Source: Homalodisca vitripennis (lineage: Eukaryota > Arthropoda > Insecta > Hemiptera > Cicadellidae). Taken from it: DNA of 64,000 nt. Made by a program: the position numbers and the translations under genes. Below are positions 1 to 64,000 of the stretch, one piece after another. The notes under the pieces were generated by a model, which did not search any database, was not told the origin of the DNA, and saw only the letters and a list, made by a program, of their open reading frames with translations. Where the stretch lies: assembly GCF_021130785.1 (NCBI RefSeq), contig NC_060214.1, positions 47,925,001 through 47,989,000 on the forward strand. The letters run 5' to 3'. Each line of letters opens with the position of its first letter. Position 1 is the first letter of the stretch.

Positions 1-185
1 ATAATATTTTTTGTGTTTACATTCGTATCTTTGAGCAAAAATGATGGAGAGAAACAAATGAAAAAAACTGAGAGAAAACACCAATCAATCTTTTTAAATT
101 TTTAAATAGCTGTTGAAAACACTATGTAAGCCAACGAGGTAAAAAGCAATCAATTTACTTGTAATGTTTGATCAAATACATTGAA
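1..185. other. AT-rich sequence, nothing recognised
   Basis: No coding, RNA or repeat signal is visible before the dispersed repeat that begins near 186. Confidence 0.5.
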
Positions 186-3100
186 CTGGAAAATAATAGT
201 AGAGAATAGGTGGAAGAATATGAACGAAGTTTAGAAGACACGATGGGAAGAGGAATCCTGTATGAAATAATAGCCTACATGAAACTCATTTGGAGAGAAG
301 GGTATATTGGAAATAACAAAAAATTTCCTTGGAAGTAGAAGGAAAGTAATATAATGAGCAGGAAAATGACTTACTAAGTAATAACATTGTTTGTTGACGA
401 TAATCTCCAGCATTTTTAAACTTTTTCTTTAAATATTTCTCCTATAGTGCTTAAAATATAGTCTAAATGTGTAAAACATTCACAGCAGTACCGGAACTAC
501 AGCGAATTAAACAATAAAGATTTTCGTATTAAAAATAAAAGCTTCCATTGTCTCTCTCTGAAGATGCAATCCTCACAAGCTGTAATTTAATATGCCGAAT
601 ATAATTTACACCTACAATACAATAACATGGTAACGTGTACTGTTATCTTATTGGCTGAGCGTAGCAAAATTCATCACTGGTTAGGCTAAAAAAATATTTT
701 ATTTCCTTATATTTATCTGTCTACCTCTCGGCATGCATATTTCAAGAACAAACATACATATACTTGAACTTTGAATACAGCTTATTTCCATTTATAGGCA
801 ACATCAAGTTTGAAGATAGTGAATACCACCACACGTGATTTGGGAGAGCTTTAACGAACACTCTTAGATGAGTATTGTGGGCATGTAAGATGGCATTGAC
901 AAACTCTGAATAAATAAATATTTAACAAGCTGAGTAGGATTATAAAACGTTTTACATGTAAAATAGTAAAATATTTAGCCTATACCGAGGTATAAACTTC
1001 AAATGATGCATACAAACTTAGCAAAGCCTGTTTGGCGTCATGTTGTGTGGCATATTTCTGGATAGTTTTCTATAATGTCAATATTATCTAGACTCACTGT
1101 TAAAAGAAAACCTTCTAATTTCACATCAAATTCAAAAACATTAATATACAACATTTAAATGATTTCCCAATTTATATTTGCATGTTGTTAAATTTTGCTA
1201 TTGTATTTTGTTGTGTATATGTAATAAGTAAGGGTCTAAGTAAAAATCAAAAAGTACTAGTCCCTATTTTACAATTTAATACAGTTTAAATCTTCTGGAC
1301 CAGCTAAAAGATCTAATTTTCTCAAGAAACAACAATGTAAATATTACCTTAGGTACAACAATAATAACGCCAAATCTATGACTAAATGTCAAAATGATCC
1401 TGGACCGGAAATCTTGGAGGGTTTGGGATTAATCGTTTCTCGCTGGGAATCGCTTTGTTTCTACTATTAATTATTTAACAACGTGCAGTAATTAATGAGT
1501 ATTAGTGACAAAAATACTATAAATTTGGTTTATTTAATCTTCGTGTAGTGTTCAATTAGCTAAGCCAAACTATGCTGCATTCCTAGAAATACAAAAGCTG
1601 TGATTCTACTAAAATTTGCACTTTGGATATGAATTGTACATAAATTATATAATTTAATATACTATATAATTATGAAAGCTATCTTTTCACATTAAACATA
1701 ACTTTTATAGGAAATATAACTTTGTTCTTACTATTTGGAACGAATTTTTGAAGCGATATATAATTGATTCTATACTATTGATTTCTTGCGTTTTATTTAT
1801 TATTTGAATAGTTTTTTTATAGTAGTACCTTGGATGATTGGTGAATCGTATAGAGGTTACAGCCGCAACGTTTGAAAATGCAAATAAAGTATTGTATCCA
1901 TTACCACAATACAATGTTAAAAGTTTCTAATTTAAATCCCACTGTAAGGTATAACAACACTTATTTTTTGCTGTACACTGCCTTTTAAAAACAGAACATT
2001 AACCGACATTACTACAATAAAATAAACTTTATAAATACTGAAATTAACTACATAACTAAGCTAAAGTCAATATACGTCAACATAACTAAAGGTTTACGAT
2101 AACCGTAGAATTGGTATTCAGGGCAATATATGCAAATTAGTTAAGATCCATTGCATTTTGTACATTTACATCTCATTAAAAAATCTCTATTATGTTTTTT
2201 AGAATATTTTTCATTAAAAAAATGTATTTCTCAGAATATTCAAATGAATGATTTCTGAACAGTTATAACGTGAATTTCCTTCAGCCAAAGTTATAAACTT
2301 GTTTAATGCATCTGCTGCTTTAACCCAGTTCATTCGTTCCTTTTCTTTATTTGTTCATCGTCTGACCTACTCTCTTCCATATTCACGGGTTAAGTATTTG
2401 ACCGTACTTTTAACATTTCCGTTATCTGTAAGTTCTTCCACAATAGGTGAATTTTTATCTATATCAACCCAATCTAAAATTTGTTTTTCGGTAATATTTT
2501 CCAAAGGATTCACTATGTCCAAACTTATGATGATCTCGAACGTCTGTTTGATGCTAAGAGTGAAGTGTTGTTTCTGCCCAGTAGTGGATTTTCCCTTGAT
2601 GGCTTTGAAAACATGTTTACCTTTCTTTCAAATGCACTTTTAACTTCAAAGTTAGTTTACACCTACAGGGTATGCCATCACAACTACACAATCAACTTTT
2701 AACTACAGCACTCTACTCAGTTAATTCACAAATAAAATAATATGTTTTGGACTATTTGGACTATGCGATGCAACGAACAAACACACGAGAAAATGGCGAA
2801 ATGGAACTTACAGCACAAAATGAAGCGGACCCGTCTGAATCGATCACCTACCTCATCCGAGGAAAGCGAAGCTCCCAGAACATTTTAGAGTACACTAGGG
2901 CTATCTGTGGTACTCACGAACCACAATTTACGGTGTAAGTATATTTTTGCCGGTAGTACAGTAAATAAAAATGAAATAATTGTGTATGTGCAAATTTTTG
3001 TCGGACCATTGGAAAAATGGATGCCGAATTGTAGGGAGTCTACTACAGTATAAAAATCGATAATTTTAGCGATACTGTTTCTATTTCTTGTCAAGTGAAT

Positions 3101-3290
3101 ATATAATGAAATTATAGTAGGACAAAGTGATTAATGGCGGTTAACTCTGTAGGTCAAGCCTAAAGCCCGGTAACAAACTGCTAAATAAAGGATGATCACA
3201 GAGCTTACAGATTGCAGCCATTATTGGCCACAGTTACCGAAGTCTAGTGATTCACTACCGCATTATTGGAGAATTTAGCAGATCACGAAT
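186..3290 (+). repeat. Dispersed repeat family R1, left copy
   Basis: This stretch is a diverged copy of the sequence at about 59986-61660, in the same orientation. Colinear matching blocks include the region around 186-430 (versus 59986-60250), 421-600 (versus 60255-60410), 640-1100 (versus 60411-60870) and 3150-3290 (versus 61525-61655). The last block is the clearest and shares the motif AAAGCCCGGTAACAA followed by GGATGATCACAGAGCTT. The left copy is about 1.4 kb longer, and part of the excess is the Tigger-type fossil at 2214-2645, so nested insertion is likely. Short open frames on the minus strand (231-413 here, 60041-60226 in the partner) are weakly similar but look like chance frames in A+T-rich repeat DNA. 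The class of element is unknown. Confidence 0.6.
2214..2645 (-). pseudogene. Tigger/jerky-type DDE transposase C-terminal fossil
   Basis: Reading the minus strand from about 2645 down to the stop at 2214-2216 gives one frame interrupted by two stop codons near 2365-2380. Before the stops it reads KHVFKAIKGKST and then QILDWVDIDKNSPIVEELTD. After them it reads RMNWVKAADALNKFITLAEG and then SEIIHLNILRNTFF. This resembles the C-terminal end of pogo/Tigger/jerky transposases of the Tc1-mariner superfamily, where a W-x(n)-D-x(n)-L-T-D segment is followed by an A-L-x-x-L helix. The catalytic DDE core is not present, so this is a dead 3' fragment. The plus-strand open frame over the same bases (2299-2643) is its antisense shadow. 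Family assignment is from remembered sequence pattern only. Confidence 0.5.
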
Positions 3291-5589
3291 ACACTCCGGC
3301 TAATCGGAGCTTTACGTATTATGTGTGTGACTCACGTACATGTAGCTTAAGCTGTCAGTCGCTAGTTCATCCTTAGCGTTCACCTGTAATATTCTCAACA
3401 GATCTCCAGACTTCTCAAGTTCAACAACTTGATGATTCTTTATTAGAACATGCTTTGCGGCAAACTTGGAGTAACGTTAACGTCGTCATGTTACTGAAAA
3501 CTTAGCATTAGGGAAGTCTCATTAATAACATAAATACTTAAATTGTATATTACATTTCCTAAAATACATTGCACTTTTCTGAACTTATAATGTTCGTATG
3601 ACTATATTATACTGCGAAATAAAAATCTTTGTTTAAAATTATGGACAAAAGCAGTTTTCAAAGTTTAAAAGTTGTTACCGGTATATTTATACCAACGGGA
3701 TAGCACACGCACGCCCACATACTGTTCCTAGAGTTGGTGGCAATAGGAGAAACTTTATACCTCCCGCTTCTAACATGAGTATAACAAGTTAAATTCATAC
3801 CGCGTATAAAAAGGTTTGTGGCTAATAGTAATCATAATATTTTTAATGTTCTATAAATATGTGTAAAGAAATGTGTGGTTTAGCCGCTAGCCGCCATTAT
3901 TTATTTGTTATAGAACAACACTATGTAGAAATAGTAAAGCTAAAGATATCAACCTTTGCATCCACGTTACAACAAACAAGAGGAAATTTTAAAAAAAAAT
4001 TATTGTGATTTTCTTTAATATTTAAAAAAAAATAGAGCCGGTTAAAATATTTTAAATTAAAATAAACAACAACAAAATATTAATATTTATAACAAGGTTA
4101 CAAGATACCATCTATATAATAATTTTTTCCGGTACTTTTCCCGAGAAATCCGTCAACGCATAAGCAAACACGACCACTTTAGAGGTTTCCTTGCACAAGC
4201 CGGAAGCAACAAACATGTCACATTTGAGAGGCACAGTTGTTTGTTGCTCCCGACTTGCGCATTTTTTATGTACTCCAAACCGCATTACTTAGTCTGAAGT
4301 TAATTACTAGTCCTCTGAGCCTGATTCAGTCTTTATTTCATCCTGTATCCCATCTCACGATTATAGAGCCACAAATATTGTACAAGAGTTTTAGTTTCTA
4401 GATTTCTGATCCAAATATGATGCGATGTACTCTTACAGAGCCTCCACAATTGATAGTAACAGCCTTCACATACTAAATACTTTATCAAATTATTTATCGC
4501 ATAGTTTAGTGAGTGGAAAAAACATAATGCATTCTAAATGCTAACAAATATTTTAAAGTTGTTTCTGAGTAATTATTGTATGTTGAATTACTTGAAATAT
4601 CCACCTTTAAAAAGGTTTTTTGCAAACCCTAGGGATAAACACTAATGTGTGGTTCGGTGTGGTACAGTATGAGCGGACTGGCTTCGGCTGACACTTCCTC
4701 CCACTTCCGGCCAATGTCCGAGCACTTCCGGTCTGTTCTAAACTCTTTAATCCGCTGCGGGTAACCACTGACTCGTTTAATATACCTTTTACTATAATAT
4801 CGTTTTTAAACCTTTTAAACTAAGTTAGAATGTTTGAAATCTCTCCTGAACTGTCTCAACATTCTGTTATCTGGTATAACTTTCTACTATTATAAATAGT
4901 TCCTGTTAACGTTACTTTACCCGGTAATCGTTGTTTAAGAAGGCACCAAATTTTTTAAGGACAGATCTGACGCATCCGTCATTAAGGTCATTACTTAGAA
5001 AAACCGGTAACAAATCTGAGTTACTCAAATTGTTCTGAGTTTAAAATATAACGATGAAATGAAATATTAAAGTGGTTCTATAAGAGACCACGGGTTTTGC
5101 ATATGCACGCTAAACGAATGAATGTCAGAATATCGATAATTTAGAGGGCATGAAAGAGATGATCGAAAACTAAGTACATTACGGCACAGGGTAAATTGTT
5201 AGCCAAAGTGTCACCCCTCTCCCAACCCCACCCACTTCCTCTCATCATCCCTATGGAACGTTTTCTCAACATTTAACCTATGGTGGGAGGGGGGGGTTAG
5301 TAAATATATTTTCTTTTATATTGCAGAGGAGAAATGACAGTATCATCGTTTAAGGGGAAGAGTAAAGATGGTGGAGAGGGGAGAATGAAGGAGACTCTTC
5401 AGGAATTAAAAGATATTTATTAACAATAGTATTATAATAATATTGCTTAAAACCTTAAATGGAAAGCAACCGCCCATATTAAAAAAAATATTATAAATCA
5501 TTTAAAAACAAATGTTATGATTCAAAATGTTTCCTTTAAAAAATAATAATTGAATTTCCAGTTATGCGTTTTTTTGGGATAGGATTGTG
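3291..5589. other. Non-coding AT-rich stretch
   Basis: I see no gene. A hairpin at 4192-4261 is listed separately. A short, more G+C-rich segment lies at 4640-4760. A C-rich run (5213-5240) and a G-rich run (5282-5298) sit about 50 bases apart and could pair. Nothing else stands out. Confidence 0.4.
4192..4261 (-). other. Hairpin, 24-bp stem and 22-nt loop
   Basis: Bases 4192-4215 and 4238-4261 are inverted complements apart from three positions. Read as minus-strand RNA, all three exceptions become G-U wobble pairs, giving an uninterrupted 24-bp stem closed by a 22-nt loop. Read as plus-strand RNA they are A-C mismatches. The size and shape resemble a microRNA precursor, but the stem could equally be the terminal inverted repeats of a tiny transposon remnant. 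There is no expression evidence. Confidence 0.5.
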
Positions 5590-5800
5590 AAAGTCACAGC
5601 TGAAGTAACATTAGTGATGATACTGTGTCTCGCACAATGGTATACACTTAGATGTCGTCAGCAAAAAGCATTATTTCTACATCGCTATCAACCACAATGT
5701 CTTTCATAAAAATATTAAATAAAACTTGTCCCAGGTTAGACTTGTGGAACTCCTACATCTGGAGGACATCTACTCTAACAGTCATCCCCCGCAGAAATCT
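5590..5800 (-). pseudogene. Non-LTR retrotransposon reverse transcriptase fragment
   Basis: The minus strand from about 5754 to 5649 encodes SNLGQVLFNIFMKDI, a 14-residue spacer and LFADDI followed by a stop. Beyond the stop the same frame continues with VYTIVRDTVSSLM. This matches the conserved palm region of jockey/CR1-like LINE reverse transcriptases: the S-x-L-G-P-x-L-F-x-I-x-x-x-D-I block, then the F-A-D-D catalytic box. Stops upstream (near 5755) and directly after FADDI show that it is dead. Only about 70 codons are recognisable. The plus-strand open frame starting at 5652 is an antisense shadow. Confidence 0.65.
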
Positions 5801-5880
5801 ACAGCTATTGATCAAAATTTACCCCCAAGGCCTTGACTTTTTCAGTCCATGCTCCAGGACACCTATAGGTAAGTAACAAA

Positions 5881-6942
5881 TTAAACTTTTGCTGTAGCCA
5901 GTATAGGTTTAATTGTAAGGTTTAAATCAGACAGATATGAACCTATCTAAGAAATCATTGCCGTTAGTGTATATGATGAAAGTATTGAGAGTGTTACAAT
6001 ATTTTCAGATAATATTTATCGATTTTTAATTTACATTTTAGAAATTAAAACTAGACACTTGAATCTGAATAAAATACCATTGTTGAATAAATAAATTAGA
6101 TAAAAATAAAAGTTGAGACAGAAATCCAGTAGTTTAAAATCACAAATTAAAGAGATGCTGCTTCTATATAAACACTGTATAAGGGAGAGAAAAGGCGAGT
6201 TTGTACACAGAGAGACACATACTGTTTACTAATGCAAGACAATTCCTGTTCCACATTGTCTTCCAGGCTTTTGTTTTTCAACGTATTTATTTACAGAACA
6301 AAAATTAAAAATATTCTTCGTATTTAGAATATCTAGATAAACATATAATATAGCAATATCTCAATTAGGTAACGTAATATTAAAATTGTATAACAATGTT
6401 CTACAAATTATTGTGTATACAACAGATTACAGTTTTATATCACAATATGAAGACTCGTTAAATATTCAGTTTAATTATCTAATATTTTCATATAATATCA
6501 GAATATTCATATATTACCTATCTAGTACGCTTAACGTACATGTAAAATTATAATATATTGTATTTGAGAATATAAAAACACAGAATACCTTCTGGGGTTG
6601 GAAATAAAAGGGAGAAATACATGGGATTTGACTTGATCAGTAATAAATATCCCTCGTAAAAATAATTCGAAAAATTTTGTCATGCTAATAACAGTTCACA
6701 TTTATTAAATGATTATTTAATCTAAAAGAAATCAGATTCGGCCACATTAATAAAATAGTTACTCCTTGCTCATTATGTTTTAGTATATTCTGCATTCAAA
6801 ATATAACAGAAGGTGCTGCTTTACACACGTATGTTAAATATATAAACTGTCACAAACTCCCACTAAAGAATCAAGAACTCTAAAAATAATTCTAAAATTC
6901 AAACAATATGATTCCGTACAAAGTTTTTATTGTTTTCAACTC
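5881..6942. other. AT-rich stretch without genes
   Basis: Nothing coding is visible. It ends at the LTR retrotransposon insertion site, and its last four bases (ACTC, 6939-6942) are the left target-site duplication. Confidence 0.5.
6939..6942. repeat. Target-site duplication, left copy (ACTC)
   Basis: ACTC immediately precedes the TG of the left LTR and is repeated at 18191-18194 immediately after the CA of the right LTR. Four bases is a usual integrase stagger for Gypsy-type elements. Confidence 0.75.
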
Positions 6943-7383
6943 TGTAACGTTACTTTTTAGTAGGGTGCAAAACTTCAACCGTTTTGTAGCCTACGCGGAT
7001 AGTTGCAGTTAGCTGGGTATTTCCCAGGGGTCTGGAGAGTTGCGTATTTCGGATATAAAGTGTTGACTCAGAAAGCAAGTAGGTCTCAAAAGATCTGTTA
7101 AAGTGGTTAGAACCACAAGCTCATCATCGCCAACACTTTAAGGGGCAAAGAACCGACTTGATTTTAAAATTACGTATACGGAAACAGAAACATGGTATAC
7201 AAGTAACCAACCCACGCTCAATTGGTATTCCGTCACTGCGGGACAACCTAAGCTTACCCCACGAGAATTCAGTACAATCGGGTTATAAATCGCTAAATAA
7301 AATGATCGTAATAAGATGTGCAATCATTTAAGGCTATGTCTATATATTTATCTTAATAGCGACCGCTCGTATATCCCGCTTAT

Positions 7384-8645
7384 GACAGCAGATCAGAAAT
7401 TTAGGGAAACCTAAATTTATTTCAGACAAGACCGATTTTCACAGCAGTCCGAGAGCCTAATAATAAACGAAAATTTTATTTAATCGGAAAACAGTTTAAT
7501 TTAATCGCGTTTAATCGTTATGAAACGCTTGTGACAGCAGATCGTAAATTTAGGGAAATCTAAATTTATTTTAGACGGGACCGATTTTCACAGCAGTCCG
7601 AGAGCCTAATAATAAACGGAAATTTTATTTAATCGAAAAACAATTTAATTTAATTGCGTTTTAATCGTTATGACCCGCTTGTGACAGCAGATCGTAAATT
7701 TAGGGAAACCTAGATTTATTTTAGACAGGACCGATTTTCACAGCAGTCCGAGAGCCTGACAATAAACGAAAGTTTTATTTAATCGAAAAAAACAATTTAA
7801 TTTAATCGCGTTTAATCGTTATGACCCGCTTGTGACAGCAGATCGGAAAATTTAGGGAAACCTAAATTTATTTTAGACAGGACCGATTTTCACAGCAGTC
7901 CGAGAGCCTAATAATAAACGAAAGTTTTATTTAATCGAAAAACAATTTAATTTAATCGCGTTTAACCGTTACGACCCGCTTGTGACAGCAGATCGGAAAA
8001 TTTAGGGAAACCTAGATTTATTTTAGACAGGACCGATTTTCACAGCAGTCCGAGAGCCTAATAATAAACGAAAGTTTTATTTAATCGAAAAAAAACGATT
8101 TAATTTAATCGCGTTTAATCGTTATGACCCGCTTGTGACAGCAGATCGGAAATTTAGGGAAACCTAAATTTATTTTAGACAGGACCGATTTTCACAGCGG
8201 TCCGAGAGCCTAATAATAAACGAAAGTTTTATTTAATCGAAAAACAATTTAATTTAATCGCGTTTAACCGTTACGACCCGCTTGTGACAGCAGATCGGAA
8301 ATTTAGGGAAACCTAGATTTATTTTAGACAGGACCGATTTTCACAGCAGTCCGAGAGCCTAATAATAAACGAAAACTTTATTTAATCGAAAAACAATTTA
8401 ATTTAATCGCGTTTAATCGTTATGACCCGCTTGTGACAGCAGATCGGAAATTTAGGGAAACCTAAATTTATTTTAGACAGGACCGATTTTCACAGCAGTC
8501 CGAGAGCCTAATAATAAACGAAAGTTTTATTTAATCGAAAAACAATTTAATTTAATCGCGTTTAACCGTTACGACCCGCTTGTGACAGCAGATCGGAAAT
8601 TTAGGGAAACCTAGATTTATTTTAGACAGGACCGATTTTCACGTA
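7384..8645 (-). repeat. Tandem repeat array inside the 3' LTR, about 9 units of ~150 bp
   Basis: The landmark GACAGCAGATC recurs at 7384, 7533, 7683, 7834, 7984, 8137, 8286, 8435 and 8584, giving periods of 149-153 bp. Each unit holds an inverted repeat, AAATTTAGG-GAAA-CCTAAATTT, one arm of which is altered in some units, followed by a landmark reading CACAGCAGTCCGAGAGCCT. From about the third unit on, two variants alternate: one with CCTAAATTT and AACCGTTACG, the other with CCTAGATTT and AATCGTTATG. The array therefore grew by copying ~300-bp dimers. In the sense (minus) direction each unit carries two AATAAA hexamers. Confidence 0.9.
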
Positions 8646-8869
8646 CAAATTCAATGAAAATATGCATGAAAATTCTTGCACATGCAGAGTGAAAAACGTG
8701 CAAAGAAAATTTACGTTAAATATTGCAAGCCAAGCTAAGCAAAACAAACAGAAATTTACTACAACTATTGCACCATGAATAATGAAATAACTAATCGAAC
8801 TCGGAATAATAGTTACCTGTCAAATGAAATTGAAGTTTGTCTGAAAATGTCCTCTGCTCGCTGTACTGT

Positions 8870-9045
8870 CCTTCACCTCGATAATCACGCTTCTCCGTAT
8901 CGAACCCCTCTCGCCGGCCCTCGCCAGTCCCTTTATCAGTCGACTACCGCGCTCTAGGTGGCGGGCAGCTACAATCTTTAACAGCGCCCCCCGCGGATTC
9001 TACGGCAATCTCGTCCGCGACGGTAGCGCGCCGTGCGAGTTTTAC
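8870..9045 (-). promoter_or_regulatory. CpG-rich U3 segment of the LTR, possible promoter (3' copy)
   Basis: A sharply G+C- and CpG-rich patch in an otherwise AT-rich LTR. In the element's sense it lies roughly 120-290 nt from the start of the LTR, where U3 promoter sequence would be expected. The transcription start cannot be placed from sequence alone. The same patch is at 17902-18070 in the 5' LTR. Confidence 0.3.
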
Positions 9046-9162
9046 TACAGCCAGGACATTAAAACTATCTTCTCGCTTCCACTTGATACAATTTAATGTA
9101 AAACAATATAGTATTTCACTGTTCTGACCAAAAAAAAACACTTCAAAATTTGGGACCTTACA

Positions 9163-9171
9163 CCCCCCACT
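9163..9171 (-). other. Polypurine-like tract before the 3' LTR
   Basis: On the minus strand AGTGGGGGG abuts the first TG of the 3' LTR. This is the position of the plus-strand primer. The tract is short and contains one T, so it is an atypical but plausible polypurine tract. Confidence 0.6.
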
Positions 9172-9431
9172 TAGTTCGGTCAAAAAAAAAAGAAACGGGA
9201 AAAAAGAAAAAGAACTCTGTTTTACTCAAAATGAACTTTCTTTTTACTTTAATAACATAAATAAAACTTCTAAAACTAAAATAAGTATTCCTTCAGCTCC
9301 AAATTTAAACTTATTTCCTATAGTATGTTTTTGTCAACCTTGACAAATAACAAAAACAAAAGGTAACTAAAAATTTTTCTTGCTTCTTCACAATCAGAAA
9401 AACTTTATACGGATGCCTTCATCGCATCCTT
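9172..9431 (-). other. 3' untranslated region of the retrotransposon
   Basis: About 260 bp of A/T-rich sequence, including long A and T runs, between the Ulp1-like stop codon and the purine tract. No reading frame is visible. Confidence 0.5.
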
Positions 9432-10733
9432 TTAATGTAGGTACTTTACGTTTACCCTCTTGAACTTCCCATCTTCGGAATATATTCTTATTCTCTTCGG
9501 GTGTCTCTTTTTCCTTTTACATTTTTCGGTCGCCTTTGTATTGCGTGTTTCACCGTCGTATTCTCCTCGCGGTGTTCCACTCTGTTTCAGGGACGAAGTC
9601 TCGGCTTCCATTTCAATACTCTCCCTCGGTTCGATATCTTTCACCGTATCGTCTCCTCGTTCTTCGCACAGTCTTTCATCAATCACTTCCCAAGAGTCCG
9701 AAGCCGCGATTGATAGACATGGAGAAACCGGCCTATCGGACTCGACTTTCATTTCTCTTTCATGGTCATCCGTCCGTTGGTTCCCTGGCTCCACGTCTAG
9801 GTCCCTTACTGCCTCGTCGATAAGGGCAATGAGGTCATCCGTTGCTGCGGAATCTTCCTCCACGTCGACCTCCATCGGGGCCGGGTGAGACGGTCCAGGT
9901 CGATAAAGAGGGCCGAACAGATCAACGTGCCGCATGGATGGATATCCGAGTTCGGCCGCTCGAAGCAGATCCTCCAGTACTGGATCATTTACTGACCCAC
10001 TCGCTTCTCCCTGGAGTGAGGTCGCTGTTTCTTTTGGGGAGAGGCTAGTTTGTCCTCGAACCGTAGGAAACATATCCGCTATATCGCCCGGCTCGGTGTA
10101 ACGAAAGTCCTCGACGCCAACACGCCCCGCTCGGAGAACCGAAGCGATGTTCTTCCGGATCGATTTTCCACTCGCTTTTTTTCCTTCTAATCGTGCCTTC
10201 CTTGACAGCACCTCCGCATACATACACACGAAGGCGCCGCAATCGTACGAGTTCTCTTGTCGAGGGATATTCTTGGGTGCGTCTACCGTTTTCCATGCCT
10301 CTACCTTCCGGTTCCTTCTCGTGGCCTCGTATGTCAGGAAATCTCGCACTGTCCCTCTCTCCGCTTCGTTATTCCATCCGCAAGAGTCGTACGCGGTGAT
10401 TGTATTTTCTTCGACCATCACCACGATTAAGATCCAGTGTCCCCTGCTACCACGGTCTGGGAGGTGTACGGGAACGAATAACATATCGTTTTGAAAGATA
10501 TCTTCTTTCTTAAACCGGTTATTGACCGCCTGGTATCTTTTCTCCTTCCAGTCCTTGAAGAAGAACGTATCGAACATATAGATCGATGGAAGACACACTT
10601 TGTGGTACCAATTCCGTCTCTCTATAATTCGCAAGTAGGCCTCAATGACGACGTCGTTCATCAATGTGTCTTTCGCCGCTAAAACATCGATTTCGGTTTG
10701 GTTAACCGTGATTAGTTTTCTCAGACCCTTCAT
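9432..10733 (-). CDS. Ulp1/SENP-type (C48) cysteine peptidase encoded by the retrotransposon
   Basis: An intact 433-codon ORF in env position. Residues 1-225 form a Ulp1-like peptidase domain: the N-terminal L-x-N-D-x-x-I motif (TLMNDVVIEAYL, 23-34), then FVPVHLPD, the catalytic His in GHW (H99), the catalytic Asp in AYDSCG (D116), and IPRQENSYDCGAFVCMY with the oxyanion Gln (Q159) and nucleophile Cys (C165). The spacings H-D 17, D-C 49 and Q-C 6 equal those I recall for yeast Ulp1. Family members cleave SUMO or related ubiquitin-like tails through an isopeptide or peptide bond. Residues 226-400 are acidic and look disordered, with a SUMO-interaction-like core DDLIALID (299-306). A basic cluster KCKRKKRHPKRIR (404-416) could be a nuclear signal. 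The base composition is clearly richer in G+C than the flanking DNA. The ATG lies 95 bp past the integrase stop, in another frame. Peptidase class is well supported; substrate and role are not shown. Confidence 0.92.
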   Translation of the reverse strand: MKGLRKLITVNQTEIDVLAAKDTLMNDVVIEAYLRIIERRNWYHKVCLPSIYMFDTFFFKDWKEKRYQAVNNRFKKEDIFQNDMLFVPVHLPDRGSRGHWILIVVMVEENTITAYDSCGWNNEAERGTVRDFLTYEATRRNRKVEAWKTVDAPKNIPRQENSYDCGAFVCMYAEVLSRKARLEGKKASGKSIRKNIASVLRAGRVGVEDFRYTEPGDIADMFPTVRGQTSLSPKETATSLQGEASGSVNDPVLEDLLRAAELGYPSMRHVDLFGPLYRPGPSHPAPMEVDVEEDSAATDDLIALIDEAVRDLDVEPGNQRTDDHEREMKVESDRPVSPCLSIAASDSWEVIDERLCEERGDDTVKDIEPRESIEMEAETSSLKQSGTPRGEYDGETRNTKATEKCKRKKRHPKRIRIYSEDGKFKRVNVKYLH

Positions 10734-10752
10734 TCTTAACCACAGGTATTAC

Positions 10753-10775
10753 CTGAAAGCCACACAAAACAAGCA
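10753..10775 (-). promoter_or_regulatory. Candidate splice acceptor before the Ulp1-like ORF
   Basis: On the minus strand the sequence TTGTTTTGTGTGGCTTTCAG ends at 10753, a pyrimidine-rich stretch closing in CAG, 20 nt before the ATG at 10733. A donor-like GTAAGAG lies in the gag leader at 15891-15897. Together they would remove gag-pol and place the Ulp1-like ORF first on a subgenomic RNA, as for env in errantiviruses. This is prediction only. Confidence 0.4.
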
Positions 10776-10828
10776 TCATGCAAAGCAGTTTACTAACCAG
10801 CTAGCCAGTACCTTCACCACCAGTAGCA

Positions 10829-12391
10829 TTAACGAATGAACGTTTTTAAGTCTTTTACGTGGGCATTACTATTTTTACCCGTGACCTCATCGGTTATACG
10901 GTATATGTTATAACCTACTTTAGAATCGATTTTAAAGGGTCCTATGTACTTTGGAGCTAATTTTGCGGCAAAAGCGTTAGCGGCTGAAGAAAGAGCGTGA
11001 TTTCTTTTTAGGACTCTATCGCCCACGTTATACGTTACTTCTCGTCGTCTTAAATTATATACCCTTGCTTGATTGTTATAAGCTGCCCTTAGGTTCAGAT
11101 GACATCTCTCGTATAAACGTTGAAATCGATCATACCTTTCCTTATGGATATCGGCTGTTGAGAGGGGTCGTTTATCATTCCCTTCTTCGAAAAACCCGTA
11201 TAGGGATTTCGGTGGCTTCAGCTCTCTGCCAAAGTTAAGCATAGCGGGAGTGAACTTTGTACTGCCATGTACCGCTGTATTCATCGCGTATCTGAACTCT
11301 GAAATGTTCACGTCCCACTCTCGATGGTCATTCTTAACGTATTGGGCAATCATCGTTCCCAGCACGCGGTTATATCTCTCTACCGGGTTCGACTGAGGTG
11401 AAAATGGAGCAGTATAATTGACCTCGATTCCCCAATCCTCAGCTAGTTCCTTAAAAATCTTCGACGTGAATTGTGTTCCGTTGTCTACTATAAGTACCTC
11501 AGGTGATCCGTACCTAAGTAATATCAATTCCTTAAATTGATTGCATACTTGGCGAGCGTTGGCAAGTCTTATGGGTGCTATTTCTACCCATTTGCTAAAA
11601 CAGTCTTGGAAAACCACCGCATAAGTGTTACCTCTTTTTGATCTAGGTAACGGCCCAATCAAATCCGCCGAAACTGCGAACCAAGGCCCCTTTGGTCGTC
11701 TAAATTTCATTATTCCGGCGGGTTTCTTTTGTTCGCTCTTGAATTTCTGGCACGTCTCACATGAAGCGACATAATTTCGGACTTCTTGCCGCCATCTCGG
11801 CCAGTAGTATCTTTCTGCAATTCGTTTGGCTGTCTTTCGATAGCCGAAGTGCCCAGCCGTTTCCTTATCATGAGTTTCCTCAAGTACTCGATTTTTCTCC
11901 TCCTCGGGAACACACATCTTCCAATCCAAACTCTTCTGACGCCCCTCTCCTGGGCCTCTGTAGGGAATATATCTGTATAGTTTTCCTCCTCTTATGGTAA
12001 ACCGAGGGAAACTACGGGGATTTTTCTTAACTTTGTGTATTAGGTTATCATACCATGACATTGGGAGATAGTCGCCGCAATTTGAATTACTTTCCTTCTC
12101 TGAGCTTTCTATTACAAACACCTTCAGAGAATGATCTCTAACTTCGTCGTTTTCGGTTGTTTGATCAGTCCTTTCAGGAGGGTTTCTCGAAAGAGCATCG
12201 GCTACTCTATTTAAAGCACCTTTACGGTACTGGACTGAAAAATCGTGTTGCTGCAACTCGAGGATCCAGCGGGCCAACCGACCGGTTGGTTGTTGTATCT
12301 TCATTAACCATTGCAGTGCTTGGTGATCGGTGATTGCGAGGAAATGGTACCCTTCGATATAAGGTCTAAATTTTTTTACCGCCCATACCAA
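10829..12391 (-). CDS. pol: Pol: RNase H C-terminus and integrase
   Basis: 520 codons read without interruption. The first 70 residues are the end of RNase H (TDHQALQWL at 21-29 and NRVADALSR at 61-69). The integrase zinc finger has H174, H181, C211 and C214. The catalytic triad is D243 (SADLIGP), D303 (VDNGTQF) and E338 (NPVERYNR), with 34 residues between the last two. A GPY/F-type motif (KYIGPFKI) near the C-terminus is typical of Ty3/Gypsy integrases. No chromodomain is seen. All catalytic residues are present, so the protein could be active. It joins the preceding RT-RNase H part across a frame change at an A/T run at 12398-12401. Confidence 0.95.
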   Translation of the reverse strand: MVWAVKKFRPYIEGYHFLAITDHQALQWLMKIQQPTGRLARWILELQQHDFSVQYRKGALNRVADALSRNPPERTDQTTENDEVRDHSLKVFVIESSEKESNSNCGDYLPMSWYDNLIHKVKKNPRSFPRFTIRGGKLYRYIPYRGPGEGRQKSLDWKMCVPEEEKNRVLEETHDKETAGHFGYRKTAKRIAERYYWPRWRQEVRNYVASCETCQKFKSEQKKPAGIMKFRRPKGPWFAVSADLIGPLPRSKRGNTYAVVFQDCFSKWVEIAPIRLANARQVCNQFKELILLRYGSPEVLIVDNGTQFTSKIFKELAEDWGIEVNYTAPFSPQSNPVERYNRVLGTMIAQYVKNDHREWDVNISEFRYAMNTAVHGSTKFTPAMLNFGRELKPPKSLYGFFEEGNDKRPLSTADIHKERYDRFQRLYERCHLNLRAAYNNQARVYNLRRREVTYNVGDRVLKRNHALSSAANAFAAKLAPKYIGPFKIDSKVGYNIYRITDEVTGKNSNAHVKDLKTFIR

Positions 12392-13588
12392 AGCTAAAAC
12401 ACTCTTGTTCAGTGACCGTAAACTTCTTTTCCCCGTCCGTTAACAGTCTACTGGCATACGCTATAACCACCTCTTTACCCTTTCGCTTCTGGCTCAAGGT
12501 GGCGCCTAACCCTATTTGAGACGCATCTACCTGTAGGACAAATTGTTCGCTGAAGTCTGGGCATGCTAGAATAGGGGTGTTTGTTAGGCGGCGTTTCAGT
12601 TCGACGAAAGCCTCTTCATGAGTCGCTGTCCAATCCCACTTAACCGCTTTTCTCAGCAGTTTAGTAAGTGGCGCCGTCAGAGTCGCGAAACCTGATATGA
12701 ATCGGCGATACCAACTCGCAAGACCCAAGAAGCTTCGGAGGTTTCTTATATTCCTCGGCGTTGGAAAGTCTAAGATAGCGGACACCTTATCTGGATCTGT
12801 GGATATTCCTTGATCGTTTATAACGTGTCCCAAATATTTTAAGCGTGTCTGGCAAAACTTGCACTTCTCCGGGTTTAAGCTTTAGGCCAGCTCGTCGAAG
12901 ACGTTGAAATACTTCTCTCAGAGATTCTAAATGTTCCTTGAAATTCGATGAAATAATAATCAAGTCATCTAGATAGGCGAAAGCTTTGGGTTCCAATTCC
13001 GGGCCTATTATGGTATCGAGAAGTCGTTGAAACGTTGCTCCCGCTGAGTGCAAACCAAACGGCATCCTCGTAAATTGGTAGAGTCCTTTTCCTGGTACTG
13101 TAAAAGCGGTTATGGCGCGACTTTCCTTCGATAAAACCCACCTGCCAATACCCTGATTTTAAGTCGAGCGTGGAAATAAATTTGGCTTCCTTGAGTTTTT
13201 CTAGGATAGAGTTGATTTGAGGTAGGGGATAAGCATCTTTCTCGGTTTTTGCATTTACCTTTCGGAAGTCCACACAAAACCTAAATTTTCCGGAAGGTTT
13301 CTTGACTAATACAACTGGAGAACTCCAGGGACTATTCGATTTCTCGATTATCCCGTCCGCCAACATTGAATCAACTTCATCGTTGATCACTTTCTGCATT
13401 GCGGGGTTACGTGGATAAAATCTCTGTTTAATCGGTTCGTCGTTCTTTAATTTAATCACATGTTCTACTATGTGGGTAAGACCAGGGGAATCCTTAAACT
13501 CCGCTAATTCGTTTTCCAAAAACTCTCTAAGCTCCTCTTCTTCCTCCTCGCTTAGCGTGACGATAGCATTTATAGCTGTCCCCCTCAC
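12366..13588 (-). CDS. pol: Pol: reverse transcriptase and RNase H, frame broken
   Basis: Three frames in succession carry the reverse transcriptase and RNase H of a Ty3/Gypsy element. The first (13588-12965) has the fingers, VVLVKKPSGKFRFCVDFRKVN and LDLKSGYWQV. The second (13065-12787) opens with MPFGLHSAGATFQRLLD and has the catalytic box FAYLDDLI. The third (12833-12366) has GHVINDQGI, the connection FLGLASWYRRFI and the RNase H start FVLQVDASQIGLGATL. Frame changes map near the C-run at 13137-13139, near 12868-12882 and at the A-run 12398-12401, all homopolymers or short runs. As given the sequence does not encode one protein. Given the near-identical LTRs these may be base-calling errors, but real inactivation cannot be excluded. 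Confidence 0.9.
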
Positions 13589-14099
13589 AGTTATTTACGC
13601 CGTACTCTTCTCTGGAAATAGTTTTCTTTTTAAAGTCAATTAGTTTTAATGGCGCTATTACGTCCATGCCTAAAATAATCGGAGAAGTAAGACCTGAGAC
13701 GTTAATCAACTTAAACGCGTGTTGTATGTTTTCGATACTTCCTTCAAATTCGATCCCTCTCCTCGCTTCGGTTTTTGTCCCATCGGCCATTTGAATCTGA
13801 AGTTTTTCAGTCGTAATCCGCGCTCCTTTACTCATTAGCATATCATACGTTGTATCGTTTACAAGGGAGATCATTGCCCCCGTGTCGACCAGGGCCCATA
13901 CTAACATCCCACAGAACAATACGGGTACGTACGGTCTTATGTCTTTATTCCGAACTTCGGCTGGACAGGTTTTGGTGAATTCGGCTATATATTTTACCCA
14001 CTGCTGCCATTCAGCGGAGGTTCTTAAATTCGTTTGCGGGGCTCCAGGTGACCTCCTTTCGCCTGAGCCCTCACTCCGTTTCCCAAGTTGCATTTGCAA
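13527..14099 (-). CDS. pro: Retroviral-type aspartic protease
   Basis: A 190-codon frame overlapping the end of gag by about 75 bp and in a different frame from it. The catalytic motif is WALVDTGAMISLV (D-T-G), and the C-terminal flap/helix block IILGMDVI follows about 75 residues later. This is the Gag-Pol processing protease, which acts as a homodimer. The last ~30 residues (after the C-run at 13580-13584) look out of frame, and the RT frame takes over there. Whether the gag-pro junction is a programmed frameshift or an error cannot be decided here. Confidence 0.88.
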   Translation of the reverse strand: MQMQLGKRSEGSGERRSPGAPQTNLRTSAEWQQWVKYIAEFTKTCPAEVRNKDIRPYVPVLFCGMLVWALVDTGAMISLVNDTTYDMLMSKGARITTEKLQIQMADGTKTEARRGIEFEGSIENIQHAFKLINVSGLTSPIILGMDVIAPLKLIDFKKKTISREEYGVNNCEGDSYKCYRHAKRGGRRGA

Positions 14100-15866
14100 T
14101 CCGTAGTTTTAAAACCAGGGGTCTTGCAAAAGTAACATTTTAGGGTTTTCGGGAAGCGACAATTCCTAAAAATGTGACCGGGTTTCTCACAGTTCCAACA
14201 TACAAAACTAGAAGTATTCTTCGGGATAGTTGTGTTTCTCTGAGAGGCTATACTTTCTCTTCTTACAACTTTTTGTCCTTCCCTAGTATCCATTTCCGGC
14301 CTACCAGATAATTTATTCGTCCTCTCAAACACTTTATTTTCTTCGTTATTTATTGACTTCCGAGGATGTTCCCGTTGATCTCGATTAGGATGTTCATTGT
14401 GTGATCTGAGTGTATCAGCCGCTGCCTTATTGGTGACATTTGAAACACCAAACGTTTTTAAATTCTTATTTTTGGGGCTATATGCGGTTTCAGGCACCAG
14501 GGACTGAGCTGGACCTGGCGGTGGCCGATATAAGTGAGTTTCTCGGATATACATCTCGTAGTGTTCTGCCGAAGAAATGAGTTCACTAATCGTTCGTATG
14601 TCTGGCCTCTTTAAACTCAGCTTGTACTTCGGGTGCATATTTGCATATAACCTATCAAGCTTATCTACGGGCGTCATACCGCCTCTTCGTCGCATCAACG
14701 TATTCAAGGCCACTACAAACGTCCTGATGGGTTCACTGTCACCTTGTGTTCTACGTTTTATTTCATCGTCCATGTTCGTCTTATAGCCTACCGGAAGGAA
14801 GTTTAGCTCGAAATCTTGACGAAAATCTTCAAAACTGTCCCAAAACTCTCTATTATTTCGATACCACAGTAAAGCGGTACCCTTTAGCAATTCAGGGAGT
14901 GCTTTTATCAGATCGCCCCCGGATACATTATAAGCCTCCATCAGCTCATCAAGTCTTTCAAGAAAAGGACACTGGATTTCGCTCTCCGTCGAAATGTAAA
15001 TTCCACTTTCTAATTGTGTTGCATATCTCAGCGGAATTGACATGCGGCTGTCGGGAAAGGTGCTCATCTCTCAATCTTTGATTTTCGTTAGAATAGTGCG
15101 TTACATGCCGCCTAAGAGAATCGTGAGAAATCCCAGGTGCAATGTATTGACTTGTCGCCAGAGCTGGAAGTTTAAAAGCATCGGTATACACAGATCTTGT
15201 TGCGCCATCGTAAGGTGCATAACTCACATAGTCGTGTCCAGTATCCCAGTTGGACTTGGCCTTACTCCGCGTCTTCAGTGAAACTAAAAGCCTCTTTACT
15301 TCGTCGTCACTAGTATCGGGTGGAACCTCGAGTATCTCCCTCAGGTTTAACTCTCGGCTTCTTTTATCAGTCTCTGCTTCACTGGTATTCGGCCCAACTG
15401 GGTCGTTGCCAAAGGATTCTCTTCCGCCTACAGCCTCATCTCGTCTGTCCGGCTGTGAGCGAAGAAACTGTACGAAAGATTTTCTTAGATAATCTGTCGT
15501 CCTACCCTCGGTGTCCAAGTCGTGTTTTAGCATTTCAGTTATTAACTGGGCTTTCGTGAGTCTGTATATCCACCCCACGACTGGATCTAACTCAGAAGGG
15601 GAATAACTAGTCGTGGAAAACGCCTTTGTTGTTTGGTCCTTCGAAGTCAACAGTGGCAAACCCAAATCTCGTTTTTCGATACCTTTAATTTGTGATTCGC
15701 TAGTATTTTCAGAGGAACTAGTAGTCACAATCGTAGGTATTTGTTTTTGGTGTTCTGAGTCTGTTGTTGACTTTTCGGGCCTATTCGTGTTTCCACCCTT
15801 TGGTAGAACGTGCATTTGAGCGAAAAAGTATTCGCACAGTCGCCAAAACCCCGTTGGTCGAAGCAT
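14024..15866 (-). CDS. gag: Gag polyprotein, one frame break
   Basis: Two overlapping frames (15866-14958 and 15067-14024) change over at the A-run 14963-14966. The first has a region resembling a SAP motif (LTKAQLITEML then LRKSFVQFL) and a long charged linker. The second has the retrotransposon Gag capsid core (LKGTALLWYRNNREFW, FRQDFELNFLP, RRTQGDSEPIRTFV) and then two CCHC-type knuckles. Knuckle one, CWNCEKPGHIFRNC, is canonical. Knuckle two, CYFCKTPGFKTTDC, has Phe where His is expected. Gag assembles the particle and packages the RNA. The ATG at 15866 lies about 85 nt after the primer-binding site; a later start is possible. Confidence 0.88.
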
Positions 15867-15890
15867 TTTATAAACACTATCTCGCTAAAC

Positions 15891-15897
15891 CTCTTAC
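15891..15897 (-). promoter_or_regulatory. Candidate splice donor in the gag leader
   Basis: GTAAGAG on the minus strand, upstream of the gag ATG at 15866 and downstream of the primer-binding site. It is placed as retroviral major donors are and could pair with the acceptor-like site at 10753. Confidence 0.35.
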
Positions 15898-15952
15898 TAA
15901 AAGTTTATCTTTTACGTTCGAAGAATATTACACTCGTATAATCACTATACCC

Positions 15953-15970
15953 GTCCCTGTTCGGGCGCCA
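15953..15970 (-). other. Primer-binding site, tRNA-Lys
   Basis: On the minus strand, three bases after the 5' LTR, stands TGGCGCCCGAACAGGGAC. This is the 18-nt complement of the 3' end of metazoan tRNA-Lys(UUU), known as the primer of lentiviruses and several insect retroelements. The match is complete over 18 bases. Confidence 0.93.
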
Positions 15971-16414
15971 TTTTGTAACGTTACTTTTTAGTAGGGTGCA
16001 AAACTTCAACCGTTTTGTAGCCTACGCGGATAGTTGCAGTTAGCTGGGTATTTCCCAGGGGTCTGGAGAGTTGCGTATTTCGGATATAAAGTGTTGACTC
16101 AGAAAGCAAGTAGGTCTCAAAAGATCTGTTAAAGTGGTTAGAACCACAAGCTCATCATCGCCAACACTTTAAGGGGCAAAGAACCGACTTGATTTTAAAA
16201 TTACGTATACGGAAACAGAAACATGGTATACAAGTAACCAACCCACGCTCAATTGGTATTCCGTCACTGCGGGACAACCTAAGCTTACCCCACGAGAATT
16301 CAGTACAATCGGGTTATAAATCGCTAAATAAAATGATCGTAATAAGATGTGCAATCATTTAAGGCTATGTCTATATATTTATCTTAATAGCGACCGCTCG
16401 TATATCCCGCTTAT

Positions 16415-17676
16415 GACAGCAGATCAGAAATTTAGGGAAACCTAAATTTATTTCAGACAAGACCGATTTTCACAGCAGTCCGAGAGCCTAATAATAAACG
16501 AAAATTTTATTTAATCGGAAAACAGTTTAATTTAATCGCGTTTAATCGTTATGAAACGCTTGTGACAGCAGATCGTAAATTTAGGGAAATCTAAATTTAT
16601 TTTAGACGGGACCGATTTTCACAGCAGTCCGAGAGCCTAATAATAAACGGAAATTTTATTTAATCGAAAAACAATTTAATTTAATTGCGTTTAATCGTTA
16701 TGACCCGCTTGTGACAGCAGATCGTAAATTTAGGGAAACCTAGATTTATTTTAGACAGGACCGATTTTCACAGCAGTCCGAGAGCCTGACAATAAACGAA
16801 AGTTTTATTTAATCGAAAAAAAACAATTTAATTTAATCGCGTTTAATCGTTATGACCCGCTTGTGACAGCAGATCGGAAATTTAGGGAAAACCTAAATTT
16901 ATTTTAGACAGGACCGATTTTCACAGCAGTCCGAGAGCCTAATAATAAACGAAAGTTTTATTTAATCGAAAAAACAATTTAATTTAATCGCGTTTAACCG
17001 TTACGACCCGCTTGTGACAGCAGATCGGAAATTTAGGGAAACCTAGATTTATTTTAGACAGGACCGATTTTCACAGCAGTCCGAGAGCCTAATAATAAAC
17101 GAAAGTTTTATTTAATCGAAAAAAACGATTTAATTTAATCGCGTTTAATCGTTATGACCCGCTTGTGACAGCAGATCGGAAATTTAGGGAAACCTAAATT
17201 TATTTTAGACAGGACCGATTTTCACAGCGGTCCGAGAGCCTAATAATAAACGAAAGTTTTATTTAATCGAAAAACAATTTAATTTAATCGCGTTTAACCG
17301 TTACGACCCGCTTGTGACAGCAGATCGGAAATTTAGGGAAACCTAGATTTATTTTAGACAGGACCGATTTTCACAGCAGTCCGAGAGCCTAATAATAAAC
17401 GAAAACTTTATTTAATCGAAAAACAATTTAATTTAATCGCGTTTAATCGTTATGACCCGCTTGTGACAGCAGATCGGAAATTTAGGGAAACCTAAATTTA
17501 TTTTAGACAGGACCGATTTTCACAGCAGTCCGAGAGCCTAATAATAAACGAAAGTTTTATTTAATCGAAAAACAATTTAATTTAATCGCGTTTAACCGTT
17601 ACGACCCGCTTGTGACAGCAGATCGGAAATTTAGGGAAACCTAGATTTATTTTAGACAGGACCGATTTTCACGTAC
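16415..17676 (-). repeat. Tandem repeat array inside the 5' LTR
   Basis: Same position within the LTR (offset 441), same unit count and same alternation of unit variants as the array at 7384-8645. This is expected because both LTRs derive from one template during reverse transcription. Confidence 0.9.
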
Positions 17677-17901
17677 AAATTCAATGAAAATATGCATGAA
17701 AATTCTTGCACATGCAGAGTGAAAAACGTGCAAAGAAAATTTACGTTAAATATTGCAAGCCAAGCTAAGCAAAACAAACAGAAATTTACTACAACTATTG
17801 CACCATGAATAATGAAATAACTAATCGAACTCGGAATAATAGTTACCTGTCAAATGAAATTGAAGTTGTCTGAAAATGTCCTCTGCTCGCTGTACTGTCC
17901 T

Positions 17902-18070
17902 TCACCTCGATAATCACGCTTCTCCGTATCGAACCCCTCTCGCCGGCCCTCGCCAGTCCCTTTATCAGTCGACTACCGCGCTCTAGGTGGCGGCAGCTAC
18001 AATCTTTAACAGCGCCCCCCGCGGATTCTACGGCAATCTCGTCCGCGACGGTAGCGCGCCGTGCGAGTTT
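17902..18070 (-). promoter_or_regulatory. CpG-rich U3 segment of the LTR, possible promoter (5' copy)
   Basis: Counterpart of 8870-9045, here in the LTR that would drive the element. The promoter role is inferred from position and composition only. Confidence 0.3.
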
Positions 18071-18190
18071 TACTACAGCCAGGACATTAAAACTATCTTC
18101 TCGCTTCCACTTGATACAATTTAATGTAAAACAATATAGTATTTCACTGTTCTGACCAAAAAAAAACACTTCAAAATTTGGGACCTTACA

Positions 18191-21100
18191 ACTCCATACC
18201 TCGAATAAAGTCTTACTTGATGTATACTAAACATATTATCATCTATAAACAGTTACGAAAAATTAAAGTGAAACATTGGAATCGTTTGAGTGTGTTACTT
18301 TTATATAGCACTGAAATATGGTGTAATAACCCTCCTGCATATCACTTAAGTAGAAGTCACCATCGTGATTTTCTTAAGTGCATCGATGGAAAATGAAAAT
18401 GTTTCCTCGATCTGAAGCATCAATAATTTTGAGTATACATTACCTTTCTTCTGTCTGATGTGAAAAAAACCGTAATCGAATTTTGAAACAATTAAGTAAA
18501 CAAAAGTTAAGTAATGAGTCTTTTTTATCCACTTCGATATCAAATAGGGCATACATTAGTGGAAACAAGGTTGTAGTTAACATTCATATATTGATTAATA
18601 CTAAATGAATACCATTATAGTTGCTACGAAATAGCTGCTAAATATTCAAGTGTTTACCAGAGAGATGTTCATGTTCGAGAATAGATGTTGAGTGCAGATT
18701 GGAACTTCAAAGCACCGAGCAACAGAGCTGTGTTATCAATGATTACCCCACTGACCATTACAGACTAGTTTATTGTACTTCGCCTTATATATTTTTAGAA
18801 TATGTACTTGTTCTGGTGGAGGAAGGACCACCACAGGACCTGAATAAGTTAAATGAACTTGTTATGAACTCTTCTCACTTTTCTTACATTTTTTCCCTTC
18901 AAAAATGTAAAACTCCTTATACATGGCTTATCTCATGCTCGAAAGTGACGTCAAACGAAGTTTATATATATATATATATATATGTATATAAAGTTGTGTT
19001 ATTTTGAACACTAAGGAGTCAGCCCACAGTGCTTACACATTTTTCCAGACTTTCATCTTAAATAAGGAGTTATATTACTCCATTTATACCAATATTTTCA
19101 ATTATATAACTTTTACGTACATGATATAAAACTGAATATTTTCTTGAATTATTCCTAAAATAATAGTTTAGTTCTTAGTTTATTCATTGAAGATTAAAAA
19201 AAATAAACATTTACGTCTATTCAGTGTACTCGAAAAAATTCAAAGAACATGAAATAAATATAGGAAAAAGATTAGCGTAGACTGTTTATTAATCAAAGAA
19301 CCTAAATGATTGTAACTTGGCCTTATTACGTTTTTAGTTAATATACGTGCTAAGCTTTCAATTCAAGAAGAGTAATTTCATTTGGAAGAGTTCCATGTTT
19401 AAACTATTATTGTTTATGAGAAACGTACTAAAATGAGCGCCTTTTATGAGAATTAGTAAAAGGCTGAGTCGTAATTATATTTTGAAATTAATTGCGAAAG
19501 TTTCTCAATGACTGACATGAGTGTAGTGTTTAGGAACGATTTCGGTCTTTACAGGTTAGTTTTAATATAAGTATACGAGCCCTAGTACTTACCTGCGGCT
19601 TCTTACGCAATTTCATGCCAAATAATATGGACGTCATAGGCATCAGCTTTTTAAATCGTATACGAAACACTCGAGAGATAAAGTAATTGTGATAAAGTAA
19701 TGGCATCATTTATGCTAACGAAATCTAACCACATAAAAATAGCAAATTCCATTTTGCAAAACTTACGCTTAGCACGTTGAGTTTAGTAATGAATAATAAT
19801 CTATTTTTTACCATAATCGGATTCCGGTAGAAAACAAACGCACAGAAAAGAAGACGGAAAAGTGGGGTTTTGCTTAATTTTATAGAATAAATCAAGCTCA
19901 GTAACAAGCATTACAATTCCTATTTAAGTGAAGGCTTAAATAGTCTATTAATGTTATTTATTATCTCGAACTTCCTTGTTGATTTATGTTTATGTACGTT
20001 GACGTTCTTTCATCGTTACTCTTATGTTAGCTATTGCTATTATTGTTAATACTATTATTTTTATTATTATGTATATGATTTTCCTCGTAATACCACCAGC
20101 TATTGAATAATTCTTTCAGTTTATTAACTTTGCATATTGATTTGGTTTATTGTTGCACATGTTGGTTGGCGTGTTTGCCATATGTTATTGTTTTGTTCCT
20201 TGTTGACACTGTTGTATTGTTTGTCTATAATTTATATTGCCACCTTAATATCGTGTTCTGTAAAATGGTGAATTACCATGTATAGAAAGACTCTACATTC
20301 ATTATACAGGGTGTAAATGAAAATTACGAACGGGCTCCATAATTTCCGAACTATTAAAGGGAAATCAATAAAACTTGCAGTAATGATGTAAAGCGTTTTG
20401 TTCTTTACCTGGATTCTTTCTGGAATTATCAAGCCCATGCAATATCTTAAATTTCTTATCGTTATAAGTAAGCATTTGAACAATAAGATTTCTTCACTGA
20501 GTCATTAGGGTAAAAATACTACCTCATTCAGAATTATTGTACCCTTATATATGTTTGCAAATGTCATCTTAAGTCCCTTAAGATTACACGACTTTCCTCT
20601 TATCTTATGGCTTATGACAAAACAGTTACCATATTATTTATTGTGTAGAACAATATGACGAGATAATTACGTCTGGTAATTTAGACGGACAGACAGTTGG
20701 CGGGAATCTGAATAGTTAGTTTGTGCCAAGTCACTGAACAAAACACAGACAAGAACCAACAACTAGACTGTCACTGGATTTGCATCTGGGTTACATTATG
20801 CTGCATATATAACTTGTAACTGAATTAGCTTGAATACCAAACTATATCTTTGTCGTCTTCGACAAAATTTAAATTTATTATAATTGCTTTACTGAATTAA
20901 AAATGGATCAAACCAGGAAAATTATATTTTGCCTGACGTCAGATACAAGCTAATATAACATAAATAGGAACATAAAATACAAAAGTTAATTGTGAAACGG
21001 TTTTGTTTATCTTCGACTACAACCTAATTAAATTTTACTGAAGGGCGTTATGTTTATCTACGACACAGTTCTCCATTAACAAATTCAACTGTACTGCGCG

Positions 21101-22505
21101 TTAACTGCGGTTAACGGTTATTAGGGATATAAATAAACATTTTACACTAACAACGGATTAGCACTGAGATGCACGTATGTCTGAAATAAGTTATGAAGCA
21201 ACATTTGATTTTATACTTATTTAGTTTGTAAAGCATATCATTTCATTTCCGACAGCTAAAAGTAGAAAAATATGATATTTTATGAAAATATAAAGTAGTT
21301 TTAAATAAGAACCCTTTTTTATTTTTTTTTTTTTAGTCTACAAATATAATAGTCGATAAAAAATTACTTAGAGAATTTTAAGCTTATGCAGTGAAAGAAA
21401 GTATGCAAAGTAAAATTATGCGAAGTGCTGTAAGACTTCAAGATGCAAATTGAATGCGTTGACAAGACGTGCTCTTTATGGAATAGTGCCTCTTGATTTA
21501 TATAAACTGGATCCAAGTTTCCAGTTACTCCATGAACAGTATATGAGTTCGAAGCTTGAAACAGACTTAATAAGCAGAAAAAATGTTTCCAGAACATAAA
21601 TGGACTTTATTACAGAATTTCCGATGCTTTTGTGTTATTCAACTGTTTTAGCACCACATGGCATACTCTTTAATTTATTGAATAATAAATAAACTAAACA
21701 TCAAATATGTATTCTATCATACATGACAAATACTTCGATCTAAATAAATTGTTAATATTTACCTTCCCCATTTATTTACCAACGTAAAATTACCTGCCTA
21801 CCAGTAATCTTCAACTTAGGGAACACAGATCAAAGTACCTTTTTCCGTACTACTTAGTATTGTTCGAGTAAACAAATTGTTAATTTTACACTATGTAAAA
21901 GTGCAAATAATTAAGTCCTACTTGAAATATACTCTGTGGATGTGGCAATGCTGTGAGTAAGCAAATCTGTAGCGTGTCAAACAGTAAACATATTTTTAAT
22001 CCTTGGAGCAATTGGAGGCAATTGGAGAATCTCTCACAGCCATGTATCAATGAAATCAATAAAATATTTAAGGGCGTAAAACATATTGAACATATAACAC
22101 ACATGTGCCTGATTAGAATTGCAAAGACGGAGACTATAAATTTTTAGTAAAACAGACAAGGTATTAATAGATAAATATCAATAGGATATAATGTGTGTTA
22201 ATCTGTTGTCATAAACTATCTTAAACGTGCTATAAATGCATCTTAAATATGATCTTAAAACTAGGTCTGTTATTTAAACGATCTTTAATATTTTAAATAC
22301 TGTGTCAGTTTTTATAGTTCATACGTTTAGAGCATTTTAATCAGCTTTATTAAAAAAAACAATGAATTCAATTATAAGCTCATTCAATTGGAGAATAAAT
22401 CAATGGGTTCTATTCAAACATGTCGGTGAATCCTCTATTGAAAAGCTTATATAGACGGATTAAACTGGAAAATTGAAAAGCGGTGGTTCACAAATGGAAA
22501 CTAAC
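18191..22505. other. AT-rich stretch without genes
   Basis: Starts with the right target duplication (ACTC). Holds a short (TA)n run at about 18963-18990. The open frame at 18699-19007 runs into that microsatellite and shows no family pattern. I see no RNA gene or recognisable element. Confidence 0.45.
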
Positions 22506-25500
22506 AGCAAAGTTCAATTTTAATTCACCTTTCTTGCAAGCTTGAACCAAATGTAACTTTTATGATTCTATTAAGCTCTATTGATCATCAAGAATTAATT
22601 ATGCAGATTTCTCTGTAGTTTTTTTGAATTTAATTTTTCCTATAAAAAATACAACAAAATAAATTTAATATCAGATCTGGAAGACTATTTCAATATAACG
22701 TACAATACATTTGGTGCTTACCTCAAAATCCCTCGCGGAAAAAATTTAGAAACAAGGCGCACTGTAATCAACTTGATTCACGAAAATTACCAAAAGAACA
22801 ATCTAATTTAAAATTAAATCCCCATATGTCTTTCCCAAAATTTTCATTTAATATAAGTTTTAATGAAAACAAATAAACCAATGTAGCTTAAAAAATGCTA
22901 CATTAACGTTACAGAAGAATTATTTTAACTAATTTTTACTAAATTTACAATGATTGTTAAAAATTAAAAGTATAAGCCTCAAATTTTTAATATGTTCTCG
23001 ATTTCTGTAATAGTTCCTGTGTTCTGTTGTTTGCTTGTCTGCATTGCAGATTGCTCTGTAGTTTCTATGAATTTATTTTTTTCCTATAAAAAAAACCACA
23101 AAATTAATTTAATATCGGATCTGGAAGACTATTTCAATATAACGTACAATATATTTTGGTGCTTACTTCAAAATCCCTCGCAAAAAATATTATGTACTAA
23201 CTTGCCAAAGGATTACATATTCGTTTTTATCCTAACTTCTCACAATCTAATTTAAAATTAAATCCCTATATTTCTTTCCCAACAGTTTCATTTAATATAA
23301 GTTTTAATTAAAACAAATACAGCAATGTAGCTTTAAAAACGCTACAGTCGTGAATACATGAATACAAGAGACAATGTCGATTATAACATTATCGGGCTCA
23401 TTTCTCTTACGAGACGAGGTTCTATAAACTGATATTGAACCTTGTTTGCACACCGAAGTTAGTGACAGATTCTGTTGTGTAACAAGATTAGAAGTTCTTA
23501 ACGCTCCAATATCGAGGATAGTGTTCACCTTCTGCTAGAAACAGCGTTATTGCATGATATAACAACATTATTATGCAATATTGAAATCTAAACCATTGAA
23601 ATATTCTTTATATTTGCTTCAGATTGTCTTCTCAGCAAATTAACAAGGAAACACATTGTAAAATATACCGCATTTTGTTCTAAAATATCAAAATAAATAA
23701 TATTTATTTTTTTTATGATTAGGACACAGTAGAATTTCGGACATTTTTAATCGTTATATGGTAGAACCATATATCTTACTCAGAAACGCAATATTTTTGT
23801 ATGAAATTGTTATGTTCTTGAATAAATGAAATTATTTCAATGACTCCTCATGGTATTAGAAGCATTTCGAGTGGGCAATTTAGTCTATTTTGTAATCAAA
23901 CCAAAATACATTCCTGAAGATAACAACGACAGAGTTTCACAGTAAGTACATGATAGTTTACAGGTTTGCATGTCATGAGTTAAATTATATTTTGAATTAA
24001 ATATAATCTATAAAATGATATATTTAATTTTTTTCTTAAACTAATGTATTTTTGTGAATAAAAAACAAGTCAATCGCTGAAACTATAGCTTATGTATGTA
24101 CAGAAAGATTTCTGTAATTCTTATCTTCAGTTGTTATTTAGACCTGATTATTACAAAACGACCCGAATTTTCTATTTGTGATGCCTGTAATTTCACCGTC
24201 AACAAATGTGTTTACACTCTCTGTATGCAGGGCAGTTATCTTAAGGAGGTAAGAAATTAAAGTACAGAAAAATTTTTTAAATCCAGAATCGATTACACCA
24301 AATAACAATTTGAAAGATGTTTACAGTGTCGTAAAGCTGTCACGAATAAAATATTTATGAAGCTCTCAATTGATAATAATTTAGATTCAACCGATTGTGA
24401 GAGAGACATGCTACTGGTTTGTGTAATAAAACAAATACAACATTACATAATAATAGATATACGAACAAAAGTAGTACCGAATATATTTTATACGTTATGG
24501 CTTTAATACGTCAGTATCGTTCAAAATCATTATTGAAATATGAAAACTTGTATAAGTAGGTCAACATAATAAAACTTTAAAAGATAATCACTTTATTGTA
24601 ACATATATACTGACTTAAGAAACATGAAAATCTGTATTAAAAAGGAAAATACCTTTATGTTGCCAGCAACAGTTAAATTTAGTAATAAGGTTAAAAAAGT
24701 AACAGTATATTGCTGTCTTTGGACGAAATTAAGCAGCCACAGAAAAGAATATAATATTAATTTGGTCGAGTTATGGAGATAATGAGATCCTTGTTCATTA
24801 TCGATTGTGAAGTTAAAGATTTGTCTTCCTTAAATGAAAAAGGTCGTTTTGTAATTTATCGAAGAAAGATTATTTGTCCTGAATAAATATTACGTCGGAT
24901 TAAATTCCTTTTGGTAAATGCTAAAGTATTGTTTCTGTCTCATTTCAAACGCCATCATTTTGCAATATTTTACAAAGTGTTTGTAGGACAATATTAAATT
25001 CTTGATGCAGTATCTTTCTTGAGCTTCCGATCATTTTAATTGAAATATAGGTTATTTATATATCATTAGAACAATTGACGCATCAAAAATTGTGACATGC
25101 ATTATCACAGTATGTTATGATATTGTTGGGTAAGTGTTAGCGAAGTAAATTGAAGGTAAATGAGGGGCTAACAAATTTAATTACAGTATATCTGTGATTC
25201 TGAATATTTTGAAAATAAACAAAGAGTTGACAGTTTGTATGAAACTTCATATCTAAATTAGCAACACCAAATTCAATGATGGTACCTGTCACGCCATGGG
25301 ATTTGGCTGCTGAACGTTGGTGATTACTTTTTGAATATTCTTATGGATAACCACGATGGCAATGGTAAAATAGGGTAAGTAAACTTACAAAAAAAATTTG
25401 TAGCTCATATTAGATTTTAACAAGTGGTACTTTTATTCATAGAATAAAAAGAAATACGATAGTTTGGAGTCTCTTCAAGTCTCTTTTAAGAAATATAATC

Positions 25501-28500
25501 GATAGCTCAAAACACCTTTTCTTATTTGTTGCACTTTTAAGAACTATTAATAATTCCATTATTGGAGTTAATTATCATACAGTTATTAAGAGAAATTTGG
25601 TCTACCTACTGAGAGTTAGGCTTCAATAACGCTCAACCAACTCCCACGATCCCACGATCATAGTCTTACCACATGATACATTCACATTTTTTGTTCAGTA
25701 ACTTAGGTTTTATAGCAGTGATCAAATAAGAAAAGGTGTTTTGAGCTATCGATTATATTTCTTAAAAGAGACTTGAAGAGACTCCAAACTATCGTATTTC
25801 TTTTTATTCTATGAATAAAAGTACCACTTGTTAAAATCTAATATGAGCTACAAATTTTTTTTTGTAAGTTTACTTACCCTATTTTACCATTGCCATCGTG
25901 GTTATCCATAAGAATATTCAAAAAGTAATCACCAACGTTCAGCCAAATCCCATGGCGTGACAGGTACCATCATTGAATTTGGTGTTGCTAATTTAGATAT
26001 GAAGTTTCATACAAACTGTCAACTCTTTGTTTATTTTCAAAATATTCAGAATCACAGATATACTGTAATTAAATTTGTTAGCCCCTCATTTACCTTCAAT
26101 TTACTTCGCTAACACTTACCCAACAATATCATAACATACTGTGATAATGCATGTCACAATTTTTGATGCGTCAATTGTTCTAATGATATATAAATAACCT
26201 ATATTTCAATTAAAATGATCGGAAGCTCAAGAAAGATACTGCATCAAGAATTTAATATTGTCCTACAACCACTTTGTAAAATATTGCAAAATGATGGCGT
26301 TTGAAATGAGACAGAAACAATACTTTAGCATTTACCAAAAGGAATTTAATCCGACGTAATATTTATTCAGGACAAATAATCTTTCTTCGATAAATTACAA
26401 AACGACCTTTTTCATTTAAGGAAGACAAATCTTTAACTTCACAATCGATAATGAACAAGGATCTCATTATCTCCATAACTCGACCAAATTAATATTATAT
26501 TCTTTTCTGTGGCTGCTTAATTTCGTCCAAAGACAGCAATATACTGTTACTTTTTTAACCTTATTACTAAATTTAACTGTTGCTGGCAACATAAAGGTAT
26601 TTTCCTTTTTAATACAGATTTTCATGTTTCTTAAGTCAGTATATATGTTACAATAAAGTGATTATCTTTTAAAGTTTTATTATGTTGACCTACTTATACA
26701 AGTTTTCATATTTCAATAATGATTTTGAACGATACTGACGTATTAAAGCCATAACGTATAAAATATATTCGGTACTACTTTTGTTCGTATATCTATTATT
26801 ATGTAATGTTGTATTTGTTTATTACACAAACCAGTAGCATGTCTCTCTCACAATCGGTTGAATCTAAATTATTATCAATTGAGAGCTTCATAAATATTTT
26901 ATTCGTGACAGCTTTACGACCCTGTAAACATCTTTCAAATTGTTATTTGGTGTAATCGATTCTGGATTTAAAAAATTTTTCTGTACTTTAATTTCTTACC
27001 TCCTTAAGATAACTGCCCTGCATACAGAGAGTGTAAACACATTTGTTGACGGTGAAATTACAGGCATCACAAATAGAAAATTCGGGTCGTTTTGTAATAA
27101 TCAGGTCTAAATAACAACTGAAGATAAGAATTACAGAAATCTTTCTGTATATACATAAGCTATAGTTTCAGCGATTGACTTGTTTTTTATTCACAAAAAT
27201 ACATTAGTTAAGAAAAAAATTAAATATATCATTTTATAGATTATATTTAATTCAAAATATAATTTAACTCATGACATGCAAACCTGTAAACTATCATGTA
27301 CTTACTGTGAAACTCTGTCGTTGTTATCTTCAGGAATGTATTTTGGTTTGATTACAAAATAGACTAAATTGCCCACTCGAAATGCTTCTAATACCATGAG
27401 GAGTCATTGAAATAATTTCATTTATTCAAGAACATAACAATTTCATACAAAAATATTGCGTTTCTGAGTAAGATATATGGTTCTACCATATAACGATTAA
27501 AAATGTCCGAAATTCTACTGTGTCCTAATCATAAAAAAAATAAATATTATTTATTTTGATATTTTAGAACAAAATGCGGTATATTTTACAATGTGTTCCT
27601 TGTTAATTTGCTGAGAAGACAATCTGAAGCAAATATAAAGAATATTTCAATGGTTTAGATTTCAATATTGCATAATAATGTTGTTATATCATGCAATAAC
27701 GCTGTTTCTAGCAGAAGGTGAACACTATCCTCGATATTGGAGCGTTAAGAACTTCTAATCTTGTTACACAACAGAATCTGTCACTAACTTCGGTGTACAA
27801 ACAAGGTTCAATATCAGTTATAGAACCTCGTCTCGTAAGAGAAATGAGCCCGATAATGTTATAATCGACATTGTCTCTTGTATTCATGTATTCACGACTG
27901 TAGCGTTTTTAAAGCTACATTGCTGTATTTGTTTTAATTAAAACTTATATTAAATGAAAATGTTGGGAAAGAAATATAGGGATTTACTTTTAAATTAGAT
28001 TGTGAGAAGTTAGGATAAAAACGAATATGTAATCCTTTGGCAAGTTAGTACATAATATTTTTTGCGAGGGATTTTGAAGTAAGCACCAAAATATATTGTA
28101 CGTTATATTGAAATAGTCTTCCAGATCCGATATTAAATTAATTTTGTGGTTTTTTTATAGGAAAAAATAAATTCATAGAAACTACAGAGCAATCTGCAAT
28201 GCAGACAAGCAAACAACAGAACACAGGAACTATTACAGAAATCGAGAACATATTAAAAATTTGAGGCTTATACTTTTAATTTTTAACAATCATTGTAAAT
28301 TTAGTAAAAATTAGTTAAAATAATTCTTCTGTAGCGTTAATGTAGCATTTTTAAAGCTACATTGGTTTATTTGTTTTCATTAAAACTTATATTAAATGAA
28401 AATTTTGGGAAAGACATATGGGGATTTAATTTTAAATTAGATTGTTAGAAGTTCTTTTGGTAATTTTCGTGAATCAAGTTGATTACAGTGCGCCTTGTTT

Positions 28501-28744
28501 CTAAATTTTTTCCGCGAGGGATTTTGAGGTAAGCACCAAATGTATTGTACGTTATATTGAAATAGTCTTCCAGATCTGATATTAAATTTATTTTGTTGTA
28601 TTTTTTATAGGAAAAATTAAATTCAAAAAAACTACAGAGAAATCTGCATAATTAATTCTTGATGATCAATAGAGCATAATAGAATCATAAAAGTTACATT
28701 TGGTTCAAGCTTGCAAGAAAGGTGAATTAAAATTGAACTTTGCT
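22506..28744. repeat. 6.2-kb near-perfect palindrome (inverted repeat)
   Basis: Left arm 22506-25528 (3023 bp) and right arm 25723-28744 (3022 bp) are reverse complements over their whole length. A 194-bp spacer (25529-25722) separates them. I noticed scattered single-base differences between arms (for example in the 23454/27798 and 24985/26272 regions) and a few one-base indels, so identity is high but not complete. No protein-coding potential was recognised. The short frame MNTILDIGALRTSN occurs in both arms and is not a known family. No clear target duplication or transposon terminus was found at the outer ends. Confidence 0.95.
22606..23300 (+). repeat. Partial tandem duplication within the palindrome arm, offset ~442 bp
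   Basis: The block starting GCAGATT...CTCTGTAGTTT at 22606 recurs at about 23048. Shared landmarks are CTGGAAGACTATTTCAATAT, CTTCAAAATCCCTCGC (one copy reads CCTCAAAA) and a terminal segment with AATGTAGCTT. The two copies are clearly diverged, more than the arms are from each other, so the duplication predates the inversion. The mirror image is in the right arm (about 27950-28645). Confidence 0.75.
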
Positions 28745-30942
28745 AATAACTTTAATTGAAATTTAGAAATGTAGTAATTTATTAATATTTATTTGGAATT
28801 GTTTTGTTGTGAAATATTAATTGGTAATTAATTGAACTTTAATAATTATTTTAGAGAGTTGTAATCTGAATTGCAATGACTTGAAAGTTAAGGTTCAACT
28901 AGTGGAAAGAGAAGTTTAAATTTTAATTTTTGAATTTTGAGTGAACTTAGAAGTGAACATTTTTATTTTAGTTATTTCCAAGTGGTATTTGATTTTTATT
29001 TCAAAACTTTATTATTTTATTTCAGAAGAGAGCTCTGATTTTTAGTTTTATATATAATTAATATTTTGATTTCTTGCCAAAGGAATTTTTAAATTTACTA
29101 AAAGATTTGTCAATTCGTTGTGGAAAATAGAGTGATAAAAATTCTGAAATGTTGAACTTATTAATTTGCCAGTGTAAAATAAATCCATTATTTTTATTTA
29201 TAACTGTGATTTTTATTTCAGACAAACCAGATAATATTTAATAGTTAACAATTTAGTAATAAATTGTACTGAATATTCACTTGGAGCTTACTAATAAAAA
29301 AATATTTTATATCGTCTTGGATGTGTCATTGATAATTTAAATACTAATATTCTGGAATATTAATATCTACAATTCAAGTCGTTATAATAAAAAATTGATG
29401 TCTTTCACAAAAGTTTGAGTTTTTATTGACGACGTGAAAACATAAATAAAATACAAGTTTTTTTATAGGACATTTTTATCTCTACTCTAAAAAAACAGGA
29501 AAATTTCCTAAATATGTATGCAAATATTTAAGGGGGTCAACATCTACCCTTAAATAAATAATAATTACACTGATTTGGTATATTAATCAAGTATACCTTA
29601 GGAACGCATTTTAAATCATGTCATAATGTTTCATATTAAGATAAAAATAAGGTGATAAGAATAAACTTTAATTAAGGCTTTAATCCTTATTAAAATACAT
29701 GCTTGCTAATTTAAAATAAACTTTTAGAACTTTGTTTTCTTGGGACATTTTTATCTATTTTTTGGCTGTGAGAAACGTAAACTCGCAAAGATCACTTATT
29801 ATTAGTGCTAAGAACACTAAAAATAAATAATAATATCAGTTTATGAATAAAAATATATCACAATGCAACTCAGCTCTAATATTAAATTTGGTAACCACGA
29901 TGACAAGACGAAATGTTGATGTTGCCACCCAATGCAAAAAGAACGAAAGCAGGTGATGTGTGCTCCTTAATTAAATAGTCGTTTGAGAGGTAGACAGAGA
30001 TATCTCACGTCGCATGTTTGTGATGAAACACTTTAAAGCAGAAAGCATGAATATTCGTGGAAAGTGTGTTGGTTTATGTTATTGGATAATATTTAGCGTG
30101 AAGAACACTAAACAATCAACAACAACAATCAACAATCAACAAACGTGAAGGCAATAACACTATAAAACACATAAACATGCTCTTGCTATATGCAAGAGGA
30201 GCGAAAGAGTTTAAAAGCTAATGAAGACTTAAGGAGTACCTTCCTCTGAAAATATTGAGATTTGAATATTTATAAATAAGAACTAATGTAAGAAGACATT
30301 GTTAAAAAAAAAAACAAATTATATGTCTCCTAGTAGTACAAAAATAATCAGTTATACCTAATATCACAAGATAATGCTTTTCCTCTAATCCAGTGCTTCT
30401 TTTATCTTAAAATATACTTTACGTCCGTAATTACATGTATTAGTATAAAAAACAGTTATAAGTTTCAAATTTCCTCAGAATTTATGAATTTATTCCTAAT
30501 AGCCTTACCAATATTTGCAAGAACATATTTTGCGTTTTATAGCATCCTTCTGCAAGGAATGTATTTATATATGTTTCATTATTCAAAACAGTTATATTAA
30601 TACATTTTATATACATGCATAATTTTTCAATACAGGCAAACAATAATAAGGACTTTTCGGTACTGTGAAAACACCGTCACATGCCGTATGTCCAAATTAA
30701 CAAAGACCTACATGGATTCTCTGCTACTGTAAAAAGACACAATGATCAGGTATATCCACAGTCAAATATTAAATAGGAATTTCTCCTACTGAAAAAATAT
30801 CTTGTCAAACCAGATTCCAGATTTATATTAGATATATAACCACACATATAAAGAACATCTCGGCTTTAAACTTCAGCTACAAATAGAAAAGCTCAAACTT
30901 GAATGTATCATGTTTCCAAATACTGGTCTGCGAATACATCAG

Positions 30943-30946
<4 letters not shown>
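28745..30946. other. AT-rich stretch without genes
   Basis: Very A+T-rich, with a short CAACAATCAA-type simple repeat near 30110-30140. Nothing else was recognised. Confidence 0.45.

Positions 30947-31010
<64 letters not shown>
30947..31010. repeat. (AT)32 microsatellite
   Basis: 64 bp of uninterrupted AT dinucleotide. The open frame across it (30908-31114, poly Tyr-Ile) is an artefact of the repeat. Confidence 0.98.
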
Positions 31011-31014
<4 letters not shown>

Positions 31015-31739
31015 TTAAAAGCGGTTCTAGACCTGTTACTATCTCAATGAAATGATAAATTATTACGTTTACTTTTAGTAACCATAACAAATTTATGACG
31101 ATTTTCAATAACATTTAGCTTATCCGACTCTATTGGAATATTGCCTTTCAAATCGATATTTACTTTACGAGAGTGGAGAGGTTTATGACGAAAGCTATGA
31201 ACAGTTTCTGTTTGCCGGATTCTAGCTGAAAATATAAAGCAGAGGTTCTATAGGGATTTTTATAGAATATAAATTTAGTAAATAAGCAGTATAAAGTTTG
31301 GTTACGAATGATGATATATTCATGCAAATGTATCATCTGAGCCTCATGTTTAGGATAAACCTGGTAAAAATGTACATAATTATTATATTAGTTTTAACTA
31401 TAGGGACTCAAATATGCGTTTGATTTTAACTATTACTATTAAGTATTATTTTTTTTAAATGTACTGTTTCGATCAAATTTACCACACATACCAAGATATC
31501 TAAGCTAGTGCCTGCCCTAACCCGCCGAACTATATATTGAGTTTATAGTTTTAGTAAATTAAAAGAAAGTTAAAAGTTGAATAAGTGTATCAATGTATTC
31601 TATATACTTTTTTCAAGTGGTCCTCACCGACAAGTTTTGTTGAACTTGGTGAGGCCAAGACTATGTAAAACAACTGTTTATAAATAAAATAAAATAAACT
31701 GCATAGCTTCAATCTGACAAATCAAATTTGTAATGGCCA

Positions 31740-32660
31740 GCATGTAAGTTGTATGGGTTTATTATGAAGAAGTTCTGATTTTAATTTAATCACTGACTCT
31801 GTAGAATTTATCTACAAGTTAGTAGTAAATCACATGACGTGTTGTGTAACAGGCTTCGCTGAGGCTGCATGCAATAATCAACAGCTTATTTCATTCTCGA
31901 GTTATTCAGGGATCGGTAGGCATACGGATAATGATACAGAAAAAAAACAAATTACTATATCGTCGAGCAAACAAAAGAGAAAATCCTGTCGGCCTACTTA
32001 TTGATAGGCTGCAATGACGCTCAGCAAAATTCTATGGTTTGACATGACATATAGCTCATTTTTATCGATGCAGAAGTGAATTTTCATGTAAAACATAAAA
32101 ACTGCAAATTAAGTCTTTCTCAGGACATCATGCCATATGATACACTCATATTTTTGTTCATTGAGTTAGATTTCGTACCAATGTTTAAATAATAAAAGGT
32201 CCGGTGTTGTAGGGAGGGTACTGCATCGAAAGAGTGCACTGAAACAAAATCTTATACATTTCATGTAGAATAAACTTTCCTCTTTATTTTTTTTTTACTT
32301 TTTAGTGTACGAATGAGATACATGTGTTAATATGCAACATATTAACATCCCATTACGACTGTACTCAACTTGTTTACATATTTATTCATTTTGATATTTT
32401 CTCGTTTCCATTTTAGCTACCCATAATAACAACAAAAATATCTGTGTGAACGCTCAGCCAAATTACATGAAGTGACAGGCACCATCCTTGAATTCAATGT
32501 TACTTATAGAAATAAAGCTTTATACAAAATTTCAAGTCCATGTCCAGTACAGGTCAGTTCATTTTAGTACTATCATGCGAATAGGCAGCCAGATAGACAG
32601 ACAGACATAAATACAATTTTGTCTCGCCCATACTACATATCTTTCAGGTGATAGAGGTTC
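31740..32660 (+). repeat. Dispersed repeat fragment related to the palindrome core
   Basis: Segments here (AATGACGCTCAGCAAAATTC at 32013 on; CGCTCAGCC...GTGACAGGCACCATCC near 32450-32490) match the palindrome spacer and inner arms (25625-25740, 25935-26030) at a diverged level. The same family is glimpsed at 34050-34240, 52340-52550 and 57500-57760. It includes runs of GACAGACAGACA-like sequence. No coding content was seen. Confidence 0.5.
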
Positions 32661-33149
32661 TACCCTCACTCTCATTATTTTTTAATCTCTCAGTTTTGGA
32701 TTTCCTCGAGGCTGGAACTTTCCAGATGGGAACCATCAGAGCAATACTTGTTTGTTAGCTCTTAGCTGTTTGGAACCACCAGAGCCCAGGTAAACGTAGA
32801 GTTTCGAGGTTCTCACAACAGCCAGAAACTTCTAAAATCAATGGAAATTGTTCTATCAACCTTCTTTACGTAATTTACACATGTCATGAACTCATTCCTA
32901 ATCCCCTGAATTACTCATAATATGGCAAAGGAATGTGGAATCTTTTTATGTTAAGTCGATTTTAGAATCTAGGAACTTTCAAAAGCTGTGTTGTACCTAT
33001 TACCTAAAAACTCTCATAAAAAGGGTGATAATTCGAAGAATCTGGCCAGGGAAAATTTTTAAATCAGGAAACTTTCCAAAAGCCTGAAGCCAGGAGTTCT
33101 CAGAGGCTGTGTTTAAAAAGACTATAATCCTATATTTGACCTATATTTT

Positions 33150-33330
33150 TAGTAGTTTCTTTGGAATCGTGGAGAATATAAACAACTACTTTTGGCCATT
33201 TCCTTAGCGGTGTACCAGTGCCATGCTTCCATACCGGTCTTTGCTTCGCCAATACCATTAAATACATGTTCACTAACAGCAACGCAAGTGGAGGTTTTTC
33301 ACATACCCCTGGACCATCACGCTGAATCAA
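33150..33330 (-). other. Weak coding-like segment
   Basis: About 60 codons are open in two overlapping minus-strand frames. One reads CEKPPLALLLVNMYLMVLA; the other reads NGIGEAKTGMEAWHWYTAK. A CAG-G acceptor-like site lies near 33315. Composition is less A+T-rich than its surroundings. It may be an exon or transposon gene remnant. I do not recognise the protein. Confidence 0.2.
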
Positions 33331-34469
33331 AGTGTTGTGTAAAGTAGTATGTACTCAAGTATGTACAGACCATCGCTTGACATACATGATCCCTTGTATT
33401 TATTTTCAAACTAAATATGACCTCATAACAAATTAGTTTTTAAAAGGGGCACTGGTGATCGGATAGAACCAATTATTATTAAATAAAAGTAAATAGCCTG
33501 AGTAGCACTCTACCGGGAAAGTATCATTACCTAAATTTTTTACATATTTTAGATGGATGAGATCAGAAAAATGCTGTACTCATAGTTATCAAAACAATTT
33601 GAATTCAATTTAATTTCAGTTATATATATTTTTAGAAATTTAAAGTTTTATTTTGCTTAAGGATTGAATTCATTCGTGAGATTTAAAAAAACTTTGTTAA
33701 ATAGAGATTCAAAATCCAGTTTATTTCACCAAAGAGAAAAAAGAATATTTCTCTGAAGTATTTGAACAGAAACTAGACACGACCAAACAAAGTACTTATA
33801 CACCAATTGGAACATCCAACACTGTGCAATATTCTGTGGAACAATAATATCATTCAATACATTGAGGTTTCTGGAATAAAGGGATCGTTCATTGACTACA
33901 AACATCGCTGCTCTAGATCTGCCAACTGTTACTCCCTTTTGACCTTTTCATTGTATGTCGTTATGTGATTCAATAGGATTTGCTCGAGGTTTGAATGAAT
34001 TCTCAATAATTGGTTCCTCTGAGCAACTGACTTTATATTTCCGAAGTCTATCAGTTGAGAAGCTGATAGGTAAAACTTTATTTCTGTCTATTGTCCGCAC
34101 TATACCTCAAAATTGATTAGACTAAAACTTTTGCATGAAGCTTTTTTTATATACAAGGTAAATTGAGTCTCATGATAGTGCATGTTACTCCATAGGATTA
34201 GGCTAAGCGGTGGTGAGCATTATAAGTAACCATGGTGAAAAATTGAAAACCGCAGAGTAAACTAATTTTTAAACAGAATCAACGCATTCATATAAAGTTT
34301 TAACAATGTGATATAATTGGTGGGATTTGTTGGTAAGACAGTCGTTTCATTCTATATCGCCTTCAACACTCAGTTGCATAACTTTATTTGTATATAGACA
34401 AGGCAGACTTTGACTACAGTGAATCTCGTTCCATAGGTGCCTGGGGGTTATCAAAACCTATATCAGGAA

Positions 34470-34695
34470 GCGCTGATGGTCGAGCGGTCTAAGACGTTGG
34501 ACTTTGGTTCTAGTTAGAGATAGCGCAGGTTCAAATTCTGTCTGTGACCGTATCACCTTTTATCAGTATAATCGACCTTGCACTGTATCAACTCTCCCCT
34601 TACTCTTTTTGATAAGATCTTCGCACAGGCCCATAAGCAGGGCAGAATAAGACTTAAAATGTTTTCGGCATCTTCTTTAATAAAATTCATGGTGA
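34470..34695 (+). mobile_element. tRNA-derived SINE, copy 1
   Basis: The head resembles a class II tRNA (Leu/Ser type). It has an A box TGGTCGAGCGG (34478-34488), a long variable region and a B box GGTTCAAATTC (34528-34538). A body shared with 52573-52800 follows (TTTTATCAGTA, GATAAGATCTTCGCACAGGCC, AGAATAAGACTTAAAA). Two diverged copies with the same body show a SINE family, not a tRNA gene. RNA polymerase III would transcribe such elements and a LINE would mobilise them. Confidence 0.8.
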
Positions 34696-34849
34696 TATCT
34701 TGGGAATTAATAATTCTACAGACTTGAAATGTCTATACTTTATTTAACTATCACTAAAGTTGAATGATCAATGTAATATTTGAGGCTAGGTATGTTGTTG
34801 CATAATAGGTGCAGGATTTCTCGAGAAGCTTTTTATCTATAGATATAGC

Positions 34850-35080
34850 ATAAACCCTCTTTTGTACATAGATAAGAATTACCTTTATGAAGGCGTATGT
34901 CTATCCATGGGATTTGACTGGGCTTCATGGATGTTTACCATTTAATAGGCTGGTTGATTTTAATTTCTGTCTGCAATGACCTGTAAACGTGTATTCAGTC
35001 TGACTGCCTGTCTATCAGTTCGACCTAGGATGTCTGTAGAATGAAATAAGCTAAATACTTGATCAAACCTGTTACATTAT
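34850..35080 (+). repeat. Fragment of dispersed family R1
   Basis: Weak similarity to R1 copies, including CCTGTTACATTATGCGTGGT near 35069 (compare 60830 and 1026) and a nearby stretch of CTGTCTG-type repeats. Confidence 0.35.
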
Positions 35081-35148
35081 GCGTGGTGTGGCGTTCATTT
35101 ATCAAGAGGAGAAGGATGTTAAAATCTTCAAGGGCTCAAATGAACAGA

Positions 35149-35199
35149 AATCAATCCCAACTGAATCAGAACATAATCTGTATTCAGTTGGGATTGATT
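35149..35199. other. Perfect 18-bp hairpin
   Basis: AATCAATCCCAACTGAAT (35149-35166) and its exact complement ATTCAGTTGGGATTGATT (35182-35199) flank a 15-nt centre. The centre can add CAGA/TCTG pairs after a one-base bulge. It may be a small-RNA precursor, a cruciform or a scar of a snap-back replication event. Confidence 0.75.
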
Positions 35200-35779
35200 A
35201 CTATACCGAGTAAAATGTGTTTAATTTTCCATGCCTTCTCTGAAAGTCCACACATTGAGTGTGTTGAAGCCTTAATAACAGTGCAACATATACCGAGAAT
35301 TAAATGTTTTAAACGTAAATAAATTCATACTTCATATATAGGAATAGCGTGCCAAGTCCAAAGCCCACGTTCTTTGGCTTAGATAGTTTTGAGTCGCAAT
35401 CTTACAAAATAAAACAACTAAAAAATTAAATTAAATAACCCTGATTAAGGTATATACAGTAAAAAAATATTACTAAGTAAATATTAGTCATAAACGTCCT
35501 TTAAGTAAGTAACTATGAACGGAATTCAGGAAAATGTCAAGATAGTGGAGGAATCACAAGAACGGTAGAAAGTAGAAGCAGGAGTACTCGAGAGGAAAGT
35601 TAGTGAAAGATTAATACTTGGAGCATTTCACAAGATGAATGGATAAAAAATCAAAGAGAATATTTTTGGAAGTACCTGAACAATCATACTCAAAGGATGG
35701 CAAACTTTGTAAACAATTGACTAGGCTCTTATGGAATAGTTCATACACTGTTTTTGTAGATCCAGTAGATTTAGAGACC

Positions 35780-36600
35780 AAAAGGCGAGAACGTATATGA
35801 AGGAAGGACAATGATGGTAAGGATGTTGGACGTCGGATAATATACTTCGAACCTTAAGGACTGGTTACGTACCAGGATTATGTAAATAATCGTATACTTT
35901 TCTAGAATATCCAGGGGATGAAATGATCAACATGCCAGCAATTTTAAAAGCAGGAAGGACTCAGACGGTTAGGTACTTTCATAATGGTTACATTCAATAT
36001 TATAAAAAGATTGAATAATATTTCATACTAATTAATAATTTAAATGTGTAATTACATTGTATATGTAAGTATTTGTTATATTTTAAAGTCATTAAATAAT
36101 AAAAAGTAATAAAGTATGCACCCATTCAAGTTCAAGGTTGGCAGACAAAATAAGCGGATTTCAAAACAGCGGTTCGTTAAAAGCTGCAGAGGCGTTTTGT
36201 CTAGAAGGTTTCAGGCAATAATGAGCATTATTAAGAAACGATTGTAAAAACTTAATGCATCAGAAGCGTTTCAGGAGTTTAATTTGTTTAAGTAGATAAA
36301 ATCCTTTCTTTGGCGTTCTATAGATTTTAAAAGCTTTCTTAGACTAAATACCATTAGCAGGATAGACTTTACTATATGAATTTAAAAGTAATAAAATTAT
36401 TTTTTTAGTTTAAAAAATTTAAGTTTTCCTTGAAAATTCACAGAAATAAAGGTTTATTAGCTTTAAGTAAAACTAAATGAATTAATTGTTAGTTTAATGA
36501 TTGCAGTAGTGAAAACGCTGCCCTCGATCCCTAAATGACTTGTAAATATTTCTCACAAACCATTTTCTCAAATACAAAAGGGATGGAAATCAATTCAATA
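35780..36600 (+). repeat. Dispersed repeat R2, copy 1
   Basis: Colinear, diverged match to about 40540-41330. Shared landmarks include TACATTGTATATGTAAGTA..., TAATAAAGTATGCAC then CATTCA, AAATAAGCGGAT, AACTTAATGCAT and ATGACTTGTA. The type of element is unknown and no reading frame is shared. Confidence 0.6.
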
Positions 36601-37218
36601 CTTGAAAAATAAATTCGTAAATGTATAGTGATACCATCTTTCCCTCCAAGAAAACATTTTCTAATTGCCTGTCAATATCCTTTGTGACGGAACATACGAA
36701 ACAGCCTCACATCTGTCTTTGTTTCTAATACTTGAAGTAAGCCGGAAGAAAAAAAATCTAAAGGAATTTAAAAAAATTCCTGTATTCTTGTACTAATGTT
36801 CTAATTCCATCTTAATGTTTGTCATACAGGATTAAAACATACTTAGTTTTACAAAATAACAAAAAGTATAAAAACAAAATAATTCTATAAACGTTTCCTT
36901 AGGTAATTAGATAGGTACAATTGAAAATTGTCGGTGTATGGGAATAAACGTCGATTTCAGGCGTCATCCATCATTTGATGGGCGTTAACTGAATTATAGC
37001 ACACAACGCCTACGGTGAACGTGTAAGTGCGTGCGTGTGTTTCGATAATGGCTTTCTAATAATGTCTGTCAGAAAATGCCTCCCAGATATATGTATATGC
37101 ATGTTTGTACTCGTTTTCTTTTATATATATTATAAATTTTTGCACCTAAAGACGGTTTTCACCGAAATATAGTGCCAATGATTTAAAAACACTTTGTTTC
37201 AATTGTACAGTAATATAC

Positions 37219-37221
<3 letters not shown>

Positions 37222-37260
<39 letters not shown>
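37222..37260. repeat. (AT)n microsatellite
   Basis: About 19 uninterrupted AT units. Confidence 0.95.
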
Positions 37261-37263
<3 letters not shown>

Positions 37264-38780
37264 GGAAAGAAAAGTCCACATTTTAGTTGCAATATACGAA
37301 AATAATAAAATTACTTTAACTGAAAAACCATCTCAGATCTGTAGATAAAATATACAGAATATTATGTTAAGTACTATTTTCCATAATGTATTACTATAGC
37401 CAATCTCTTATAGAATACATTAAGTATGTGGTTTAGATGTCCTCTTCGAATGTTTAGCTTTTTTAATTATTGCTTCGGAAAAATCCAAAAATAGAAAAAT
37501 AAAGATATTGATGTTTGTTTTATTATCTATTCAGACATTTTGGTTGAATATTACTGAAAATTAGTCTCCTAATATTGGCCGGTGATTTTATAAATAAATT
37601 ATCATACATTTTATAGTTTGAATTACTATCTTTTCGTTTTACTGTTCTTTTTGGTGGATATAGACTAAACACATTTTAAAATGTTTTAGTTTACGGATTA
37701 ATCACAAAATTCTTTTAGTCCCAAAAAACATATAACAAACGACCAATTTTTGACCAATCCACATGATTGCTTTTATCTTCGTGTATACTAAATACTTACA
37801 TTACATACGTTATACTATTTGTTATAAATTGTTTGTTAACACTACACAAACAAACACGCGAACCAAAAAAGGACAAAGCAATTTTGAAGCCATAGTCTTC
37901 TTGTTTGTAGCATTCGTTCAAAGCTGGAAATAAGTAAAATAAATAAATGCTATTATTAGAATTTTAGTAAGGTTCATATACCAATTATTAGCTATAATAG
38001 GATTAATTTAAACGAGCTTGTTTCATGGTTACATGTTATAAAATTATATCGTAGGCGTAATGTTTGATTGTTATATTATAACATAGTAAATATACTAACC
38101 ATTCCCTTGAAAATTTAGTGTTTTATTAATAAAAATAAAAATCATGTATGCATGGATACATAATTTATCGTTTTGTTAAAAAGATTTAATGATTTTGTTT
38201 CGATTACATTTCCACCTAACAGTATAAAAATGTCTTGGAACAAGTACATTGATGTACGAGAAACAGACAGTTTTGTTAAGAACTGAGATACGGTAAAAAT
38301 TGCATTATAAAAGTATGCTGTTGGTGGAGTAACTGAAGATGTTTGTCAGTTTAAACAAGCGTAGAAATATAAACCCCATTACCATTCCATAAAAACCACT
38401 CCATGTTTTTCAACTTGCATCTCGTCTGCCAACCGCAGTAAGTTGTGTGGGAATGACGTCAAATGTCACTTTGCATCCTTAAGCTACATAAGCATAAACT
38501 TCCGACATGTTTATTCATCAATTCGTTTTGAATGGTGTGACATTTACTAACTTATTATTATTATTGTTGTAAGCAAAATTCAACATTATTTTGACTAGAG
38601 ATTTTTCTGTATTGAAGTATTAGACTATATTAAAATTGTTATCTACGTTATAAAATTGGTGCATTTTAAACAAATATATTGTTTTATGTATCGCTACATA
38701 TTTTTACGAACATTATATGTTTGTCTACCGCGTGTTCTCATCTATTTTCGGACATCTCCCACCGTTATATGTAACATAAA
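37261..38780. other. AT-rich stretch without genes
   Basis: No coding or RNA signal recognised. Confidence 0.45.
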
Positions 38781-38782
38781 TT

Positions 38783-38826
38783 TAACACTACGTTTCGAGG
38801 TTTGGAATCTTTCCTCTTTAACAGGT
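38783..38826 (-). other. Hammerhead-like / Penelope terminal-repeat remnant
   Basis: The minus strand reads a CCTG start, then AAGAGG, a loop and CCTCGAAACGTAGTGTT. This is the same layout as the Penelope terminal repeat at 44296-44360 (stem then CGAAACGTAGTGTT), but the stem sequence is different and still paired (GAGG/CCTC). It is probably a solitary remnant. Confidence 0.4.
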
Positions 38827-38888
38827 CTTAAATAATTCTAAATCATAAGGTTAAACGTGCACAATATCTTAAAATGTAGTGAATAGGT

Positions 38889-39185
38889 GTGGAAGACCTC
38901 AACACAGTCATGGATAACAACTGTAAACGTTTCGCCGCCGCCGCCGGTGGGTTATGGAAGTGTTACTGGTATTCAGTGCGTTTGCTCTGTGCATTGACAT
39001 TGTTGGAAGATAACTTCAGTTACCTTAGACCGTCAGATGTATGCTTGAGTTCTTTTGACGAACAATTCAAGCAGATCTCAATGACTAACATCTATATAAT
39101 TGGAGATTTAAACCTGCACGTGGTCCCTAACAATAATGATTACGAAAATATTGGTAGGGTTATGACATTCAGTTCAATAAAATAA
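38889..39185 (+). pseudogene. Possible LINE endonuclease fragment
   Basis: A 99-codon frame whose middle reads YLRPSDVCLSSFDEQFKQIS and then NIYIIGDLNLHVV. The second block resembles the I-x-G-D-F/L-N core of apurinic-like endonucleases of CR1/L2/jockey LINEs, and the first resembles the Y-R-P-P segment before it. The rest is unrecognised. No start or end can be placed, and the flanks are closed. It may be a chance resemblance. Confidence 0.4.
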
Positions 39186-40059
39186 TCCATTCCTTCTTGT
39201 CAAAAGTCTTCTGGTTTTGGATATGTTGTGGTTTTAAGTGATCCATGTGCCAATTAAAAATGTCATTTATTCCACTTTCTTTGCTAAAATGGAGTGTTTA
39301 TAACCCTTTTGTTACTGTTTTTGCAGGTCTTGTCTCTGTAGACAGGACTATGCCTTAGATTTTCTAATTGATTTTAAAATTAACTATGGCTTTTTTACTA
39401 TCCATCTATGAGTTAAAATTTACCTATATCTTATATTAAGTACTATTAGGAAAAGTATTTGGGTCATGATCATCCATGGTATCAAAATGATTACTTGAAA
39501 TTATTACGATGTATAGTAGATCAGACAAATTCCTCAACATTCTACCTAATACGAAATCAGTATTTGAAAACAAAAATTTGTATTTATTCATATTTTTGAA
39601 CAGTGTATTTCAACACCAAATGAAAGAAAATTCCCATCCAGCTGAAAATACTGTGCAATTCAATCTTCTGACATTTGAATAATTGAATGCAGGTCCTCCA
39701 GATTTCCTCTCGTACAGTCTGATTGGCTTCTGATAAAGATGATACTGAGATTTCTGCTGTTTTACACAGAAATAAAAAGCAATATTTTAGTTTGATAATC
39801 CACTTCGAATATAAAGAAAGTATATTTTATTGGTGAGTAACAAACATCTTATAAATACTAATAAATGTAAATAATACAATAATTTTCCAAATTATTTATT
39901 TTTTGGACGAGGGCTTTCGAACCAAAGGATCAGGCAACTCCACAAAAAACATCTTGCTCATTTAAAGCAGTTATTATCAAGTTGCACTGTTTATAACTAT
40001 CACATATTTGAATTTTAGATAACTTAGGTAGCGTTCCAAAGCCAACAATGCTACAAAGT

Positions 40060-41330
40060 TAAATATAAAAAAAATTAGCAAATAATATGAATATACGAGC
40101 ACAACAATTATTGAATAAATATTTGTAGCAAAACCACTTCCTGGGCTGTATTGAATCTGAAAAATGGTTGACAGGGACTCGAATCTAAATAGAGATTTAG
40201 GAAGCAAAACGAATTTCTTCTAGCAATTCTTTAGACTGAGTGTAGGAATAAAACACACAATTTTCTGATGTTTTTTGTCTGAGTCGATCATTGGTAGAGC
40301 TTCTCCGATTTTCTTTGTTTGAAGATATTGACGATATATGGTTTGAATTGATTATATGCCTTTAGAAAAAAATGTACTATAATATAATATTTATTACAAA
40401 TTAAATAAAACTACGTTTCGAAGATTGAAGTCTACGCTCTTCCCTACGTGGAAAATAAAACAACCACTCAAAGAATAATAAGCCAGAAAACAATTGAGTA
40501 GAATCTTGTGGAGCGTCTGGCTTATTGGTTATGGACGTCCAGGGACAAATAGTGAGAAACTGGAGGAAGGAAGGACATTGATGGTTAGTTGGCAGAGGTT
40601 TCTATTGGTTATTTTACTGTCCGATACTATATTGAGGATGAAATGTTTTATATATTAAATCAAATAAGAGTATTAGGTAGCATAATTATTTCCTTCAAAA
40701 ACAATCTAAAAGAATTGAAACTTTTATTTTACTACTAAAGATGTAAATATGTAATAACATTGTATATGTAAGTACCTTTACAGTAATTGAAGAACAAAAG
40801 AAAGAACCCAAAAATATTTTTTTAATTTTTTTATGTATTGATTTTTACATTAATTAATAAAGTATGCACACATTCAGGTTTAAGGTTCGCAGACAGAAAA
40901 TAAGCGGATGTGAAAACATTTTAAAACTAAAGACTTGCTTTTCCTAGAAAGCTTCCGTTAGTAATGGCCATTTCGAGGAACCAATTGTAAGAACTTAATG
41001 CATGAGAATGTTTCAAGAGCATAATTTGTTTAAGTTGGTGGAATCAGTTCTTTTCCGGCTTCATATATAAAAACCTGCTTCAAACTAAAAACCATTAGTG
41101 TGATCAACGTTTCTAGATGAGATAAATAATCTGACTTACACGAATTGAAAATACCCTTGAGAGTTTTGTCAATAAGCTGGTGAAACAATATTTTTATTAT
41201 TCTCGTTTGAATGGATTTAATGATTAGTTGATAAGGCGCTACTGAACGCTCAATGACTTGTAGATATTAAACACATTTTACTGCATATAAATATTATGTA
41301 ATCATTTCAATAATTGAAACAGAAATGAAT
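40060..41330 (+). repeat. Dispersed repeats R2 (copy 2) and R3 (copy 1)
   Basis: 40540-41330 matches 35780-36600. The preceding part, 40078-40260 (ATACGAGCACAAC, CTTCCTGGGC, ATTTAGGAAGCAAA), matches 41680-41920 in the same orientation. At 40408-40450 the minus strand has a degenerate hammerhead-like block ending CGAAACGTAGT. All are diverged copies without coding content. Confidence 0.5.
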
Positions 41331-41679
41331 AGTTATATCAGAACAACGAAATACCACACAGCACTGCACTATCCTACAGGCGTTTTGACTGCATATTTCC
41401 TCCCATAAATTTTATTAGTTTAATAATTGTTTGCTAGATACATAAAGTTATAAACTAATAATAAAAATTTTGTTTTTTCAGTAGAATCAAGTTCTAATTT
41501 GAAAGTTGTAATAAATAACAGTAATTAAAAAATACAGCATAAGTAAAATTGTAGTGAAATTCTTAGATTTGATATTGCTGAATAGAACATGTATACAAAA
41601 TACCATGAGGATATTTTATGCATTAAGAAATTAAAATTAGCATTGTTTAAAAAGTTAAATTACAAAATACGACAAACAA

Positions 41680-42240
41680 TATGTTTATACGAGCACAACG
41701 TGATGAAAGCACTTACATTCTTAATATCGGTTTTATATTATTAATTAAATTACTTTAGCAGAACATTCCCTGGGCGGTATTGGAATCTGAAAATTGACCG
41801 AATGGAGATAGAAAGTCAAATTCCTAAATAGAAATTCAGGAAGCAAAGGATTGTTCCTTTTGGCGGTCCCTTCGATTGACTGAAGGGAAAACACCACACA
41901 GTTAACTGATGGTTTCTTAGTTGATTACTGGTAAAGCGTATACGATTAAGTTATTGGCGATGGATGGTTTTTAAAAGTTTATAGGATTTAAAAATTTACT
42001 ATCATAAGACAGTATTCTTGGTTGCAGTCCAACGCCGTGCGTTGTAAATTCAGGTGTAAATATTTTTTGTTAAGTTTTTAGACCTTAGGAAGAGGATAGA
42101 TTTCAAGCCTCGAAACATTGTATCATGTATTTTGTAAGGTAAGGACGGGAAATGTCCGAGACCCTGTTATTAATAATTGTCTTATGTACTGGAGACTGTT
42201 TTGCTTAATAAAATTGTGTTCTGTAGTAACGTTCAACGTG
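41680..42240 (+). repeat. Dispersed repeat R3, copy 2
   Basis: Partner of 40078-40260. It includes at about 42085-42125 on the plus strand GGAAGAGG, a loop and CCTCGAAAC, another hammerhead-like stem remnant. Confidence 0.45.
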
Positions 42241-44210
42241 TCTGAGTAGGTTTATAAGTTAGTGAAGAAAATCTGCAGGGTGAAACCAGTAAATATGCAT
42301 GTCCGTGCAATTTGCGATGTTTTTAATGTTTTTTTTTATGTTTCTGTCCCAAACAACATTTAAAAAGAACCACAATTGTATTATATGTACCAAATTAGAA
42401 GTTAAATGTCCAATTCATATTTTGATCCCAAAACTATAAAACGATTATTGGATTAAAATACCAGTTTAACTTGATTTACATAAATATTAATACAATTACT
42501 CTACTCTTGCATTTAAAGTGGTTTCGGATATAATCTTTCACATAGTAAAAGCAAATTAAAACAATATTAAACTGATCTAACCTATCCATAATAACCATTT
42601 TCTAAAAACGATTATAAAAGTTTTTAGCCATAATATTGTAAACGAACATCATATTTCAATAAAATTGTTCATCGTAGTCTATATTTGAAATATATGTCCA
42701 ACGTAAAGGTAAAACCAGGATTGGGTCAAATTCGACAGCGTAATTTTATCTATCTGTCAATTGGAAGTTTGACTTCCTGCGATTAGTCTGAAATTTGTGG
42801 CTACATTATATTACGACAAGGCTGGGTTAGAGAGTTACAGAATCGTTATCGTGGTCTGTATAATGGAGCTTATATCTTCTACAAGTCCACAGTGTGCGTA
42901 TATAACCGTGGCCACGGTCTGGTCTCTGGCGGTAAAACCTCGCCTTAGTCTACCCAATCTAATCTATTCTTTATATATCGTCCAATAAATATAATGTATT
43001 ACGGATGTATTTATTACTTATCACCATTATATCCCAGTAATATATCGGAGAGGTTTAAGTAATTTTCTATTGAATTATATTTAAATTATAAAATATTATA
43101 TTTTGTATATTTCCGAAGTCATGAACAAAGTTTTAATGCTCTTTTGATCATAAAGATAAAGCTAAATTACAGAATTACGTCATGAATGGCAAGGGCACTA
43201 ATATTACTGAATGTAGAGTCCTTGAAGGCTCTGTGGTTAGACCACTTCTCTTTCAGTCACTAAATACGCTGTGAATCTTCTATCTGCGGTCTATATAATC
43301 TCAATAAGCTATCAATAGCGTTTTAATGAGCAATACTACCATGATCTTAATAACTAAACATGGCAAGTAAGTTACAGTTAAAATCATATTAATCCATTTA
43401 AAATATATTTATAATTAAATGGCAAAAAGCCACATTATACATAAAAAAGCCACAAATACAAAGATGCTGCCTGATTTCCATAATGCGTAATTTATAATCA
43501 TGGATTTTCATCAGTGATCTCTTTTAAAACACGAATAAAATCAAAGTTCCCTGATATTGGTTTTGTGTCTATAATTCATACTAGATGTTCAAGCTATTAG
43601 CATTAAACATTTTGTTTTATGTCAAAAATAAACGTGGAGCACTAGTACATAACTTTAACTATCATAGGTACAAATCGTTGGAAAGGTACATACAGTACTT
43701 ATTTTATAAATTTTCTATCTTTCATAAGCCTTATTCTCCCTAATAATAATATTAATATTTATAAAATAGTAGTTTTGCTGTTGACAGTCAAAGAACGTAT
43801 CCTGCTCGCTCAAAGAGGACGGTGGTTTGTGGATTTTGTTGTCACGCATGCGGATGGCTATATTTAGATGAAGTGATTGAAAAGGCTATGTTATTAGCAT
43901 TATGGTAGTTTTATTACAATTAGATATCCAAATTCTATAATTATTAAAATTTTAAATATAAAATATTTAATTTTGTTTTTTAGTAATTTGTAGAAATATA
44001 TGTGGTTTGATTTGAGCTCATTTTCACCTATGAATAGTGTATACGGCCTACAAAAGGAGTTAATTTCAGTGAAAAATCTCGATTTAAATTATGAAATTAT
44101 TGAATTTATTATTTAAATAATCATATTATAAGGTAGATTTACCACAATATATGTTGTGTTCAGGCTTCTCTGAAGTAGCATGCAAAATTTCAAGTCTGTA
44201 GCACCATAAG
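42241..44210. other. AT-rich stretch, no gene recognised
   Basis: A less A+T-rich patch at 42720-42990 contains a short open frame (42797-42988) without family pattern. The last ~60 bp (near 44160-44210) resemble dispersed repeat sequence at 31855 (GGCTTC-CTGA-G-GCATGCAA), into which the Penelope-like element is inserted. Confidence 0.4.
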
Positions 44211-44295
44211 TTAATATGCTAATTCTTTGTTGAAGGTTATTTTTGACGATGGAAGGATTGTGAAGAAACAGGATTTTTCCGGACATTTGCCATCG

Positions 44296-44520
44296 TTAAG
44301 TGAAACAAGAAAACAGTAACACTACGTTTCGAGATCTGCAATCTGATCTCTTCTTCAGGTAAAGAACTAACCTAATACATAATTACAAACTAGGTTAAAA
44401 TAAACAAATCTTACTAAAGCGTAGTGGCACGCCTGAGTCAGGAATCACAACCTACATGTTGTATGTCAACTTCACTAACACTAAAGACATGCACTTAATA
44501 AAAAAAAAAACTATACAAAC
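44296..44520 (-). repeat. Penelope terminal repeat, copy 1
   Basis: Matches 47250-47470 directly and about 49063-49292 in inverted orientation. In the element's sense it holds CCTGAAGAAGAGATC, a loop and GATCTCGAAACGTAGTGTT, a hammerhead-like core with a perfect 6-bp stem. Hammerhead motifs are known from terminal repeats of Penelope-like elements. Confidence 0.8.
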
Positions 44521-44689
44521 ACCAATCATTAAACTAAACTACGGAATACAGGTCACAATGTGTCTTCACTCGTCTACTAACCATTTACGACTGACCAGAG
44601 GGGGTAGCCAATGGTAATCGTGACGGTCGGCTAAAACAAGATGGCGGAAAATTCAAGGGAAGGGGAACAGGAAATGGGCCCTTTCGTTA

Positions 44690-47075
44690 TTATTGGTTCA
44701 TGCGAGATGAACTTCTTAAAACCATATTGTGACTCCGCATTGGTTTATTGCAAATATCCGATCCGTTTGATACTTTTGGTATTCTCTTTAGTTCATTTTT
44801 TAGAATTGGCAACCAAAGCGGCCTAATCTCGACTGATGGTTGACTGATTGGTTGGTCTGCCAATTTAATGTATGTTGCCTCAATTAATTTCCTTTTGAAG
44901 AAATGTGGTTCCCGATGTATTATGTGGGCTTCATCCCAATTCATATGATGGTCTTCGGACCAACAATGGTGTGCAATTTTTGACTTTTCTGTGAAACCCT
45001 TTCTCGTGTTTTCTTTGTGTTCTTTTATCCTTATGTTTAGTGGTCTTTTTGTCTCGCCTATGTATTCCCTATTGCAGCTACATTTTTTATACTGTAAACA
45101 CAGTTTTTGGAATCCTGTGTGCCATTTTTTGGTTTTGTTTTTACGAGGACTTTGTCTAAGAGTGTTGTGTGTTTTAAACGCGGTTCTAATGTTGTACTTT
45201 CTACCTACTCTTCTAATTTTTTCTCCGATAATCCCGGCACATAAGGGATTGACATAAACGCAAATTTATCACAATTCTGTTTTTCTGACTCAGGAATGAT
45301 TCTTCTGGTTCGTTTGCACTTATTAAATTACTAATTGAGGGTATCCATTGCTTCTTGAGATCCGATTCAATTTTCTTAAATTCTTCTTTTAGTCCCATCT
45401 TTATCTGAGCACAAGCTCTTTGCTCTATCAAACAACGAGTAGGCTACTCCTTCTTTGACAGATTTTTGATGGTTGGAATGATAATTTAAATATTTTCCTG
45501 TGTGTGTTATCTTTCGAAAAACAGTTGTCTAAGGACATCCCTATCTCTTAATACACACACATCCAAAAAAGGGAAGCTTGTTTTGGACTTCCACTTCCAT
45601 TGTGAGGCGGATGGAAAGGAGAAATACTATTAATGTGATTCAAAAAATTATTTAATTCAATGTCTCCATGAGAAAAAAATAACAAAGGTATCATCCACAT
45701 ACCTCCACCAAATCTTCGGTTTGAACTGAGCTGAAGCCAAAAGCTTTTCGCTCGAATTCCTCCATAAAGATATTGGCGAAAATAGGAGACAGTGGAGAAC
45801 CCATTGCCATCCCCTCATCTTGACGGTAAATTTTACCCTCTAACTCAAAATAATTGCATTTGAGTGCATAGTTCTAACAGTTTCCATAATTTACTGGCAC
45901 GGGAAGTTTAGTTCTATCCTTTAATGTTTGGTCTTCTTTGAGACGTGATTTAATAATTCCGAGAGTTTCTGGAACTGGTACATTTGTAAATAGACTTTCG
46001 ACATCAAAACTTACCAGTTTGTCAGTTTCAGTCAACTTTAGGGATTTTGACTTCTCTACGAAATCCCTGGAATTTTTGATGAAAGAGTCAGTTTTTCCTA
46101 CCAATGGTGTTTAAGATGTCCAAGAGGACTTTAGACAATTCCCTGCAAGGTGAATCACGAGAACTAATGATGGGCCGGAGAGGGATGGTAGGTTTGTGGA
46201 TTTTGGGAAGGCCATACATATGGGGGATTTTGGAGTGGTGAGGAGTTAATTTAGATCTAAATTTATCTGAAAAAAATTCTTTATGTTTTCTTAAGGTGTT
46301 TGCTACTTTGCGTTCAAATGAATCAGTCGGGTCTTTATTTAAAACTGTATATTTGCCAGTATTTAAAGTTTCCGCAATCTTTTCTTTATACGCTACTGAG
46401 TCAAGTACCACAGTAGCGTTGCCTTTGTCGGCAGGTAAGATTTTGACCGTGTCATCTTTCCCAAGGATCGACCTGCCTTTTTCTCCTCTATTGTTAAATT
46501 GGGTTTTGTGGAGGAATTTTTCTGAGTAAAAGACTGGCCTCGCAGCGGAAGCGGTCACCCTGTTCCTCAGGTAACTGTGAAACAGCCGACTCAACTCCAG
46601 CTACGAAATCCAGTGCCTTTTACCGATTTTTTGTGCCACAGAAAAGTTTAAACCCTTGGATAATACTGATATTTCCGCTTCATTCAGGATTTTCGAAGAG
46701 AGATTGATTACGTTTTTTATTATTTGCATCCGTATTCACGTTGCCATCCTTAGGCAAATCACATTTTTTTAGGCCTAATTTTTTCCAGTTTGGAGATTTT
46801 TCTTTTTCTTATCTGTTTCAGAAACCTTTTATACATCTATTTTGGATGCTTCGAGAATGTTGTTGAATTCTGTACCGATCAGTGTTTTTAATTCAGTTTT
46901 TTTTACACTCAATACTATTTTGGAGGAGGTATTTTTCACGATGATGATATGCAATTCTTTCTTTAAGTAAAGATTTAGAAGCAGAAGACAAAATTTTACT
47001 GGCTTTCCTACTATGAAAAGGAGTTTTTAGAGTTAACCCTATAGGCATAAGGTCTTCAACCTTACATTTATGCAA
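44690..47075 (-). pseudogene. Penelope-like RT/GIY-YIG polyprotein, unit 1, frame broken
   Basis: Fragments in order on the minus strand: an N-terminal region (47075-46893); RT N-terminus (46594-46088) with KILPADKGNATVVLDS and MYGLPKIHKPTIPLRPI; RT core (46104-45874) with LVSFDVESLFTNVPVPETL; then, around 45740-45830, MAMGSPLSPIFANIF and, near 45690, the catalytic YVDDTFVI; and a C-terminal connector and GIY-YIG region (45431-44690). These blocks are characteristic of Penelope-like reverse transcriptases, which lack an RNase H and carry a C-terminal GIY-YIG nuclease. Stops and frame changes, mostly at homopolymers, separate the pieces, so the copy as read is not functional. Confidence 0.85.
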
Positions 47076-47249
47076 GAAAGTTAAATGATTAATGTGTTTT
47101 AGTTAATTTAAGATGCAAGCTCTCAAGGTCTTTGATTTGTTTACTGGTTCCGGGTCCGTACCGAGAATCAATTCTTTGTTTGAAGGTTATTTTTGACGAT
47201 GGAAGGATTGTGAAGGAAACAGGATTTTTTCCGGACATTTTGCCATCGT

Positions 47250-47470
47250 TTAAGTGAAACAAGAAAACATAACACTACGTTTTCGAGATCTGCAATCTGA
47301 TCTCTTCTTCAGGTAAAGAACTAACCTAATACATAATTACAAACTAGGTTAAAATAAACAAATCTTACTAAAGCGTAGTGGCACGCCTGAGTCAGGAATC
47401 ACAACCTACATGTTGTATGTCAACTTCACTAACACTAAAGACATGCACTTAATAAAAAAACTATACAAAA
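47250..47470 (-). repeat. Penelope terminal repeat, copy 2 (internal junction)
   Basis: Marks the junction between the tandem units. Nearly identical to 44296-44520 apart from homopolymer-length changes and a two-base loss. Confidence 0.8.
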
Positions 47471-47639
47471 CACCAATCATTAACCTAAACTACGGAATAC
47501 AGGTCACAATGTGTCTTCACTCGTCTACTAACCATTTACGACTGACCAGGAGGGGGTAGCCAATGGTAATCGTGACGGTCGGGCTAAAACAAGATGGCGG
47601 AAATTCAAGGGAAGGGGAACAGGAATGGGCCCTTTCGTT

Positions 47640-49065
47640 ATTATTGGTTCATGCGAGATGAACTTCTTAAAAAACCATATTGTGACTCCGCATTGGTTTA
47701 TTGCAAATATCCGATCCGTTTGATACTTTTGGTATTCTCTTTAGTTCATTTTTTAGAATTGGCAACCAAAGCGGCCTAATCTCGACTGATGGTTGACTGA
47801 TTGGTTGGTCTGCCAATTTAATGTATGTTGCCTCAATTAATTTCCTTTTGAAGAAATGTGGTTTCCCGATGTATTATGTGGGCTTCATCCCAATTCATAT
47901 GATGGTCTTCGGACCAACAATGGTGTGCAATTTTTGACTTTTCTGTGAAACCCCTTTTCTCGTGTTTTCTTTGTGTTCTTTTATCCTTATGTTTAGTGGT
48001 CTTTTTGGTCTCGCCTATGTATTCCCTATTGCAGCTACATTTTATACTGTAAACACAGTTTTTTGGAATCCTGTGTGCCATTTTTTTGGTTTTGTTTTTA
48101 CGAGACTTTGTCTAAGAGTGTTGTGTGTTTTAAACGCGGTTCTAATGTTGTACTTTCTACCTACTCTTCTAATTTTCTCCGATAATCCCGGCACATAAGG
48201 GATTGACATAAACGCAAATTTATCACAATTCTGTTTTTCTGACTCAGGAAATGATTCTTCTGGTTCGTTTTGCACTTATTAATTACTAATTGAGGGTATC
48301 CATTGCTTCTGAGATCCGATTCAATTTTCTTAAATTCTTCTTTTAGTCCATCTTTATCTGAGCACAAGCTCTTTGCTCTATCAAACAACGAGTAGGCTAC
48401 TCCTTCTTTGACAGATTTTTGATGGTTGGAATGATAATTTAAATATTTTCCTGTGTGTGTTATCTTTCGAAAAAAACAGTTGTCTTAAGGACATCCCTAT
48501 CTCTTAATACACACACATCCAAAAAGGGAAGCTTGTTTTGGACTTCCACTTCCATTGTGAGGCGGATGGAAGGAGGAAAATACTATTTAATGTGATTCAA
48601 AAAATTATTTAAATTCAAATGTCTCCATGAGAAAAAATAACAAAGGTATCATCCACCATACCTCCACCAAATCTTCGGTTTGAACTGAGCTGAAGCCAAA
48701 GCTTTTTCGCTCGAATTCCTCCATAAAGATATTGGCGAAAATAGGAGACAGTGGAGAACCCATTGCCATCCCCTCATCTTGACGGTAAATTTTACCCTCT
48801 AACTCAAAATAATTGCATTGAGTGCATAGTTCTAACAGTTTCCATAATTACTGGCACGGGAAGTTTAGTTCTATCCTTTAATGTTTGGTCTTCTTTGAGA
48901 CGTGATTTAATAATTCCGAGAGTTTCTGGAACTGGTACATTTGTAAAATAGACTTTCGACATCAAAAAACTTACCAGTTTGTCAGTTTCAGTCAACTTTA
49001 GGGATTTTGACTTCTCTACGAAATCCCTGGAATTTTTGATGAAAGAGTCAGTTTTTCCTACCAAT
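47640..49065 (-). pseudogene. Penelope-like RT/GIY-YIG polyprotein, unit 2, 5'-truncated
   Basis: Begins within the RT at about 49065 and runs to the end of the GIY-YIG domain. Recognisable parts are the RT core (49065-48804) and the connector (48388-48042). The GIY-YIG start NCVYSIKCSCNREYIGETK lies at about 48060-48005, with CxC before the Y-I-G. The catalytic YVDD region near 48650 carries a small indel relative to unit 1. Joined at its upstream end to an inverted terminal repeat, it has no promoter-proximal sequence of its own. Confidence 0.85.
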
Positions 49066-49292
49066 TGGTGTTTTGTATAGTTTTTTTTTATTAAGTGCAT
49101 GTCTTTTAGTGTTAGTGAAGTTGACATACAACATGTAGGTTGTGATTCCTGACTTCAGGCGTGCCACTACGCTTTAGTAAGATTTGTTTATTTTAACCTA
49201 GTTTGTAATTATGTATTAGGTTAGTTCTTTACCTGAAGAAGAGATCAGATTGCAGATCTCGAAACGTAGTGTTACTGTTTTCCTTGTTTCAC
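49063..49292 (+). repeat. Penelope terminal repeat, copy 3, inverted
   Basis: Reverse complement of copies 1 and 2. It abuts the truncated RT of unit 2. At the junction both sequences share about 6-10 bases (ACACCA/TTGGTG), suggesting a template switch guided by microhomology. Confidence 0.85.
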
Positions 49293-49302
49293 TTAATATG
49301 CT

Positions 49303-51459
49303 ATATGTTTTAAATCTCACATGATAGTAAAAGGAGATGATTGAAACCTAAAATTTAAACTACAAAGGGTCTTGATAATTATTTCTCAACCTAAAGTCTA
49401 TAAAAATCCTTAAATTGATGAGTTCTAAATAAACAGAAACTACTATTTACGGTGTTTAAAATTGTTTGGTGTAGATATTTCTGATTAAATTAGAATCTAG
49501 CCAATCAATTTTGTAAATTCTCCCATTACTTTGTACGTTGATTATAAATCAGTTCTAGGTAATAAATGTGGACTTAGAATACACGAATAATAAAAATATT
49601 ACCTCAAAACTACGGTTGGCTACAATGAGGAAGTAATAGACAGTAAAAAAAAGGAATATTTAATATAAATCACGAAAATGAACAGGTACTTTTAGTAAAA
49701 AATCTGTGTCACGAGAATAGTTATTACAAATTCCAGAGTACTTTATGATGTACTTTGCAGAGAAAACTGTAACGATTTACATGGAGAATGTCTACACAAT
49801 TTTTAACTGTTTGTATATACAGTTTGGCAAGTTTAAAGGTGTCACCTTTCGCTAATTGTATACAATGTAAAAATAAAATTTTAAAACTAGTTAGAAAATG
49901 AAACAAAGAATCGTGTGATTAAAAGCGGAGAGCATTATTATGGATGGATAACGATGTAAAAGTAATATCTTGTTCTGCATAATTAAATTATATCTTCATA
50001 AGCGAATTCAATACTAATAGTGTAAATATACATTACAAGTAGATAGCGAAATAAAAATGCTTTCGCAATAAATATAAAATATGAATCCATTTCATTTTAT
50101 TGTTCAAACGGAAGAATAATTGTAATTTAGTGTTAATTGTGTATCTGTTCCAAATACAGAATTTTTGTTTTCTTTCAAAATACTACAGTGAATAAAATTT
50201 TTAAATTGATTATCTACCACATTTTGGGAAAGACATTGTTTGTTTTTTATATTTAAGAGAATACAGGAAATTATTTATTTTGATAATTGTGATTTGTCAG
50301 TATATTCACAGCTGAGTACAAGTGCATTCTTATTGAATTATTTTTTGGCATGGAAATAAGGAATGTACCCAGACTGTGTTAATTGTACAAAAATAAAACC
50401 ACAAAAACCTATATTTTTCTTTTAAACTGCGGTAATTATCTTACTGCTCTAGGTTTCCTAATACGATAAGCAGTGTCTAAATATATCAGTCAGTTACGAA
50501 CTAGATTCTAATATTCTGAAGTATAAAATATCTGCGTTTGTGAATTTCCCTGTTGGAAAGGTCGATTATTTCACTCATAGGTTTTTATCTTCTATTTCAC
50601 ATTCGTACCATATATACCGTTTATTTAATTATAACGGATACATTGGGAAATCGTAAACCTAAAATGTCTTTATCGATGACGCGATCTGGCGGCGGGAACA
50701 GCAGTTTTTTCCCGGTTGCACAACTACAAGGTAGTAGCGTTGGGAGGAAAGGTTCTTTTGAATGATACAGTTCAGTCAGTTTAGATCATCCATACGAACC
50801 GGCTCATGAACTGCGTCTTCATATCATTTGAACTGAAGTTGCAGCTCATTTTATGAGCGTTTACATATCTTTTTACTAGACTATACGTACGTTAGTCAAG
50901 AGACAATATGAAATTATCTTTTAATTATATAATTTTATATTTAATAACTATCTTTTAGTTATAAAAGAGGATTATGTTTTGTTTTATGGTATCGAAAATA
51001 AAATTTACTGCTTTACACGACAAATAAGGCGTAAACCAGAGATCTGTTACAAATGTCGTATAAGCTGGTCACTGGGAAACTGCAACTACAGTGAATTTGT
51101 CCCACGGCTACACCCTAATTACAACATTTTATAACATACAATCAGCAAACTTTGTCCCTCGGGATGATCTGGCTAGTTTATTCTGTCGTAAACACTACTG
51201 GGGATTTAATCTTGGATGTAACCCTACTGGGAGATCCATATCAACCTACTCTGATTTAATTTATTTACAATGAACCCCTCAAATAGTTATAGTTGTGTAT
51301 TATAACTCTTGTATTAGAAATCTTCATCAGGCTCAAAGGTATTTGTCCCACAAAAATTATTGATCTTAACATTCACGTTATTCGTCTTGTGTTTTAAGTA
51401 AGATGTGCAAGTGCTAATTAATTACTGCTGATTACCATTCAGAATTGTAATATAATATA

Positions 51460-51464
<5 letters not shown>
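49303..51464. other. AT-rich stretch, no gene recognised
   Basis: A G+C-richer patch at about 50640-50760 contains CGCGATCTGGCGGCGGGAA. Short frames at 50553-50765 and 51091-51273 show no family pattern. Confidence 0.4.

Positions 51465-51506
<42 letters not shown>
51465..51506. repeat. (TA)n microsatellite
   Basis: About 20 TA units, followed by an imperfect TATTATATCATAT tail. Confidence 0.95.
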
Positions 51507-51510
<4 letters not shown>

Positions 51511-51748
51511 CATATTTACTGAATACCTAACGACAAAATAAAGTATTAGATCAAAAAGAAAATATCCTCTTTAAGTGGTTAGTATAAATGTAGTTTCCTA
51601 GAAATTATGTGAGAATCTTATGTTTATATTATTTTACTAAAATATTTAATTTTCAACCTTTTCACAGGGATTTTCTTCTAAAGTATGCACTTGAAAATCT
51701 TATTGATTAATCGTTACAGTAAAACTACATAGTCTTGTACAAATTATT

Positions 51749-51940
51749 GTGGTCTGTTGTTCTTCATTAAGTCGTTATTCAATCCCATCAACTAACACTC
51801 AACCCTTCTGCTTTGAAGTAGTTCCCCACAAACTCTTGATTGAAGGATTGCTATTGTATAATCGCCTGCCTCAACGAGAGAATACAAACCTTGCTTTAGT
51901 CCTATTGAAGTTAGATAGTAAACACAAAAGTATGCCTTAG
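51749..51940 (+). pseudogene. Possible LINE ORF2 C-terminal fragment
   Basis: A 63-codon frame with LLIEGLLLYNRLPQRENTN. This resembles the G-x-x-L-Y-N-x-L-P segment near the end of some LINE polyproteins. Only this one motif supports the call, so it is weak. Confidence 0.25.
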
Positions 51941-52339
51941 CTAGTGGATTTACAGGATCATTTTGGAGCTAATTTTGAATGATCAGTGTTTTTATCCCTA
52001 AAAGTTTAGCTGCAATTATTGAGTTATTATGATATCAGTTTTTAAGGCAATTTAATAGATAAATTTAGGTTTAAAAAATAAAACTAAAAAAAACTGAAAT
52101 TAAAATCAAAACAATAAATCTATGAGACACGATAAGAAACACAAAATAGATCACAACCTAATATATGCAACAGTATGAATCATAACAATCACTTTAAACC
52201 TTTTTAGCTATGTGTATATCTACGTTATGTTACTAGCTCTCATTATAAAATGCCGTAAGGTCATATTTAGTTTGCTTACAAATTTATTTATTCCGAGATT
52301 TTTCTTATTTCCATATTGCTTACTCATACAAATAGAGTA

Positions 52340-52550
52340 AAAAATGTGCGCTAACGCTCAGTCTAATCCCCTGGGGTGCCATAAAAAATCATCGAGTTCA
52401 TGTTTTCTATACAGTAATGAAGCTTCATATAAAATTTAAAGTATATAAGTCAGATAGTTTTTGAGATATCGTGTGGATAGACAGATACACATTTTTCAGC
52501 TCCTCAAGTGATAGGATTAACTAATGCTCAGCCAGTGAGCTAATTTTAAG
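52340..52550 (+). repeat. Dispersed repeat fragment (palindrome-related family)
   Basis: AACGCTCAGTCTAATCCCC, TGAAGCTTCATATAAAATTT and AGACAGATACACA correspond to segments at 25936-26030 and 32440-32610. Confidence 0.5.
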
Positions 52551-52572
52551 TTTTATTTTAATTTAGAACGGA

Positions 52573-52800
52573 GTGCCGATGGCCGAGTGGTCTACGACGT
52601 TGGACTTTGGGTCTGAGTTAGAGATACCGCAGGTTCGAATCCTGTCTGTGACCCTTGCACTTTTTATCAGTACTATTGCCCTTGTACTGTATCGATTCTA
52701 GCCCTTATTCTGCTTGATAAGATCCTCGCACAGGCCAGTGGCTCATGAAGACGGACAGAATAAGGCTTAAAAGGAGATCGGCTTCTCCTAAAAACATGAA
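52573..52800 (+). mobile_element. tRNA-derived SINE, copy 2
   Basis: A better-preserved copy of the family at 34470. It has an A box TGGCCGAGTGG, a long variable arm and a consensus B box GGTTCGAATCC (52632-52642), then the shared body (TTTTTATCAGTACTATTG, TTGATAAGATCCTCGCACAG, ACAGAATAAGGCTTAAAAG). The head looks like tRNA-Leu/Ser but is not a clean cloverleaf. Confidence 0.82.
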
Positions 52801-54095
52801 AAAAGGTGAATAAAATGTTTTCGATGGTGGATAAGAGTCAAAGTTTAGTCGTAACACTTCTAGATAAGTCCCGGCCTATCTAAGCCTTTATATTACCTCG
52901 CCCTGAAGAGTCCCGTCATCCTGTCTGAGAATCAGCAGAATGAATAAACTCGAATGTTTAAACAGAGTTATATCGACTGTCTAGGACTGAAAATGCTTGT
53001 TTATATTATTACAAAGCAAATTTAATAATTTTTAGATTGTTATTGATTTTACTGAATTATTTCATTTATTTATTTCAACGGAAAACCATTTCACAGAGGA
53101 AAACAATAATGACACCATTACCTAATACTATTGCATATTTCAGACAAGCAAAAGTCTTAAAATGTTATCACTCTACAATAGTGTTATCAAGGGGACAATA
53201 TACATGCAAGAATATGGTGTATTACAAACAAAAAGTGGTGCAGCACAAAAATATAACAATTATTATAAGAAAACCATTTAAAGCATTGGTAAATAATGCA
53301 ATCAAGTATAGAAATAGGAAGAAACATATACTTACGGGCAACTAAGATGATAAAATGAAAGTTTAATAATAAAAAGTGAATAATATTAGCCTTTTAATGA
53401 AATTTAATTATATTTAATGTAATTAAGGAAACATAATATTTTAAATTAATACTTTGATTTAATTTTCTAGATTATTTAAATTTGTAAACTTAAGTTGTTT
53501 TTAATATTGGCTCAACAGTTTATATTAGGCGTAGTATGTTGAGTTGTTATTTAACAAAGAAAGACGTATATACCTTTCAAAAGGTAGGTTTTTGACAGGG
53601 AGTAGTGTGTTATTTTATCAATGGGTATTTTGAAGCAATTTTAACACGGGTTAATATTGGACTTTATATTAAACAACGCAGCTTATGTATAATATGTTTA
53701 TCTATTTTGGAGGCTTTTCCTTTATTTGTACATGTACCTCCTAGAATGTATTAGGAATGTTGTATTCCTGGATTGAACGAGCCGGAAAATGTTGTACAAA
53801 AGGACTATAAAAGGATGATACTATAGTTCAGTATGTACTTGACCATGCTGTAAGCGATACGGTCCCGATTAGTCCAGGTTACTTCTGGCTGGTTTATATC
53901 TTCAAGTAGAACTTTTATTCGGTACAGTACAAACTGGTTTCACTTAAATATGGGGATTAGATATAAATATACGCAATAGATATACAGGTCTGCCAATCAC
54001 GAATCGTAAATGTACAGATATTGGAGTAGTTTACTGCGAAGATGGAGTTGGAGTGGATGGAATTCTCTTGGTATGGGAGGTATATCCAAAGAATA
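52801..54095. other. Non-coding stretch
   Basis: A lysine/isoleucine-rich open frame at 53037-53345 has no recognisable family and normal AT-rich background composition, so I do not call it a gene. Nothing else is evident. Confidence 0.4.
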
Positions 54096-54099
54096 AACA

Positions 54100-54355
54100 A
54101 AAAGTAAAAAAAGTAAAGAATGTCTTATTTTACCAGGTGAATTTAGGGCTAAGAAGCCCTCTCTAACACTTAACCTGGGGACCAACGGCTTAAAGGTGAC
54201 TTCCGAACCACCACCAATGGCCGGGCAGGCGGGCTGCTTGCAAGGACAGGATCGCTCAGCGGTCACCCATCCAAGCAGCAGCCACGCTCGACGTTGCTTG
54301 ATCTGGTTATCTTGCGATAACCGCCGTACCCGCTACACTACGCCATTGGGTCCAA
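54100..54355 (-). mobile_element. 5S-rRNA-derived SINE
   Basis: On the minus strand GATCAAGCAACGTCGAGCG is followed by GCTTGGATGGGTGACCGC (about 54255-54312). This is the internal-promoter half of 5S rRNA (GTTAAGCAACGTCGGGC...TACTTGGATGGG-GACCGC) with changes. A G+C-rich head precedes it and a non-5S body follows, ending in an A/T-rich tail (GTAAAATAAGACATTC, then T- and A-runs). This fits a SINE3-type element using the type 1 pol III promoter. It is not a functional 5S gene, since the 5' half of 5S is missing. Confidence 0.75.
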
Positions 54356-54709
54356 AAAACAACAACAAGAGGAAGAGGAGTAAACAAGAGTAATATTCTT
54401 CCATTGAGTCTTATGCTCATTTTCACTAAAACAGGTTAGAATACAGCTAGCCTTCCCTTCTTCCAAGGTGATATGTCTAGGATAGTGTCTGATATCCCTC
54501 CTCATGAAACTTCGACAAGAGGCGGCTCCTACTACAACCTCAACCTTTTTGATTGTCCTATTACTCGGGAGGCAACGCAAAGATCTGTTAAGTAATAATA
54601 TGTGGTTTATCTTCTTGTCCTAACAGAATAAAAAATATGCACCGTCATACACATGGAGTAATCGATGGCTTGTAAATAAATTCTTTAATTTTGGTTACGT
54701 ACGTCAATT

Positions 54710-54870
54710 TGTCATGAATTCATTTGAAGGGACTAGAGGATTCCTAGGCTCATTTATCTCTCAAATCGAGGCACTTACTGATATTGGACCTCGTTTGTAC
54801 ACCAAATTAAGTAACAGTTTATGTTGAGTAACGGATTGGACATTCTTGACGCGTCAATATCGAGTGTTCC
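54710..54870 (+). repeat. Diverged copy of a palindrome-arm segment
   Basis: Matches 23345-23530 colinearly (CTGATATTG, CCTTGTTTG versus CCTCGTTTG, ACACC, AAGTTAGTGACAG versus AATTAAGTAACAG, AATATCGAG). The palindrome therefore includes an older dispersed repeat. Confidence 0.6.
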
Positions 54871-57480
54871 GATCACAGTTATCAGATCGGGACATTATTG
54901 TTATGACACAACTGATTGCTTTATTATAAAACTTTGAAATAATTTGTGTAGTTACTTATACGAACAACTCTATAAATCGATTATGATTTACACTATTATC
55001 TAACTACTATACAAATAGCTTGGTCAATAATTACGTTTAGCACAATTAAATTTTAATTAATACCTTTTTTAAGAAATTAATTTTTCTTTCTGAGTAAGTA
55101 CTCAGATATGTAACACAGTTTACTTTAAGGGCTTACACGAAATTAAGGCAGAAAAAGTTATGGTGGCCTGTAAAGTCGGTTTTACGGGCGAAGATTTTAC
55201 GTGAAAACGTCTTTTTCTCGGTAGAATATTTATTGATATGAATATTATTAAATTGCACAATAGGAACAAGGAATTGAATGAAAATAAGAATTGCACAAAT
55301 TTTAACTATAGAAATATATTTTGTTTAGTAAAACATTGTACATAATTTGAAATTAATTAAAATTTGTTATTGTAAATGGTAAAGTTGAATAAAACATTTA
55401 CTAAATTTGGAATTTGAAATTCTTGCTAAACACAGTTAAATTCTAACTCCGCGCTTGGTGATTGGTCGGTTTAGTTCGTTTGTTTGGTCGCACTGTTATG
55501 ACAGGTTAGAGGTTTATAATTTGTTATTTTAAATGTTTGACTAGCAATACGCGCTGTTTCTTCTCAATCGACTGAATTACGATTGATTGCAGAGTGATTT
55601 AAACAAATAATTTACTTAACACTCTCAACATTTGTCAATAGTATGACATAACCTATAAACTCAGTTTCTCAACTTTTGTGTCAATCTAACAATTAATCAA
55701 TCAATCATAGTTTACGATAATGAAATATCAGTGTACAATTATTTACCTTTATTGTTGTAGTTGTTGTAAATGACGAATCTAAGCACTCCACATTTTCACG
55801 AATAAACATAGTTATCTGCTTTATCCCGTGCGGCGGACCCACAGTTATCTGCTTTATCCCGTGCGGATCCCGTGCGGCGGACCCACTGGACGGGCATCGT
55901 AACGTTACCGGGCGTTACACTTTTTCATGAGTGACTCCGAGCCGCAACCTAATTTAAGACGTTGTCACGTCAAAAACGTCTTCAACCCGGTATGTTGCCT
56001 TATGGAACAGGATTAGCAAGGCTTAAGTTGTTTCAGTAAACATTGCTTCTGGTTAGGAACATCAGTCCTACCTCTGGGGTTGGATTTGCAAAGTAACTAT
56101 TATTTTAGTTTCTCTGCATTGTTACTGAAATAATATTAGCATTAACGTGTTTCTCGAATTCTATCTCCAACAGATTACTGAGAATATAATGCCTGAGGCT
56201 TCTTGTCGTTTTTCGTAACGTAATTGTGAGATTTCTCTTTTCCATTATTTGAAATAACTGTATGTGTTTTGCTAGATGAGCTTAATAAATTTCCTATAAA
56301 GTCAGGTATATTTACTATAGAGTAAATGTCAGAAAGATTTAATGTACTTTAGATAGTTTAAACATTTTGTCACAAACACTATTGGAATTATAATACATAT
56401 TTTTGCTACCCATACATCAAATCATTATAAAGAATATTATATATACATAATGATTTTAACATAATGCTTACAATTTATCGATTGAGTATTTATAAGTCCC
56501 ATCCATACAAATAAAACCAAATTGTAATCTGGAGTTAATTAAACCAAAAAAGGCAAATGCAAAAAGCAATTAGTAAAAAATGTTCCTTTAAACGTAAAGG
56601 GTCCTCATTGATGATATTAATTTTATATAAAAATTATTGATATGTTTTTAAAAGTAAATAGTTCATCGAGCACAATCCTAAAATATTTTATTAGTGTACC
56701 CTTTTTAAAGATGGACAATCAAACGCTATTAGAGTTTAAGCTGCAGAATAGTAAGTGGGAAATATCAGTATTTCGAAGGTAAGATAACAAAAGTTAATAG
56801 TTTTTTTTTTAATTTTTCTTCATTTCATTTACAAGGTACCATTGTCTGAACAGTAAAACATTTGATAACTAATTCATAAGGGTCTTTCTATGCCATAAAC
56901 AAAATAATTATATTTCCATTGACATTAACAACATCATTCACTTTCTAATTTAATCAATAAAAACTGCATCCGTTACTGACCTTTGGGTAACATCAAATTT
57001 AGCTATATTTAAAGAAGTGTAAATACTTAATATATTTCCTGGCTGTTCTCTGCCTTCTAAGAAACATTTGAACGGAGCAGAAATTCTTCTAAGACTAATA
57101 GCTTCTAATTTAATCAAGAGATTTTCATAAATCAACAAAATCAAACGCTGTTAGAAAAACCAAGAATAGCTCTGTAAACTTTAAGTTCCCTGTAGGGTTT
57201 AGACTGCTATTAATATTCTCTGTAAGAATTAATAGAGCATCTACAGTTGATTTACCTCTCACAAGCAAAGGTTATTAAATACTAATAAAATTACTTTAAA
57301 AAAATACGTCTGCGAGATTTTATCCGTTACTTTCTAAACTATTTTTTTATGGATCGAAAGTAAACTAATATTCGATTGACCTTCTGGTTTGTAAGATGTT
57401 TTGCTTTTAAGAATTTTCAAAACGTACATCTTGACTAAAGCTCCTAATGGTAATATAAAATAATAATCATTGGCTATATA
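54871..57480. other. AT-rich stretch with a small G+C-rich duplication
   Basis: At 55809-55895 a unit GTTATCTGCTTTATCCCGTG is duplicated and a nested CCCGTGCGGCGGACCCAC is repeated, followed by CGTAACGTTAC. No gene recognised in the rest. Confidence 0.45.
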
Positions 57481-57489
57481 ATCAACTGT

Positions 57490-57770
57490 GAAATTTAATA
57501 TCTACTGGCTTATTGGCTGAGTGATAGCAAAGTCTATAACTCGAGGGGATGCAAAAGGTTCATTTCTGTCTATCTGACTGTCTCATCGTCTATCTACAGT
57601 ATATGCATGTATGTCTGCCTGTCTGTTCGCACAATATGAAACTTTTATACAAGCAAAACAGAGTTCAAGGACTTTGCTTGTCACTCCATAGGAATTGGCT
57701 GAGTGTTAGCGAATAATTTAACACTTGGCTTATGGTTGCCGTAACTATGATGGGGAAAAAAGAAAAATGA
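57490..57770 (+). repeat. Dispersed repeat fragment with CTGTCTG-type runs
   Basis: Contains TTGGCTGAGTGATAGC and TTGGCTGAGTGTTAGC about 200 bp apart and runs of CTGTCTATCTGACTGTC. It belongs to the family seen at 640-780 and 34050-34240. Confidence 0.45.
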
Positions 57771-58007
57771 CATATTATATTTTTATTGAATAAATACAAA
57801 GAAAAAAAATAGATTGGACAGTCAATGGTAAAATTTACAGCTCAAGATTTCCTTTCGGTGCACTCTTTCTTTGTATTACGCTCCCTGGCTCACCAGGAAT
57901 TGTATTATTATAACACTGCAATGAAACTTTAGAAACAAAACAAAACAAAAACAAAAAAGAAGCATTTAAACATCATGTGATAATTTCTTAAGAAATATTT
58001 GAAAGGT

Positions 58008-58950
58008 TTAACACTTTGACTACCAGGCATTTAAAGTGTACTTTTACCTCCAGCCCAAGTGGCTTTCATCATTTTAGGCGTTCGCTACCATATGTATATA
58101 TTTGATACACACAATAACTTTTACTCAGCCCATGTGTATTTTATTTATACACACGAAATGGTCATGTTTCTGCTGCTGTGTATAGCTTATCTGCACACCT
58201 ATCATTACAACTAATGGCTCTTTTTGTTGATCTGGGCCCAGACTGCCACTGGTTGCAGTGGTCCGGGGATTGGCCACCAGGGGCAGCACTAGTCATTCAA
58301 TGTTTTGGTTTACAAACAGAACAACAGAAAGAGGTTAGGTGAAGTGTGGTTTGTGTAACTTAATGCTTATTTTATTTGTGTTCAAAATGGATTCGGATAC
58401 AATTCGTGATGAAATCTGCACAAGTGAAAACGAAATGCAATGGTTGTTCCGGTCAATACCTGTGTTTGGAATGTTTTTTTCAAAACTCATAAATCAGTGC
58501 CCAAATATACTCAGTAGGCCTTTACAAATGGTTTTTTTCAAGATAAATTTTGTGCTGTAATGTTTTTTACTACTCTTATAAAATTAAATTTGTGTTTACA
58601 TTAGATTGTTTACTTAAAGGTATTTTCCTACATTGCACAAAGAAATTCAGGTTCTTGGGGTTTTTTGTCCCATCTTGCGTACATGATTTTATTACCCAGG
58701 CCCATGTGTATCATATTTTTACACACTTCATAAACAGCTCCCTATGGGCATTAGGCTATTTTTTCATGTATTCACATATTCCTGTACCCATTACCAGTAC
58801 AATGAGACACTTGGACCATACTGGGTAGGTACTTAAATTTATAACATTTTTAAAGTATAATTTCACTGTGTATAAAACAAATACACATGGGCCGCCCATA
58901 AACTTAAGTGCGTACATAAATAATACACATGGGAGTTAAAGTGTTTTTAA
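58008..58950 (+). mobile_element. piggyBac-like non-autonomous element
   Basis: TTAA (58008-58011) begins TTAACACTTTGACTACC. The right end reads, in complement, TTAA-AACACTTTAACTCCC (58947-58950 inward). Ends starting with CACTTTGAC at a TTAA target are typical of a piggyBac group. Copies of CCCATGTGTA/TACACATGGG lie inside both ends as subterminal inverted repeats. At 58387 a frame starts MDSDTIRDEICTSENE, similar in style to an acidic piggyBac transposase N-terminus, but it ends after about 58 codons. No catalytic DDD domain is present. A G+C-rich hairpin (CCACTG-GTTG-CAGTGG) lies near 58240. Confidence 0.6.
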
Positions 58951-59970
58951 ATATTTAAATATTTTACGAAATTTAATTTTCGCATCGGTAAGAATGAGTT
59001 CTATAAAATTGTTTAAGTACACTGGAATTTGGATGAAAATTATTAAAGCCTATTTCTCAATAGACTGACACATTCCTTTTTTGTTTGACGGGGGAAATAT
59101 AAATCTCAATTCTTTTCGGTTTTTCGTCTGTACATTTCCCCGCAGTATATTTCCATGACGAAATATAATATGGGTTTTAAATTTTCCAAGCAACCTCAGC
59201 AAAGCCTATTATGTGTGCTAAAATATTAATCAAGTGAGGGATAATGATCCTTCTGGAATGTCGGTACTCTGTCACAGCTGGTACATCCTTATCGTGTATC
59301 TCCAATCCCAGGGGGTTATCCAAAATCCGTAATGATGTCGACAATATATTTCAGGTTGGTGAGAGAAATAATACTAATTTCGATGCTAATTATTAATATG
59401 ACTTAAGATTTATAATACTGAGTACTTAGATATGACTTTTTAGAACTGGAATATTATCGACATCAACAGATAATGGACTATTAGCCACGTCATGATGATC
59501 AATTAACAGAACTAAAAAACTAATTGTCGAAACTACGATAACATTATTATATTTCATAAGCCGATAAATAAATATATATATATATATTAAAAGGAAAACC
59601 TGCATTACTACAGTCCAAGCTAAGTTTATTTACAGTATAATAACAGTTATATTAAACTTAGTAACTAGTAGATATATATAACTAGTTTGTTAACAAATAT
59701 ATGATCAACTATTACATTTTTTACTCTTATTTTGATTTAAGATATATTTGAGTGTAATTTTAGAGCAGAATTTTACTGAAGACTGATAAGATTTCTTCCA
59801 CACACAGGCTGATGCAAATATAACGATACTTTTCCAGGAAGATTTACTTTATTATTTTGTGAGTATTTGTTAAAATAAACTAAATTATTAAATTATATGA
59901 AATTTTCAAATAACTACCAAAACTATTATGTAAGTAAACAGAATGAAAAGAGGCCAAATGGTTTTAATGT
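58951..59970. other. AT-rich stretch without genes
   Basis: Includes a (TA)n run at 59572-59588. Nothing else recognised. Confidence 0.45.
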
Positions 59971-59985
59971 ATGTTAAAATATGGT

Positions 59986-61660
59986 GGACTGATAGAATGG
60001 TTGGCATTGGATAGAATTGACGGAAGAAGAGGAAAGAAGTTCAGAAGAAGCAATGGGAAGAGAAATGAGACGTGAAATAATAGATGTAAGCCATTTGAAG
60101 AAAAGTGTAATTGGAAATATAAAATTTGGTGACAAAAAGTTTGAGAAAACGCGTAAATACAATATAATTCACAGGAAAATAACTTATTGAGTAATATAAA
60201 GGTTTGTTGATAATAATCTGCAGCATTTTAAAAACATCTTCATTTAATATTCCTCATTTAGAGTTTAATATAACCTAAGTTTATAAAATATTCGTATCAG
60301 TACTAGAAATACAGTCAGTCGAACAATTAAGATTTTTTTTGTATTAAACTAAAAAAAAGCATCACTTCCATTTAATCTCTGTGAAGTAGCCTCACAAAGT
60401 ATAATTTAATGGTAGCGTGCACTAAGTTATCTTTGGATGAGCGTCAACGAAACCTATCACTGGAAGGGCTGAAAATATTTTCATTTCTGTATATTTATTG
60501 GTCTGCCTGTCCTAACAATACTCAAAGACCAAAATTACATATAGTCTTGACGTTTTGAATGAATCTTCAAGTCTATATAGGATCATTGAATTCGATTAAG
60601 TGCTTATTAATTCATATGATTTGGAAGAGCATTAAAAACAGTCTTAGATTGACCTTATGGGTATTTAAAATGAAAACGAGAAAACCTATAAGTAAATAAA
60701 TTTTTAAGCAAATTGAGTTGCTTGCAATGACATGACTTGACATCTGAACGAGTAATATAATAACACATTTAGCCTACACTGAGCATAGATTAAATATTTA
60801 GCATGCATTCTATGCGAAGCCTGTTACGTGTCACGTGGTATGGCGTATTCCTACCCCATTTTCTATAACCCCATGTTATCTGATTCTTGTTAAACTAAAA
60901 GATCCATTAAAACCAAACAGTAAATATCTCATGAAATTCAAAATTATTATTTTTCAGCACAATATGAATTTTAGTCTAAATTAAAAAGCATATTTGTACG
61001 TTTAAAATTGAAACTATAGTATGATTATCCAAAAGAGTTAAGTAGCAGCGTGTGTGAATAAATCAGAAACTGTAAAGTATATTAAACATAAAAACTTCAA
61101 AAAATTTACAGCATACTGAATGTACTCAAAAATGTGTATGCGTGGAAGTTTCCAAGCATTTGCTTTTGTTTGAAATAAAATTTAAACTGTTAATTTTAAT
61201 TTTTTTCAAGTAAATGAATTATTTTAACGGTTTTATCATACAAATGAGTCTTTGCCTTACTTAATTCTTATCACTTTGAGTAACAGGCAATGATAACTGA
61301 TGGAGGTTATCCATCTTGAATGATGGTGTAAAACCATAAACTGTAGTCCAGATCATTCAAAATTGTATGATATTGAGTTTAAAGCATTTTTATTTAGAAA
61401 TAATAATAAAATATTTATTTTGGAACCTTATAAAAATCGATGATGGTTTTTACAAAATTGTTTGTGTTTCTTCTCAAGTGGCTATCGAATCAAATTATTG
61501 ACAAAGTCATGAAAGGCAGTTAACTCTGTAAACGAAGCCTAAAGCCCGGTAACAAGCTTCTGAGTGAAGGATGATCACAGAGCTTCCAGATTACAGCCAT
61601 TATTGGCACAATTAGAGAAGTCTAGCGATTCTCCACCGCATTATTAGAGACTAGCTGTTA
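59986..61660 (+). repeat. Dispersed repeat family R1, right copy
   Basis: Colinear diverged partner of 186-3290, shorter by about 1.4 kb. Ends with the block around AAAGCCCGGTAACAA (61540), GGATGATCACAGAGCTT and CAGCCATTATTGGCAC. No coding content recognised. Confidence 0.6.
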
Positions 61661-64000
61661 CTTTATTTATATCTGACTTCTATACCTGATACGAACTCCT
61701 TTGAATTCAACTGTAGTTGGCTCAACAGATCTCCAGACTTCTTAATTTTAACTAATCTTTATCTTCAGTTAAGCTCCATGCAACAGTGAACGGACTCAGT
61801 AGTTGTCAGTAATATTTTTATATACTCTTGTTTTGAGACTGTTTTTGGACGAGTTTGTTATATTGTTTAGGCATATTAATGATTTGATTCAAACTTCTTT
61901 CTTGCAATACACAATATTGTCTAGTAAATCCGACAATGGGTTTTAGATTTTAATACATCGACCCCCAGAAGTGGAATAATAAACTTTCTTTTACAAAAAT
62001 TAGACAAATACTTATAATCTGATTGTTTGTTAATTATTAAAAAAATGAGTCACACAATAAACTACAAAACAATTCACCTGGTTCTCTAAAAATTGTAATA
62101 ATTTGAAATGAAACAGAAAGATTGTTTTAATTACTTTCATGAAGTGTCTATATAATTATACTCAAAGCACCACACTTCGACTGCATTTGAATCAAAATTT
62201 CCCGGAATATTATGAAAAGTCGCAGTAAGTTCAAAGGTTTTAACATTTACTTGAAGTATCTTCACAATTAACATTTATATCAGTAAAAGTCAGTTACCTT
62301 CTTATTTCTCTCTCTTAATGTTCGTAACTTTAATATGTACTTCCAAAACGGAAACTTTAAATCTGAAATTAAAAATCGAATTTTGAACCAGATTATTTCA
62401 CCAGGGCCTACTAATTTGGCTAAAACATTTTTCAATATTATAAAGGACCGAGAATAATAGGAAATCAAATATAATATGATAAGTTTACATCTTTAGAGAT
62501 GTACCCTGCTGCTATCGCACATTTTTAGGAACTGAGCTCATCTGGGATTTGAATTACTAAGAGGAGATGTAGGAAGAAAAAGGGGGGTGGGTAGAGCACA
62601 ACCAATAGAACGAAGGCAAGTCTCAGCAATGTTCGGACATCCGAATCAGATGATCTATCCTTATTTTGCCTCGGGCAGGCGCAGAGAACCAAGTGCACGA
62701 CCTGTATGTCTGCAGGCGTGCATTGAATTCACGAAATCGGTTCAATAACTTCTAAAGAATACATAATGCATTTTATCATAAAATATACTTAATTTTAGTT
62801 CTTACTCTTGACCTCCTACTATTAATACAAAAGAGAAAAGTGTATTTCTTCATTATCAGCTGACATTATTCTAAAGACCGCACGGCTCGCAGTTGAGCGA
62901 CTAAGTGACTAGCCACGTGTTTGCTGCCTTACTGAATGTTGACGTTTATTGTCGCCACTGTTGCTGGATTTTATGCAATTGTTTATAGTTGATGTTTTTT
63001 TATAACATTAGCTTTTTTTTCCGGGAAGATGTAAATCACATCCAAATTATATGGGTAATTGTGTTAATCCACTAACATGATTATCTGAAAGAAACGAAAG
63101 AATTTTTTTGTTTACGCTGATAACGCAAGTATAAAAACAATAGGTGGTATTCCAAACGCCATTGCGACCGACACTTTACATATTACCAAAAGTTGGCGCG
63201 TATACATAGGCCTACCCTTTAAGGGAAGAAGTAAATACTTTCAATTGTGTATTGTCAATAAGGTATATAAATGATATATTTTTGCTCACCACAAAACATT
63301 TTACTTTTTTACATAAGATTTATCTTACTGCATAATTCTGTAAAAGCTACTTCAAAAATTTTAAATTGATACAAAAAAAAAAGAAAAACAGGGCTATGAT
63401 GTAATCACTTATTTCTTATCATTAACCTCAAATGTTTCAAAAATATCAGAAAATATGCTGCCCAACGGCAAATAATAATGTACAATTCTGTGAGTTTACG
63501 AGTACAAGTCGGAGGGTTTGACGTCAAGGAAAGAGAACATCAGTTCATCCACAAATTTATCAAGAACCTCAAGTTGAGGGGAAACAATAAATTTGCAGAA
63601 ATTCAGTACACATGGACTGACCCCATCAGTTCGTAACACTTAAGATGGTTCAAGAACACTAGCTTCCGTTCCAAATTCTCACACAATAACTTACAGGAGT
63701 ATTGATATGTGTTGCTAGCTTTGAATGATATGAAATTTAAATTCGGATCATTATTTTTCACAACAAAGTATTAATTGAATTTTGAAACAGTAAAATATCC
63801 ATTTCTCATGTATAAATTAAGCAAAAGACGGGCAGTTGTATGAAAAACCTGTAAAAATGTAATTTCCATTGAAATAAATAGAACGATTTTTTTATTACCA
63901 GAAGTGAATACATTCATTAACAAGGTTCTTCTTTTAAATAGTTTTTCCTCAAACACCAGTGTTTACTCATGTGCGGTACAGTATGGTACTGTATAGTATG
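61661..64000. other. Unannotated right end
   Basis: Mostly AT-rich. Two less A+T-rich patches (62560-62720 and 62870-62960) stand out by composition but contain no convincing frame. The last bases contain GTACAGTATGGTACTGTA, a short palindromic repeat. Confidence 0.35.

What the first reader, a model, noticed from the sequence alone, without database searches (positions are those of the whole stretch)
9432..10733. Ty3/Gypsy retrotransposon with a complete Ulp1-type SUMO-protease-like ORF in env position
Seen: an unbroken 433-codon ORF inside a bounded LTR element, between integrase and the purine tract, with H99, D116, Q159 and C165 in the motifs GHW, AYDSCG and RQENSYDCGAFVC. The spacings H-D 17, D-C 49 and Q-C 6 are those I recall for yeast Ulp1. 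Known: Ulp1-like genes have been captured by some DNA transposons (for example plant Mutator-like elements), and Polintons use the related adenoviral-type protease. I do not recall a described Ty3/Gypsy lineage with one in env position. This ORF is intact while neighbouring gag-pol frames are broken.
Basis: partly seen in the sequence, partly recalled or inferred. Interest (0 to 1): 0.92.

Follow-up and report, generated by a model that had tools for sequence, protein, structure and literature searches.

The report
Retrotransposon lineage carrying SUMO-type protease
In a leafhopper genome a diverse group of jumping genes (Ty3/Gypsy retrotransposons) carries, where an envelope gene would sit, an intact gene for a SUMO-protease-like enzyme, which they may use against the host's silencing of jumping genes.

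Summary
The ORF at 10733-9432 (minus strand, 433 codons) is a Peptidase_C48 domain (E 3.7e-25; best solved match SENP1) inside a complete LTR element (6943-18190), between integrase and purine tract. It is not a passenger. In the window's own genome, 27 of 27 distinct family-A copies examined have integrase upstream and 26 of 27 have LTR downstream. Five further families, 23-37% identical pairwise in the protease domain, show the same integrase-Ulp1 order and keep H, D, Q and C. One diverged pair of family-D copies gives dN/dS 0.20 in the catalytic part; recent copies look neutral. The broken gag-pol frames are probably assembly indels: the LTRs differ by nine one-base gaps and no substitution. 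No membrane segment. I read it as an accessory SENP-type protease kept by a whole lineage, most likely nuclear and aimed at host SUMO-dependent silencing; the target is inferred, and all six families lack a tryptophan present in SENP1. Eight literature searches listed no LTR element with Ulp1; DNA transposons and non-LTR elements with it are known.

The parts
9432..10733 (-). Ulp1/SENP-type ORF (ORF3), 433 aa
10143..10664 (-). Peptidase_C48 catalytic domain, residues 24-197; codons H99 10437-10439, D116 10386-10388, Q159 10257-10259, C165 10239-10241
9435..10112 (-). C-terminal module (residues 208-433): acidic linker (208-398, pI 4.2) and basic tail (399-433, pI 10.6)
   Evidence: motifs shared with families C and D
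15974..18190 (-). 5' LTR, 2217 bp, with a 149-bp tandem array at 16406-17672
6943..9162 (-). 3' LTR, 2220 bp, with a 149-bp tandem array at 7375-8642
6939..6942 (.). target-site duplication ACTC, left
18191..18194 (.). target-site duplication ACTC, right
15953..15970 (-). primer binding site, 18 nt (tRNA-Lys type, from recall); the same 18 nt occur upstream in L041 (family C) and L043 (family D)
9163..9172 (-). G-rich polypurine tract before the 3' LTR
14961..15884 (-). gag, first open piece (no Pfam match)
14027..15070 (-). gag, second open piece (Retrotrans_gag, CCHC knuckle)
13530..14108 (-). aspartic protease
12968..13594 (-). reverse transcriptase piece
12369..12881 (-). RT end / RNase H start, another frame
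10829..12439 (-). RNase H end and integrase (H2C2, rve), stop at 10829-10831
10753..10774 (-). possible 3' splice site (by eye) just upstream of the Ulp1 ATG; not flagged by my scan
   Evidence: against
17841..17849 (-). near-consensus 5' splice site (8 of 9) in the 5' LTR

Best explanation
This is an accessory third gene of a lineage of Ty3/Gypsy LTR retrotransposons. It encodes a SENP/Ulp1-type cysteine isopeptidase followed by an acidic linker and a basic, probably nuclear, tail. Shown: the element's anatomy; the C48 domain with its H-D-Q-C set; the same gene order in six families; C-terminal motifs shared by families A, C and D. Inferred: it is made as a separate protein, perhaps from a spliced message as env would be; it enters the nucleus; it removes SUMO (or a related modifier) from host silencing factors, so that the element escapes piRNA-guided transcriptional silencing, which in Drosophila involves a SUMO ligase. 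My estimates: lineage gene kept by selection 0.95; active Ubl protease 0.85; SUMO as substrate 0.65; counter-silencing as the main role 0.4 (the confidence given is for the whole chain).
For: C48 profile and SENP1 match. INT-Ulp1 order in 27 of 27 distinct A elements, in C and D and in E, G, H. H, D, Q, C kept in all six families at 23-37% pairwise identity. dN/dS 0.20 for L038/L051 (31 synonymous, 26 non-synonymous). Basic tail, no membrane segment. Su(var)2-10, a SUMO ligase and Piwi interactor, in transposon silencing (PMC7272611, passages). A Ulp1-bearing gene on plant Vandal transposons (KIU, a VANC relative) is linked with loss of silencing of related copies (PMC13317346, passages).
Against: No activity, localisation or expression data. 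The tryptophan of the SENP1 WLND motif is replaced in all six families, so the substrate may not be SUMO. Recent D copies show 4 synonymous and 21 non-synonymous changes pooled, near neutral. The splice acceptor scan did not support A and D. In flies, knock-down of host Ulp1 raised R1/R2 expression (PMC7676866, passages), so more deSUMOylation need not mean less silencing. Both structure models were poor.
Confidence: 0.4

Rival explanations
1. The protease works inside the element's own cycle: it removes SUMO from, or cleaves, Gag, integrase or reverse transcriptase, and so aids assembly, nuclear import or integration, without acting on host silencing.
For: It is coded beside gag-pol; Ginger1 fuses Ulp1 to its integrase-like transposase and its authors suggest a part in transposition or repair (PMC2836005, passages). 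In a family-D derivative the C-module is fused in frame to Gag and protease.
Against: The elements already code an aspartic protease for processing (family-D pol fusion). In that derivative the catalytic domain is gone while the C-module stays.
Confidence: 0.3
2. It acts as a broad host manipulator unrelated to silencing, such as a deneddylase or deubiquitinase protecting element proteins or changing the cell cycle.
For: The WLND tryptophan is replaced in all six families, so tail recognition may differ from SENP1. SENP8 matches weakly (E 1e-4).
Against: The order of similarity is SENP1, SENP2, SENP5, Ulp1, then SENP8.
Confidence: 0.2
3. A captured host fragment without function, carried by chance.
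For: Recent copies alone do not show selection.
Against: Six families with the catalytic set kept; dN/dS 0.20 for L038/L051; open frames where synonymous sites are saturated.
Confidence: 0.03
4. An unusual envelope gene.
For: It sits where env sits in Metaviridae (PMC7879559, whole text).
Against: Highest 19-residue hydropathy mean 0.96, one glycosylation sequon, full C48 match.
Confidence: 0.01

Closest known systems
SENP1/SENP2/Ulp1 (Peptidase C48) cellular proteases
   Same: Catalytic domain with H, D, Q, C; SENP1 is the best solved match.
   Different: Coded by a retrotransposon; the WLND tryptophan is replaced; own acidic/basic C-module.
Ginger1 DNA transposons
   Same: Gypsy-like integrase together with a Ulp1 domain (PMC2836005, passages and abstract).
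   Different: Ginger1 has TIRs, no reverse transcriptase, and Ulp1 at the end of the transposase; here LTRs, gag-pol and a separate ORF.
Utopia and NeSL non-LTR retrotransposons of nematodes
   Same: Retrotransposons with a Ulp1-like protease (PMC4640811, passages).
   Different: Non-LTR elements with the domain at the N-terminus of one protein.
Plant Mutator-like elements with Ulp1 (KIU/VANC of Vandal)
   Same: Transposon-borne Ulp1 conserved within a lineage and linked with anti-silencing (PMC13317346, passages).
   Different: DNA transposons of plants; function of the domain itself unknown.
CryptonF/CryptonS of oomycetes
   Same: C48 peptidase coded by a mobile element (PMC3212892, passages).
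   Different: Tyrosine-recombinase DNA transposons.
Bdelloid rotifer LTR elements with enzymatic ORF3 (GDSL esterase, DEDDy exonuclease)
   Same: An enzyme gene in the third-ORF place of LTR retrotransposons (PMC5408684, abstract and passages).
   Different: Other enzymes; 'Ulp' does not occur in the main text.

Membership tests
Peptidase C48 (Ulp1/SENP) | Profile match above the curated cut-off | tested here: met
   89.5 bits against 20.7; also families C, D, E, G, H
Peptidase C48 (Ulp1/SENP) | Catalytic H, D, Q, C in order | tested here: met
Peptidase C48 (Ulp1/SENP) | C48 fold | tested here: inconclusive
   models of mean pLDDT 34.9 and 49.8; no fold search run
SENP1/2-like SUMO protease | Tryptophan of the WLND motif (role in clamping the SUMO tail: recall) | tested here: not met
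   replaced in all six families; present in SENP1 and P0003
SENP1/2-like SUMO protease | Cleaves SUMO | not testable with these tools
   needs an assay
Ty3/Gypsy (Metaviridae) | LTRs, PBS and PPT bounding the internal region | tested here: met
   definition from PMC7879559
Ty3/Gypsy (Metaviridae) | gag, then PR-RT-RNase H-INT | tested here: met
   in pieces; family D in open frames
Ty3/Gypsy (Metaviridae) | Particles and reverse transcription | not testable with these tools
   needs experiment
Errantivirus-like elements with env | Env with transmembrane part after integrase | tested here: not met
   hydropathy maximum 0.96; C48 match instead
Ginger1 | TIRs, no RT, Ulp1 fused to transposase, CCGG/CCGT target site | tested here: not met
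   LTRs, RT, separate ORF, target sites ACTC and GCCT; Ginger features from PMC2836005

The most novel reading that the evidence does not exclude
Gypsy elements took up SENP-type proteases at least twice at the same place: once in the A/C/D/G/H group, once in E, whose protease groups with SENP1. They use the protease against SUMO-dependent piRNA heterochromatin, and the C-terminal module has a role of its own, kept under selection in a derivative that fuses it to Gag.
Probability: 0.2. Interest if true: 0.9.

Novelty: new variant of a known kind. Interest (0 to 1): 0.75.

Why it matters
Ulp1 domains recur in unrelated transposons, and the papers seen here call their role unknown or only suggest one. 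A lineage of LTR retrotransposons that keeps one as a separate gene, in an insect where SUMO-dependent silencing can be tested by analogy with Drosophila, makes the question testable with one purified protein and one reporter. It would also show that the env place of Metaviridae can hold an enzyme acting on protein modification.

Tried and rejected
Viral-contig scans with the ORF, an integrase alignment and a Ulp1 alignment confirmed no relative. Genome contigs gave five loci with distant Gypsy-like pol in contigs filed under bacterial bins. Protein searches for Ulp1 relatives outside H. vitripennis found only P0003, a SENP-like protein from a short ENA contig, so presence of the gene in other insects is not shown. 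Two AlphaFold models were too poor to use; no fold search was run. A SUMO-interaction-motif idea (IALI, residues 302-305) was weakened: 927 of 5000 shuffles of residues 201-433 hold such a motif. The acceptor scan did not support splice sites in A and D. A first dN/dS run over tblastn frames mixed in shifted frames in copies with indels; for A and D it was replaced by a DNA-alignment run. A count of integrase loci with and without a C48 neighbour was planned, but the genome server was busy each time, so how many related Gypsy families lack the gene is unknown. The search with the family-C protein did not complete.

Full report
Observation. The ORF lies on the minus strand, 10733 to 9432, ATG to stop, 433 aa; the plus strand in that frame is full of stops. 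H99, W100, D116, Q159 and C165 are present with spacings 17, 49 and 6. Pfam gives Peptidase_C48 at E 3.7e-25, residues 24-197. Phmmer against solved structures gives SENP1 (E 1e-24), SENP2 (5e-18), SENP5 (8e-18), yeast Ulp1 (1e-11) and SENP8 (1e-4).

Element. Self-comparison shows direct repeats 6943-9162 and 15974-18190 at 99.6%. On the minus strand the LTR begins TGTAAG and ends GTTACA; ACTC flanks both sides; AAA plus an 18-nt PBS follows the 5' LTR and a G-rich tract precedes the 3' LTR. Inside come gag, aspartic protease, RT, RNase H and integrase in Ty3/Gypsy order, then 95 bases, then the Ulp1 ORF in another frame. The ORF has a higher third-position GC (0.54) than the other pieces (0.42-0.45).

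Frame breaks. The LTRs differ by nine one-base gaps, all in runs of 3-8 equal bases, and by no substitution: the look of assembly error in a very young insertion. Of 26 other distinct family-A copies compared by DNA alignment, each differs from the window's ORF by 0-3 synonymous and 0-6 non-synonymous changes in the catalytic part and by 0-1 and 0-4 in the rest, carries 0-25 gaps, and has no stop among the aligned codons. A published H. vitripennis assembly used Nanopore and Illumina reads (PMC8496328, passages); whether this window comes from it is not known.

Host. The nearest protein is J6590_098221 of Homalodisca vitripennis (P0001; 96% in the BLAST alignment, identical over 1-168 and from about 178 of its own numbering on). 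Its model runs on into LTR sequence, and its cluster holds 11 member sequences. P0124 also joins ORF3 to LTR sequence. P0002 and P0125 are diverged relatives from the same species, a further subfamily that I did not fetch.

Copies in the own genome. The search with the ORF gave 124 matching pieces from 97 scored of 492 candidates. Seven copies, the window included, match over 1-433 without a stop, and an eighth from residue 5. The 30 loci cut out stand for 27 distinct elements (L023/L028, L024/L029 and L030/L033 are the same). 27 of 27 have integrase upstream on the same strand; 26 of 27 have LTR sequence downstream, the exception being the element of L023/L028.

Other families. C (L036, L037, L040) and D (L038, L039) each have integrase upstream of the Ulp1 ORF. 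In L038 gag (535 aa), pol (1017 aa) and Ulp1 (448 aa) are all open. Direct repeats flanking the internal region were found for L036, L037 and L038, not for L039 and L040 within the stretches held. L037 has LTRs of about 2.8 kb with no mismatch and nine gaps and a 4-bp duplication GCCT. The PBS is the same 18 nt in L041 (C) and L043 (D); in L042, upstream of L037, it has three extra bases. PF02902 over the whole genome gave 1093 candidates; 150 were scored and all 150 pass the cut-off. I fetched five of these places, chosen by me as multi-copy or long-frame types. Four (L073, L076, L074, L075) have RNase H/integrase directly upstream; L073 and L076 are 97-98% alike, so they add families E, G and H. 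The fifth (L077) shows no integrase in its 2.5 kb. LTRs of E, G and H were not examined. So at least six families share the order. 32 of the 150 rows share profile limits 2-211 with the family-H representative and are probably its copies (not aligned). Pairwise identities among the families are 23-37% in the protease domain and 39-53% in integrase.

Trees. With integrase, A, C and D fell with P0004, P0005, P0006, P0008 and P0009 in a clade of 10 of 74 rows (support 0.911; next node up 11 rows, 0.999). These P rows come from sources with no organism named. In the larger tree (76 rows; supports of inner nodes not printed) G, H and P0007 join this group, while E/F sit elsewhere; the node joining all six families holds 51 rows (0.984). 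With the protease, A, C, D, G and H separate from E, F, P0003 and SENP1 at 97/96; whether all transposon rows form one clade is unresolved (67/48), and H has a long branch. One capture with losses and two captures both stay open.

Selection. L038 against L051, the most diverged usable D copy: catalytic part 31 synonymous, 26 non-synonymous, dS 0.273, dN 0.056, ratio 0.20; C-module ratio 0.49 (one stop and five gaps in L051). L036 against L037: 4 and 2 in the catalytic part. Against: L036 against L040 3.5 and 8.5, ratio 0.70; six other D copies pooled (L039, L049, L050, L053, L054, L072) 4 and 21, as expected of neutral change after insertion; L052, with 50 catalytic codons, 1 and 6. A copies are too alike to tell. 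Between A, C and D synonymous sites are saturated (pS 0.80-0.83, pN 0.44-0.48 in the catalytic part), so the kept catalytic set and open frames carry the argument there.

C-module and derivative. The 433 residues divide into a basic protease (pI 9.5), an acidic linker (4.2) and a basic tail (10.6), with no membrane segment. A, C and D share a motif near SPCLSI...W and a C-terminal motif like P.R(I/V)R(I/L)...DG....R. Many D rows match only from about residue 208 on. In the four examined (L055-L058) gag and the first 120 residues of pol lead into Ulp1 residue 211 onward, in one open frame in L057; four rows lie in frames of 1004-1066 aa. Among 17 such copies the C-module has a median pairwise dN/dS of 0.43 over 133 pairs with dS above 0.03 (range 0.25-0.94; pairs are not independent). 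The module seems useful without the protease, in a Gag fusion.

Mechanism. Shown: a conserved protease gene of the element. Inferred: production as a separate protein. A near-consensus splice donor lies in the 5' LTR of A and of C, none was found in D; by eye an AG after a T/G-rich stretch precedes the ORF in A, C and D, but my acceptor scan flagged only C, at another site, so splicing is weakly supported. Nuclear entry is inferred from the basic tail. [quoted passage not shown] Against a simple reading, knock-down of host Ulp1 in flies raised R1/R2 expression (PMC7676866, passages). All six families replace the tryptophan of the WLND motif, so specificity must be measured.

Known work. Ulp1 or C48 domains are described in Ginger1 and Mutator-like elements (PMC2836005, passages and abstract; PMC13317346, passages), Cryptons (PMC3212892, passages), NeSL and Utopia (PMC4640811, passages). 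Enzymatic third ORFs in LTR elements are described in rotifers (PMC5408684, abstract and passages). Passages of a study of insect endogenous retroviruses gave no hit for SUMO (PMC12992720). Eight full-text searches (listings and openings of abstracts seen) showed no LTR element with Ulp1. Many subscription papers and Repbase reports lie outside that library, so an earlier description cannot be excluded.

Verdict. A real gene of a retrotransposon lineage, kept by selection on the evidence above; a new variant of a known kind (transposon-borne Ulp1), in an element class where my searches found none described.

Noticed in passing
window 22506-25535 and 25717-28744: Inverted repeat with arms of about 3.0 kb, 99% identical, 181 bases apart.
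   Followed up: no
window 44221-46112, 47170-49073, 49064-49296: Direct repeat of about 1.9 kb at 97% with a short inverted piece and an ORF at 46088-46594 (minus) that by recall looks like the start of a Penelope-type reverse transcriptase; no Pfam match.
   Followed up: partly
window 34470-34549 and 52572-52736: tRNA-Gln-like gene inside a repeat found again at 52572-52736 (84%): perhaps a tRNA-derived SINE.
   Followed up: no
window 7375-8642 and 16406-17672; LTRs of L036, L037, L038: Each LTR of the window's element holds about 8.5 copies of a 149-bp tandem unit; self-matches of the family C and D LTRs suggest tandem arrays too.
   Followed up: partly
L055-L058 and further rows: Non-autonomous family-D derivative: gag plus the start of pol joined to the Ulp1 C-module, catalytic domain, RT and integrase missing, in many copies; C-module median pairwise dN/dS 0.43.
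   Followed up: partly
L077:2-1636 (minus): C48 domain at the end of a long ORF with a cysteine-rich start (PHD-like by eye) and coiled-coil-like middle, no integrase in 2.5 kb: perhaps another kind of mobile element with Ulp1.
   Followed up: partly
L039:7708-8544 (plus): Antisense ORF that by eye looks like an endonuclease part of a non-LTR element, inserted upstream of the integrase of a family-D copy.
   Followed up: no
L001-L005: Gypsy-like pol in contigs filed under bacterial bins, probably eukaryotic contamination.
   Followed up: no
P0001, P0124: Public gene models of H. vitripennis run from this ORF into LTR sequence: transposon genes annotated as host proteins.
   Followed up: partly
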